Assembly: GCA_001310555.1 (NCBI GenBank)
Contig: BAXO01000035.1
Location: 1 to 51,029, forward strand
From: Bacillus sp. JCM 19058
GTDB taxonomy: Bacteria > Bacillota > Bacilli > Bacillales_H > Bacillaceae_D
DNA: 51,029 bases
Direction: 5' to 3'
Part shown: piece by piece, positions 1 through 51,029 of the stretch
How the letters are laid out: each line of letters opens with the position of its first letter
Numbering within the stretch: position 1 is the stretch's first letter
Notes under the pieces: generated by a model
Databases searched by the model: none
The model's input: only the letters and a program-made list of their open reading frames with translations
What the model was told of the DNA's origin: nothing
Program-made: the position numbers and the translations under genes

Positions 1-75
1 GATTCATGTTTAGCTGTGCATAAGGTCGATCCGATTGAGTCAGACTAGTTTTAAAAAAGCTGGAGGGATTGATCA

Positions 76-593
76 ATGACTCGTATTGTCGTTGTCGCCA
101 TGCTCGTATTTTTCGTCTCGCCATTATGGCCGATAGGGGATAATCCGACTGTCGGTGATCCGTTTGTCATCGTGAATATCCAGACGAACAAGCTTGCTTA
201 TGTGGCTGAAGGAGAGATAAAAGGGATATATCCCGTGGCCACAGGCAAGCTTGGACAGGAAACACCGCTAGGCAAATTCACAATTACTGTCAAGGCGGTA
301 AATCCATACTATCGGCGCACAAATATCGAGGGCGGTGCTCCTGAAAACCCACTCGGCAGCCGTTGGATTGGCTTTGATGCAAACGGCACTGACGGAAGGA
401 CATACGGACTTCATGGAACGAATAGACCAGAGCAAATCGGTTATTCAGTTACCGCCGGCTGTATTCGTCTTCCAAATGGAGTAGTCGAAGATTTATACGA
501 TAAAATGCCGTTGGGAACCAAGTGCTAGTGACGGCAGGACAAAAGCCCTTTATTGAGCTCGCTGCTGAGCATGGGGCCATAAGCAATCCGTAA
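76..593 (+). CDS. L,D-transpeptidase, YkuD/ErfK domain (frameshifted near end)
   Basis: Exported cell-wall enzyme expected to form 3-3 cross-links or attach groups to peptidoglycan stems. An N-terminal hydrophobic stretch (residues 4-20) serves as signal peptide or anchor. The YkuD catalytic signature is visible: GLHGTN, then SVTAGCIRL, whose Cys is the nucleophile. The frame breaks at about position 522 (AAGTGC, one G apparently missing), giving a premature stop at 526-528. In the repaired frame the protein continues as VLVTAGQKPFIELA and ends at 591-593, about 172 aa. Preceded by a good Shine-Dalgarno (GGAGGG). The family is clear from the catalytic motif; the substrate is not. Confidence 0.85.
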
Positions 594-626
594 AAAAAGA
601 GCGACCTGCTCCCTCAGGCGGCTCTT
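591..626 (-). terminator. Rho-independent terminator of the minus-strand miniprotein gene
   Basis: An imperfect inverted repeat (arms about 597-608 and 615-626) is followed, when read on the minus strand, by seven T residues (the A run at 592-598). It lies just after the stop codon of the miniprotein gene at 637-726 and also sits at the end of the converging L,D-transpeptidase gene. Confidence 0.65.
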
Positions 627-636
627 GGAGAAATAG

Positions 637-726
637 TTAGAATAGGGATACACCCATTAAAAGGGTACCTACCACCATAGTAAAGATCATTATATAAATG
701 ATTATTTTCCGGAATTTACGCGGCAT
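637..726 (-). CDS. prli42: Prli42-like stressosome-associated membrane miniprotein (29 aa)
   Basis: A very short gene on the minus strand. It starts with ATG at 726 behind a strong Shine-Dalgarno (GAGGAGGG) and ends at the TAA at 637-639. The product starts MPRKFRK, then has one hydrophobic helix (about residues 8-28) ending GVSLF. A basic N-terminus plus one helix with a GTLLMGVS-like end is the pattern of Prli42, the miniprotein that anchors the stressosome to the membrane in Listeria and is conserved in Bacillales. Its own terminator follows. Identification is from motif and size by memory, not alignment; the coding signal (start, SD, terminator, amphipathic composition) is seen directly. 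Confidence 0.7.
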   Translation of the reverse strand: MPRKFRKIIIYIMIFTMVVGTLLMGVSLF

Positions 727-884
727 GCTAAACCCTCCTCTATTAAAGCTACCTTCTATTTTACTGCGATTTTACCTCGCGGACAAGTGGTTGATTATTT
801 CTGACAGAAAAAAGGGGAAAAGCAAGTCACTATCGAATACTATAGTGTAAATATTAATTGTTCTATGTTAGGGAGAGGTTCCTG

Positions 885-1304
885 ATGAGTGAAAAGACAC
901 CCAAAAAAATTGATCACATTGGTATTGCAGTCAAATCAATTGAAGCTGTTTTGCCTTTTTATATCGGCAGCCTGAAGCTATCTTTAGTCAAATACGAAGA
1001 ACTGGTGGAACAAGGTGTGAAAATAGCGATTTTAGATGTTGGAGAGACAAAAATTGAACTGATGGAGCCATTATCGGAAGACAGCCCGGTCGGTAAATTT
1101 ATAAACAAGCGTGGGGAAGGCATTCATCATGTTGCCCTCGGGGTAACGAATATTGAAAGGCGAATTGAAGACATTAAAGAAAATGGCATTAAGGTCATTA
1201 ACGAGGAGCCGGTCCAAGGAACGCACGGAGCAAAAATTGCGTTTCTTCATCCGAAATCAGCGCATGGTGTGCTATTTGAGTTTTGTGAAACGCCAAATAA
1301 ATAA
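885..1304 (+). CDS. mce: Methylmalonyl-CoA epimerase (YqjC-like, VOC superfamily)
   Basis: 139 aa, vicinal-oxygen-chelate fold. It interconverts (S)- and (R)-methylmalonyl-CoA in propionate/odd-chain metabolism. It begins MSEKTPKKIDHIGIAV, where the His is the first metal ligand, and has the second-half motif GEGIHHVALGV and a C-terminal GVLFEFCE supplying the last Glu ligand. Start chosen at 885 because GGGAGAGG lies 6 bp upstream; the longer in-frame form from 858 lacks a ribosome site. In B. subtilis this gene (yqjC) is followed by a carboxyltransferase (yqjD) and yqjE; here the carboxyltransferase is absent and the yqjE-like gene follows directly. An intact A7 run lies near its start. Confidence 0.9.
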   Translation: MSEKTPKKIDHIGIAVKSIEAVLPFYIGSLKLSLVKYEELVEQGVKIAILDVGETKIELMEPLSEDSPVGKFINKRGEGIHHVALGVTNIERRIEDIKENGIKVINEEPVQGTHGAKIAFLHPKSAHGVLFEFCETPNK

Positions 1305-1318
1305 TAAGGAAACAGAAG

Positions 1319-1352
1319 AACGGACGAATCGCTTAAGCTCGTTCGTTTTTTT
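1319..1352 (+). terminator. Rho-independent terminator after mce
   Basis: A nine-base-pair stem (AACGGACGA / TCGTTCGTT with one G-U pair) is followed by seven T residues. It ends the mce transcript before the peptidase gene. Confidence 0.8.
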
Positions 1353-1419
1353 AGGTGAAATCATTGAAGAAATCGTGTAACATAGTACGGAAGTTAAAAA
1401 AATTTGGAGGCATACATAG

Positions 1420-2541
1420 ATGAACATTCATACGGAACGTTTTGTAAATGAGTTTTTGGAATTGGTTCAAATTGACTCAGAAACAAAACACGAACAAGAG
1501 ATTGCAAAAGTATTAAAAGAAAAGTTTCAAAAACTAGGGCTGGAGGTCGTTGAAGATAATGCGGCTGCGATTACTGGTCACGGAGCGGGAAATTTAATTT
1601 GTACATTACCGGGGTCAAAGGAACATGCAGATCCGATTTATTTTACCTCTCATATGGATACGGTCTTCCCCGGAAAAGGAATTAAGCCCTCAATCAAGGA
1701 TGGCTATGTCGTCACTGATGGGACAACGATACTCGGAGCCGATGATAAAGCAGGGGTTGCCGCTATGCTCGAAGCGATTCGAGTACTCAAGGAAGAACAG
1801 GTTGAGCACGGAACGATTCAGTTTATTATTACTGTTGGAGAGGAGTCTGGTTTACGCGGGGCAAGAGCACTTGAAGCCAATCAGATCAAGGCAAAATACG
1901 GTTTTGCACTTGATAGTGATGGGGAAGTCGGCAATATTATCGTCGCTGCTCCAACCCAAGCGAAGATTCATGCCATCGTTCATGGAAAAACAGCTCACGC
2001 CGGGGTGGCGCCAGAGAAAGGAATATCAGCGATTACGGTCGCTTCCAAAGCAATATCCAGTATGCCGCTTGGACGGATTGATAAAGAGACGACAGCGAAT
2101 ATTGGGCGATTTGAAGGAGGCAGTCAAACGAATATCGTTTGCGATTATGTAGAAATCCATGCTGAGGCTCGTTCGCTCGTAAGTGAGAAAATGGAGAAGC
2201 AAGTAGCTAAAATGAAGGAAGCATTCGAGCAATCGGCTGAGAAAATGGGTTCAAAAGCAGAGGTTAAAGTTACGATCATGTATCCGGGCTATAAGCTGAA
2301 TGACGGCGATGAGGTCGTCGAGGTTGCGAAAGAGGCGCTGACAGATATTGGAAGAACACCAGTGTTACGGGAGAGTGGCGGCGGCAGTGATGCCAATATT
2401 TTTTCAGGGTATGGTGTTCCAACCGTCAATTTGGCTGTCGGGTACGAGGAGATTCATACGAAAAATGAACGGATGCCGATTACTGAATTAGTGAAGCTGG
2501 CGGAGGCGATCGTTTCAATCGTGAAGGTGGCGGCAAAATAA
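1420..2541 (+). CDS. M20 family metallopeptidase, tripeptidase T-like (YqjE)
   Basis: 373 aa cytoplasmic di-zinc aminopeptidase of the PepT/YqjE group. Metal-site motifs appear in order: SHMDTVFPG (His), GADDKAGVAA (bridging Asp), GEESGLRGA (catalytic Glu then Glu ligand), DSDGEVG (Asp) and EEIHTKNERM (C-terminal His). The lid dimerisation domain covers roughly residues 180-290. The start follows TTTGGAGGC with normal spacing. Same order as in B. subtilis yqj (epimerase, then peptidase, then polymerase IV), but without the carboxylase subunit. The frame is intact. The exact peptide substrate cannot be read from sequence. Confidence 0.9.
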   Translation: MNIHTERFVNEFLELVQIDSETKHEQEIAKVLKEKFQKLGLEVVEDNAAAITGHGAGNLICTLPGSKEHADPIYFTSHMDTVFPGKGIKPSIKDGYVVTDGTTILGADDKAGVAAMLEAIRVLKEEQVEHGTIQFIITVGEESGLRGARALEANQIKAKYGFALDSDGEVGNIIVAAPTQAKIHAIVHGKTAHAGVAPEKGISAITVASKAISSMPLGRIDKETTANIGRFEGGSQTNIVCDYVEIHAEARSLVSEKMEKQVAKMKEAFEQSAEKMGSKAEVKVTIMYPGYKLNDGDEVVEVAKEALTDIGRTPVLRESGGGSDANIFSGYGVPTVNLAVGYEEIHTKNERMPITELVKLAEAIVSIVKVAAK

Positions 2542-2549
2542 TAGTTAAA

Positions 2550-2581
2550 AGACTTGAGAGCGATACTCAAGTCTTTTTTTT
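2550..2581 (+). terminator. Rho-independent terminator after the tripeptidase gene
   Basis: A perfect nine-base-pair stem AGACTTGAG / CTCAAGTCT with a 7-nt loop, followed by a run of eight or more T. Confidence 0.9.
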
Positions 2582-2658
2582 CGGTTTTTAAGTGAAGTCT
2601 CCTCATAAAAGGAGAGGACGGGGAGGGCTAAATAAACAATAGAGCCTTCCAGCAAGAG

Positions 2659-2868
2659 TTAATGCAAAAAGGAATTGCGGCTTTCTGCCTGACTACTCCC
2701 AAACTCCATACTTTCTAAAATTTCCTCTTCAGAATTTCCAGTTATAGCAGCTAGTTCTGCAATTGTAGGTGGTGCGATTTGTTCCTGGTGATAATGCTGG
2801 AGAATATGTGTTACTTGCTCAAACAAATTAATGTAAACATTCATATGCTTGCGATCATCAGCCGGCAT
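2659..2868 (-). CDS. Small hypothetical protein with HTH-like segment
   Basis: 69 aa. Start chosen at the ATG at 2868 (MPADDRKHMNV) because GGAGG lies 7 bp upstream of it; the longer form from 2883 would place that ribosome site inside the coding sequence. The C-terminal half reads PPTIAELAAITGNSEEEIL, which resembles the helix-turn-helix of region 3 of SigB/SigF-type sigma factors (TIEELAEATGLSEEEV). There is no sigma region 2 or 4, so it is not a sigma factor by itself. It stands alone on the minus strand between the tripeptidase and polymerase IV genes. Function unknown. Confidence 0.6.
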   Translation of the reverse strand: MPADDRKHMNVYINLFEQVTHILQHYHQEQIAPPTIAELAAITGNSEEEILESMEFGSSQAESRNSFLH

Positions 2869-3010
2869 GCCATCCACCTCCATAAAGTATGGGTTAAATA
2901 TTAACTTGTCTCTATTTACAGAATAACGTAAAAATAATCGGTGTGCAACATCTAAGCTTTTAAAAACGAACGTATTTTCGTATAATGTTGTTAGGAAGGA
3001 GGTGTAGGAA

Positions 3011-4283
3011 GTGACGAGGGCAAACGTTATTTTCCATCTTGATATGAACAGCTTTTATGCCTCAGTCGAAATGGCACATGACCCGAGATTAAAAGGGAAG
3101 CCAATTGCGATAGCAGGTAATGTCGAGGAAAGAAGAGGGATCATTGTCACAAGCAGTTATGAAGCCCGGGCGAAGGGGGTAAAAACGACGATGCAAGTTT
3201 GGCAAGCCAAAAGGCTTTGTCCTAATATCGAAATCCTCTCACCTAATTTTGAACGTTATCGCAAGGCTTCTCAAGAGCTTTTTGCTTTGCTGCGCTCCTA
3301 CACCTCACTAGTTGAACCGATATCGATAGATGAAGGCTTCGTCGATGCGACCTTCTATTTGGAGCAAGGTGGTCACCCGCTAAAACTAGCACGCGAAATC
3401 CAAACAAGAATAAAAAACGAAATGGATTTGCCTTGTAGCATTGGGATTGCCCCAAATAAATTTTTGGCGAAAATGGCAAGCGACATGAAAAAGCCGAATG
3501 GAATTACCGTTTTGCGAAAGCGGGATTTACCAAGTAAGCTCTGGCCTTTGCCGATTCAGGAAATGTACGGGGTAGGGAGAAGGACAGTTGAGCAATGGAG
3601 GCGTCATAAGATCAACACGATCGGCGATTTGGCTCAGGCGGATCCGTCCTTCGTCAAGCAACACTTTGGCATTCATGGGGTTAAGCTGTACGAACGGGCA
3701 AACGGACAGGATGATAGAATCGTCGATCCTGAATCGATCAATGAATTTAAAAGTATCGGCCATTCAACGACTCTCCGTTCCGATACGAGAAATCGGGACA
3801 TCATTCAGTCGACCTTTTACCAGTTGGCAGAATCAGTTGAGCGGAGATTGCATCGAAAAAAAGGTCTATGCCCTAGGCATTCAAATCATGATTCGCTACC
3901 ATGACTGGAAAACGATTACGAGAAGTCGAAAGGTTGCAAACCCTGTGCGAAGCAAGCAGGACATATGGCTAGAGGCGACACAGCTATTCGAAAAAGCTTG
4001 GAGTGGAGAAGCGGTCCGTTTACTCGGAATTAGCACTTATGAGCTGCTCGAAGAAAAATATGCCTATAAGCAATTGGATTTGTTTAACTATAAACAGGAT
4101 GAGAAAAAGGAGAAATTATCGCAGACAGTAAGCGAATTGCAGGCACGCTTTGGTGAACATTTATTGACGAAGGGCCGAGAATTGAGTAAAAATACGGAGT
4201 TCGAAACGAAGGAAAGCAAGCAAAAGGGTACGAGCTTTCAAAAGGATTTTCTCGATCGGGACGAGGACGGCAAAAACGGTTAA
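3011..4283 (+). CDS. dinB: DNA polymerase IV, Y-family (frameshifted at an A7 run)
   Basis: Error-prone translesion polymerase (B. subtilis YqjH). GTG start behind AAGGAGGTG. The palm motifs are present: HLDMNSFYASVE (catalytic Asp11) and SIDEGFVDAT (Asp107-Glu108), followed by the SIGIAPNKFLAKMASDMKKP fingers/thumb motif and the GVGRRT helix-hairpin-helix. The frame breaks at the A7 run at 3856-3862 within the little-finger domain; with A6 it continues KVYALGIQIMIRYHDWKTI to the TAA at 4281-4283, about 423 aa, close to YqjH. The C-terminal tail is long and charged. No beta-clamp motif was confidently placed. Confidence 0.9.
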
Positions 4284-4354
4284 ACGGTAGAGAGTTAATA
4301 ACTTGAACGAACAAGCCGATAAAAGGGATAGAACGACTGAGCGGGGTGTAGAGT

Positions 4355-6601
4355 ATGCAAATTATCAATCAACCAAATCAACAGTCTGGTCGGACCGAAA
4401 GAAGTGCTGTTATTCGTCATGGGGAGGCATATACGGCGACCGTTGTCGAACGACTTGGCGGAGACCGTGCTGTACTCTCGATTCGGGGACAAGAGGTGAT
4501 CGCCCGATTTGAAGGAGCAATCCCGTCGGAAGACCGTATAACGATTCAGGTAAAAGAGAGCAAAAACGATGAGCTTCAAGTTCGTGTCGTGACAGCCGAA
4601 GAGCGTGCAAGGCCTTCTCAGGCATTAACAGGCGAAGGGGACGGCAAGCAAAAGGCAGCGGCCATACTACGACAGCTTGGGATGACTAGAAGCTCTACCG
4701 AATTACAGCAGGCGGTCCGAATACTGTCTGAAAAGGGTATCGCTATTAATAAAGCAGCTCTAAAAGTTCTACAGCGATTTCTTGATAGCGGCAACATTCA
4801 GGAACGATTGTATACTGTGGAGGCCCTCGCAGATAAACGGCTAGAACTGAATGAGAATCAGCTCAACTCCATACATGAGGCGTTGCACGGAAAGCGTTTG
4901 AACCACCTTTTAAATGAGCTGGTAAGCGAGTTAAGAGGCAATTCATCTTCAACAAATTTTGAAGGTGCCAGTCGGAGTCAAATCACAGCTACCGATGAGC
5001 TTCTGCGGCAGCTCCGGGCATTACTACTACAAAAGTCTTCGTTAACGTCAGAACAAGTTCGCACGCTTCTACAAGGTCTTGACAAGCAAGAAGCTGAGGC
5101 ATTGCTTCAATCGCTGCAAGCTGTACAATCTAATCAGCGAACCGTAAACGCCGATTCGAATGCGGCGTTGCCTTTTATCAGGGAGCTTCAAGAGATGCAG
5201 CTTCAATTACAAACAGAAGCTAGCTTGACAAAGGCTCTGGAGATGGCTGCCTCCTTGCTTCGAGAGCAATCTGGATTGAATGAAGCGATGCGCAACAAGC
5301 TCGAACAAGTAATCGAACAGGCAAAAGGACGCCAGCAGGAAGGCAGGGAGCTTGCCGCCCGCCAATTGCTTCACGATGGATTGCAACAAATAGAGGATTC
5401 AATAAGGGCCGAAGCTATTCGCACTGTGCAAGGTCAGGTGAACTATACGGAAAATGAACGCTTCCAAACGGGAATAGAGGTTGAAAGCAAGCAGCTAGCT
5501 GTCACGACGATTACAGAGAAGCTTGCTGACGCTGCAAACGAGTTTAGGACATTACAGCGTGAGGTAAGCCGTACGCTCGATCAAATCATTAGGCAAATTG
5601 AGCAGCTCCGCTCCAAGGCACATCCCCACGTAAAGCCTTCGCTTGACATGACGATTAAAAAGCTCGATCAAGCTATTTTACGCAGCGAAATGATGCTGTA
5701 TTCTGATATGAAAACGGAAAAGCAATTGATGCATGCAAGCAGTCAGCTGGCCGAAGCAAAAAAGTTACTGTCGCGGGGAAGTCATCAGGAGGCAAGCCGT
5801 ATCGTTCAGGAAGTAAAACAGCTGATTGAGCGTGTGCAATATCAGCCTTCTGAGACGAGGGTTAAGCAATATGCTTCTCTTAACGAGCGCCAATATGGGG
5901 AAGTGAGGCCGCAGACACATCAGGAAATCTCCCGCCAAATAGGCGAGCTCGCTAAACAGCCACAGGATTCGTCGCCTCGAGCGATGCTGGAAATGCTGCG
6001 AGCTAGGTTTGAATCGGGAGAGTGAAATGGCACAACAGCTCACCAGTGGCCGGGAGCAGCCGGATCTATCTCAACGAAACGTAAAGGAGATGCTGCTTAA
6101 TCTGTTGCGAGATGAGGGAGGGGGCCGAGCCGGACAGCTGGCCAATCAGGCGCTTCAAAACCTGACCGGACAGCAGCTGTTAAGCGATCGGATCAACAGG
6201 GGCATTTGCAATCAATGATGTTTACTCTTCCTTTGCTCCCTGACAAAAGGGTCGAAAACCTCCAATTATTTATCAAATCGAGAAAAGAAGGACAAAAGCT
6301 CGACTGGGAAAATTGCAGCTTATATTTTTTGCTCGAAACACCAAAAATGGGTGAAATCGGTATTTCGCTTACTGCAAACGAAAGAAATTTATCCGTCGTT
6401 TTAAAAAAATGATGAGCAATCGTTTCAGCAAAAATGAAGCCTTTCGTTGAGCAGACAGTGACAAGGCTGGAAGAGCTAGGCTATTCGCTTCGTTCGATTC
6501 AGTATGCACGCCTGCACGCCGAGGAGCCAATCAAGCGTAAAGAGACGCCAATCCAGCAGCAAGCAACGTTTACAGAGGAAGGGTTTGATTTTAAAATATG
6601 A
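4355..6601 (+). CDS. ylqG: YlqG-like protein with FliK/Flg_hook C-terminal domain (several frameshifts)
   Basis: About 750 aa. The long N-terminal and central part (4355-6020) is Gln/Glu/Leu-rich, helical and repetitive, as in flagellar hook-length control proteins. The C-terminal region (about 6215-6520) has a Flg_hook-like pattern: MMFTLPLLPDKRVENL, then PKMGEIGISL and LEELGYSLRSI. The frame breaks near 6020, near 6199 and at the A7 run around 6405-6411; the last segment ends at the TGA at 6599-6601, overlapping the next start by four bases (ATGA). In B. subtilis ylqG is followed by ylqH, as here. A flagellar role is inferred from family resemblance only. Confidence 0.7.
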
Positions 6602-6897
6602 TCGTTCAAAGGCATTTTAATCAAAAGCAACGGTCTTTGCAAAATGGTAAAACGGCTGCAGTCATTCGCTACGATAAAGAAACTAGCGATGCGCCCAAGG
6701 TCGTTGCACAAGGGAGAGGCCAGATCGCCAATCAAATCATTGCGCTAGCTAAGCAAAATGAGATTCTTTTACAGGAGGACGCCACGCTTGTCGGCAACCT
6801 GCTCGATATGGACTTAGGAGACGATATCCCGCCACAGCTCTACTCTGTCATGGCCGAGATTTTATTACTGATCGAGGAAATGGAAAAAAACTATTAA
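6598..6897 (+). CDS. ylqH: YlqH, FlhB C-terminal (EscU/YscU cytoplasmic) domain homolog
   Basis: 99 aa, translationally coupled to the preceding gene through ATGA. It matches the soluble C-terminal half of FlhB: AAVIRYDKETSDAPKVVA, then GRGQIANQIIALAKQN and LLLIEEMEKNY, without the membrane domain. The NPTH autocleavage motif of true FlhB is absent; the equivalent region reads RYDKETSDAP. Such stand-alone FlhB-type proteins are common in Bacillus next to YlqG. The stop codon overlaps the -35 of the following sigma-D promoter. Confidence 0.8.
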   Translation: MIVQRHFNQKQRSLQNGKTAAVIRYDKETSDAPKVVAQGRGQIANQIIALAKQNEILLQEDATLVGNLLDMDLGDDIPPQLYSVMAEILLLIEEMEKNY

Positions 6898-6921
6898 ACT
6901 TCAAGGATCCAATTCCGATAA
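6895..6921 (+). promoter_or_regulatory. Sigma-D (flagellar) promoter of fliS-flagellin
   Basis: TAAA at 6895-6898, a spacer of exactly 15 nt, then TCCGATAA at 6914-6921. The Bacillus sigma-D consensus is TAAA-N15-GCCGATAT, so the -35 is perfect and the -10 matches six of eight bases at the right spacing. It lies 35 bp before the FliS start. Confidence 0.7.
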
Positions 6922-6955
6922 AAGAAATAAGAACCGACGGTTGGAGGTGAGGAAA

Positions 6956-7330
6956 ATGGCAGCTTACTTAACGAGCGAAGCACTTTTTCAAAAGTCGTCT
7001 CAGGAGCTGACTGCACTTCTTTATGAATCATGCTGCAGTCGTTTAGAAGATGCGATTCTAGCGATTGATGAAAAAGATTACATACGCGCAAATGATTGTT
7101 TACAAAAGGCGAGTGATATTGTGCATCGACTCGGTGTTGGTTTAAATTATGAAGCTGGCATTGTCGCTGAACAGCTTGAGGACTTGTACAATTATATCGC
7201 CGATCAGTTGATTCGGGCCAATTTGACCAAGGATAAAACAATAATAGAAGACATTCTGAACATACTAAATTCGATTATGACGGCCTGGAACAAGGCATTG
7301 AATGAAAAAAAAAGTGCACCAGCCGGCTAG
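6956..7330 (+). CDS. fliS: FliS-family flagellin export chaperone
   Basis: 124 aa all-alpha protein. Start chosen at the ATG at 6956 (MAAYLTSEALFQKS), behind GGAGGTGAGG; the longer TTG form includes that ribosome site. FliS motifs: ELTALLYESCCSRLEDA in helix 1-2, IRANDCLQKASDIVHRL, GLNYEAGIVAEQLEDLYNY, and ILNILNSIMTAWNKAL near the C-terminus. FliS binds the flagellin C-terminus in the cytoplasm and keeps it unfolded for export. It lies directly upstream of a flagellin gene, without the fliD or fliT that usually neighbour fliS, so it may be a dedicated chaperone for that flagellin. Confidence 0.85.
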   Translation: MAAYLTSEALFQKSSQELTALLYESCCSRLEDAILAIDEKDYIRANDCLQKASDIVHRLGVGLNYEAGIVAEQLEDLYNYIADQLIRANLTKDKTIIEDILNILNSIMTAWNKALNEKKSAPAG

Positions 7331-7402
7331 TCTGAAGCAGAAAACAAGTCGTTATGAACGGATGACGATATACGAATAACAATTAAAGAGGAGCTATTGC
7401 GG

Positions 7403-8230
7403 ATGAAGATTAATAATAACATTCAAGCGTTAAACTCGTATCGGAATTTGTATCAAAATCAGTTTCAAACGTCAAAGAATCTAGAAAAGCTGTCATCCGG
7501 TTTACGGATTAACCGTGCCGCCGATGATGCGGCAGGACTCGCTATCTCAGAAAAAATGCGTTCGCAAATCCGCGGTTTAAAAATGGCTGAGCGAAATGCG
7601 ATGGACGGTATCTCCTTAATGCAAACATCAGAAGGAGCGATGCAGGAAGTTCATGCGATGCTTCAGCGCATGAGAGAGTTAGCCGTTCAGGCGGCGAACG
7701 ATTCCAACAATCCGGACGATCGCGAACAAATTGATAAGGAAATCAAGCAGTTAGTCGAGGAAATCGATAGCATTTCCGAGAAAACAGAATTCAACACACG
7801 TAAGCTGTTAAATGGCGGAGACGGTGAGGGTGGCGCATTGGAGTTGATTTTACAAATCGGTCCAAATAGCGAGCAGACGGTGTTGCTGGAAATCCCAAAA
7901 ATGGATAGTGAGGAACTGGGGATTGATGGAATTAGTGTGACGACGAATGAAGAGGCGAACGAGGCGATTGATGCTATTGATGAAGCCATTAGCAAGCTCT
8001 CTGATGCTAGGTCGAAGCTCGGCGCAGTGCAAAACAGGCTTGAGCACACGATCAACAACCTTCAAGTGACTCATGAAAACCTAACGGCATCTGAGTCAAG
8101 GATTCGCGATGCCGATATGGCACTGGAAATGACCGAGTTTACGAGGAACAATATTCTTAATCAAGCGGCTACAGCCATGCTGGCACAAGCAAATCAACTG
8201 CCCCAAGGTGTTCTGCAACTGCTACAATAA
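7403..8230 (+). CDS. hag: Flagellin (short, acidic)
   Basis: About 275 aa. Start at the ATG at 7403 (MKINNNIQALNSYRNL) behind GAGGAG. D0/D1 N-terminal motifs include LSSGLRINRAADDAAGLAI and MRSQIRGLKMAERNAMDG. The central region (about residues 135-180) is short, so D2/D3 are minimal, and it is rich in Glu/Asp. The C-terminal D1/D0 reads SRIRDADMALEMTEFTRNNIL and ends LPQGVLQLLQ, the FliS-binding tail. The acidic, short central part fits an alkaliphile filament. Intact frame. Whether this is the main flagellin or a second copy cannot be decided from the window. Confidence 0.95.
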   Translation: MKINNNIQALNSYRNLYQNQFQTSKNLEKLSSGLRINRAADDAAGLAISEKMRSQIRGLKMAERNAMDGISLMQTSEGAMQEVHAMLQRMRELAVQAANDSNNPDDREQIDKEIKQLVEEIDSISEKTEFNTRKLLNGGDGEGGALELILQIGPNSEQTVLLEIPKMDSEELGIDGISVTTNEEANEAIDAIDEAISKLSDARSKLGAVQNRLEHTINNLQVTHENLTASESRIRDADMALEMTEFTRNNILNQAATAMLAQANQLPQGVLQLLQ

Positions 8231-8495
8231 TACTATCAGTGGCGAGCTTCCTCCTCCGGCTGACGGTTAGGTGAACAATCGGCGACAGATGGGCCGTGAG
8301 TCCGTGATCCGAATGAGGAAGGAGTTTTACCCGCTTATTCGGGGTGGGGAAAAACGAAACAGAGGCTAAACCTTCGCTCTTCCTTTCTCACGGAATGAAG
8401 CGTAATTGGATTTGAGCTACGTGTCTGAAGATAATATGCAGACTCAAATGCCTGTGGAGAGCTTTAGTAGATTAGCGACAAAGGCGGGAGTTTCA

Positions 8496-8933
8496 ATGGA
8501 AGTACAGCGGATCGCAAAAGCGGGCCTTGAACGGATTGAACCGAAAAAAAATGAACAAACGGCACGTATTTCCTTTGCGGAGGTCATTGGAAAGCAGCGC
8601 GACGAAAAAGCTTACGAACGCTTAGCTCAATTGATGAAAAGAATTGACGAGCAAGGAGAGGTGCTGTCTGAATCAAGGACTGTCGAGGAGTTAAGGAAAT
8701 ATAAGCAGCTCGTCAAGGAATTTGTCGAGGATGCCGTTCAGTTCGGACTGAGCCTAGAAGAGCGTCGCGGCTTTAATCGGCGCGGTCGAACGAAAATATA
8801 TAAAATTGTGCAAGAGGTAGACAGAAAGCTGCTCGATTTAACTGATGCTGTTCTTGCCAAGCAAAAAAGTGGGCTCGGCGTCTTGGATATGGTCGGCGAA
8901 ATTAAGGGCTTGCTCGTAAATATTTATGCGTAG
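8496..8933 (+). CDS. yaaR: YaaR family protein (DUF327)
   Basis: 145 aa. Start chosen at the ATG at 8496 (MEVQRIAKAG) behind GGCGGGAG because the result matches the usual YaaR length; a TTG-start extension from 8406 is possible but weak. Conserved features: EVIGKQR, SRTVEELRKYKQLVKEFVE and the C-terminal DRKLLDLTDAVL. The family is widespread in Firmicutes, of unknown function, and often found near flagellar or DNA replication genes. The 265-bp stretch upstream contains one hairpin (8309-8342) without a T run and nothing else I recognise. Confidence 0.8.
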   Translation: MEVQRIAKAGLERIEPKKNEQTARISFAEVIGKQRDEKAYERLAQLMKRIDEQGEVLSESRTVEELRKYKQLVKEFVEDAVQFGLSLEERRGFNRRGRTKIYKIVQEVDRKLLDLTDAVLAKQKSGLGVLDMVGEIKGLLVNIYA

Positions 8934-8960
8934 AAGCAAATTGCTTTTACGCATTTTTTG
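8926..8960 (+). terminator. Rho-independent terminator after yaaR
   Basis: A 13-base-pair stem ATGCGTAGAAGCA / TGCTTTTACGCAT (one G-U pair, 3-nt loop) followed by a run of T. The left arm overlaps the stop codon region of yaaR. Confidence 0.9.
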
Positions 8961-9130
8961 AGCATTTAGCAATCTGAAGCGTAGGACCGGTGCTCTCCGG
9001 TTGGAAAAAGGATTGAATTGTACGCTTTGAACATCCGGAGTCTCTAGCTATAGATCAATCGCAGTCGGCTTGGTATAATAGCGTCAAGTAAAGGGATTGA
9101 AAATAAAGGATCTAAAGGTGCTGAAATCAT

Positions 9131-10168
9131 ATGCTGGCAGAGCTTCTACTACAAGAGCTTCAATCAAAGTACTCAATCGGAGAAATAAAACGGATCGAGA
9201 AACTGACGGGAGGGTATTGGAATTCTGTTTTTCGGCTAGAAACGAATCAGGAACATTTTGTTTTGCGAATCAGTCATCCGTCAACAACCTTTGAAGCGAT
9301 CGCATATGAGCATCGGTTAATGAAGGAAATGCATGCTTATATTAAGGAGGTGCCGCTTCCACTAAGTATTGAAAGTGGTGGCAGCATTCTGCAATATGAC
9401 AAGCAATTAGTATCATTGTTTCCGTTTTTTAATGGACAGCTCGCCGATAAAAGCAAAGAGGCAGTCAGAATAAACGCTGCAGAAATGCTGGCAAAGCTTC
9501 ATTTGTCGGCACTAGAACTTGCAGCCATTCCTCAAAAACCCCATTTCCAAGCGATAAAGGATTTAAATTGGGAAGCAAACCGGATGTGGGACTCGGTATT
9601 ATTGACAGAGTCCTTTTTTGAAGACAGTAACTGGCTGGCCAAGCAGTTGGACGCTGGATATTCGGACGCAGATACTGCAGCAATAAAGGAAATCAATCAT
9701 TACAAAAAACTGATTCAAATGGAAAAATCAGTCATTCAGAAATGGTGTCTCGATTTAACGGAAAACGGTCCGAATTTACTAGGTGGAGCGATACACGGCG
9801 ATTATTATCGAGGGAATATCCTTACGACAAAGGAAGGTAAAATAATTGCTTTGATCGATTGGGATGAGTGCTGCAAGGAATGGTTTGTCTACGAACTGGC
9901 ACGAAGCGTGTGGGAGTTTTGTATAGACGAAAAGTCGGGTCAATTAAGCAGAAGTCATGCACAGAAGTTCATTAATTCATACAAACGTGCGGGAGGACCG
10001 CTCTCCGAAAGCGAAGCACCATTGATCGTTCCATTTATTCGCTATGTCCGTCTAATCGAAATCTTATTTGATTTACAGCAAGGGCTGTCAGGCGAATCTT
10101 GGGATCCGACGTATTTGGTTGAAAATTTAACTGGACTTATTACTCTTAAGGATGAGCCGGTATTATAA
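9131..10168 (+). CDS. Aminoglycoside phosphotransferase-fold kinase (APH/choline kinase family)
   Basis: 345 aa. Kinase-like fold: an N-terminal nucleotide loop around LTGGYWNSVFRLETN, the Brenner motif AIHGDYYRGNIL (catalytic Asp) and the metal-binding ALIDWDECCKEW (DFG-equivalent Asp). The family includes aminoglycoside kinases, homoserine kinase type II and CotS-like spore proteins; the sequence does not allow a choice and no resistance claim is warranted. A perfect TATAAT lies at 9074-9079 without a clear -35. The SRPBCC gene follows after 16 bp and may be co-transcribed. Confidence 0.8.
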   Translation: MLAELLLQELQSKYSIGEIKRIEKLTGGYWNSVFRLETNQEHFVLRISHPSTTFEAIAYEHRLMKEMHAYIKEVPLPLSIESGGSILQYDKQLVSLFPFFNGQLADKSKEAVRINAAEMLAKLHLSALELAAIPQKPHFQAIKDLNWEANRMWDSVLLTESFFEDSNWLAKQLDAGYSDADTAAIKEINHYKKLIQMEKSVIQKWCLDLTENGPNLLGGAIHGDYYRGNILTTKEGKIIALIDWDECCKEWFVYELARSVWEFCIDEKSGQLSRSHAQKFINSYKRAGGPLSESEAPLIVPFIRYVRLIEILFDLQQGLSGESWDPTYLVENLTGLITLKDEPVL

Positions 10169-10184
10169 AAGGGCAGGGGTTCTA

Positions 10185-10614
10185 TTGGAACGTTTACTTT
10201 ATACGTCAGAGACAATCATCGATGCTCCGATCGAACGTGTATGGGATTTTTTTCACTCATGCCGACAACTTGGCAAAAATCACTCGTTTTCCTGCGGTTA
10301 CGGTTCTATCTGATCCGTGGACGGGAACAGGAAATAAACTGAAGCTGAAGCTATCTGTCGGATGCGTTCATTATGAGCTAATCACTGAAATAAGTTTGGT
10401 TCAGGCTCCATACCAGTTTGTCGACACAATCAAGCATCCTCCTTTTCCTCTCCGTTATTGGCGTCATAAACACGAGTTTCATCGCTCTGGAGGGAAGACG
10501 TTTATGCAGGATCGAATTGAAATCGAGTCGCAACTTCCAAGCTGTATTTTGAAAGCATGGCTTGATCCTATGTTCAGAAGCCGGGCGAAACAAATAAGGC
10601 GTTTTATAAGCTAA
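10185..10614 (+). CDS. SRPBCC-fold (START/polyketide cyclase-like) protein, frameshifted
   Basis: About 142 aa. The repaired protein starts with TTG at 10185 (MERLLYTSETIIDAPIERVW), a typical SRPBCC opening in which strand 1 is followed by PIERVWDFF. The frame breaks at the T7 run at about 10247-10253; with T6 it continues FFTHADNLAKITRFP. Without repair only residues from 10222 are read. The C-terminal helix LKAWLDPMFRSRAKQI is typical. Members bind small hydrophobic ligands; the YfjM-type Bacillus versions have no known role. Possibly in one transcript with the upstream kinase. Confidence 0.7.
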
Positions 10615-10617
10615 AAG

Positions 10618-10665
10618 AACCTTCCATCAGATAGGGATGTGCTTTATCCACTGACGGAAGGTTTT
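10618..10665 (+). terminator. Terminator between converging genes
   Basis: Arms AACCTTCCATCAG and CTGACGGAAGGTT (one mismatch, 10618-10630 and 10651-10663) followed by five T. It lies between the SRPBCC gene and the converging namA gene; on the minus strand the flanking TTCTTTT is a weaker T run, so it may work both ways. Confidence 0.75.
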
Positions 10666-10711
10666 TCATTGTATGACGTAGGCCTTTGCGACTGAGCAAG
10701 ATGAGAACCGT

Positions 10712-11730
10712 TTACCATGCCCGCAAATATTGGCTAGGGGCTTCAAGTGGAACATTAAGCTCTTTTGCAGCACTCAAGGCCCAATACGGGTTTCTAAGCA
10801 GTTCCCGCCCGATAAAAATCAAGTCCGCCCGTTCATTTTGGAGAATTTCCTCCGCCTGAAGAGCCGATGTGATCATACCTACTGCGCCTGTTGCAATCGC
10901 CGCTTCGTTCCGCAACCTATCTGCATGTTTGATTTGATAGCCCGGATAAGCGTTAATTCGCGCTGGAACAACGCCGCCAGTACTACAATCGATTAAATCA
11001 ATTCCTTGTTTTTTTCAACCATCGGCATATTTGAACAAAATCGGCGAGCGTATTCCCTCCATCGCTATATTCATCAGCTGAAATTCGCACAAAAAGCGGC
11101 TTCGTCCAGACTGCACGAACTGCTGCAACGATTTCTGACAAAAAGCGGAAGCGATTTTCAAGGGAGCCTCCGTATTCGTCTATTCGCTTATTCGATAAAG
11201 GTGACAAGAAACTATTGATTAAGTAGCCGTGAGCGCCATGCAGCTCGATCATGTCGAATCCGGCTGTATCGGCGCGCTCAGCAGCTATTCGAAACGCTTC
11301 GATCGTTTCTTGAATATCGGCGCTGCTCATTTCGACAGGGGCCTTCATGTCATCGCTGAAGGCAATAGCCGAAGGGGCAATGCTATGCCCTTCAATCGTG
11401 GCTTTGCGACCTGCATGAGCGAGCTGGATTCCCGCTTTGGCATCATAGCTTTGGATTCGTTTGACGACAGTCGTCAAACCTTCTACGTGCTCGTCATCCC
11501 ATATGCCAAGATCGCTGTCGGAAATCCTTCCTTGAGGAGTTACGGCAGTCGCCTCAAGCATAATTAGTCCGACCTGTCCAACAGCTCTTGATTCGTAGTG
11601 AGTCAGATGAAAGGGACGAATTTGTCCGTCCTTTGTATCGCTTGAATACATACACATAGGAGACATGACAATTCTGTTTTTTTAAGCTCATTCCGTTGAT
11701 TTCATAGTTCGAGAAAAGCATCGAGTTCAA
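10712..11730 (-). CDS. namA: NADPH dehydrogenase NamA / YqjM, old yellow enzyme (two frameshifts)
   Basis: FMN-dependent ene-reductase of the YqjM class, involved in detoxification of electrophiles. Motifs: [15 protein letters not shown] (with the flavin-tuning Cys), [40 protein letters not shown] and [16 protein letters not shown]. The frame is broken twice, at A7 runs read on the minus strand (plus 11677-11683 and 11009-11015); with A6 at both the protein is 338 aa, the length of B. subtilis YqjM. Start taken as TTG at 11730, with AAGGAG 9 bp upstream; ATG at 11721 is the alternative. Confidence 0.9.
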
Positions 11731-11857
11731 AGCACTTCACTCCTTCAATCATCAATAAGAGAATGTCAAAGTAGAGTGTACCATACATCGTGCTTTAAAG
11801 ACGAATAAGCTGGTTGTCAATGAGAGGTTTCAAAAGGGACGGCAAGAAAAGTCGATT

Positions 11858-12304
11858 CTACATATGAAGATATTTGCTAACTAATGCTAAAATAGAGCGC
11901 CTCGTTAAAATTCCGATAAACCCACCATCGTCATCGATTACACAGAGAAAGGCATGATTAATTGAAAGAGTCAACGCTCTGGCGAAAGTATCTTCCTTAT
12001 GAATGCTCGGCACCGACGAATTCATCACATCAGCCACCTTTTTCTCGGAAAGGCGTTCCATTTCGAACTGTTCGACGCCGAGTAAAGAGTCAAGGATAAG
12101 GGAGTTACTAATCAAACCTTTCAGTTTGAAGTTTGAATCAAGTACCGGTATCGCAGTATAGCCTGATTTTATTAACACGAGCAAGGCGTGTTCTAACGGG
12201 TTTGATAATTGAACATTAGCGACAGCTTCCATCGGAATAATAAGTGAATGAACTTCTTTTTCCATAAGTGATCGATCTTTTAAATGTTGAACCAAATGTA
12301 TCAC
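11858..12304 (-). CDS. cbpB: CBS-pair protein, cyclic-di-AMP-binding CbpB/DarB (YkuL) family
   Basis: 148 aa, GTG start. Two CBS motifs: the first contains NPLEHALLVLIKSGYTAIPVLD, which is close to B. subtilis YkuL, then KLKGLISNSLILDSLLGVE; the second ends GGFIGILTRRSILALV. YkuL/DarB binds c-di-AMP and, when free of it, stimulates the alarmone synthetase Rel and pyruvate carboxylase. The ribosome site of the GTG start is weak; an in-frame ATG 14 codons later is an alternative. Intact frame; monocistronic. Confidence 0.8.
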   Translation of the reverse strand: MIHLVQHLKDRSLMEKEVHSLIIPMEAVANVQLSNPLEHALLVLIKSGYTAIPVLDSNFKLKGLISNSLILDSLLGVEQFEMERLSEKKVADVMNSSVPSIHKEDTFARALTLSINHAFLCVIDDDGGFIGILTRRSILALVSKYLHM

Positions 12305-12772
12305 TTCTTTATTAAATATTTGTTATCGTAACTCAAAAAAAATACAAACGTTTTGACGGGTTTGTGTTAAGCAAAGTGCAGATTGGCGGAAGAAAACGAG
12401 AAATCTTTAATTGGAGACGAGTGACTTTAATTACCATTCCTCTTGAACGTTCATCTTCATCCTACAGGGATAAGAAGGATTTTGTCAAGCGAAATGTAAG
12501 CGCTACCTTTTTTTGATTGAATCGACATCGTCGCCACAATATTTGGGCTTTAGCACTACCTGCAATCGGTCGTTTACATTCGTTAGCTCGGCGACAACCT
12601 TTACTTGAAAACTGAGGAGAAAGGGTAAAAACAAAAAAAGTCGCCCGCTGTTCACAGAAGTAATCAGGCTCCTCAATAGCGGATGAGGACGGCTGTACAA
12701 GCACCTCAGTTATAAAGGGGCATACATTAGGGAATCATGAGACTTGAAACCGATAAATAGGGGTGGAAAATT
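12305..12772. other. Intergenic stretch without a recognised gene
   Basis: About 470 bp between the cbpB gene and a small plus-strand gene. The one clear site is a perfect match to the cre consensus at 12494-12508 (listed separately). Open frames on the minus strand at about 12460-12700 lack ribosome sites and homology that I can recognise. It may be the remains of a gene. Confidence 0.4.
12494..12508. promoter_or_regulatory. cre-like CcpA site without an obvious target
   Basis: ATGTAAGCGCTACCT matches the CcpA consensus WTGNAANCGNWNNCW at every defined position. The nearest starts are 190 bp away (cbpB, minus) and 265 bp away (small gene, plus), and neither is an obvious carbon-catabolite target, so function is uncertain. 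Confidence 0.4.
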
Positions 12773-13009
12773 ATGCATTCAAAGCAAACAGTAAGATATA
12801 TTTGTGAACAATTTCCATCTGGCAATTGTTATTTTTATAAACGAGAGCTAATCACTCAGGATTCATGGGATAAGCCGCAGTCCTTAATGTGGTCAGCACC
12901 TCGACCAATTACGAGAAAAACTTACGAACTTCGGCGAAGGGAAGGCTATAAAACAGAATATATTATGAAAAACAAAAAGCCTGCAAAGGTTTTTCTGTTT
13001 ACGAGGTAA
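12773..13009 (+). CDS. Small hypothetical protein (78 aa)
   Basis: Starts with ATG 8 bp after GGGGTGG and ends in a terminator hairpin. The protein is basic and aromatic (MHSKQTVRYICEQF, then a Tyr/Arg-rich middle), with no membrane segment or family I recognise. The last codons (AKVFLFTR) overlap the left arm of the terminator, which suggests either a true short gene or a non-coding transcript whose end is being translated. No functional claim. Confidence 0.45.
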   Translation: MHSKQTVRYICEQFPSGNCYFYKRELITQDSWDKPQSLMWSAPRPITRKTYELRRREGYKTEYIMKNKKPAKVFLFTR

Positions 13010-13019
13010 ACCTTTTTTT
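12985..13019 (+). terminator. Terminator overlapping the end of the small gene
   Basis: Arms AAAGGTTT and AAACCTTT followed by a T run (13012-13019). It supports transcription of the small upstream gene in the plus direction. Confidence 0.6.
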
Positions 13020-13327
13020 CTCCACGATGCGTAAAAGGTAAAAACGGGTATTTATGTGTTGAAGAGTAGATAAATGATAAGACAGCGATTGTGGATAGAC
13101 GGAGCCGAACACGGATGCTGTAAACGGAATGAAAAGTCCTTCTTTTGTCACTAAAAGCTTGAGGCTGCCTATTTTCCATAGTGGAAAGTCGCAGTCAAGC
13201 ACTTTTCAGAAAAGCGGAAGAGAGTGAACAAATCGTGAACATTGCTTGGAAATAGATTCGAGAAGATTGGCTTCCTGTTTCGAATTAGGTACACTGGAGA
13301 AAGGAACAGGGACAGGAGAGAGAGTAA
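13020..13327 (+). promoter_or_regulatory. Intergenic region with sigma-A-like promoter for the DUF4097 lipoprotein
   Basis: No gene recognised. Near its end lies TTGGCT (13267-13272), a 17-nt spacer and TACACT (13290-13295), each four of six matches to the sigma-A hexamers, 33 bp upstream of the lipoprotein ATG. Confidence 0.45.
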
Positions 13328-14088
13328 ATGATCATAAAAAGGAGCCTAATCGCTATAGTGGGAGTACTATGGCTTAGCGCATGTAATTTAACCACCTATG
13401 AAAGCGAAGAACAGTTAGCGTTGTCTCGGGCAGGAATTGAGACGTTAGTTATCGAGCAAGAACAAGGTGACCTTTCGATAGAGGTAAAGCAAGGCCTAGA
13501 CGAAATCGAAGTTGAAGCGGAGCTCTATGCCACCGGAGAAGAAAAGGATGCCACCGAAAGCTTTTTAAAGCAGAACATGATGATCACGCTGGAAAAACAA
13601 GGCGAGGAGGCGAGGTTGCACTCCTCGGTTAAACAATCTGCAAAGCAAGAGCAAGGAGTATTCGGTTAAATATAAGCATTCCTGAGGAAATGGCTGTCAA
13701 GCTGAAGCAAAAAGAGGGCTCGGCTGCAATTGTCGGGGTACAGGCTGGGCTCACGATCGATCACGGAGCAGGATCGCTTTCCTTGTCTGAAGTTTCAGGT
13801 CCGGTTCAAATTACTGACGGCGCTGGAAAGATGACGATCGACTCCGCCCACGGTCCTGTCAATATTCATAATAAATCAGGAGGCATGCTCATAACGAATT
13901 CAAGCGGTGAGGCGACGATCATGACAGGATCGGGAAGTCTTGAAATCGAAAACTATGAAGGGCAGTTGAACGTGAGAGCAGGTTCAGGAGATATAACCGT
14001 TGACGGAGTAGATGGAGACGTTCATTTATTGGAGAGCGGGACAGGAAAGGTTTTAATCGACAATGTGACCGGACAAGTCATCCAATAG
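13328..14088 (+). CDS. Lipoprotein with DUF4097 (LiaG-like) beta-helix repeats, frameshifted
   Basis: About 253 aa. N-terminal signal with lipobox LSAC (Cys19), so it is anchored on the outer face of the membrane. After a linker region (residues 30-110) the protein has regular beta-repeats with the DUF4097 pattern: ITDGAGKMTIDSAHGPVNI, SGSLEIENYEGQL, AGSGDITVDGVDGDV and SGTGKVLIDNVTG. The frame breaks at about 13660 (one or two bases lost around GGTTAAATA), giving a stop after VFG; reading resumes LNISIPEEMAVKL. DUF4097 proteins such as LiaG are linked to cell-envelope stress systems, but no two-component genes lie next to this one. Confidence 0.75.
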
Positions 14089-14108
14089 CATAAGGTTAAC
14101 AGGGGCCT

Positions 14109-14147
14109 AAGCGTAGACGATCAGAGCATGAGTCTACGCTTTTTTTG
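14109..14147 (+). terminator. Rho-independent terminator after the DUF4097 lipoprotein
   Basis: A perfect ten-base-pair stem AAGCGTAGAC / GTCTACGCTT followed by seven T. Confidence 0.9.
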
Positions 14148-14476
14148 GCTTGTCTTGGGCAGTTGCCTCGTTCACTTAGCCCGTGAGTACAAGCTCGCGC
14201 TTCATCATCCTCTTGGCACTATACTTGGTGCAATCATTATCCACCGCATCGAGGCCCAGCGGGAGCTATCGATCAGATTGCGGTATATTTCCACATGTCC
14301 TATGGCAGCTCGTGTTGCCCCCGTCCCTTGCTGTCAAAATTAAAAACAGCGTGATACGGTGCTTGCAATCGGGAAGCCGCGGTTATGCATAAGTCAGCGT
14401 TCTATGGAGTAGGGAGGCAAGCTGGCTCAAAAATTTTACATTCAAAGCCCAATTTTTCAAAATTGAAAATCAATCA
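14148..14476. other. Intergenic stretch, nothing recognised
   Basis: About 330 bp between the terminator and the promoter of the sulfate cluster. Short open frames of 69-71 codons exist on the plus strand but show no start signals or recognisable protein. No repeat or transposase seen. Confidence 0.4.
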
Positions 14477-14505
14477 TTGACAAGGCGAGGAATGATGGAT
14501 AGAAT
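14477..14505 (+). promoter_or_regulatory. Sigma-A promoter of the yezD/sulfate assimilation cluster
   Basis: TTGACA at 14477-14482, a 17-nt spacer and TAGAAT at 14500-14505: a perfect -35 and a five-of-six -10 with ideal spacing. It is the only strong promoter seen at the head of the yezD-cysH-sat-cysP-cysC-cysJ-cysI cluster. Confidence 0.8.
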
Positions 14506-14519
14506 ACTATTAAACTAAT

Positions 14520-14544
14520 AAAACATATCAAATTACAAGGAATT
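14520..14544. promoter_or_regulatory. Possible CymR operator
   Basis: The stretch ends in GGAATT (14539-14544) preceded by an A/T-rich arm, like the 3' end of the B. subtilis CymR consensus, but about five defined positions of the 5' part do not match. It lies just downstream of the expected transcription start, where a repressor would act. Weak evidence; CymR is the cysteine-metabolism repressor in Bacillus. Confidence 0.3.
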
Positions 14545-14591
14545 AGGCTTCCTCAAGTAAAAATCCGTGAAAATGGTGGGGAGGTAGCGCA

Positions 14592-14726
14592 ATGTCCAAG
14601 CAGGAAGAGCTTGACGGTTTATATGGCCAAATAAAGGTGCTGTTAGAAGGTTTGAAGTATGGGACGATTACACTTGTCGTTCAAGATGGAAAAGTGATTC
14701 AATTAGAAAAAAAAGTGAGAAAGTAA
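14592..14726 (+). CDS. yezD: YezD family small protein (DUF2292)
   Basis: 44 aa. ATG at 14592 follows GGGGAGG at ideal spacing. The sequence reads EGLKYGTITLVVQDGKVIQLEKKVRK at its C-terminal side in overlapping pieces (LKYGTITLVV, then QDGKVIQLEK), which is the YezD/DUF2292 pattern (YGSVQIIVHDSKVVQI in B. subtilis). Members of this family are often encoded at the start of sulfate assimilation or sulfur operons; here it is the first gene behind the strong promoter and 205 bp before cysH. Role unknown. The A8 run near its end is in frame. Confidence 0.8.
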   Translation: MSKQEELDGLYGQIKVLLEGLKYGTITLVVQDGKVIQLEKKVRK

Positions 14727-14931
14727 GATTAAAATGAATGGAACGGACCGTCACAACAGTGCGGTCAAGGAGTCGTTGGTTCCAAGGATTTCGATAGCTA
14801 TTGACATGTAAAAAAACAGCCTGCTGACTAGAGCAACTAGAGGCGGCGTTCACCAGATGAACTTTCTGGGAGAGCGGCGTTTTTTTGTGCTTCAATTGTC
14901 GAATGGTGCTGGAGAAGGAGTGGTGAACGGT

Positions 14932-15642
14932 TTGGAATTAACATATCAAACGATGGAATCGGCGGATTTCGAACAACTGAACCTTCAATTAGCGAGGAAG
15001 GACAGCCTTGACGTTTTGAAGTGGGCATACGGTGCATATGGAGATGAAATTGTTTACGCCTGCAGCTTTGGTGCCGAAGGAGTCGTGCTTATCGATCTGA
15101 TCGACAAAGTGAACAAAGAGGCAAAAATCGTCTTTCTAGACACCGATTTTCATTTCAAGGAAACCTATGAGCTGATCGACAAAGTAAAGGCGCGTTATCC
15201 GAGTTTGGACATCCGGCTCATAAAATCTGACTTGACGCCAAAGCAACAAGAGAAACAGTATGCCCCGAAGCTATGGGAGGTAAATCCGGATTTATGCTGT
15301 AAGCTTCGCAAGCTCATCCCGTTAGAGCAGGCGCTTCATCAACATAAAGCATGGATTTCCGGGCTGCGTCGTGAGCAGTCACCGACTAGGGCGAATACGA
15401 ATTTTGTCAATCAAGATCATCGCTTTCAATCTGTGAAGATTTGTCCGTTAATCCATTGGACCGAGGAAGAAATATGGATGTATATCCGTTTGCATCAGCT
15501 TCCATACAACGAGCTTCATGATGCTAACTATCCAAGTATAGGTTGTGAATACTGTACAAAGCCGGTGAAAGAGGGCGATGATCCGAGAAGTGGTCGATGG
15601 GCTAATTTTGGAAAAACAGAGTGCGGGTTGCACGAACAATGA
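14932..15642 (+). CDS. cysH: Phosphoadenylyl/adenylyl-sulfate reductase CysH
   Basis: 236 aa with a TTG start at 14932, 11 bp after AAGGAG; this length agrees with B. subtilis CysH (about 233 aa). Thioredoxin-dependent reduction of (P)APS to sulfite. Motifs: [15 protein letters not shown] (PP-loop region), [26 protein letters not shown] and the C-terminal ECGLHEQ with the catalytic Cys. The pairs NPDLCCKL and IGCEYCTKP supply ligands for a [4Fe-4S] cluster, which marks the Bacillus-type enzyme able to use APS. A co-directional sat gene follows 16 bp later. Intact frame. Confidence 0.92.
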
Positions 15643-15658
15643 GGGGAGCTTTTATTTC

Positions 15659-16803
15659 ATGACAGTGATTGCACCACACGGAGGAACATTAGTACAGCTT
15701 TACGAGCCAAATTACGATTTGAACGGAATTACACAGGAAATAGAACTCGATTTATTTGCGCTTTCTGACCTTGAACTCCTCGGAATTGGCGGATTTAGTC
15801 CATTGCGTGGGTTTATGGGGGAGGCTGATTATCAGTCGGTTGTTCATCAGATGAGGCTCGCCGACGGCACAGTCTGGAGCCTTCCAATTACGTTACCAGT
15901 ACAAGTCGAGAAAGCTCAAGCGCTTCATCGTGGTGAAAAGGCGCTGCTTGTCTTTCGCGATGAGGTTTACGGTGTAATTGAGGTCAGTGACATTTATGAG
16001 CCTGATAAATTTGCAGAAGCGAAAAAGGTATATCAGACGGATGATCAGGACCATCCAGGTGTAAAAAGGTTGCTTGAGCGTCCTCCGCTTTATGTTGGGG
16101 GTCCGATCACCTTAGTCAAACGACTACAGCGAGGAAATTTTAAAGACTATTATCTCGATCCGAGGGACACGAGAGCTCGCTTTGCCCAATTGGGATGGAA
16201 GAAGGTAGTTGGCTTCCAGACACGGAATCCAGTCCACCGCGCTCACGAATACATTCAAAAATCGGCATTGGAAATCGTCGACGGGTTATTTTTGAATCCG
16301 CTTGTTGGTGAAACAAAAGCTGACGATATTCCTGCTGATATTAGAATGGAAAGCTATGAAATTCTCCTTGAGCAGTACTACCCGAAAAACCGCACATTTC
16401 TAGCTGTTTTTCCAGCGGCGATGAGGTATGCCGGGCCACGTGAAGCGATATTCCATGCGCTCGTCCGCAAAAATTACGGCTGCACCCACTTTATCGTCGG
16501 CCGCGACCATGCGGCGTCGGAAGTTATTATGGGACGTACGATGCACAGCTGATTTTCCGTAGCTTTACGGAGGAGGAGCTAGGAATTACTCCGCTTTTCT
16601 TTGAGCATAGCTTTTTCTGCAAAGCGTGCGGCAATATGGCTTCGACCAAGACCTGTCCGCATGACGGGGAGCATCATGTCATTTTATCGGGAACGAAAGT
16701 GAGGGAAATGCTTAGCAATGGAGTCGAGCCACCCCCTGAGTTTAGTCGCCCGGAAGTAGTTGAAGTGCTCATTCGCGGAATGGCCAAGCGGATTCGCGCG
16801 TAA
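15659..16803 (+). CDS. sat: Sulfate adenylyltransferase Sat (frameshifted near residue 285)
   Basis: ATP sulfurylase, the first step of sulfate activation. Starts [15 protein letters not shown] with GAGGGGAG upstream. Active-site motifs: [17 protein letters not shown] (QTRNPxHRAHE loop), [24 protein letters not shown] and IVGRDHA. The frame breaks within about 16507-16514 (one G missing); in the repaired frame it continues [15 protein letters not shown], includes the zinc-site-like [17 protein letters not shown] and ends at 16801-16803. Length about 381 aa, equal to the Bacillus family. Part of the sulfate operon between cysH and cysP. Confidence 0.92.
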
Positions 16804-16872
16804 TGGAAGCGAGAGGAGGTGTCTATAAGCGAAAGCAAAAAAAAGACATGCAATAAGAAGGAGTGAGGCGAA

Positions 16873-17950
16873 ATGCTGACGATTGCTGCCTTCGTGATCG
16901 CATTATTTTTTGCCATGAATATCGGAGCAAGTGGAACAGCTGCCGCGATGGGGCCAGCTTATGGCAGCGGGGCTGTCCCTACAAAACGAATCGCAATGAT
17001 TCTCGTCAGCCTATTTGCCTTTTTAGGTGCTCTTTCTGGTGGAGAGGTTGTTCGTACGATAGGTAACGGAATTATTCCGGCGCAAGTACTGGATGTAGAC
17101 ATCGTCGTCATCGTGCTAACAGCCGCTTGCTTGACACTGTTCACCGCAAATATGATAGGGATTCCGTTATCGACAAGCGAAGTCGTTGTCGGCGCTATTG
17201 TCGGAGCAGGGCTCGCTTTTCAGTCGCTATTTATCGATAAGCTGCTAGTCATTGTTTCCTTTTGGCTAGTCATTCCAGCTGCTTCTTTTCTCATTGCCTT
17301 TTTTTCTCGGGACATGGATTAACCGTGTGGAGAAGCGATGGCCCTCACTACAAGGGCTTGGAAAATGGAAGCGACCGCTTGCCTTGCTTTTAATCATTAG
17401 CGGCTGTTTAGAAGCCTTTGCTGCAGGAATGAATAACGTCGCAAACGCAGTCGGACCGTTAGTCGGCGCAGGACTGATCGATGTGACGTCTGCAGTTTTT
17501 CTCGGAGGTATCTTTGTATCGCTTGGGGCCTTTCTGCTCGGCAGTCGAGTTCTTGAAACGAATGGGAAAAAGATTACGAAGCTTACTTTGCTGCAAGGCA
17601 GTGCCGTTTCGACTACTGGAGGTCTGTTAGTCATTATAGCCTCAATATTCGGTTTGCCGGTTCCATTAACACAAATTACAACCTCTGCTATCGTCGGAAT
17701 TGGGACGGCAAATAATGGCTTTCGCTTATGGCAAAAAGGTATTGTAAAGCGAATTGTGATGGTGTGGGTCGTTTCGCCCGTGATTTCCCTCGTCTTGTCG
17801 TACGGGTTCATCGTATTATTTAGATTGGCGGATTACTATACATTTGTTGTCATTGCAAGCGTCTTTGTCGCGACAATCGGATCCTACAGCTTATATAAAA
17901 CGTCGCGCCAAGAGCAGCGTTCAAATTACGAAGAAGGAGGCGGGATTTAA
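16873..17950 (+). CDS. cysP: Sulfate permease CysP, PiT family (frameshifted at a T7 run)
   Basis: About 358 aa multi-span membrane protein with the two PiT repeats: MNIGASGTAAAMGPAYGSGA in the first and GMNNVANAVGPLVGAGL in the second, each with the conserved N-[NGI]-x-A loop. B. subtilis CysP, a PiT homologue in the cysH operon, transports sulfate rather than phosphate; the context here (between sat and cysC) argues for the same substrate. The frame breaks at the T7 run (about 17299-17305); with T6 it reads IAFFLGTWINRVEKRW. Start at the ATG behind AAGGAGTGAGG. Confidence 0.88.
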
Positions 17951-18040
17951 GCACAATGTCATTGACAAAACGGATATCGATCGCTATTGTTTAAGCGAAG
18001 TAAATCTATCAGAATAATTTAACAATAGGAGTGATGTTCG

Positions 18041-18660
18041 TTGGGTAAAGAAAACGTCAATATTGTTTGGCACGAAGCTTCAGTAAAAAAAGCAGAGCGC
18101 CGGCAACGAAACGATCATGGCAGCTGTATACTTTGGTTTACCGGTCTTTCCGGTGCAGGGAAATCGACATTGGCCAATGCGTTGGAGCGTTACTTATTTG
18201 AGCAAGGGGTAAGCAGCTATGTATTAGATGGTGACAATGTTCGACACGGCTTAAACGAAGGACTTGGCTTTAGCGAGGCGGATCGAACTGAGAATATTCG
18301 CCGGGTTGGAGAGGTCTCGAAGCTTTTCGTTGATGCGGGCATGATTGTCTGTACAGCATTTATCTCTCCTTTTGTGGAGGACCGGCAGCGTGTGCGTAGC
18401 CTAGTAGAGGAAGGTGAATTCGTCGAAGTTTATGTACGTTGTTCGTTGGAAGCCTGCGAGGAACGCGATCCGAAAGGCTTGTATAAGAAAGCGCGTGCCG
18501 GAGAAATTAGCGACTTTACTGGCATCAGTTCTCCATACGAGGAACCTGGAAGCCTGAGCTGGTGATTGATTCGGATCGGCTTTCTGTTGACGAGTCGGTA
18601 GAACGGATAATTGCCTTTTTAAGAGAGAAAAAGCTATTATCTCATCCGAAGCATTCGTAA
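18041..18660 (+). CDS. cysC: Adenylyl-sulfate kinase CysC (frameshifted near C-terminus)
   Basis: Makes PAPS from APS. TTG start at 18041 behind AGGAGTG. Walker [17 protein letters not shown], then [26 protein letters not shown] and FISPF, all diagnostic of CysC. The frame breaks at about 18547 (one base lost after EEP); the other frame continues [21 protein letters not shown] to the TAA at 18658-18660. Length about 206 aa. It lies 90 bp after cysP. APS-reductase-type CysH makes this kinase partly redundant in principle, as in B. subtilis. Confidence 0.9.
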
Positions 18661-18769
18661 GCTTCTGAGGATGGGAGTGGTCAAAGCCTGTACTTCGAGC
18701 GTGCTTTATTAGTGGCTGTACGAATGAATAACCCTTTATAAAAATTATTTCTTTGTGAGGTAGATACCG

Positions 18770-20588
18770 TTGCAACTTCAAGTAAAGAACAGTCCATTTA
18801 ATCAAGAGCAGGTCGAGCTGCTCAATCAGCTTTTGCCTAAATTAACGGAATCACAGCAGATCTGGCTGAGCGGGTACCTTTCTGCTTACTCTGCAACCTC
18901 TCAGGCTGCTTTGAAAGATGCGCCGGGCTCTGCTACTAGCGCTGAAGCAGAAAGCGTTGCATTACAGGAGGTAACAATACTATACGGATCCCAGACAGGG
19001 AACGGGCAGGAATTGGCTACAGGGATGTCACGAGATCTTGAGGAGATGGGACTGAAAGTAACTCTTTCCTCAATGGGTGATTTCAAGCTAAATTCTTTAA
19101 AGAAGCTTCGGCATTTGTTGCTCGTTGTGAGCACCCACGGAGAAGGGGATCCTCCTGACAGCGCGCTGTCATTTTATGAATTCCTTCATGGAAGGAAGGC
19201 ACCGAAATTGGAGAAGCTGCGATATTCAGTTCTTTCCTTAGGGGATAGCTCATATGAATTTTTCTGTGAAACCGGAAAAAGGTTCGATGCCAAGCTGGAG
19301 GAGTTAGGTGCAGAGCGACTCTGTCCGCGTACTGATTGTGATTTGGACTTTGACGAGCCAGCGGCCGAATGGTTTCAGAGCGTGGTAAGCGCGTTGAGCG
19401 AGCATCAAGGTAATCAGCAGGTGCAAGCAGTTACAACTGCTCCGCCTACAACCGACCGTTCCGTCTATTCAAGGACGAACCCTTTTAAGGCTGAGATTTT
19501 TGAAAATTTGAACCTTAATGGTCGCGGCTCAAACAAAGAGACTCGCCACCTTGAGCTATCACTGGACGGATCGAATTTTCAGTTTGAACCGGGTGACAGC
19601 TTAGGGATTTATCCTGAAAACCAGCCTGTTCTAGTGGATGAGCTGATTGACGAAATGGGCTGGAAAGCAGATGAGCTCGTTCCGGTAAATAATCGCGGAG
19701 AAGAGCGGCCATTGCGGGAGGCGCTGCGAAACAATTACGAGATCACCCAATTGACAAAGCCGTTGTTGCAACAGCTCGCATTATTAACCTCACATCAAGG
19801 ACTGCAACAGCTGCTGAAGCCAGAGGCCGAAAAAGCTCAGGACTTATCTCGATGGACGGGATTTGTTGGATTTAGTGCGGGATTACTCACTCTCGGAGCT
19901 GCCGGCGAGAGAGCTAGTGCCGCTTCTACGGAAAATGCCCGCCCGTCTATACTCGATCGCCAGCAGTTTAAAAGCGAATCCGGATGAGGTTCACCTGACG
20001 ATTGGGGCTGTACGTTATCGTGCACACGGTCGCGAAAGAAACGGCGTCTGCTCGATATTGTGTGCTGAACGGGCGCAGCCTGGCGATACATTGTCTGTTT
20101 ACGTCCAGCGCAATTCGAACTTTAAGCTTCCGTCCGATTCAGAGACACCGATCATTATGGTTGGTCCCGGTACGGGCATTGCACCTTTCAGGTCCTTCCT
20201 TGAAGAAAGAGAGGAGGTAGGAGCTGAAGGGAAGTCGTGGTTATTTTTCGGTGATCAGCATTTTGTGACAGACTTCCTTTACCAGGTAGAATGGCAACGC
20301 TGGCTTAAGGAAGGTGTGCTAACGCGTATGGATGTTGCTTTTTCTCGTGATACAGCAGAGAAGGTGTACGTTCAGCACCGCATGCTGGAGAAAAGTCAGG
20401 AGCTCTATCGATGGTTAGAAGCTGGAGCTTATCTATACGTTTGTGGGGATGAAAAGCACATGGCTACTGACGTGCACACGACTCTGGCAACAATTCTTGA
20501 ACGGGAAGGCGGCATGAGCCAAGAGGAAGCGAGTACCTATTTAACCGAAATGCAAAGGCAGAAACGATATCAGCGTGATGTATACTGA
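18770..20588 (+). CDS. cysJ: Sulfite reductase flavoprotein subunit CysJ (frameshifted)
   Basis: 605 aa after repair, the size of B. subtilis CysJ. TTG start behind GTGAGGT. Domains in order: short N-terminal helical part; flavodoxin/FMN domain with LYGSQTGNGQELATGM and STHGEGDPPDSALSF; FAD-binding domain with RLYSIASSL; NADPH domain with GPGTGIAPFRSFLEE, FFGDQHF and YVCGDEKHMA, ending KRYQRDVY. The frame breaks just before 19850, where one extra T in ACTTATC separates AEKAQD from YLDGRDLLDLV. It passes electrons from NADPH to CysI, encoded 20 bp downstream. Confidence 0.93.
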
Positions 20589-20608
20589 GGCGAAAGGGAC
20601 GGCACTAA

Positions 20609-22334
20609 ATGACAAGAGATAAATTCGCTTCATCGCAGGATGGTCCGCCGAGTGATGTTGAGCGAATAAAGAGGGAAAGCAATTATTTGCGGGGCACGCT
20701 TACTGAAACGCTTGACGATCCGTTAAGTGCAGGCATACCAGATGACGATAATCGATTAATGAAATTTCATGGGAGTTATCTCCAGGACAATAGAGATTTG
20801 CGGAATGAAAGGCAGCGTCAGAAGCTTGAGCCTGCTTATCAGTTCATGGTACGTGTCCGTGCACCTGGTGGAATCGTTACGCCAGAGCAATGGCTGCTCA
20901 TGGACGAACTTGCTCATCAATACGCGAACGGTACATTACGCTTGACGACGCGCCAGGCGTTTCAATTGCATGGCATTTTAAAGTGGAACATGAAGAAGAG
21001 CATCCGAGCAATTAATGATGCACTGTTAGATACGCTAGCTGCTTGCGGTGATGTAAACAGAAATGTCATGTGTAATCCTAATCCGGATCAATCTGAGAAT
21101 CATCTGGAGGTTTATGAATGGGCGAAAAAGCTCAGCGAGTACTTATCTCCGCGGACGAAGGCTTATCATGAAATATGGCTCGATGGTGAAAAGGTAGTAG
21201 ACAGTAACGAGGATTCTGGGGAAACCGAGCCGATGTACGGTGCCGTCTATTTGCCAAGGAAATTTAAAATCGGCATTGCCATTCCTCCGTCTAATGATGT
21301 CGACGTATTTTCTCAAGATTTGGGGTTTATTGCGGTTATAAAGGATGGTCAGCTGCAAGGGTTTAACGTTGCCGTAGGAGGAGGAATGGGGATGACCCAC
21401 GGTGATAGGAACACATACCCTCAGCTTGCCAGAGTTATCGGCTTTTGCCAGGCGGATCAAATCGTTGACGTGGCTGAAAAGGTGATTACGATCCAAAGGG
21501 ATTACGGGAACCGCTCGACTAGGACAAACGCCCGTTTTAAATACACGATTGACTCTCGTGGGCTTGACTGGCTCATAAACGAGCTTAACGAAAGGCTAGG
21601 CTGGGAGCTAGAGCAAGCGCGGGAATTTCGCTTCGAGCATACCGGTGATCGTTATGGCTGGGTGAAAGGGAGCAATCAAAGATGGCATCTGACCCTCTTT
21701 GTCCAAAATGGCCGAATTCAGGATTTAACTGATTATCCATTGAAAACTGGGCTGCGCGAAATTGCCAAAATTCATACCGGCGATTTTCGTCTTAGTCCGA
21801 ACCAAAATCTCGTTATCGGGAACGTGACAAGTCAGAAAAAAACGTAAAATAGTCGAGTTAATTGAAAAATATGGACTCACTGACGGGAAGCAATACTCGG
21901 CATTGCGGAGAAATTCTATGGCATGTGTTGCCTTACCGACTTGCGGGCTGGCGATGGCTGAAGCGGAGCGCTATCTTCCGGCTTTGCTAGATAAAATCGA
22001 ATGGCTTTTGGATGAGGCTGGCTTACGCGAAGAGGAGATCGTAATTCGGATGTCAGGATGTCCTAACGGCTGCTCCAGGCCGGCTTTGAGCGAAATCGGA
22101 TTGATCGGAAAAGCTCCCGGCAAGTACAATTTGTATTTAGGTGCCGGATTTGCAGGCGATCGGCTCAATAAGCTTTACCGCGAAAACATCGGCGAAAAAG
22201 AGATTATAGATACATTGAAACCGATTATTTCTCAATATGCAAAGGAACGTCAGGAAGGAGAACGTTTTGGCGATTTTGTCATACGCTCCGGCTATGTTAA
22301 ACAAGTCCATTCAGGCTTGGACTTTCATGAGTGA
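20609..22334 (+). CDS. cysI: Sulfite reductase hemoprotein subunit CysI (frameshifted at an A7 run)
   Basis: About 574 aa after repair, matching Bacillus CysI. Reduces sulfite to sulfide using siroheme and [4Fe-4S]. Motifs: [45 protein letters not shown] and the cluster/siroheme cysteines in [16 protein letters not shown] and [12 protein letters not shown]. The frame breaks at the A7 run at about 21836-21842; with A6 it reads [15 protein letters not shown]. It is the last gene of the cluster; the cofactor genes (cobA-hemD, sirB, sirC) lie 7 kb downstream on the same strand. Confidence 0.93.
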
Positions 22335-22458
22335 GGTGCGATACACATTATTGATAAAACTGACAATGAGGGCAAAATGAGCGATGAATTAAAGTCAAGG
22401 TTCGCCTCTCATGATTAGAACTGTGCCTTCATATGCCAAAATTGCAGCTGTACAAGTA

Positions 22459-22488
22459 AATAGTCGTCCAGAGAAAAGGACGGCTATT
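22459..22488 (+). terminator. Probable terminator after cysI
   Basis: Arms AATAGTCGTCC and GGACGGCTATT with one G-U pair and an 8-nt loop. The T run after it is short (TTTCGCCTT), so termination may be partial. Confidence 0.55.
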
Positions 22489-22755
22489 TCGCCTTAAGCA
22501 GCATACATTATAGTAAAGCCACCTATGGCAGGAGAAGGGGCGCGGTCTCGTGCTAGCCGTATAAAAAAATATTGATCTTGATCCTGTAACCATATAATAG
22601 TATTGTTTCTTTAACGTCTATAATCTAAGATCTGTTGAAAAAAACGGATACATTAAGGTGGATGATAAAATCGTGTTCGTAAACGGTGTCTGATTTTCTA
22701 GCTGAAAGGGTTCAAAGTTCTTCCGAAATAAAATCGTATTTTTATTAATCACCAT

Positions 22756-22770
22756 TTGAAAGCGTTTCCA
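22756..22770. promoter_or_regulatory. cre site (CcpA) upstream of the sugar ABC importer
   Basis: TTGAAAGCGTTTCCA matches WTGNAANCGNWNNCW at every defined position and lies 54 bp before the binding-protein start codon. This predicts carbon catabolite repression of the importer, in line with a sugar or oligosaccharide substrate. Confidence 0.65.
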
Positions 22771-22823
22771 ATTCAGAGCCTTTACTTGACTAATCGAATC
22801 GACTTTAAAGGAGGCCGACAACA

Positions 22824-24082
22824 ATGAGGAAAATTGTAACTTGGATACTGTTGTTTAGTGCGAGTGTATTCACTCTCGGAGGATGTCAAGCGTTAACAAG
22901 TGGGGAGGAGGAAGAGATTACGCTCACGTTATGGTACTGGAACCGTAGTCTCGACGATCAGATTTTAAAAGAGGTAGAGGAGGCGTTTCCCAATATTAGA
23001 TTGGATGCACAAAAAATAGGCGGGGATGAATATAAAACAAAGCTGCAAACAGCATTGATTGCTGGAACCGGTGGTCCAGATATTATTGCGATGAATGATT
23101 GGGTCTATGAGTTTCTTCCGTATGATGAGGAATTTGTCAATTTGAATGACTACGGTGCAAAAGAGATCGAAAATGATTTTCTTGATTGGAAATGGGAGCT
23201 CGCCCAGAATCCGGAATCCGGGGCGCTGATTGCTCTGCCGATCGATACCGGACCTACGGCCTTGTTTTACCGTGCTGATTTGTTTGAGGCAGCTGGTTTG
23301 CCAAGTGAGCCCGATGAGGTCAGTGAGCAAATCCAGACTTGGGATGACTATATCGCCGCAGGTGAACAAATGTTAGAAGCGACCGGTGTCAAAATGTTTG
23401 ACACGATCAATAGAGTCTATACGCAATATTTGGAACAAAATGCAACCAAGTATTTTGATGAGGACGAACAATATATTGGAACTGGTGGGACGGTTAAGGA
23501 AGCTTGGGATGTGATTTCCGAAATTAGCGAGCGCGATTTAACCGCGCGATTGACAGACGGGCAGGAAAGGAATGCAGCGCTGAATAATGGAGATGTCGCT
23601 TCCTTTGTCGGCGCCGTCTGGGAGTCAAACATCCTTCAAGATTCGCGCCGGATACGGCAGGTGAATGGCGGGTGGCACGGGCGCCAGGAGGGAGCGGAAA
23701 CAATGGCGGCTCCTTTCTCGGCGTATTAAAATCGACTGAGTATAAGGAGGAAGCTGTCGCGGTAGTGAAGTGGCTCATGTCACCTCAAAACCAGTTGGAG
23801 TACTATTTGAACCTTGATTTGTTTCCTTCGATCGTGGAAACGCTTGAGTCAGACGAATTAGCACAGCCCGATCCTTTCTATGGAGAGCAAGTCGTTACGG
23901 ATGTGTTTAGCGAGTCAGCACAAAACGTCCCGAACACATACTATGGTGAATTGTATACGAAATTTCATCGCATTTTTTCTGACGAAATCACAATGATAGA
24001 ACGCGGAAATAAAGATCCGGAGCTTGCCTGGCAGGATGTGCAAAAGAAAATAGAACGCGAGCTATCGCGCCAATCTTACTGA
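22824..24082 (+). CDS. Sugar ABC transporter substrate-binding lipoprotein (frameshifted)
   Basis: About 419 aa. Signal peptide with lipobox LGGC (Cys at about residue 20) after FSASVFTLGGC. The mature part starts EEEITLTLWYWNRSLDDQI, typical of family 1 (MalE/UgpB-like) binding proteins, with AGTGGPDIIAMNDWVY and LPIDTGPTALFYRADLF. The frame breaks at about 23645 (one G lost after GATTCG); the rest runs SAPDTAGEWRVARAPGGSG, includes EEAVAVVKWLMSP and ends at 24080-24082. Strong Shine-Dalgarno (AAAGGAGG). First gene of a three-gene importer with two permeases. Confidence 0.88.
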
Positions 24083-24097
24083 CGGGAGGGAGATCAC

Positions 24098-25034
24098 ATG
24101 CAGGGGCAAACAGAAATAAAAACTGAACAGCAACGAGGAATTGGATTGAAACAGGCATCATTATGGTCAGAAATTTGGAAAAACCGCGTGCTCTATCTGT
24201 TTATTTCTCCTTTTTATTTGCTCTTTTTAGTTTTCGGGCTTTTCCCGATCTTATTCTCCTTCTATTTATCCTTTCATAGCTGGTCAGGGTTAGGGGAAAT
24301 GACGTTTGTCGGCTTAGCTCAATTTCGTTATTTATTGACCGAGCCTGACTTTTGGCAGGCCGTCGGCAATACGTTTGCGATCTGGTTTATTTCAAGTATA
24401 CCGATGCTGTTTTTTTGCCTTAGTGATCGCTTTTATGCTTAATTTGCCGACATTGAAATTACGCGGCACATACCGCACGATGTTTTTTATTACGAATGTC
24501 ACATCAATTGTGGCCGTAGCGATCATATTTGAGACGATTTTCAGCAATCAGTATGGGCTATTAAACTATTTGCTTTCCGTTGTCGGACTTTCGGGCCTCG
24601 ATTGGCTTAATTCGACGTTTCTTGTGAAAGTCGTTATTGCCTCCATGGTTGTGTGGCGGTTTGTCGGCTACAATGCGATTATTTATCTAGCAGGCTTGCA
24701 AAGTATCCCTAAGACGCTGTATGAAGCCGCATTAATAGACGGGGCCAGCAAAACGCAAACCTTTTTCCGCATTACGATTCCTTTACTGCGGCCGGTGATA
24801 TTATTTACGGTCATTATGACAACGATTGGTTCGATGCAGCTATTTACGGAGCCTCAAGTCTTGCTTGGCAACACTGGCGGCGTTGGCGGCGGAGGGATGA
24901 CAATGACGCTTTATATGTATAATGAAGGATTTATCGAAGGACAGTTTGGCTACGCCTCTGCTGTTTCTTGGGTTATGTTTATCATTATCGGCTTATTTTC
25001 ACTCATCAACTGGAAGCTTGTGCAAAAGGCTTAA
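24098..25034 (+). CDS. Sugar ABC transporter permease, MalF/UgpA type (frameshifted)
   Basis: About 311 aa, six membrane spans. The EAA loop, which contacts the ATPase, reads YEAALIDGASKTQTFFRITIPLLRP. The frame breaks at the T7 run at about 24411-24417; with T6 it reads PMLFFALVIAFML. The first span is ISPFYLLFLVFGLFPILFSF. It starts 15 bp after the binding-protein gene. Confidence 0.88.
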
Positions 25035-25058
25035 TTCGGTTTCAAAGGAGGGGATTTC

Positions 25059-25892
25059 ATGTTCGCTGAGAATGGTATGTCAAGCTGTTCACGTATTTTT
25101 TTTGCTCCTGATCGGGGTCGTTATCTCAATTTTTCCTTTTTATTGGTTAGTCGTTATGGCGACCAATACGACAAGTGAGATTTTACGTTTTCCACCGCGG
25201 CTCGTCTTTGGCGGTGAGCTGATTACAAATATTCAGTCTGTTTTAAACAATATCGCTTTTTTTCCAAGCCTTTTTTTAACACTTTGTTTGTCAGTGTCGT
25301 AACGGTGCTTGGCGTTATGTTCTTTTGTTCTCTGGCTGGCTTTACGTTTGCTAAATTTCAATTTCCAGGAAAGGATTTTCTTTTTATTTCGTTGCTTCTA
25401 ACAATGATGATTCCGGCACAGATGAGCTTCGTTCCATCCTTTTTGATTGTTGCCGAGTTTGGCTGGGTTGATTCGTACAAGGCGCTCATTATCCCGAGCC
25501 TTGTGAATGCCTTTGGTATCTTTTGGGTTCGGCAGTTCTGTCAAGCTTCTGTACCGGATGAATTACTCGATGCCGGCCGTTTAGACGGCTGTAATACATT
25601 TAGGCTATATTGGAATGTCGCGTTGCCGACCTTACGACCAGCGTTGACTTTTTTTAGGGATATTCACCTTTATTTCGATTTGGAATGACTACTTATGGCC
25701 GCTCGTCGTCATTAACTCACCCGAAAAATATACGCTGCAGGTCATGCTTTCCCAGCTAAGCGGGTTTATGATACCGACTATGCGATGGTCATGGCCGGCA
25801 CTTTAATGGCAACGCTTCCTTTGATCATTCTGTTTATTATTTTCAGCCGCCAGTTTATGGCCGGTGTTGCCGATGGAGCGGTGAAAGAGTAG
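25059..25892 (+). CDS. Sugar ABC transporter permease, MalG type (four frameshifts)
   Basis: About 277 aa after repair. ATG at 25059 behind AAAGGAGGGG. In the repaired frame it reads [21 protein letters not shown], with breaks at a T8 run (25114-25121), a T7 run (25271-25277), a T7 run (25649-25655) and near 25764. MalG features: [30 protein letters not shown], the EAA-like loop [24 protein letters not shown] and a C-terminal [16 protein letters not shown], the usual end of MalG. No ATPase gene follows, so a shared MsmX-like ATPase is expected, as is common in Bacillus. Confidence 0.85.
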
Positions 25893-26308
25893 CTTCGGGG
25901 CCGGTTCAAAGAGCGAACCTACAAATGGCAAAAGGGATGCCTAAGCTAAAAGAGCGCCGGATGAAGACACCCAAGGAATCTAAAGGTGCTGGCTGAAGCA
26001 TTCGATCTTCGCGAGAGATAGGGCCGAGCGACATACCTACTGCCGATGAGGCGATAGGTATGTAGCGCCGGCATACACCAGATTTCGTCGCACCGTCTTT
26101 TTAAACAGAAATCCTGCACCTTTTTTTGGACTAGATAGAGCTAGGAAAGAGAGCTTCTACAGCCTCGGATCTTTCGATGCCTGCGTAGGGTGAGAAGAAA
26201 GCTCTTGGTCACACCCCACTCAGCCGTTTGTCCGTGCTACCCTTGGCTTTCTTCTTGTTCCAAGACTCAAAAAATTTAAAAGGCTGCCGCGTCGGTTTCT
26301 TTAATCCT
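25893..26308. other. Intergenic region with a hairpin, no gene recognised
   Basis: About 415 bp between converging transcripts. A strong hairpin at 26031-26063 (ACATACCTA / TAGGTATGT plus an inner GCC/GGC pairing) has no T run. A second long inverted repeat (AGAAGAAAGC near 26190 with GCTTTCTTCT near 26250) encloses about 45-50 nt. These could act as a bidirectional transcript end; nothing else is seen. Confidence 0.45.
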
Positions 26309-28092
26309 TTACTCATAATTTTTTTCAAGCGCCTTATTAATTTGGATTTCACCGTGGCCATAGTAAGGATCACGCCCTCTTAAACCCAAGTCTTTGGAAG
26401 TCGAGGTAATCACTTCGTACACTTGCTCGTTCGACAAATCCGGTCTCAAGCCACGGATGAGACCAGCCAGGCCTGCAACGTGCGGGGAGGCCATCGAGGT
26501 ACCAGACATGACGACATATTGATTGTCTGGAAACAAACTTGGAATGTGTTCTCCAGGAGCAGCGACATCGATATGCTCCCCGTAGTTTGAGAAAAAGGCT
26601 CGATTGCGTTTTTCATCGACAGCGGCCACGGTCAACACTTCGTCGTAAAGTGACGGATACATGGGGTCAGAGACATTATCGTTACCTGAAGCGGCAATTA
26701 AAACGACATCGTGATCATAGGCATATTTAATTGCGTCGTACAAAATGTCGGCATGATAATAATCGCCAAGCTCATATTGATCACATCAGCACCGTGATCG
26801 ACCGCCCAATATATGCCTTTGGCAACCTCGTAGGAGGAGCTTCCCCCTCTTCATTGAGAACTTTGATTGGCAAAATTGTACTTTTCCATGAGACGCCAGC
26901 AATTCCGGTAATGTTGTTCGTTAATGCGGCGGCAATGCCAGCAACATGCGTTCCATGCCCATGAGTGTCATTAAAGTTGGCGGAATTGTCAAACGCATTG
27001 AAGCCGTCGAGAACTTTTTCCTTTAAATCAAGGTGTTCTGGATCAACACCGGTATCGATAATCGCAATGGTAACGTTTTTACCGTTTGAAAAGCTCCAGC
27101 CTTCTCGACTGTTGATTTGTTCAAGGTTCCATTGATAAGGTTTAAAAAAATTCGTCGTTCGGAATCGTTAAAACTCGTTCAACCTGCTTGCTGTAAAGAT
27201 AATTAGGTTCTGCAAAGGCAAGACTTTGATCAGGCGCAAGCCTTTGTAGCAATGCTTCGGTCGTCTCATTTTGCGAGTGGACGACGTAAAACGGGCGATT
27301 CTCTTCAATCACAGTCAGCTCAGGGTGCTGTGCAAACCATTGTTGGGCTAATTCTTCACGTTTAAATTTCAAAATCGCTTCATTTTCCTTATAGGGGCGC
27401 TGATCTTTCTCGGGTTTATGCTCTTCAGAATGAACGACAATTTGCCAGCCGAGCTCTGGGACCGTTTCCGCTCTTGTGTGTTCTGGGAGATCCGCTGTTG
27501 TTTTCCAGTCGATCTCAGGGTTGTCGCCAGAAACAAAGAAATTTCCGTTTGCATCGGCGACGGACGCCATATTATGAACAAAGGCTTTGACGAATGACAA
27601 GTCAATTTCACCAATGATTACTCTGCCATCATCAAGATGCTCTCCCATCAGCATGAACTGCTTGTCTTCTACTGAATAAGGGTCTGAAAACTCATTCCCC
27701 ATGTGCCGATGCTTTAGCAATGACAAATCGTTTTTTTTCGATATTTCCGATCGCTTCTTGGATGTTCCCTTCCTGATAAAGGGCAAAGCCTTGGATGTGA
27801 GGGTGTTCTTTAATTTCCTCGCTAAATTGTTGTTTGATGCTATCATCGTCTAAGTCGGCTTCTGACCAACGATTTAGTTGAATGGAAAGCTGCTTCAGGA
27901 ACATCGAGGTTGTCATCGATAAATCCTCAGCCATTAATTGATCCATTGCTGATGCTTCCAAGTTTTCGGGATATCCTTTTGTAGGATCGCTATTTGATCT
28001 TCGCCTCCAATATCAATGAAGGTTCGTCCGATTACACCGACAAGCAAGGCAATTCCGACCACGAGTATTGTCGCTTTAATCATTTGCCACAT
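26309..28092 (-). CDS. S8 subtilisin-like protease with N-terminal membrane anchor and long pro-region (frameshifted)
   Basis: About 594 aa after repair. Starts MWQMIKATILVVGIALLVGVIG at 28092 behind AGGAGTG, a single N-terminal anchor. It has an extracytoplasmic region of roughly 230 residues, an inhibitor I9-like pro-segment ending near SLAFAEPNYLYSKQV, and then the catalytic domain with Asp (IAIIDTGVDPEHLD), His (HGHGTHVAGIA), the oxyanion Asn region (LIAASGNDNVSD) and Ser (SGTSMASPHVAGLAG). Five breaks were placed: near 27960, the A8 run at 27731-27738, the T7 run near 27147, near 26842 and near 26770; with all repaired the length is a multiple of three. A strongly acidic surface is visible. 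Confidence 0.85.
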
Positions 28093-28118
28093 GTTGTTTC
28101 ACTCCTGTTTCATTAGTG

Positions 28119-28907
28119 TCAAAAATCGTGAAAGTCCTCGACTAAAACTGGTTGTATCAGCTTGGATACAGGTACGAGGGTAATTCCTTCTTGTTTGAAT
28201 CGCTCTAAACTGTTTTTGACACCGGCTGCCGTTTCCTCGCCCTTGATGCCAACATGACCAATGGCAATCGCTTTACCGTTCTTATTCGCCATTTGTGCGA
28301 GCTTTCCCATTTGCGTTTCGACATATCCTCTGGATGATAATGAGTCTTCAAGGAATATATCTCTTGTCCCGTAAGGAATGCCGAGATCATTTGCAAGGAG
28401 TGGAATAACTGAACGGTTACTCGTTCCGCTGTCAATCATATAAAGGCTATGCTCTTTAACTATTTCCATAATTATTCTCATAATTCGTTCGTCTTCAACG
28501 ATCTTTGAGCCCATATGGTTGTTTAAGCCAACAGCGTGGGGGACGTCAGCAATCGCGGCGTGTACACGATTACGAATTTCCTCGTCAGACAATTTGTTCG
28601 TAATTCCTTTAGGGCCAAGCCACGAGGCTTTCCCTTTCTTGGGCTCAAGCGGTAAATGGACAATCACCTCAAGCCCAGCGGCGTGAGCCCGTTCTGCTTG
28701 TTCTTTCGTCTGTTCAAGGAAGGGCATAATCGCGACAGTGATCGGAATTTGACCAGCTAAAAAAGAGTCGACACCTTTTACATTTCCGCCAAAATCATCA
28801 ATAATAATAGCTGCTTCAGGCTGCTTAGCGTCGGCTGGTGCTGAAAAGAAATGGCTGGCGATGCACACGATTATCGCTAGGAGAACAAATTCAAGCTTTT
28901 TTTTCAT
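28119..28907 (-). CDS. Divergent polysaccharide deacetylase family protein (YibQ/DUF610)
   Basis: 262 aa. A secretion signal (residues 4-27, ending ADAKQ) is followed by [14 protein letters not shown], with the two Asp of the metal site, then [32 protein letters not shown] and [11 protein letters not shown], all typical of the divergent deacetylase family related to carbohydrate esterase 4. Enzyme activity on a wall polymer is inferred only from fold. It starts upstream of the S8 protease with a 26-bp gap on the same strand, so the two exported proteins are probably co-transcribed. Confidence 0.85.
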
Positions 28908-29004
28908 AAGTATTCACCTCGAATGATAGTATAGCTTTAGTTTGTCAATAGTTTGAATTTCTATGTCAATATTTTGCTTAGCTTGTATCCTTGGGATTAT
29001 TTGA

Positions 29005-29053
29005 AAAAAAAGAACGTACAATGAGGTACTGACCGCTCATTGTACGTTCTTTA
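29005..29053 (-). terminator. Strong terminator after tnrA
   Basis: Near-perfect 17-base-pair stem read on the minus strand (arms around 29011-29028 and 29036-29053, core AGAACGTACAATGAG) followed by eight T (plus-strand A run at 29004-29011). The stop codon of tnrA lies inside the first arm. Confidence 0.88.
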
Positions 29054-29354
29054 CTTTCGTATATTAAAGGCTGCATTAATTTGACCTCGAAGCATGCGTT
29101 CGCGTACTTCTTCCTTTTTCTTCGCTTTTTGCTCCATTCTTCTAATTTCAAATGTTTGCATTCCATCTTCCATTTTATTTGCAATTTCGACTAAGCGTTC
29201 AACATCCATAAACGAATATTTGCGAGTTCCACCTTTAGAACGCTCCGGAAAGAGGAGCTTTCGTTCTTCGTAGTAGCGTATTTTTCGTTCCGATAAACCG
29301 GTCAGTTCGCTGACAACACCGATTGTAATCACTTTTTTTATCTTTGTAGGACAT
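29051..29354 (-). CDS. tnrA: Nitrogen regulator TnrA, MerR family (frameshifted near start)
   Basis: About 100 aa. The repaired N-terminus is [21 protein letters not shown], very close to B. subtilis TnrA; an A7 run at plus 29332-29338 breaks the frame, and with A6 it is restored. The winged HTH has [32 protein letters not shown]. The C-terminal [18 protein letters not shown] matches the TnrA tail that contacts glutamine synthetase; GlnR has a longer, different tail. Start ATG at 29354 behind GCGAGGTG. TnrA activates and represses nitrogen-limitation genes. A perfect TnrA box lies upstream (29450-29466). Confidence 0.9.
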
Positions 29355-29413
29355 CTTCGACACCTCGCTGCTTTTCTCGTTTAGTTACTTGAGCGGGTTT
29401 TATTTTTTTTAAT

Positions 29414-29466
29414 ACTATATCACATAAAAATCGATCTCGTATTAGGATTTGTTAGATTATCTTACA
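29414..29466 (-). promoter_or_regulatory. TnrA/GlnR box and activator-type promoter of tnrA
   Basis: TGTTAGATTATCTTACA at 29450-29466 matches TGTNAN7TNACA fully. On the minus strand a TATAGT -10 lies at 29419-29414 with a poor -35, so the start should be near 29407. The box centre (29458) is then about 51 bp upstream, the spacing found at TnrA-activated Bacillus promoters. This predicts positive autoregulation, as known for B. subtilis tnrA. Confidence 0.75.
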
Positions 29467-29500
29467 AATTTTGTGTAGGCTTGTTCTTAAAAATAAATCG

Positions 29501-29530
29501 TTGCACCGCTAACAGAAGCTGTATTATAAT
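29501..29530 (+). promoter_or_regulatory. Sigma-A promoter of the siroheme operon
   Basis: TTGCAC at 29501-29506, an 18-nt spacer and a perfect TATAAT at 29525-29530, about 49 bp before the cobA start codon. The TnrA box lies about 79 bp upstream of the expected start, further than at activated promoters. Confidence 0.65.
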
Positions 29531-29578
29531 TGATAAAATTGATAAAAAAAACTCGGATATAAAAATGAGGGTGGGGAC

Positions 29579-31058
29579 ATGAACAAGAAGGGCTGCGTTT
29601 ATTTAGTCGGAGCTGGACCTGGAGATCTACGCCTGCTTACATTAAAGGGATTGGAATGTCTGAAGGCGGCAGATGTCGTATTATACGATCGTTTAGTCAA
29701 TCCGCTTTTGCTGGAATGGGCTTCACCGCGGGCTGAGTGTATTTATTGCGGCAAGCTACCTAATCGTCATCTTCTGCGGCAGGAGGCGATCAATGAGCTT
29801 ATGGTCCAACTGGGTCACGAAGGAAAGACGGTTGTCCGTTTAAAGGGCGGTGATCCAAGCGTCTTCGGCCGCGTTGGTGAAGAAGCAGAGGCCTTGGAAC
29901 AAGCTGGGATTCGCTATGAAATTGTCCCTGGTGTAACAGCAGGAATCGGAGCGAGTGCGTATGCAGGTGTACCAATTACTCATCGCGATCATGCTCATTC
30001 TTTTGCAACGGTTGCTGGACACGATCAATCACCTTCAGGTCAGCCGTTAATTGATTGGAAAGCGTTAGCAACAGGAATCGATACGGTTGCATTTTATATG
30101 GGCATTGCTAATTTACACCATATAGCCGAACAACTAATCCATTACGGTCGTTCGCCAAATACGCCTGTGCTTCTTATTCAATGGGGAACCATCGGAAAGC
30201 AAAAAAACGTTGCAAGGCACATTAGCGACGATTGCTAAGCAGGCGGAGGCAGCAAAAGTGAAAAATCCTGCGATTACTTTAGTCGGGGAGGTTGCTCGGC
30301 TGAAAAAAGGGAGGAGCTGGTTTGAACGGCAGCCTTTATTTAAACAGCATGTGCTGCTCGGAAGCTCAAACGAAGAATCCAGTTTAGTAGCAAAGGAGCT
30401 CAGAAAGCATGGGGCAGAAGTGTTCGAATTTCCTCGCTGGAGCACAAACGAGCTGCCATTTACTCTTAGCGCGCCCACTCTTGATACGTACCGACACATT
30501 CTCTTTCTCAGTCCCCGGAGTGTCGAAATGTTTTTCCGTTTTTTGCACAAAGAACAAATTGATATCCGTTCACTAACAGCTGTTTTATACGGGGCTTCAA
30601 AGAAGTCAGAGCACGCGCTTGCCCTGCATGCTTGCATCGCTAGATCTGTGAATGAATTAACTAAAGCAAAAGGAAGCGTCCTTGCCTTAGGAGACGCGGG
30701 CTGGGAGGAGCTTGCCGAAGAGCGTAGGATGATTGCGGGGAGGCACGATTTTATCGCGACGCACCAACGTGTTCTTGTACCACAAACAGCAAAAACCTGC
30801 ATACGGCTGCTTGAGGAAGAACGAATCGAGACGATTGTCCTGCCGAATGCAAGCTCTGTTCATGCAGTGACTGAAGGATTAAAAGCCTGCGGCCTAACGC
30901 CTGAAGCGATAGCTAACAAGTCAACCGTAATTTGCTTTGGCCAAAAATCAGCATCGGCTGCTACAGCCGCGGGGTATCGGATCGATACGATCCTATCAGA
31001 GCCAAGTACACTTGAGCTAATTGAGAAGCTTACAGCAGTACCGACAATAGAAAAATAA
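29579..31058 (+). CDS. cobA-hemD: Fused uroporphyrinogen-III C-methyltransferase / uroporphyrinogen-III synthase (CobA-HemD), frameshifted
   Basis: About 492 aa after repair. The N-terminal SUMT domain has VYLVGAGPGDLRLLTLKG, YDRLVNPLLLEWA, VVRLKGGDPSVFGRVGEEA and VPGVTAGIGASAYAGVPITHR. The C-terminal HemD domain starts around LFKQHVLLGSSNEE and includes ILFLSPRSVEMFF and IVLPNASSVHAV. The frame breaks at the A7 run (30201-30207) just before the linker; with A6 it reads GKQKTLQGTLATIAKQA straight into the second domain, so this is one fusion protein, not two genes. It makes precorrin-2 for siroheme. Start ATG behind AGGGTGGGG. Confidence 0.9.
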
Positions 31059-31078
31059 GCAAGAAGGGAGAGATTGGC

Positions 31079-31876
31079 ATGCAAGCAATTTTATATGTAG
31101 GGCATGGAAGCAGAGTGAGAGAGGGCAGTAATGAGCTTCTTGCTTTTGTCGAAAAAGCAAAGCAAAATCTGCGGCATATCCCGATTCAGGAAACCTGTTT
31201 CATCGAGCTTGCAGCACCGGATATCGAAACGGGAATAGCTACTTGTATTGGACAGGGGGCAACAAAGATTGCAGTTATTCCAGTCTTGCTTCTAGCGGCT
31301 GGGCATGCAAAGTTCGATATTCCAAATGAAATAAAGAAAGCGCAGCACCGATACCCAGGCGTCCATTTTTCCTATGGTAAAGTATTGGGCGTGGAGCCGG
31401 TCATCATCCAGTTATTAAAAAGTCGTCTGGAAGAGAACGGCTTAAAAAAAATATTCTCACCGCCAAATTATGAAGAACGGGAGCCTGTGACCGTTCTGCT
31501 CATCGGACGGGGCAGCAGTGATCCGGGGGCAAACAGCGATCTCGCTAAAATTGCTCGTCTTCTGTGGGAAGTCGCGCCTGTCCGCCATATCGAGACGTGC
31601 TATTTGGCAGCAACGCGTCCGTCACTTGTCGAAGGGCTTGAGCGGACGGCGAAAGAGCCTTTTCAACACGTATACGTTCTGCCATATTTACTGTTTACCG
31701 GCGTTCTAATGAAGGAAATCCAACAAAAATTGGATTGGCTCTCCGAAAAAACAGCTAAACAATATACTCTTTGTCCATATTTAGGCTTTGACGAACGGCT
31801 TGTCCAATTGCTGATTACCCGTGTACAGCAGCTGCTTGACGCTCCACTTCCTTCAGTTTCGGAGCTCTCTAAATGA
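31079..31876 (+). CDS. sirB: Sirohydrochlorin ferrochelatase SirB (CbiX type)
   Basis: 265 aa with two CbiX half-domains: YVGHGSRVREGSNELL opens the first and LIGRGSSDPGANSDLAKI the second. The metal-site motif AVIPVLLLAAGHAKFDIP, with its His, lies in the first half. It inserts iron into sirohydrochlorin as the last step to siroheme. Start 20 bp after cobA-hemD behind AAGGGAGAG; its end overlaps the start of sirC by 4 bp (ATGA). Intact frame. A cobalt-specific CbiX is the alternative, but no cobalamin genes are near. Confidence 0.9.
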   Translation: MQAILYVGHGSRVREGSNELLAFVEKAKQNLRHIPIQETCFIELAAPDIETGIATCIGQGATKIAVIPVLLLAAGHAKFDIPNEIKKAQHRYPGVHFSYGKVLGVEPVIIQLLKSRLEENGLKKIFSPPNYEEREPVTVLLIGRGSSDPGANSDLAKIARLLWEVAPVRHIETCYLAATRPSLVEGLERTAKEPFQHVYVLPYLLFTGVLMKEIQQKLDWLSEKTAKQYTLCPYLGFDERLVQLLITRVQQLLDAPLPSVSELSK

Positions 31877-32495
31877 AGAGACGGCTTCCGATCATGTTAA
31901 CGCTTGAGCAAAGGCTCGTTGTAGTGGTTGGTGGTGGCGCCGTCGCTGCTAGACGAGTCCCACAGCTTTTCGATGCCGGCGCGACGGTAACGGTAATTGC
32001 AGTTAAGCTTCACCCGACTTTAAGGAAACTATATGAAAAGGGTCAGCTCCAGTGGGAGCAAAGGCAAGTCCAGCCTAATGAACACTTCCACGCCGATGTG
32101 CTAATGCTGATGACCGATGATCGAGAGTTAAATGAGTCTCTTTATAGGCAAAGAAGGCAGCATCAGTTTGTTTACCGAGCCGATGCCGCCGAAAAAAAGT
32201 GACTTGCACTTTCCGCTCGTTCTCAAAAAAAGGCCACCTCACATTAGCGCTATCCACAAATGGCACGAGCCCGATTTACGCAAAACGTCTGAAGCATCAA
32301 CTCGAAGCTCTACTCCCGGCGGAAATCGAAGCCGATCTCGCTTTCCTCGAGCAGGCGCGGAAAGCAATATTCGCTCGGCGCCTTTCAGCTGAAAAGAAAA
32401 AACAGCTGCTCCAAGCCGTTGCCTCTGAATCATTTTTACGAGAGGCCCACCGAGAAAAGCTGTTAAAGGAGATGCTTCTTCAGCTTCAATCTTGA
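31873..32495 (+). CDS. sirC: Precorrin-2 dehydrogenase SirC (two frameshifts)
   Basis: 206 aa after repair. NAD-binding Rossmann fold with LVVVVGGGAVAARRVPQLF and TVIAVKLHP; dehydrogenates precorrin-2 to sirohydrochlorin. The frame breaks at two A7 runs (about 32192-32198 and 32225-32231); with A6 at each the protein reads DAAEKSDLHFPLVLKKGHLTL in one frame and then NGTSPIYAKRLKHQLE, the usual NGxSP motif. Translationally coupled to sirB. The siroheme made here is required by CysI. Confidence 0.88.
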
Positions 32496-32538
32496 TGTGC
32501 CAAGCGCCGGACCTGAGCCTTGGCATTCATTTGGTATA

Positions 32539-32685
32539 CTGACCTCATCAAGTCCGGATGCTCATCCCTCGAACCGATTAGCTCTCCCGTCGAATCGGGA
32601 GGCTCAACCGTCGAATTCCAGTGCTCTCCCGTCGAATCGGGAGGCTCATTCGTCAAGTCCGGATACTCTACCCGCCGATTTTAGA
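32539..32685. repeat. Tandem repeat of a 21-bp unit, seven copies
   Basis: Units begin GCTC and have the core CCGTCGAA. Starts are at 32539 (degenerate), 32560, 32581, 32602, 32623, 32644 and 32665. Units 3 and 5 (32581 and 32623) are identical over 21 bp, each containing the small palindrome CTCCCG-N6-CGGGAG. The unit is 7 codons long, and a 74-codon frame through it (GTG at 32497) encodes repeats of PSNREA/PSNSSA type; that frame has no ribosome site of its own. No spacers, so it is not CRISPR. Confidence 0.85.
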
Positions 32686-32730
32686 ACGAACCTAGGTACG
32701 GCGTCTCCAATTCGTGTGTAGGAACTCGAC

Positions 32731-33618
32731 TTAGTTTTTTTGAAACGAAAGCTTTGCGATCGCATCATGCTGATGAATGGATTCTTCATTTCGGCATTCG
32801 ACTTCGAAAGAGTGAATATGTTCGTTTTCGTAGAGATCACTAGCGACCAAACGAGCTAAATCTTCGACAAAGCGAGGATTTTCAAATGCACGTTCGGTAA
32901 CTGCTTTTTCATCTGGACGCTTTAATACAGGGTAAAGTACTGAGCTTGCATTACTTTCTCCAGCTTGCAACAGTACAGCCTTCCAATCAACAGGGTTTAA
33001 TGTGTCGACTCCGGCTTTCATCGTCACAAAGCCTCGCTGGTTATGGGCGCTATACTCACTAATTTCCTTTGAGCACGGACAAAGTGTTGTTATTGCAGCA
33101 GTTAAAGCGATACTGGAGGTGTATCCATTTTCTTCGTCAAATTGAACATCGAGCGTTACATCTGAATGAGCCATACCTTCCTTATTCAAGTAAGGGCTTG
33201 ATTTCGTATGAAACCAAGGGAACGATACGGTACAATTTGCCGACTTTTGTTCCATTTCTCTTGCTAATATCGCGGTGAATTCCTGCAATGTTTCGAGTGA
33301 TAAAATGTGTCTTTGAAAAAAGAGGTGAAGTTGTTCTGTTAAACGACTCATATTAATCCCTTTAAAATCTGCTCCGAGGCTTGTTGTCATCGAAAATTCT
33401 GCAACGGTTGTCTGAGTCGTCGGCTCGAGCTCAGACTCAATCATAACAGGATACTTTACCTTCGAAATACCTACTTGCTGAAGCGCAAAGTAATAATCAT
33501 CCGGTTTATTTTGTAAATCTTGCATTTGTTCTTTTTCTTTTGGCTTTGTCCCTTCAATTGGGGCAACCGATCCGAAGTGGCGGTGCCGCTCTTCTTTAGA
33601 TGGTAAAACTCGTTTCAT
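32731..33618 (-). CDS. folE2: GTP cyclohydrolase FolE2 (type IB)
   Basis: 295 aa, intact. Converts GTP to dihydroneopterin triphosphate for folate and queuosine. Diagnostic features: FGSVAPIEGTKPKEKEQMQD at the N-terminus, YPVMIESELEPTTQTTVAEF, CPCSKEISEYSAHNQRG (the key Cys and Glu region) and HSFEVECRNEESIHQHDAIA at the C-terminus. ATG behind GGGGGAGTAG. In B. subtilis folE2 is induced through Zur under zinc limitation; I searched the upstream 120 bp for a Zur box and saw no convincing one. Confidence 0.95.
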   Translation of the reverse strand: MKRVLPSKEERHRHFGSVAPIEGTKPKEKEQMQDLQNKPDDYYFALQQVGISKVKYPVMIESELEPTTQTTVAEFSMTTSLGADFKGINMSRLTEQLHLFFQRHILSLETLQEFTAILAREMEQKSANCTVSFPWFHTKSSPYLNKEGMAHSDVTLDVQFDEENGYTSSIALTAAITTLCPCSKEISEYSAHNQRGFVTMKAGVDTLNPVDWKAVLLQAGESNASSVLYPVLKRPDEKAVTERAFENPRFVEDLARLVASDLYENEHIHSFEVECRNEESIHQHDAIAKLSFQKN

Positions 33619-33740
33619 CTTACTACTCCCCCTTATTCTTTACGAAAAATATAATCGATTAGCAAGACAGAACCTTATACCGATAAGCTTTCGGATTATT
33701 GGGACCTGCTTGACCTTTCCCAAGTATAACATGATTGGGG

Positions 33741-33816
33741 TGCCCTACGTCCATAAGTATGGAAGGGCAGCATGACTCCTCCGAGAGCCTGGCCTCTCAT
33801 AAGTGTAGGCCGGGAG
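33741..33816 (+). ncRNA. Candidate structured RNA, two adjacent hairpins with similar loops
   Basis: In the 460-bp gap between folE2 and a small membrane protein gene. Hairpin A pairs TGCCCT with AGGGCA and TCCAT with ATGGA around an AAGT loop (33741-33769). Hairpin B pairs CTCC with GGAG and GGCCT with AGGCC (33776-33816), with a loop that again holds CATAAGT. An alternative pairing GAGAG/CTCTC would compete with B. TATAAC at 33725-33730 could be a -10. No known riboswitch consensus that I can recall fits. The rest of the gap shows nothing I can name. Confidence 0.35.
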
Positions 33817-34082
33817 AATGTACCGAATTAGCCTTGTTCATTCGTTCCGTATCGACGAAATGCCTGAATCTAGCTTGCGTCTGCTTACTCCTATCGAGCA
33901 TGGAGCCAGCTATAATCAAAGGAATCAAGCTGGATCACTTGTCCTTTTAGTTAGGAAATGTCAAAATGATAAGATATTGTACTTGAAGGGTGGTAGGTAC
34001 ATAGTATATGAGCGGTGGCAGACTAAAACTCTGACCTACTCCACCTTTATTGAAATATGTCGAATAAGGAAGTGAACAAAGC

Positions 34083-34374
34083 TTGAAAAAAATGGACTGG
34101 ACTTTGGGTGTTTTTAGCAATTATATTAATTTTCATCGGCCTGGTGATTCCGGTTACGGTAGAGCCGGATCAAGACAGTCGGGTTATCCTCGACCATACA
34201 TTAAACGTTTACAGCGCGCCTTCGTGCTTCGATCAGGCTGAACTGACCAATAATTTGGAGGAAACTACTCTTGCAGTGGCATCGGAGAACGACTTTGAGC
34301 CGGAGTCGGAATGTACGGAAGAAGCGTTTCGGGGTGAGCGGGCCTCGTTGATTATTTCGTGGTTCCGGCAGTGA
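34083..34374 (+). CDS. Small membrane protein, hypothetical (frameshifted at an A7 run)
   Basis: About 96 aa after repair. TTG at 34083 behind AAGGAAGTG. With A6 in place of A7 (34086-34092) it starts MKKWTGLWVFLAIILIFIGLVIPV, one membrane helix, followed by an acidic outside domain with VILDHTLNVYSAPSCF and FEPESECTEEAF (two Cys) and a tail GERASLIISWF. The layout (short N-terminus in, acidic domain out) fits a small exported or anchored protein conserved in alkaliphilic Bacillus, but I cannot name it. Neighbours give no hint. Confidence 0.55.
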
Positions 34375-34690
34375 AGCGAGTGACTATTCGATTCATTAAT
34401 GAAGGCCGATGTCCGAAGCGGTCGGTCGTGCCAATAGGCTAGCCTTATGTAACACGAGAATGAAAATGTACGTTTGTTTTGGACGTTTTCTCCCATGTCC
34501 TAAAGTTTAAATAAGGTACGAACGCTAAGCTAAACGTTAAAAGGTTGCATTAAGCTGTGGCGTCGGAGCGATAGCTTGTTCCCTGATGCTTCGGGTTGAT
34601 GAAGCTAGTTTCACTCTATATTTAGGATAGGCGCATTTTGACAGAAGTCCGGATATGTAAGCAGAAGGCAAAAAGCGCGGGGTACGGGCT

Positions 34691-34745
34691 CTGTGCATTC
34701 GTCAGGGAAAAAGGCACTGCACAGTCATTTTTTTTCTGTGAGAGA
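34691..34745 (+). terminator. Terminator in the gap before aspartokinase (first)
   Basis: CTGTGCA (34691-34697) pairs with TGCACAG (34728-34734), followed by TCATTTTTTTT. Confidence 0.55.
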
Positions 34746-34816
34746 TTAAAAGATTAGCATTAGCTCGAAACAAACGTTAATGAAAGACCGATTTATCCAT
34801 TTTCATAAGACGATGA

Positions 34817-34849
34817 GAGCAAACGATCGTATTTCGTTTGTTCTTTTTC
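34817..34849 (+). terminator. Terminator in the gap before aspartokinase (second)
   Basis: GAGCAAACGA pairs with TCGTTTGTTC (ten pairs, one G-U), followed by TTTTTC. Confidence 0.6.
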
Positions 34850-34983
34850 TCCATTAAAGAAGATGTTTGCCCGAAAATGGAATGATGCTGCTCAATTTTT
34901 GCCTATCATTGCTCTATTGAAGTTTCAGAAAGAGTGAGGGAATGTGAGCAGCTTATACCTAGATTTTAGCTGGAAAAACCTTT

Positions 34984-35012
34984 TTGCCAAAGCATTTTTC
35001 ATGTGTTATAGT
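34984..35012 (+). promoter_or_regulatory. Sigma-A promoter of aspartokinase
   Basis: TTGCCA (34984-34989), a 17-nt spacer, then TATAGT (35007-35012) preceded by TGT as in an extended -10. The start codon is 63 bp downstream. Confidence 0.7.
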
Positions 35013-35074
35013 TTAGAATGTTCTAATAATTTTTAGGTAGATAGAAGCAACAACGATAGGAGCTGGAGCAACCA

Positions 35075-36444
35075 ATGAAAGTAGCTAAGTTTGGAGGAAG
35101 CTCCGTTGCAAGTGCAGAACAGATAAAAAAAAGTAGCTGCAATTGTAGCGGGGGATCATGAGAGAAAAATTATCGTCGTTTCTGCACCAGGTAAGCGAGA
35201 TAGACTGGATTCAAAGGTAACCGATTTATTAATTCAGCTAGCGGAAGCTCGCCTGGCGGGTGAGGAAACGGAACAGAAATTGAAGGCGGTTGTAGAGAGA
35301 TATGAAGCAATAGCAACAGGACTAGGGATGGACGGGGACATCGTAGCGACGATCGAAGCGACCTGAGAGAACGAGTGAGCTTTGAGCGTTCAAATCCAGG
35401 ATTGTTTATCGATTTGCTAAAGGCTAGCGGTGAGGACAATAATGCGAAGCTGATTGCTGCTTATTTTCAAAGCCAAGGGCTAGATGCGACGTATGTTAAT
35501 CCGAGGGACGCTGGCTTGTTTGTTAGCGATGAGCCAGGTAATGCCCAGATTCTTCCTGAGGCCTATAATAATTTGTATAAATTAAGAGAGCGAGACGGTA
35601 TCATTGTATTCCCAGGATTTTTTGGCTATTCGAAGCAAGGGACGCTCGTCACATTCCCGCGGGGAGGGTCTGATATAACCGGTTCGATCGTTGCAGCAGG
35701 CACAAAAGCGGAACTCTATGAAAATTTCACTGATGTTGATTCTGTATTCGCTGCAAATCCGAATGTTGTTGACAATCCTGTTCAGATTAAGCGGATGACA
35801 TATCGTGAAATGCGTGAGCTTTCTTACGCCGGGTTCTCAGTATTCCACGATGAAGCACTGATTCCTGCATTCCGTAACGGAATTCCGGTCTGTGTAAAAA
35901 ATACAAATAATCCTTTGTCCTCTGGGACGATGATTATTGCCGAGCGAGAATATTATATGAATCCTGTCATCGGCATTGCTGCAGATGAAGGGTTCTCAAC
36001 CATCTATGTTCGAAAATATTTAATGAACCGGGAAGTTGGTTTTGGGCGCAAACTACTGCAAATCCTTGAAGATGAGGGTTTATCTTATGAGCACATGCCA
36101 TCAGGTATTGATGATACATCTGTGATTTTACGCTCGGCTCAACTGACACAAGCGATTGAAGGGCGGATTGTAACACGGATCAAAAACGAACTGTGTGTTG
36201 ATGATGTTTATGTGGAACGTGGATTTGCGATGGTTATGATTGTTGGTGAAGGAATGCATAATACGCTCGGTGTCTCAGCGCGAGCAACGTCAGCTTGGCA
36301 CGAGCAAATGTCAATATCGAAATGATTAACCAAGGTTCGTCAGAAGTCAGTCTTGTGCTAGGGATTCATCAGGAGGATGCGAATGTAGCAGTACAACAGC
36401 TGTATCAAGAATTTTTCGGAGCTGCTGAAGAAGTGATCCAATAA
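35075..36444 (+). CDS. yclM: Aspartate kinase, YclM/ThrD type (three frameshifts)
   Basis: 456 aa after repair, the length of B. subtilis YclM. Phosphorylates aspartate, the first step to lysine, threonine and methionine. Motifs: KVAKFGGSSVASAEQI (nucleotide lysine), IIVVSAPGKRDRLDSKVTDLL, the FPRGGSDITGSIVAAG substrate loop and two C-terminal ACT domains (from about residue 300). The frame breaks at an A8 run (35125-35132), near 35361 (one G lost) and near 36288 (one T lost); each repair restores conserved sequence, e.g. ARATSALARANVNIEMINQGSSE. No downstream pathway gene is attached. Confidence 0.92.
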
Positions 36445-36468
36445 TGTGAAAATCTTGTTTAGTTATCT

Positions 36469-36523
36469 AAAAGGTCCCTCTATTGAGCATTGTTATAAAG
36501 GCTCAATAGGGGGACCTTTTTTT
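36469..36523 (+). terminator. Rho-independent terminator after aspartokinase
   Basis: A 20-base-pair stem with a single G-U pair (36469-36488 with 36501-36520), core AAAAGGTCCCTCTATT, followed by a T run. Confidence 0.92.
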
Positions 36524-36632
36524 ACAAGGCAAGACCCCACTTCATAGACAGACCGAACGAAGGAATGTGTACAATGATATAGTGGGGAGGTGCTGTGATA
36601 GAGAGTGGATAGCGATAAAGAGCAGGATAAAA

Positions 36633-37980
36633 TTAATTTTGTGATTCAAGTTCTTTTAGGACAATTTCACCGCGTTCTTGCAACCACCTAACAAACTCTG
36701 GCGGTGTCATGTCAGATTCGTAAAAGTCATTCGATACAGAACCATGCCATGGCTCACCTGCAGCTTCAAGGGAATGCTCAATATGGAACCGGTTAGGTGA
36801 TCTTTTTTTGAGGTGTTATGTCGAAAAGTGACTCTATATGAATATTTTGATATGCGGGTTCTTCCTCCCCGAAGACTACATGAATATCTTCATTGACAAG
36901 AGGAGAGGCAATGCCTTTAGCAGAAAAGTTGGTTTGATACTCATCGGATAAAAGAAAGTCAATCACTTGAAAGGACTGTTCAATGGATTCACTAGTATTT
37001 GTAATACCGATGACCTCACCGCTTGAAGTCGGACCAATACCCGGCATATGTTCCCAACTCGGATATGTGACGATATCCCAGTTGAAATGAGCATTTTGAT
37101 AGCTCGATGTCTGATCATAGGACGCATGCATGGCCAGAACACCATCCATAAACACATGCTCCATATCGCCTGGACGCTCCGGATAGTTTCCTAAAATGTT
37201 AAATAATGTGTCCATTAGTTCGAGCGTCATTCCAAAGGCGGGCTCGTCCTGGAAGTGTGGATTTCCATTTTCGTCTTGATGATCCACACCGTGTTGAGTA
37301 AACGCTGAATGAAAGTGAGCGTGTAACCCGTGGTATAGTACACCGTCATGTTCGCGTGAGACTTGGCGGGCTAATTCGGCGACTTCAGCCCATGTCATAT
37401 GGTCTTTAGGATAATCAACGCCGAATAAATCAAAAATATCTTTATTGTAATGGAGGGCGCTCAAACCGCGTGTTAATGGAAGTGCACCCAATATATTCGA
37501 CTCTGGACCAAGGAACTCATTACTACGGCTTCGAAGCTCCTCAACAATATTATCTTCAAGACGAGAGAGCTCAAAGTCCACTGTCTCAAAAACTTTATTT
37601 AAATCATAAGCCAAATCTTTTTGGAATATTGCAGTAGTACTACCAGGACTGCCTGTCACCCAGAGGTCAGGAAGGTTTTGTGAAACAATCAATTCCTCTA
37701 ACTGTTCAGTATTTCCGGGATGAGCCTCAATATGAGTCAACTGAATATGGTCAAAATGATTCTCAACAGGATCTTTAAACCGTTCGTTAAACTCTCCTTC
37801 TGATCCGGGCCATGCTAATGTTAACTCTACATCTTCGGGCTGTTGATGAATGAATTGATCCTCTTCATTTTGTATCTGTAAATCATTGGAATTGTCGGTG
37901 TCCTCCGAACAGGATGCTCCTACTAGCAGAAAAGAAAAAGTAATGGATCCTATCATTATCTTTTTGTAGAATGACAACAT
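36633..37980 (-). CDS. Orphan extracellular solute-binding lipoprotein, family 1 (frameshifted)
   Basis: About 448 aa. Signal peptide ending at the lipobox VGASC (Cys24), then an acidic linker and ELTLAWPGSEGEFNERFKDPVENHF. The middle has the ligand-site pattern LPLTRGLSALHYNKDIFDLFGVDYPKDHMTW. The frame breaks at a T7 run near 36806-36812 (plus strand); with six the C-terminus is PQKRSPNRFHIEHSLEAAG and ends at 36633-36635. It resembles the protein at 49300-50645 more than the one at 22824. No permease or ATPase nearby; the ligand is unknown. Confidence 0.8.
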
Positions 37981-38200
37981 TTTACCTCCCCTCTATATTT
38001 TTAAGCACAGGTAGAATATTAAATGAAAAAAACGGCACATAAACTAAAGTAGCTGCCACACAACCCTTGTGATTGAGTAAGCTCGTTATTTCTAAACTTT
38101 CGTTTAAAGTATAATTTTTGATAAAAAAAATATCTCCACAATTTTTGCGCAGTTTTAAATATTGTCAACTTATCTTGCATTTGATAGAAAGGGGTGGGAT

Positions 38201-38235
38201 AAAAAAAGATGACCCCTCAATTCAGAGGTCATCTT
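38201..38235 (-). terminator. Terminator after the sodium channel gene
   Basis: On the minus strand, GATGACCTC pairs with GAGGGGTCATC (one bulge), followed by seven T (plus-strand A run 38201-38207). The stop codon of the channel gene is inside the first arm. Confidence 0.75.
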
Positions 38236-39113
38236 CGTACAGCTTACGCAGGTCATTAATGGTGACTAGCCTGAAAGCTACGTCTACTTGTCTTGACCTT
38301 GCTCTTTTTTTTAACAACTGTTTTATTTCTGCAATTTCTTTACGAAGCGAATGAATTTCGTCTTTTGTTTCTTCGGCAGTATTACCCGATTCGAGCTGAT
38401 TAACCTTGTCCACATTGTTTACGATCACCCCGATAAAAAGGTTAAATACGATAAAGGTGCCTAGGAGAACGAAGGATACGAAATAAACCCAGGCCCACGG
38501 AACCTCTTGAAGGAGTGGCCTCAATATGCCGCTCGACCACGAATCTAACGTCATGACTTGAAATAGCGTAAGAAGAGAAAGCTGCAACGTGCCAAAGTAT
38601 TCAGGGACGATATTGGCAAATAAAATCGAGCCGGTAACTGCAAAAATATAAAAAAGGATACCCATCAAAATCATAATATTTCCAAGCGCTGGGATTGTGA
38701 GTAGAAGTGCGTCAACGAGGCGGCGTAAAGAAGGGATAACCGAAATCGTTCGCAAAACTCTAAGTACACGCAGCACACGCAAAACCGTAATAAAATGGGC
38801 GCCTGTAAACAGATGACCAGCTCCAACGATAATGAAGTCAAACCAGTTCCAGCCACTTTTAAAAAAAACTCTTTTTTTTCGGCGAAGCCGCAAGAAAGCG
38901 CATCGCAATTTCAACCGTGAAAATCCATAATAAGATAACATCAAATAAATAAAACCATTGGCCGTAGCGTGCATACAATTGCGGATAGGTTTCTAAACCG
39001 ACGATGAGAGCGTTAAAACAAATAAAGGCGATGATTGCTGCTGTAAAAGCTTTATGAGAAACGATGACTTGAAGGGTCCGATTGACCCGTGCATAAATAC
39101 TTTGATTTTGCAT
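38222..39113 (-). CDS. Voltage-gated sodium channel, NaChBac/NavBp family, Asp in the filter (frameshifted)
   Basis: About 296 aa after repair of an A8 run (about plus 38872-38880; with seven it reads SPKKRVFFKSGWNWFDF). Single-domain six-helix channel: S1 FTAAIIAFICFNALIVG, S2 FYLFDVILLWIFTVEI, S3 WFDFIIVGAG, S4 with arginines every third residue (R112, R115, R118, R121), then pore helix LTLFQVMTLDSWSSG and S6 FIVFNLFIGVIVNNV, ending in a coiled-coil tail (IHSLRKEIAEIKQLL). The filter is TLDSWSS, with Asp190 where NaChBac and NavBp carry Glu. In alkaliphiles NavBp lets sodium re-enter to support pH homeostasis and motility. Confidence 0.93.
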
Positions 39114-39695
39114 ATGTACTACTCCCTTTTAACCATTAACGTTTGCGTCCGTTCTCTGCATGTAACAGTTCGATACCGCTGCTATGGAACGCTCGACACT
39201 GCAGCGTTCAAAGTCTTTTTCAGCCTGAACTGCACTTGCCGTTGCCCTCTCCTATTCTACTAAAGTATGTTTCTGTTGCAAAGCATTATGGCAGTAGCAC
39301 TATCAAAAAATCATCCTGTTTCACATTGAACAGTAGGGATAGTTTGTTTTTAATCGAGTTCGATGACCACGCTTTTAGTTATCGAACTTTTTTTTGGGGG
39401 GACGGTTGAAGTCATGGAGCAAACAAAGGCTAATGAGACTCCAGTGAGCAGCTTAAGCCTATTTTTCTGATGCTAGCCCCTTTCAAGAAAATACTCAAAT
39501 TGGTGTCGGTCCATTTTATCAACCTCTCGTATATCATTCTGACTTACTATTTTATTGTATTTTGCTTTACGAATTCAATTTCGCTTATCTTTCTTCTCAA
39601 TTTTTTTATAAATGATTTCTAAACCTGACATACAATGTGTCAGGTTTAATGATTTATTATATGACTATCCCAATGTGAAAGGAGTTTTTTTTATT
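39114..39695. other. Intergenic region before the epoxide hydrolase gene
   Basis: About 580 bp. Open frames at 39143-39409 have no start signals or recognisable protein. The one clear structure is the palindrome at 39620-39648. Confidence 0.5.
39620..39648. promoter_or_regulatory. Palindromic operator candidate overlapping a promoter
   Basis: TAAACCTGACA, 7 nt, then TGTCAGGTTTA: an exact 11-bp inverted repeat, the shape of a TetR-family operator. TACAAT (39631-39636), a five-of-six -10, lies in its centre. It is 48 bp before the epoxide hydrolase start. No TetR gene is in the window. The same palindrome could also be a hairpin, but no T run follows. Confidence 0.5.
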
Positions 39696-40894
39696 ATGAG
39701 TAGTTTCAATCGGAACATGAGAGACAAACGTTAAAAGAGGTGGATGATTCCATTCAACCGTTCCGGATCGATGTTTCAAAAGACGACCTTGATGATTTAA
39801 AAGAACGGTTAGGGCATATTCGTTGGCCGGATGAACTGCCAGGAACCGGATGGGAGCGCGGTGTCCCGAAGGTCTACTTGGAAGAACTAGCCGATTATTG
39901 GAAAAATAGCTATGATTGGCGGAAGCACGAAGCAAGACTCAATGAGTTCCCTCAGTTTATAACGAAAATTAATGGACAAAACATTCACTTTCTTCACATT
40001 AAGTCGCCCGAACCGGATGCAACTCCATTGATGCTCATTCACGGTTGGCCAGGGTCATTTATTGAGTTCCTAGATGTTATCGGTCCTTTAACCAATCCAA
40101 GCGCATATGGTGGTAAAGCTTCGGATGCGTTCCACCTTATCATTCCTTCTTTACCGGGGTTTGGTTTTTCCATACCGTTGAGTGAGCCAGGTTGGACTCC
40201 TGGGCGTATGGCAGAAGCTTTTACACATTTAATGGATAAGCTCGGGTACCGAAAGTTTGGGGTACAGGGCGGTGACACAGGTGCTTTTATTGCTCCCGAA
40301 ATGGGGCATTTTGCACCAGAACGAGTAATAGGTATACACCTTAATGCTTTCATTACTTTTCCATCAGGTGAAGAGGGTGAGCTGGATAATTTGACGGAAG
40401 AAGAACAAACGCGACTGACAAGGTTAGAAAATTTTAATGATGGTTATTTGCAAATCCAGTCCAAAAGTCCACAAACCCTTGCATACGGGCTGCATGATTC
40501 TCCAATCGGTCAACTCGCCTGGATTATCGAGATATTTAAAAAAAATGGACGGATCCAATGGAAGGTTTGCCTGAAGAATCAGTGGACCGTGACCGTATAT
40601 TGACGAATATTAGCCTCTTTTGGTTTACTGGAACAGCCGGAACATCTGCCCAAGTTTATTACGAATCCATGCATGATGAATCTGCTTGGATACCTAAAGA
40701 CCGAGGCACCGTTCCGACTGGTGTGTTGCTATCCCTTTCTCACGATACGACCATCAGACATTTGGCAGAAAAAGATCATAACATTGTGCATTGGGAGGAA
40801 TATGAAAAAGGCGGGCATTTCTTTGCGTTAGAGCAACCCGAGGTTTTTGCTGAAGACGTAAGAGTTTTTTTTCCGTCATATTCAATCACAATAG
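39696..40894 (+). CDS. Epoxide hydrolase, EHN-domain alpha/beta hydrolase (three frameshifts)
   Basis: About 399 aa. ATG at 39696 behind AAAGGAG; an early break near 39707 separates this start from the conserved part. N-terminal EHN domain: IQPFRIDVSKDDLDDLKERL, RWPDELPGTGWERGVP. Hydrolase core: LMLIHGWPGSFIEFLDVIGPL (oxyanion), GFGFSIPLSEPGW and VQGGDTGAFIAPEMG (nucleophile Asp). Further breaks at the A8 run near 40538-40545 and the T8 run at 40865-40872; after repair a Tyr-rich GTSAQVYYES and the C-terminal His of KGGHFFALEQPE complete the active site, and the stop is at 40892-40894. Juvenile-hormone/microsomal-type epoxide hydrolase family; natural substrate unknown. Confidence 0.85.
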
Positions 40895-40940
40895 TCTACT
40901 CGTTGGGTTGGGTAAGAGCACTTGCTTTTCAACCGGTTTC

Positions 40941-40986
40941 AGTTTAGATTTTCTTGTCATTAATAGTGAACAAGAAAATCTAAACT
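40941..40986. terminator. Perfect 17-bp stem-loop
   Basis: AGTTTAGATTTTCTTGT pairs without mismatch with its reverse complement around a 12-nt loop. It lacks a downstream T run on either strand, so it may be a transcript-end stabiliser or a remnant of an element; it lies 46 bp after the epoxide hydrolase stop. Confidence 0.5.
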
Positions 40987-41069
40987 ATTATACTTGGGAT
41001 AAGAAAGCCTACACTCTACAAATTTCTAGTTATTCGAACATCATTTAAAATATACGAGGTGTTCTTGAA

Positions 41070-41868
41070 ATGGACATAGAATTAGCGGGAAATTATATAG
41101 TAATATGAAGAACCTAATTAAGTATTTAAGTAATTTTGAGCGAAAATCAAGAGGTACACCCAGTAGTAAAATAAAAACAAATATATTGGATATGTTTCAC
41201 TCAAAGACTCAAAGTGATAGTGATAAATTAAGGTTAGCTGACTCACTATTTAATATTAATACTCCTACTTCTCTTGAACTAGCTGCGTACTTGTATGCAC
41301 ATGCTTTCAAAAAGAATAAAGTAAAAAAAACTAATTGAAATTGCTGAACATGAAAATTGGGAAGTTAGAGAATGGGCCGCGGGAGCCTGCTCGATCATTC
41401 TTTTGAAGAATTTTAAAGAATTTATAACGACACTAGAGAAAGATTGGGTTTATCATGAATCGGAAAATGTTAGAAGAGCAGTAGTAGTAGCACTAAAATA
41501 TGTAAGTAAGGAACGTAAGCCGGATTACATAGACAGAATATTCGAGATAATAGAAGTGTTATTATTAGACAGCAGCAACTATGTTAAGAAAAATTTAGGA
41601 CCTTTTGCAATTAGTGATGGTTTACTAAAATACTACTCAGACACCACTTTAAGCAAAATTGAAGAATGGAAAAAAATCGATGAATCCGAATGTTAAATGG
41701 AATGTTATTAAAACATTTTCAAGTGCAGAAGGTTTTAAATACAAAGAAATTGCAAAACCTATTATACATAATTGGTTAAACGCTCCCGATAAAAGAGTTA
41801 AAAGAGCCAGTAAATCTACTTTAACCTATCTTGAAAAAAAGAGAGAAATTAAATGGAAAATAGATTAA
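41070..41868 (+). CDS. HEAT-repeat protein, DNA-alkylation-repair-like fold (three frameshifts)
   Basis: About 265 aa after repair. ATG at 41070 behind GAGGTG. Repeated helix pairs: LADSLFNINTPTSLELAAYLYAHAF, then ENWEVREWAAGACS, SENVRRAVVVALKYVS, DSSNYVKKNLGPFAISDGLL, DKRVKRASKSTLTYLEKK. This layout is that of HEAT-like repeats as in AlkD-type DNA alkylation repair proteins, but no catalytic claim can be made. Breaks: near 41102, at the A7 run at about 41326-41332 and at the A7 run near 41668-41675. Clearly AT-richer than the genes upstream of 36 kb. Its end overlaps the next small gene. Confidence 0.65.
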
Positions 41869-42049
41869 TACTATTTGTAATTTGTTCCGCAATTCATTTG
41901 TAATGTTTATTAATTCTATGATCAGTATGATTTTTATGATTGACTTTAATGTGAACGTAAATGAGTTATGGTATGTTCTTATTTTTACTATAGGGATGCC
42001 AATAACAGGAAGTATAGCGGACATTATTTGCACGCAGAAAAAGGAATAA
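41853..42049 (+). CDS. Small two-helix membrane protein overlapping the HEAT gene (frameshifted)
   Basis: About 65 aa. ATG at 41853 overlaps the last 16 bases of the HEAT-repeat gene and follows an AGAGAGA-type ribosome site. MENRLILFVICSAIH is followed, after one break near 41898, by VMFINSMISMIFMIDF and then ELWYVLIFTIGMPITGSIADII: two hydrophobic segments. The overlap suggests coupled expression. No family recognised. The following 110 bp to 42160 hold no supported gene. Confidence 0.45.
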
Positions 42050-42282
42050 TCTTCTATTTAGTAGACCTTTTTAAAAATGCTAATTATAGATATCACCATG
42101 AGATATTATTGATATACCGGCTCCGTATTAGCGTGTATATGATTCAAGATTTGGTTTAATTTGTTCACACCTATAAACTAGGAACTCTTGCTATGACATT
42201 TTAAATAGTTCAGTAGAAGGGGTTTATGAACACTGTGTTTAAAACGACCTCACTTGCACTGTCACAATGGATCATTTAAAGG

Positions 42283-42322
42283 AAAATCCGAAATGGCGAG
42301 AGATGTCTATTTCGGATTTTTT
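42283..42322 (+). terminator. Terminator upstream of the GDPD/ABC operon
   Basis: A perfect 12-bp stem AAAATCCGAAAT / ATTTCGGATTTT followed by TT. It separates the operon from the upstream genes. Confidence 0.75.
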
Positions 42323-42363
42323 GGTCGAAGCGACTGTGTATAAATATAAACAAATTTAATATA

Positions 42364-42402
42364 TTTACACAATATTTGCTCTGTTTTAACACTATATTCG
42401 TA
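42364..42402 (+). promoter_or_regulatory. Putative PhoP box: four hexamers at 11-bp spacing
   Basis: TTTACA (42364), TTTGCT (42375), TTAACA (42386) and TTCGTA (42397) lie exactly 11 bp apart. The Bacillus PhoP consensus is TT(A/C/T)A(C/T)A repeated with about 5-bp gaps; two units match perfectly, one five of six and one four of six. A TATACA -10 candidate is at 42423-42428, putting the array just upstream of the -35 position. This predicts induction of the operon by phosphate starvation. Confidence 0.5.
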
Positions 42403-42456
42403 TCCAAAATGTAACCTAGATATATACAGTTTTGTGTCTACAGAGGAGGGATAACA

Positions 42457-43092
42457 ATACTAACAGCACATTCAGGTAGTGATCAGACTGAAGATAATAG
42501 CTTGGAATTTGTAGAGAAGTTTCTGGAGAGCTCTTGTGATGCGATTGAGGTTGATGTGAGGAGGTCAGATCGAGGCGTTCTCTATTTAAGCCATGATTGG
42601 ACTCCGGAAACAGAGGATGCGGTTACGCTTGAGGAGGTTTTTGTGAGAGCTGCGGACTCGACTGTCAAAGTAAATGTTGACTTAAAGGAAGAGAATTTAG
42701 AGAAGGAGGCCTTTCAGCTAGCGGAGCAATATCAGGTAAAAGACCGAATAATCCTTTCTGGCACAGTCTCTTTAAGCAATTTAACTCAGAAAGAGATCGA
42801 GCAGCACTTGTTTTATAATATAGAGCTGCGTTTCCCTGATCTTTATCAAACACAGCAGTTTGGTGAAAAGGATTTAGCTGAATTGATTGAATTTTGTCAG
42901 CAACATGGGATCACGGTCATCAATGCTCAATATGCTTTTTGTCAGCCTCGTATCATCCAAGCACTAAGAAACCATGGCATTCATTTATCTGCGTGGACTG
43001 TGAATGACAGAAAAGTAATCAAAGAACTTTTTGACCAAGGGATTTATAATGTTACTTCCAAGCGGACGTTACATTATTTGAAAGGGTCTTAG
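42457..43092 (+). CDS. Glycerophosphodiester phosphodiesterase (GDPD), cytoplasmic
   Basis: About 211 aa. Hydrolyses glycerophosphodiesters to glycerol-3-phosphate and an alcohol. GDPD motifs: LTAHSGSDQTEDNSLEF (His plus Glu/Asp-Asn), then AIEVDVRRSDRGVLYLSHD (metal Glu/Asp and second His), KVNVDLKEENL and the C-terminal LSAWTVND. The first standard start codon, TTG at 42502, would remove the HSG motif, so translation must begin earlier; the codon 7 nt after GGAGG is ATA at 42457. No signal peptide, so it acts inside the cell on imported substrate. First gene of a seven-gene operon. Confidence 0.82.
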   Translation: MLTAHSGSDQTEDNSLEFVEKFLESSCDAIEVDVRRSDRGVLYLSHDWTPETEDAVTLEEVFVRAADSTVKVNVDLKEENLEKEAFQLAEQYQVKDRIILSGTVSLSNLTQKEIEQHLFYNIELRFPDLYQTQQFGEKDLAELIEFCQQHGITVINAQYAFCQPRIIQALRNHGIHLSAWTVNDRKVIKELFDQGIYNVTSKRTLHYLKGS

Positions 43093-43106
43093 GAAGTGGT
43101 GTCGCA

Positions 43107-43941
43107 ATGAGATATTTACATCCAAAGCGTCTTTATCACGCTCTTGGTAGAAGAAAATTTACTGAGTTTATTTTGTTATCTGCTTTTCTGTTATTTTTCT
43201 ATGCTCCTTTGTTAAATACTTCAATGCTTGCTTTTGCGGATGTGTATCAAGCACCAGCCGTTATTCCACAGGAGTTTGGCTTTCGCTGGTGGGAGTTTAT
43301 TTTTTTCAAAGAGTTCGTTAATGTCTTCGATTGTTAATTCATTTTTAATCGCAGTGATTACAACGATCCTTTCACTGATTGTCTGTATCCCAGCGGCTTA
43401 TGCTTTATCTCGATATCAATTTAAAGGTCGAAAGTTCATTATGTTCTCCTATCTGTTAACCAATTCTTTCCCAAAGATGGGGCTCTATGTGTCAATGGGC
43501 ATTCTATTCTATAACTATAATCTGATGGGTACATTAACAGGTGTCATCATCGTACATATGATTAATACGATCTTATTTATGGTTTGGTTGCCAATGGGGG
43601 CCTTTCGCAGTATCCATACGCAACAGGAGGATGCAGCTAGGGATGTTGGTGCCGGTCCAATTCGAACATTCATGAAGGTGACGTTACCAATGGCAGTACC
43701 TGGTATAGCTGTTGCCGCGATTTTTACCTTTTTAGGCTCTTTAGAGGAAGCAGAGGGTACGTTGCTGGTTGGCTTCCCAGTCATCAATACGATGGCGACC
43801 GAAATGTATGGGGTCATTTTGGATTATCCGGCGACAGCGGGCTCTGTTTTTGCGCTGCTCTTAGTTGTCCCTAGCATTTTAATTATCTTTATCTTTAGGA
43901 AATACATCAACCCGAGATCAATCTCTAGCGGGTTTAAGTAA
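43107..43941 (+). CDS. ABC transporter permease, PotC/ThiP-like (frameshifted)
   Basis: About 277 aa, six spans. The first span is FILLSAFLLFFYAPLLN. The EAA-type loop AARDVGAGPIRTFMKVTLPMAVPG contacts the ATPase. The frame breaks at the T7 run near 43299-43305; with T6 it reads WWEFIFSKSSLMSSIVNSFL. The closest types are the second permeases of polyamine/iron/2-aminoethylphosphonate-type importers (PotC, PhnV). Starts 14 bp after the GDPD stop. Confidence 0.85.
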
Positions 43942-43960
43942 GGCTGAAAGGAGTGCATGA

Positions 43961-44938
43961 ATGAGTCAGTTACCACTAAAAGTGAAAATAGAAAATATCA
44001 CAAAGAAGTATGAAAACGGAGATGGCATTGAAGATATCAATTTAGGGATCTATGAAGGGGAGCTTGTGACATTGTTAGGCCCTTCCGGATGTGGTAAAAC
44101 AACGATCTTACGTATCTTAGGTGGATTTAACGATGTCAATTCCGGACAGGTTTTTATTGATGGTCAGAGTGTGCTTCATCTTCCACCAGAAAAACGGCCA
44201 ACTGCGATGGTTTTTCAAAGCTATAATTTGTGGCCACATATGACTGTTTATGAAAATCTCGCATTTGGATTAAAGCTGAGAAAGGTAGCGAAATCGCAGA
44301 TCAAACAGGAAATAACAGATATGTTAAAGATGGTGAAGATGGAGGGTGTCGAGAAGAAGTTTCCAAATCAGCTCTCAGGTGGTCAACAACAACGTGTGGC
44401 CATTGCCAGATCGTTATTATTAAAGCCTTCTGTTCTGCTTTTAGATGAACCTTTTTCTGCCTTAGATGCGAAGATTCGCATGCAAATGAGAGAAGAGCTA
44501 AAGAGAATTCAATCCGATTTAAACATCACCGTGGTGTTTGTGACCCATGATCAGGAAGAGGCAATGTCGCTTTCGCACCGGATTGTGGTTATGGACAAGG
44601 GTAAAATTGCGCAGATTGGTTCGCCTACGGAAATCTATGATAATCCAAATTCCAAATACGTGGCTTCGTTTATTGGAGAAATGAATTTTATTGAACAGGA
44701 TCAGGTGCAATTAGCCGTTCGCCCTGAAGATATTAAGGTCTACGCGGATGATAAGGGACAATACAAAGGAAAAATTAGTAGTATCATGATGCTTGGTCAC
44801 TTTGCGAGTGTTCAAATTACGTATAACGATACGTTCGTTAAGGCATTTGTGTCGCGAAGGAGTTCATATGATTTGTCGGAGGATATGACTGTGTCATTTG
44901 ATTTGGCAAACTATAAAAACTATACCGGAGGAGCTTAA
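43961..44938 (+). CDS. ABC transporter ATPase, PotA/UgpC-like
   Basis: 325 aa, intact. Walker A LLGPSGCGKTTILRILGG, Q-loop MVFQSYNLWPHMTVYENL, signature LSGGQQQRVAIARSLLLKP, Walker B VLLLDEPFSALDAKIR and switch His in VTHDQEEAMSL. The C-terminal TOBE domain (from about residue 245) starts LAVRPEDIKVYADDKG. Typical of ATPases that serve polyamine, iron, phosphonate or glycerol-phosphate importers. The binding-protein gene begins 4 bp later, so expression is tightly coupled. Confidence 0.93.
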   Translation: MSQLPLKVKIENITKKYENGDGIEDINLGIYEGELVTLLGPSGCGKTTILRILGGFNDVNSGQVFIDGQSVLHLPPEKRPTAMVFQSYNLWPHMTVYENLAFGLKLRKVAKSQIKQEITDMLKMVKMEGVEKKFPNQLSGGQQQRVAIARSLLLKPSVLLLDEPFSALDAKIRMQMREELKRIQSDLNITVVFVTHDQEEAMSLSHRIVVMDKGKIAQIGSPTEIYDNPNSKYVASFIGEMNFIEQDQVQLAVRPEDIKVYADDKGQYKGKISSIMMLGHFASVQITYNDTFVKAFVSRRSSYDLSEDMTVSFDLANYKNYTGGA

Positions 44939-44942
44939 GAGG

Positions 44943-46088
44943 ATGAAAACTATCAAACGTGTATCACCAATGATTGTAGCAGGTGTCTTGTTAGCAGGTT
45001 GTGGACCAAGTACGGGTGCAGTTGGTGATAAAGAAGTTGTCACTTTATGGTCTTCTGGTTCGGATAATGTTAGGAATACGTATGAGATCTTAGCAAGCAC
45101 ATTTAATGAAAGTGAGTATGGAGAAGATTATCAGCTGAATGTTGAGTTTATTTCTTCCGGCTCTGGGGCACAAAGCTTGATGGATCGGACCATTGCTGCG
45201 AGTAAATCAGGACAAACAGATACAAACTTTGACATTGTCGAATTATCTGACTCAGATCTTGATGCATACCTTTCAGAAGGTGGAGAAGACTTCTTTGAAG
45301 AAATTGACTTCTCAAAAATACCTAATTATGAAAATGTCTTAGCAGAAACATCAATTGGACAAGACGTCCTTTTTCCCTATCGTGGGACAACGGTTGTCCT
45401 TGCGTATAATTCAGATGCCGTACCTAATCCGCCCAAGACTGCTGAAGAATTAAATCAATGGATTGTTGATAATCCGGGGAGATTTGCCTATAACACACCA
45501 GGCTCAGGTGGCGCTGGTTCATCCTTTGTGGTCACTAGTGTTTATAATCACTTGCCAGAAGAAGCGTTAACCTCCTCTGATGAAAAATGGAAGGATGAAT
45601 GGCAAGCTGGATTTGATACATTAACTGACTTACATCCCTATTTATATCAATCTGGTGGCAGCACCGTTTACCCGAATAAAAACCAAGGGACATTAGATTT
45701 GTTAGCGAATCTTTCAATTGATATGACACCAGCATGGGTTGACCAGATTGTTGAGCAAAAGAATTCCTCCATTCTCCCAGAATCGATTGAAATTGTTCAG
45801 ATTGATCCAGGTTTTACAGGTAATCTAGCAGCCTTATCGATTCCTAGCATTGGTTCAAACAGTGAGGGAGCACATGCTGTCTTTGATTTTATGGTTTCAG
45901 AAGAAGCGCAAACGATCCTATTAGATGAAATGGGTGCATTCCCTGTTGTTGATACTAGTAATATGAATTCAGATAACGCAGACATGATTTCAAGCTTTGA
46001 TGTGAGTACATTTAGGACATCTAGTTTAGGTACATTATCAACAGATATTGTTGAAAAGTGGGATAACGAAATTGCTCCACTAAACTAA
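44943..46088 (+). CDS. ABC transporter substrate-binding lipoprotein, ThiB/PhnS-like (class 2)
   Basis: 381 aa, intact. Start at the ATG at 44943 (MKTIKRVSPMIVAG) behind GGAGGAG; lipobox LLAGC (Cys at about residue 20). The mature part begins VVTLWSSGSDNVRNTYEIL. The hinge region and the ligand pocket features FDIVELSDSDLDAYL, GTTVVLAYNSDAV and SGGAGSSFVVTSVYNHL resemble iron/thiamine/2-aminoethylphosphonate binding proteins. The ligand cannot be read, but Gly/Ser-rich loops such as SGGAGSS and SSGSGA often bind phosphoryl groups. The operon partners suggest a phosphodiester or phospho-polyol. Confidence 0.88.
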   Translation: MKTIKRVSPMIVAGVLLAGCGPSTGAVGDKEVVTLWSSGSDNVRNTYEILASTFNESEYGEDYQLNVEFISSGSGAQSLMDRTIAASKSGQTDTNFDIVELSDSDLDAYLSEGGEDFFEEIDFSKIPNYENVLAETSIGQDVLFPYRGTTVVLAYNSDAVPNPPKTAEELNQWIVDNPGRFAYNTPGSGGAGSSFVVTSVYNHLPEEALTSSDEKWKDEWQAGFDTLTDLHPYLYQSGGSTVYPNKNQGTLDLLANLSIDMTPAWVDQIVEQKNSSILPESIEIVQIDPGFTGNLAALSIPSIGSNSEGAHAVFDFMVSEEAQTILLDEMGAFPVVDTSNMNSDNADMISSFDVSTFRTSSLGTLSTDIVEKWDNEIAPLN

Positions 46089-46110
46089 GCATACATGTTG
46101 AAAGGAAGCT

Positions 46111-46954
46111 ATGATGTCAAAAAAATTAATACCTTATTTGCTTATACTCCCATCCTTAGCTATTGTTGTGTTCTTTGTTATCTATCCGATCATTAATTCG
46201 ATTATGAGAAGCTTTCAACATCCTGATACAGGCAGCTTTACACTAGAGAATTACGGATTTTTTATGACAGCACCAATGCAGCTAGAGAACATTTTTTTAT
46301 ACAATATTCGTTTCATTTGCGACCGTTGTGCTCACTATCATTATTGCGTATCCATTGTCTATTTATTTACGCTTTAGTACTTCAAAGATTAGTAAGTGGA
46401 TGTTTCAATTAAATATGATTCCTTATTTTGTGCCAGGCATGGTGGCGATTTATGCGGTGATGTTAATTATTAATGATGCTGGTGTGATCAACCGCTTAAG
46501 TCAAATGATTGGGCTAGATATCAGACCTGCTTTACTCTATAACTATCGCGGCATTATTTTAATGAACGTCTGGTTTAATATTCCTTTTGTAACGTTAATA
46601 GTAAGCGCGGCGCTTTCAGGGGTAAAAGAATCAATCATTGAGAGTGCAAAGGATATTGGTGCGAAGAAATTTACAATCTTTTATAAGATTATCTTGCCGT
46701 TAACCTATAAGGATGCGATGATTGCGCTAACCTTTGTCTTTATGGCTAATGTTGGCGCGTTTACGACGCCTTTCCTAGTTGGTGGCAATTCACCGAAGAT
46801 GTTAGGTATTGTCTTGTTCGACCAATTTAACAGTTATATGCAATATGAGCGCGCGGCCGCGTTGTCTGTTATCATGTTTGTGATCTGTGCGTTCTCAGCC
46901 CTTGTCTACATCTATACGAACTTAAGAGAAAGCCAATGGGAGGAAAGAAGATGA
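46111..46954 (+). CDS. ABC transporter permease, PotB/PhnU-like (frameshifted)
   Basis: About 280 aa. First span LIPYLLILPSLAIVVFFVIYP. EAA loop: SAKDIGAKKFTIFYKIILPLTYKD. The frame breaks at the T7 run near 46291-46297; with T6 it reads NIFYTIFVSFATVVLTIIIAYP. Its stop overlaps the next start by four bases (ATGA). It is the partner of the permease at 43107. Confidence 0.85.
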
Positions 46955-47400
46955 AACAAATCCTAGAAAAAAGCTATCTGCTTACACCTGCGGATCATCA
47001 GCGCCATTTAGAGATTCCCTTTCACCTAGATCAACAATATGAGAACATGTATCTTCATTTTTCTTATTCTCCTAAATTGGTGGAGGAAAAACGGGCATTA
47101 ATCTTGATCCAAGAGCATTTAGAGAAAGTGATTCCTGAAGAACTAATGGGAGTCTGGGGGGATGCAACGCGCTATCTGCCACTAGAAAATTTTATCACCC
47201 TTTCTCTGGATGATAACCAACAGTATGTTGGTGCCCGTCATTATAAAGATACGACACAGGACATCGTAATTTCTGAGAATGGTTCGACAAAAGGCTTTTT
47301 GAAGGTTCCAGTAGCTCAGGGAGAATGGTGTATCAGAATGAACATGCATTGTTTGCAATCTGAGGAAGTGCGCCTTCATGTGAAGGTTTCAGTTGATTAG
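46951..47400 (+). CDS. Unknown protein coupled to the PHP hydrolase
   Basis: 149 aa, start ATG 46951 overlapping the permease stop. No signal peptide or membrane segment. Predicted mainly beta: MYLHFSYSPKL, KGFLKVPVAQGEW, CIRMNMHCLQSEEVRLHVKVSVD. A beta-sandwich domain of this size with an ending on a strand is often found N-terminal to PHP domains of the CehA/McbA type; here the two would be separate proteins encoded 17 bp apart. I do not recognise a named family. Likely partner or regulatory subunit of the PHP enzyme. Confidence 0.6.
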   Translation: MKQILEKSYLLTPADHQRHLEIPFHLDQQYENMYLHFSYSPKLVEEKRALILIQEHLEKVIPEELMGVWGDATRYLPLENFITLSLDDNQQYVGARHYKDTTQDIVISENGSTKGFLKVPVAQGEWCIRMNMHCLQSEEVRLHVKVSVD

Positions 47401-47417
47401 AAGAGGGGGTCGAGCAG

Positions 47418-48390
47418 ATGAATTATATTGCAGTAGAGCTTCATTCTCATACGAACCACAGTGACGGACAATTTACAGTAGACGAGCTGATTGAACATAC
47501 GGTGCAATATGGTTATGATGCCATTGCCCTCACGGATCATAACACGGTTTCCGGTCATGAAGAAATCAAGGAAAAAGGGCTTCAAGAGAAAATTACCGTC
47601 ATAGAAGGATTGGAATGGACAACCTTTTATGGACATATGCTTGTATTAAATGCTGGTAGGATCGTTGACTGGCGAACAGCTAATCCTGATAATATTGATG
47701 AGCATCTTGTCGCAATCAAAAAAAGAAAACGGCATTATCGGAGTCGCTCATCCAAAGGTGCTCGGAAGTCCAATTTGTACAGGATGCCGTTGGGAATTTA
47801 ATGTGACGAACTGGGAGCATGTCAGTTTTATCGAAATCTGGAACCGCATGAAGCCAGATGAGAAATTTCAAAGTGAGGAAGCATACGACTTCTGGCGTGA
47901 ACTGCTAAAGCAAGGCCATCAGATCGCCCCAAGTTCCGGCAAGGATTGGCACTCCTTAGAGAAGGAAGATGAAAATACAGCAGTCACGTATGTTGGTTTA
48001 GAAAAGGATACAGAGATTGAAAGCTCAACGATTGCAGAAGCGATCGAAAAAGGCAGAATATATGTCACACTAGGTCCGAGGATTGATGTTAGTCTAACAG
48101 TTGATGGAGAGATCTTTCACCTAGGAGAAACTGCCCGAAAAGGCTCAGGAATGCTACAGCTTGAGGTTTTCAAACCCTCTATTCCAACACTTGAGACATT
48201 CTCATTTATCCCAAGATCTTACCGCATTCTCCAATCGGAAGAGGTTATCTATGAGCTAGATGTCACAGAAGAAGTAATCAATCTACCAGTAGAATTAGAA
48301 GCTGGATATATTAGGGTAGAGCTGATTGGTGATGCAAAAGGTAAAGCGGATCAGCGTTTAACGATTACGAGTCCGATTTATGTGGATTGA
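47418..48390 (+). CDS. PHP-domain metallohydrolase, CehA/McbA type (frameshifted)
   Basis: About 323 aa after repair of an A7 run (47719-47725; with A6 it reads AIKKENGIIGVAHPKVLGS). Metal-site motifs of the PHP fold: ELHSHTNHSDGQF (HxH), ALTDHNTVSGHEE, IEGLEWTTFYGHML, GVAHP and SSGKDWHSLE. The C-terminal 100 residues form a beta domain with SLTVDGEIFHLGETA. PHP phosphoesterases of this group hydrolyse small phosphoesters or carbamates; with GDPD and an importer in the same operon, a phosphoester is the likely substrate. Last gene of the operon; a terminator follows. Confidence 0.82.
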
Positions 48391-48439
48391 TGCAAAATGG
48401 TATGGGCAAGCTTTAAGATAAAATTTAATAAAGCTTAAC

Positions 48440-48481
48440 AAAAGCAGGGGAATTGTCTTTAGAAGCGATTCTCCTGCTTTT
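48440..48481 (+). terminator. Terminator of the GDPD/ABC/PHP operon
   Basis: AAAAGCAGGGGAAT pairs with ATTCTCCTGCTTTT (one G-U pair) around a 14-nt loop. The T run is part of the second arm. Confidence 0.75.
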
Positions 48482-49299
48482 GCCAACAGAATTAGTTTTT
48501 AATACATACGCGTAAGTATCCGTTTATTTTTTTTCGTTAATAAGAACTCCCACTTAACATTTTATCTACAAGAAAAACTAGAAAGAGAGAGAACACCTGC
48601 AGATAAAAGAGATGATTCAACATGAAGTAATGGTATTTATGGCTATGAAGGGTCTCTATTTATTGGAAGTAGCTTCGCCATGTTTTTGAAAACGGGGAGC
48701 GGAAGGCGTTGCTTTTGTGCATACTTGCCACGAGGGCGGGGCTGGCTACATGACAACAGGCTATGCCTTCCAAAATCAATCGCTTGCAGTCGCCACCAGC
48801 AGTTGTTTTTTTTTTCGTTAATCCCAAGATGACATAAAAACTCTTTAGAATAAACCTCACTATTGTACATTTAAATTTTCTTTGAAGAAAGACACAAACT
48901 TCAGGGGTATGGGTTATACGTTACTTAACATTTACTGAAAACTCCTAGAGGAATTTACTAGAAAGTATCGAACGTATTGATAAAATGAATGATAAATAGA
49001 ATTTTACTTCTCTATAAGTGTATGTTCAAAAAGGAGTATAAAAAGAGCGGAGAGCGTCTTTCCTGTACGTAACAGTTCGAGAATGTGATAATCAGTGAGG
49101 GAGAAAGAACTGCTGCTGATTTTAAGCTTCACTTTTTGGGGAGCCTTACTAGTATCGCCATCTAAGGCTGTTAGAGAATAATGGAATAGCCAATCTATGA
49201 AGAGTATAAAGATAGTAAGAGACAGGTAATTAACTTCATTTTCAAGTTAGTCTTGAAATGGATTGGAAAAATGAAAAACCATGTGAAAGGGGTTATACA
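48482..49299. other. Gene-poor stretch with a GC-rich island
   Basis: About 820 bp of AT-rich DNA with one clearly GC-richer island at about 48660-48815. In it GGAAGGC (48701-48707) is the inverse of GCCTTCC (48765-48771), with GTTG/CAAC inside, and a T10 run follows at about 48806-48815. Open frames of 66-75 codons exist on the minus strand through the island, but without start signals. It could be a small RNA gene, a dispersed repeat or a gene remnant. Confidence 0.4.
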
Positions 49300-50645
49300 T
49301 TGAAAAAGAAACTCTTTGTATGTATAGGTATGTGGGTATTGGCTGGGAGTTTGGTAGCTTGCTCATCAGAGGAAATGGAAGGTGGCGGCAGTGGAACTGG
49401 TGGAAATGATGAAGCTGAGGTTGGAAAAGAACCTGCTACCGTTGTGATGGGTTTTCCTCAGGATGAAGGGTATTTTGATGAGCATTTTCGGGAGCATATT
49501 GAAGAAGCGCTTCCTCATATTACAGTTGAACATGTCATATCCGATACATGGGATTATGACCGATTAGAAGAACAGGTCGCGCAAGGCTTTACACCAGATA
49601 TTTTATGGGTGAGCCTGAATCATCAAATTCCGAGACTGATTGATTTCGACCTAACCTATGATTTGACCGACATGATTGAAGCAAGTGATAGTATTGATTT
49701 AAATGAATTTCGAGAAAATACAATCGAAGGCGCTAGTATTCATAGTGAGATGGTGAATTAAATGTTCTACCGCTGCACACAGGTGCCTATACATTGGTTT
49801 ACAACAAGGATATTTTTGATCTGTTTGGAGAGCCTTATCCAACAGATGGTATGACCTATGAGGAAATCTTAGAGATCGCTGGCCGTTTGACAGATCAGAA
49901 GGTGGTAATGTCTATCGCGGTCTAGACTTGGGCTGGCACATACGAATTTATTTGAATTTGATTTTGAATTTGTTGATGAAGATCTTGTTCCACAATATAC
50001 AATTGATCCACAGTTTCGAATTGGTTTTGAATTATTAGAAGAATATTTGAATATCCCAGGGATTTTCGATGGGATTGATGGAGATACATTGCATTCGAAT
50101 GAACATCATTTTTTTTAGAGGAGCGAAATGTGGCTATGCAGATCAACTACAATTTAATCCCACGTTTAGCGGAAATGGGTGATGAAATTGGAATGGATTG
50201 GGATACGGTTACATTTCCGAAGCTTAGTGAGGATTCGGAATTGCTCTATCCTATGGATCATTCTCCACGATTGGCGATTACCAGTGTAGCAGAAGATAAA
50301 GAGGCTGCTTTTGAAGTCATTGAATATTTGTTGAGTCCAGAGTACCAAGCCTATATGGCAAGTAGAGGAATTGTTCCGGCTATCGAGCATCCAGATGTTA
50401 TTGCTGAATATGGCTCAACCTTTGACGGATTGGAAGACAAAAATATTGAAATTGCTATCTTTGAACCAAAGCATGCAATTGGACCGACGAATATGTCGCC
50501 GGTAACGGCTGGTCTCAATGATATTATGATTGAAACGATTAATGAGTTTGTTCATGAAGGGAAGGATATCAACTCTGTCCTTCGAGAAGCAGATGAAAAA
50601 GCGATAACGTCTATCGAGGAAAATAAAGTAAGGTTGAATTGGTAA
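49300..50645 (+). CDS. Orphan extracellular solute-binding lipoprotein, family 1 (four frameshifts)
   Basis: About 449 aa after repair. TTG start at 49300 behind AAAGGGG; lipobox LVAC (Cys about 20) then a Gly/Ser/Glu linker. VVMGFPQDEGYFDEHFREHIEE and the ligand-domain VLPLHTGAYTLVYNKDIFDLFGEPYPTDGMTYEEI parallel the protein at 36633-37980. Breaks near 49757, 49900, 49930 and at the T8 run at 50109-50116; the last part (from about 50120) includes EVIEYLLSPEYQAYMASRGI. No permease genes seen in the window; a GH43 glycosidase gene follows, so an arabinan/xylan-type oligosaccharide is a reasonable ligand guess. Confidence 0.8.
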
Positions 50646-50691
50646 TTAATTTTCTAACTAATAAGGACATATGAATAGATTTGACATAATG

Positions 50692-50720
50692 ACGGGTAGG
50701 AACTCTTATCCGTTTTTTTT
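50692..50720 (+). terminator. Terminator after the binding lipoprotein
   Basis: ACGGGTA pairs with TATCCGT (one G-U pair), followed by eight T. Confidence 0.8.
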
Positions 50721-50786
50721 CTTTCGATAGCTGCTGGTAATAGTTACCTGCTTCAAAGTTTTAGGATGAAAGGGTTGAATGGCATT

Positions 50787-51029
50787 ATGAATAAAAAAGC
50801 ACTGGTGCTTCTTGTATTAGCTGTAGTAGTGCTTGTAGGAGGTATTTATCTAATGAGCAGTAACAAAGAGAAGCTAGTTCAGACAGATTATCGAAATCCA
50901 GTATTTGAGCCAGTTTTGGCTGATCCAACGATTATTAAAGCGGAGAATGGTTTTTATTATGCGTATGGGACAGAGGATGACTGGGGAGATGGAGAAGGAG
51001 CACGTGTTGTCCCGATTATTCGTTCGCGT
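50787..51029 (+). CDS. Glycoside hydrolase family 43-like protein, N-terminal part (runs off the window)
   Basis: 81 codons visible. ATG at 50787 with a weak AAAGGG ribosome site. An N-terminal hydrophobic segment (LVLLVLAVVVLVGGIYL) is a signal or anchor. Then NPVFEPVLADPTIIKAENG and FYYAYGTEDDW, which is the first blade of GH43 five-bladed propellers; the Asp of ADPTII is the catalytic base. Arabinanase, xylosidase and related activities cannot be told apart from this part. Confidence 0.75.
   Translation, partial: MNKKALVLLVLAVVVLVGGIYLMSSNKEKLVQTDYRNPVFEPVLADPTIIKAENGFYYAYGTEDDWGDGEGARVVPIIRSR

Follow-up and report, generated by a model that had tools for sequence, protein, structure and literature searches.

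We analysed as one window the whole 51,029-nt stretch of contig BAXO01000035.1 from Bacillus sp. JCM 19058. Positions 42457-48390 of this window hold an operon of seven genes, all on the plus strand and spaced by 4-22 bp or overlapping slightly. The genes and their flanking elements are as follows:

42281..42322, plus strand: upstream stem-loop with a T run, terminator-like (RNA fold -17.3 kcal/mol, z -2.18)
42457..43092, plus strand: variant GDPD-family protein of the HSG / NxDxK type (PF03009, 42.4 bits; ATA start)
43107..43941, plus strand: ABC permease 1, PotC/ModB-like (tblastn to the L001 permease; PF00528 on the second piece)
43961..44938, plus strand: ABC ATPase, PotA/PhnT2-like (PF00005; TIGR03265 366.5 bits, below its cut-off of 457.7)
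44943..46088, plus strand: substrate-binding lipoprotein (SBP; lipobox LLAGCG by eye; PF13416/PF01547; NF008633 below cut-off)
46111..46954, plus strand: ABC permease 2, PotB/PotH-like (tblastn to the L001 permease; PF00528 on the second piece)
46951..47400, plus strand: beta protein, the PHP N-terminal domain encoded separately (profile match to the N-termini of fused PHPs; AF2)
47418..48390, plus strand: CehA/McbA-type PHP hydrolase (NF038032 on both pieces; putative metal ligands)
48439..48482, plus strand: strong downstream stem-loop, terminator-like (RNA fold -26.8 kcal/mol, z -5.04)

The operon is real as a genetic unit. The tight packing of seven genes on one strand, recorded in the initial annotation, was borne out, and the family assignments made there (GDPD, two BPD_transp_1 permeases, ABC ATPase, SBP and CehA/McbA-type PHP hydrolase) were all matched by profiles. 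The terminator reported on each side stood in part: RNA folding gave a stem-loop on both sides, with 4 of 200 shuffles as stable as the upstream and 0 of 200 as stable as the downstream structure, but neither was among the calls of a simple terminator scan. An exact pattern search found no Pho-box-like direct repeat at 42332-42460.

Three of the seven genes (permease 1, permease 2 and PHP) are frameshifted in the window sequence. Alignment of intact relatives by tblastn placed the frame switches near 43313 in permease 1, at 46293-46298 in permease 2 and at 47719-47723 in the PHP gene. Each permease aligned to the L001 permease in two pieces, with identities of 78% and 70% for permease 1 and of 71% and 72% for permease 2. 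Ahead of its first catalytic His, the GDPD gene offers no ATG, GTG or TTG; its ribosome-binding site is followed by ATA at 42457, the position from which an intact relative aligns. The three frameshifts and the missing start codon would agree with the operon of this strain being a decaying pseudogene cluster, and decay is seen in a relative (L071) that retains the genes of all three soluble proteins, with the importer genes not adjoining and the first catalytic His changed to Gln. However, each broken gene carries a single frame switch and is otherwise open, at 43-78% identity to intact relatives. Four split-looking ORF pairs elsewhere in the window were also examined; three are adjacent parts of one profile each (DNA polymerase IV, CysJ and CysP), and the fourth (39740/40558) had no profile match. 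Because these three genes are split in the same way, assembly indels are likelier than decay as the source of the broken operon genes, and we consider a decaying cluster improbable.

The gene order was sought in 53 loci retrieved from members of the Bacilli and Clostridia, many of them records of metagenome bins, and all 53 enter the counts. The exact seven-gene order was found in 13 of the 53, including one locus with a wider gap (L013), which excludes a gene order confined to this strain. Up to 5 kb from the SBP gene, 41 loci have a GDPD (canonical or variant), 39 a PHP gene, 49 at least one of the two and 31 both. Over the fetched stretch, GDPD and PHP occurred together in 32 of the 53 loci, PHP occurred without GDPD in seven (six of which also match beta, L047 being the exception) and PHP was missing from 14. 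In two Bacillales loci (L001 and L002), an inositol-monophosphatase (IMPase)-family gene and a canonical GDPD accompany the same importer, and the fetched stretch contains no PHP gene. This arrangement, with the IMPase-family gene in and PHP out, fits the earlier suggestion that the first product carries a second phosphoester for the second enzyme.

The soluble proteins are also linked by gene fusions: GDPD to beta in L030, beta to PHP in L031, L051 and L058, and all three in one protein of 759 aa in L068. Such a single GDPD-beta-PHP polypeptide is thus encoded by one or more genomes of the family that includes Blautia. Four extra loci from other genomes were examined as a check. In two of these (L066 and L068) the importer is accompanied by all three soluble parts, GDPD, beta and PHP; in L067 the contig ends 0.9 kb past permease 2 and only a canonical GDPD was seen; L069 has the importer alone, the variant GDPD of that genome lying approximately 13 kb away beside a sugar-type ABC operon.

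A reciprocal test on 200 genomes of one family found the SBP in 5 and the variant GDPD in 4, all 4 within those 5, the seed genome G005 being counted among the co-occurring genomes. In the order to which G003 belongs, 5 of 198 genomes have the variant GDPD, and an importer match was absent from 3 of these 5. In the three genomes without such a match the variant gene lies beside ugp-like genes, where it is split in two frames, lies beside an amino-acid-type ABC operon with a canonical GDPD, or is decayed. This search gives no independent support because the other two genomes, G003 and G004, represent loci already in hand. The variant GDPD was seen beside ugp genes only this once (L073); it comes there after genes resembling ugpA, ugpE, ugpB and ugpC as well as a canonical GDPD.

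The window GDPD exceeds the gathering score of PF03009 (42.4 against 23.6 bits) and scored 28.2 bits with the GDPD equivalog NF006989, for which the cut-off is 264. In a tree of 30 rows of alignment A3 and 13 canonical GDPDs, it formed with 29 relatives a single clade apart from the canonical enzymes, on a stem of 2.63 changes per column, with a long-branch warning for L016 and L039. Alignment A3 comprises 29 of the 38 GDPD matches and the window sequence, and omits L021, L030, L037, L043, L048 and L053 (HSG) as well as L032, L038 and L044:11238 (HRG). Canonical GDPDs have an HRG motif, in which an Arg stands next to the catalytic His. This Arg is replaced by Ser in 35 of 36 rows (the window and 34 of the 35 variant GDPDs of the 53 loci) and by Ala in one; among 120 listed database matches, Ser was found by pattern in 118 and Thr in one, the motif falling beyond the scanned stretch in the last. 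Positions H6, E32, D34, H47, D77 and K79 are invariant in A3, the two His, the E-x-D and the acid-x-Lys being kept, and the acid of acid-x-Lys is Asp in all 120 listed matches. Membership in the GDPD family, as first annotated, is upheld, but the enzyme is not a plain UgpQ; its sequence places it in a distinct clade with a predicted altered active site.

The beta protein of the window and those of L003, L013 and L029 had no Pfam match, in agreement with its initial description as an unknown beta protein. Its AF2 model (pLDDT 97.6) is a beta-sandwich, and the beta profile matched the N-termini of the fused PHP proteins of L051, L031 and L058; these fusions refine the description, identifying beta as a PHP N-terminal domain that has become a separate gene. 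Partners in L018 (48.2 bits) and L014 (41.0 bits) matched DUF6669 (PF20374); the beta profile matched the former (35.8 bits) and missed the latter, and had no match in the N-terminal part of the L047 PHP protein. The two window PHP pieces scored 91.4 and 138.4 bits with NF038032 (cut-off 80), and nine putative metal ligands (H,H,D,H,E,H,H,D,H) are present across them. These residues (H9, H11, D16, H41, E66, H73, H111, D176 and H178 in L013 numbering) are invariant or nearly so in alignment A4, which contains 21 of the 38 PHP matches and the two window pieces. The Elen0235-type model NF041661 gave 31.4 bits with a window piece and 26.2 bits with the intact L013 PHP, against a cut-off of 500. 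The PHP family is described as including known phosphatases and a few diesterases (PMC11656708). CehA and McbA, however, are described as carbamate ester hydrolases (PMC8292978), so the family name is no proof of phosphoester chemistry.

The predicted structure of the SBP (AF2, pLDDT 84.8) ties in fold with PhnS-, PotD/PotF-, maltose- and dinucleotide-binding proteins. Its top Foldseek row was 4r6y (STM0429), which we take to be PhnS. At the level of fold, the first assignment as a ThiB/PhnS-type lipoprotein stands; at the level of profiles, the ThiB-type (21.3 bits) and PhnS-type (NF011620, 19.1 bits, cut-off 310) matches are weak, and the nearest NCBIfam profile is NF008633 (102.7 bits, cut-off 203), presumably the YnjB type. 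Because the fold ties across several kinds of binding protein, 'ThiB/PhnS-type' is only a fold-level statement for the modelled protein, and the predicted fold is no pointer to a phosphorylated ligand in particular. The UgpB model NF008211 was absent from the four NCBIfam matches of the SBP up to E 0.01 (NF008633, sfuA, PhnS and ptsS_2), in keeping with the earlier view that the binding protein is of another class than that of ugp; the UgpB-like protein of L073 scored 211.9 bits with this model.

We propose, with a probability of about 0.6, that the operon is an uptake-and-dismantle module for small glycerophosphodiester-like compounds with a coupled diesterase and monoesterase. An ABC importer that relies on a binding lipoprotein of the PotD/PhnS fold class would take up a soluble phosphodiester of small size. 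The likeliest candidate is a glycerophosphodiester whose alcohol is of the polyol type, and the substrates are probably pieces of membrane lipids. A composite cytoplasmic hydrolase, consisting of the variant GDPD and the CehA-type PHP metalloenzyme joined by the beta domain, would cut the diester first and then take the phosphate off the monoester, yielding free alcohol(s) and Pi. The parts, separately encoded in Bacillus sp. JCM 19058, would there act as a complex. We read the operon as a system for phosphate diesters because in one relative the three soluble parts form a single protein. The initial idea of an importer serving two coupled phosphoesterase-family hydrolases gains support from the conserved order and the fusions. 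Several findings count against the uptake-and-dismantle module: the seven loci with PHP and no GDPD and the 14 without PHP; the three of five variant-GDPD genomes without an importer match; the loss from the variant GDPD of the canonical arginine by the catalytic His; the carbamate chemistry of CehA and McbA, the unspecific SBP fold and the absence of a Pho-box-like repeat; and the contig end in L067 and the lone importer in L069.

The seven loci with importer and PHP but no GDPD in the fetched stretch would also suit a scheme in which PHP-beta is itself the main diesterase, like Sb-PDE, with GDPD an accessory for some substrates. We hold this to be unlikely: GDPD and PHP occur together in most loci, the GDPD-beta-PHP fusion speaks for a single substrate handled in two steps, and Sb-PDE is described as showing no detectable cleavage of its own monoester products (PMC11656708), so that a second enzyme would be missing in PHP-only loci. 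Slightly less probable is that the variant GDPD transfers or cyclises the phosphodiester to a cyclic phosphate, which PHP opens and dephosphorylates as Elen0235 does. The replacement of the HRG Arg by Ser, rarely Ala or Thr, with the His, E/D, His, D and K kept, and the long-stemmed separate clade are consistent with such chemistry; Elen0235 is reported to cleave a cyclic phosphate at each of its two ester bonds (PMC11656708), and a fusion as in L068 would hand the intermediate on. On the other hand, ordinary hydrolysis is the simplest reading of the kept His/E/D/K, ordinary GDPDs are numerous in the profile search against solved structures while spider-type phospholipase D is absent from the 39 sequences matched up to E 1, and NF041661 gave at most 31.4 bits on the PHPs tested. 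Its fuller form, an importer-fed route of lipid-headgroup salvage in which a cyclase/transferase GDPD with new chemistry would pass a cyclic phosphate to a PHP dihydrolase within one composite enzyme, is more doubtful still. Just as doubtful is a phosphate-free importer ligand (polyamine, sugar, iron chelate or carbamate), with the hydrolases acting on another compound or on carbamate: spermidine-, iron- and maltose-binding proteins are among the best SBP fold matches and carbamates are the substrates of CehA and McbA (PMC8292978), but the GDPD of either type near the SBP gene in 41 loci, the IMPase-family gene in two and the ugp context of L073 speak against it.

On the reading as an uptake-and-dismantle module, a job can be proposed from sequence for the HSG-type GDPD clade, the beta domain with its putative relation to DUF6669 proteins, a CehA-type PHP branch and an importer family, whose occurrence is sparse yet broad over Bacilli and Clostridia. 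New here are the separate GDPD clade with Ser for the HRG Arg, the identity of beta with a PHP N-terminal domain, and fusions up to the predicted 759-aa GDPD-beta-PHP protein. Also new are the replacement by an IMPase-family enzyme and a canonical GDPD in two relatives and the single case of a variant GDPD beside a ugp operon. Species living in the gut would presumably encounter such diesters as headgroups released from dietary and host lipids, and the natural three-domain fusion offers a ready-made construct for assay and structure.

Such an operon was not described in the literature searched. It resembles ugpAECB-ugpQ, a system for uptake of glycerol-3-phosphate and glycerophosphodiesters, in combining ABC importer genes with an intracellular GDPD, and the variant GDPD adjoins a ugp-like operon in L073; it differs in having no UgpB-type (CUT1) binding protein and in the clade of its GDPD. 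To our knowledge, beta and PHP proteins are no part of ugp. The window PHP shares with the CehA/McbA family (NF038032) scores above cut-off on both pieces, whereas its N-terminal domain is a separate gene, its context is an importer with GDPD, and CehA and McbA cut carbamates (PMC8292978). Sb-PDE / No-PDE and Elen0235 are likewise PHP proteins with the same metal-ligand order that are reported to cut phosphodiesters; the likeness to Sb-PDE is one of metal-ligand list (PMC11656708), and the window PHP lies far below the Elen0235-type cut-off (31.4 bits against 500). The term 'PHP' occurs nowhere in the main text of the paper on GpxB, described there as a glycerol-1/3-phosphate binding protein of the PhnT family (PMC12718374); by that description, GpxB is akin to the window system in belonging to a PhnT-family importer for glycerol phosphate. 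PhnSTUV and PhnT2-PhnU2, importers of 2-aminoethylphosphonate, differ in that the window proteins fall below the cut-offs of the listed PhnS/T/U/V models, the permeases being scored as pieces, and are alike in the fold class of the binding protein and in the ATPase, with its 366.5 bits to TIGR03265.

The operon in the window was delimited by gene calls and family profiles:

42457–48390, + strand, seven-gene operon: GDPD, permease, ATPase, binding lipoprotein, permease, beta protein, PHP hydrolase

Adjacent genes are separated by 4–22 bp or overlap briefly. RNA folding predicts a stable stem-loop on either side of the operon, in keeping with the clear terminators of the initial annotation; both stem-loops were absent from the output of a simple terminator scan. 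By eye, three more sugar-type binding-protein genes were seen in the window (22824–25688, 36793–37980 and 49258–50645, two of them frame-split), the last directly downstream of the operon.

A potential concern is the state of the sequence itself. Intact relatives could be aligned over the full operon stretch, and these alignments locate one frame switch each in permease 1 (near 43313), permease 2 (46293–46298) and PHP (47719–47723); ATA occupies the position of the expected GDPD start codon. On the evidence of the window, the switches are probably assembly indels. For three of the four other split-looking ORF pairs in the window, the halves cover neighbouring stretches of one profile:

3011–4283, DNA polymerase IV, split into two frames
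16873–17950, CysP, split into two frames
18770–20588, CysJ, split into two frames

The fourth pair had no profile match. The window as a whole thus looks indel-rich, and analyses were performed with the separate pieces of its broken genes plus intact relatives.

The same gene order was sought in other genomes, as the initial annotation had proposed, using 53 loci fetched with a binding-protein profile (A1) from one-genome-per-species contigs. Sources were Bacillus, Sporolactobacillus, Enterococcus, Trichococcus, Atopococcus, Liquorilactobacillus, Blautia, Oscillibacter, Butyricicoccus, Anaerococcus and other Bacillota, together with one Photobacterium and two Anaerolineaceae bins. The exact order of the window was found in 13 of the 53 (L003, L005, L008, L010, L012, L013, which has a 616-bp gap ahead of its beta gene, L034, L036, L039, L042, L043, L048 and L052). 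In six more, the GDPD follows permease 2 and precedes the beta gene (L020, L022, L025, L027, L029, L035), and another seven have beta and PHP genes with no GDPD close to the importer (L004, L006, L019, L023, L024, L038, L041). When the 53 loci were classed by profile matches across the whole fetched stretch, variant GDPD with PHP was found in 22, both GDPD types with PHP in eight, PHP without GDPD in seven (L004, L006, L019, L023, L024, L041 and the Photobacterium locus L047; L038 falls outside this class through a distant canonical GDPD), canonical GDPD alone in four, both GDPD types in three, and variant GDPD alone, canonical GDPD with an inositol monophosphatase (IMPase), canonical GDPD with PHP, and none of these enzymes in two each; one contained a distant IMPase alone. 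Within 5 kb of the binding-protein gene, a GDPD of either type was present in 41 of 53 loci (the variant in 34), PHP in 39, at least one of GDPD and PHP in 49, and both in 31. Neither was present at that distance in L011, L049, L050 and L053; the contigs of L049 and L050 start inside the binding-protein gene, so that the downstream side alone is visible. In L020 (13383–14795), an RlaP family gene (PF10127) and what is presumably a KptA-like RNA 2'-phosphotransferase lie immediately downstream of PHP.

The first enzyme had been annotated as a GDPD. Its family assignment held, but it belongs to a separate clade with an altered active site. Operon-type GDPDs carry the motif TAHSG, whereas canonical GDPDs of the same loci carry AHRG or GHRG, the Arg of which contacts phosphate. 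In alignment to solved GDPDs, the variant Ser coincides with the Arg of 2pz0. Ser was present in 35 of 36 sequences (35 variant GDPDs of the loci plus the window) and Ala in one; a variant GDPD found later (L070) also has Ala. Among the best 120 of 844 database matches, which are biased to the clade because its own profile was the query, a motif pattern gave 118 with Ser and one with Thr, and the acid of the N-x-acid-x-Lys motif was Asp in all 120. In the remaining protein, P0187, the first motif lies outside the pattern-scanned stretch and reads TAHSG in the sequence. The GDPD of P0187 is preceded by a signal-like N-terminus and some 170 additional residues, and this is apparently a secreted form. 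All 30 rows of the variant alignment (A3) share the His, E-x-D, His and Lys residues. A tree of 43 sequences placed 30 variants on one side of a branch with support of 100/100 and length 2.63, with long-branch warnings for canonical L016 and variant L039.

The beta protein of the window had no Pfam match and has few relatives in the database. Its beta character, noted initially, is borne out by a structural model (pLDDT 97.6), a beta sandwich like subtilase C-terminal and GOLD domains, a widespread fold; its kinship, previously unassigned, follows from profile matches. A profile built from 28 locus proteins plus the window covers the N-terminal 150–170 residues of larger PHP proteins in L051, L031 and L058 (124, 121 and 109 bits), the rest of which match the PHP profile; a fourth large PHP protein (L047) had no beta-profile match. 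By these matches, the beta protein is the N-terminal domain of the PHP enzyme, split off. Counterparts of the beta gene in L014 and L018 match DUF6669, and the beta profile recovers the latter, not the former.

Joined forms of the soluble proteins occur in relatives as GDPD-beta, beta-PHP and, once, all three. L030 encodes a variant GDPD-beta fusion of 396 aa. The triple fusion, a 759-aa protein in L068, a locus whose genome came from a separate search, adjoins the importer genes and matches GDPD at residues 6–218 (244 bits), beta at 231–381 (146 bits) and PHP at 427–757 (365 bits). The fusions are the strongest evidence that GDPD, beta and PHP act on one substrate. The L001 genome also contains a second, paralogous importer operon that includes a LacI-type regulator, a 428-aa protein lacking any Pfam match and a beta-PHP fusion. 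An operon of this make-up lies at L058 (3634–6465, − strand; see also L055 and L056), and two further genomes of the family have the start of the 428-aa protein beside the importer.

Reciprocal genome searches served as a measure of linkage. In 200 genomes from the family of G005 (Blautia parvula, source of L029), five encode the binding protein at E ≤ 1e-100, with scoring of at most 9 candidates in each genome. Four of these five, and no other genome, encode the variant GDPD at E ≤ 1e-25. The hypergeometric chance of this overlap, calculated by hand and ignoring kinship, is about 8e-8, or about 3e-6 without the seed genome. In three of the four, at most 3 kb separate the variant GDPD from the binding-protein gene; in G661 the distance is about 13 kb, and the variant GDPD there belongs to a different operon that includes a GntR regulator and a sugar-type ABC importer. 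Of four check loci from these genomes, L066 and L068 contain GDPD, beta and PHP, L067 ends at a contig edge, and L069 contains the importer only. In 198 genomes from the order of G003, the variant GDPD was found in five and the binding protein in two, G003 and G004, both sources of loci already fetched. The three with no binding-protein match are L071, L072 and L073. L071 retains beta and PHP beside a variant GDPD (8721–9476, − strand) whose first catalytic His is Gln, and no importer was found in the 18 kb fetched; this represents decay in nature. In L072 the neighbours of the variant GDPD are a canonical GDPD and an ABC operon of amino-acid type. In L073 the variant GDPD is split in two frames and adjoins ugpA-, ugpE-, ugpB- and ugpC-like genes and a canonical GDPD (140, 160, 212, 469 and 138 bits, only UgpC above cut-off). 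The amino-acid-type ABC operon next to the variant GDPD is present in both and encodes a fused binding protein and permease (L072, 7043–9584, − strand; L073, 8474–11646).

Two loci bear on the role of PHP. Over the stretch fetched, neither L001 (Bacillus sp. FJAT-42315) nor L002 (Sporolactobacillus inulinus) matched the PHP or beta profile. Upstream of the same importer, both carry a canonical GDPD and an IMPase-family gene (PF00459, 222 and 232 bits); the downstream gene of L001 is a GntR/UTRA regulator, and that of L002 is similar by eye. On these two loci, we read the IMPase-family enzyme as a non-homologous phosphatase in the role of PHP, in which case PHP would be the monoesterase; the arrangement points to a polyol phosphate. 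The binding protein, initially termed ThiB/PhnS-type, does not fix a ligand by fold or profile: its model (pLDDT 84.8) ties among maltose-, dinucleotide-, putrescine- and PhnS-type proteins, and its nearest profile is NF008633 (102.7 bits, below cut-off).

We propose that a small phosphodiester would be imported and cleaved by the variant GDPD, and that PHP-beta would then dephosphorylate the product within one complex. Linkage is conserved, fusions are present, and catalytic residues are retained; we consider a coupled import-and-hydrolysis system probable, and assign the whole sequence of steps, with its predicted order of cuts, a probability of roughly 60%. Inspection by eye revealed no signal peptide in the GDPD, beta and PHP proteins or in the fusion, as the initial annotation had stated for both enzymes, which suggests a cytoplasmic site of action. 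The ugp context, GDPD and IMPase point to the substrate class; a glycerophosphodiester with a polyol headgroup is a tentative suggestion, somewhat less likely than its alternatives taken together.

Among the open-licence PMC papers listed by the searches, no description of the operon was seen, going by titles and the starts of abstracts. Membership in the PHP family leaves the reaction unfixed, because its members include phosphatases, two diesterases and a cyclic-phosphate enzyme (PMC11656708), and CehA and McbA are carbamate hydrolases (PMC8292978). The nine metal ligands listed for the diesterase Sb-PDE in PMC11656708 all have counterparts, in the same order, in the PHP of L013 (H9, H11, D16, H41, E66, H73, H111, D176, H178), and the nine putative ligands are present in the window, spread over two pieces. 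An importer with an intracellular GDPD is a known scheme, to which the system described here adds a new composite enzyme.
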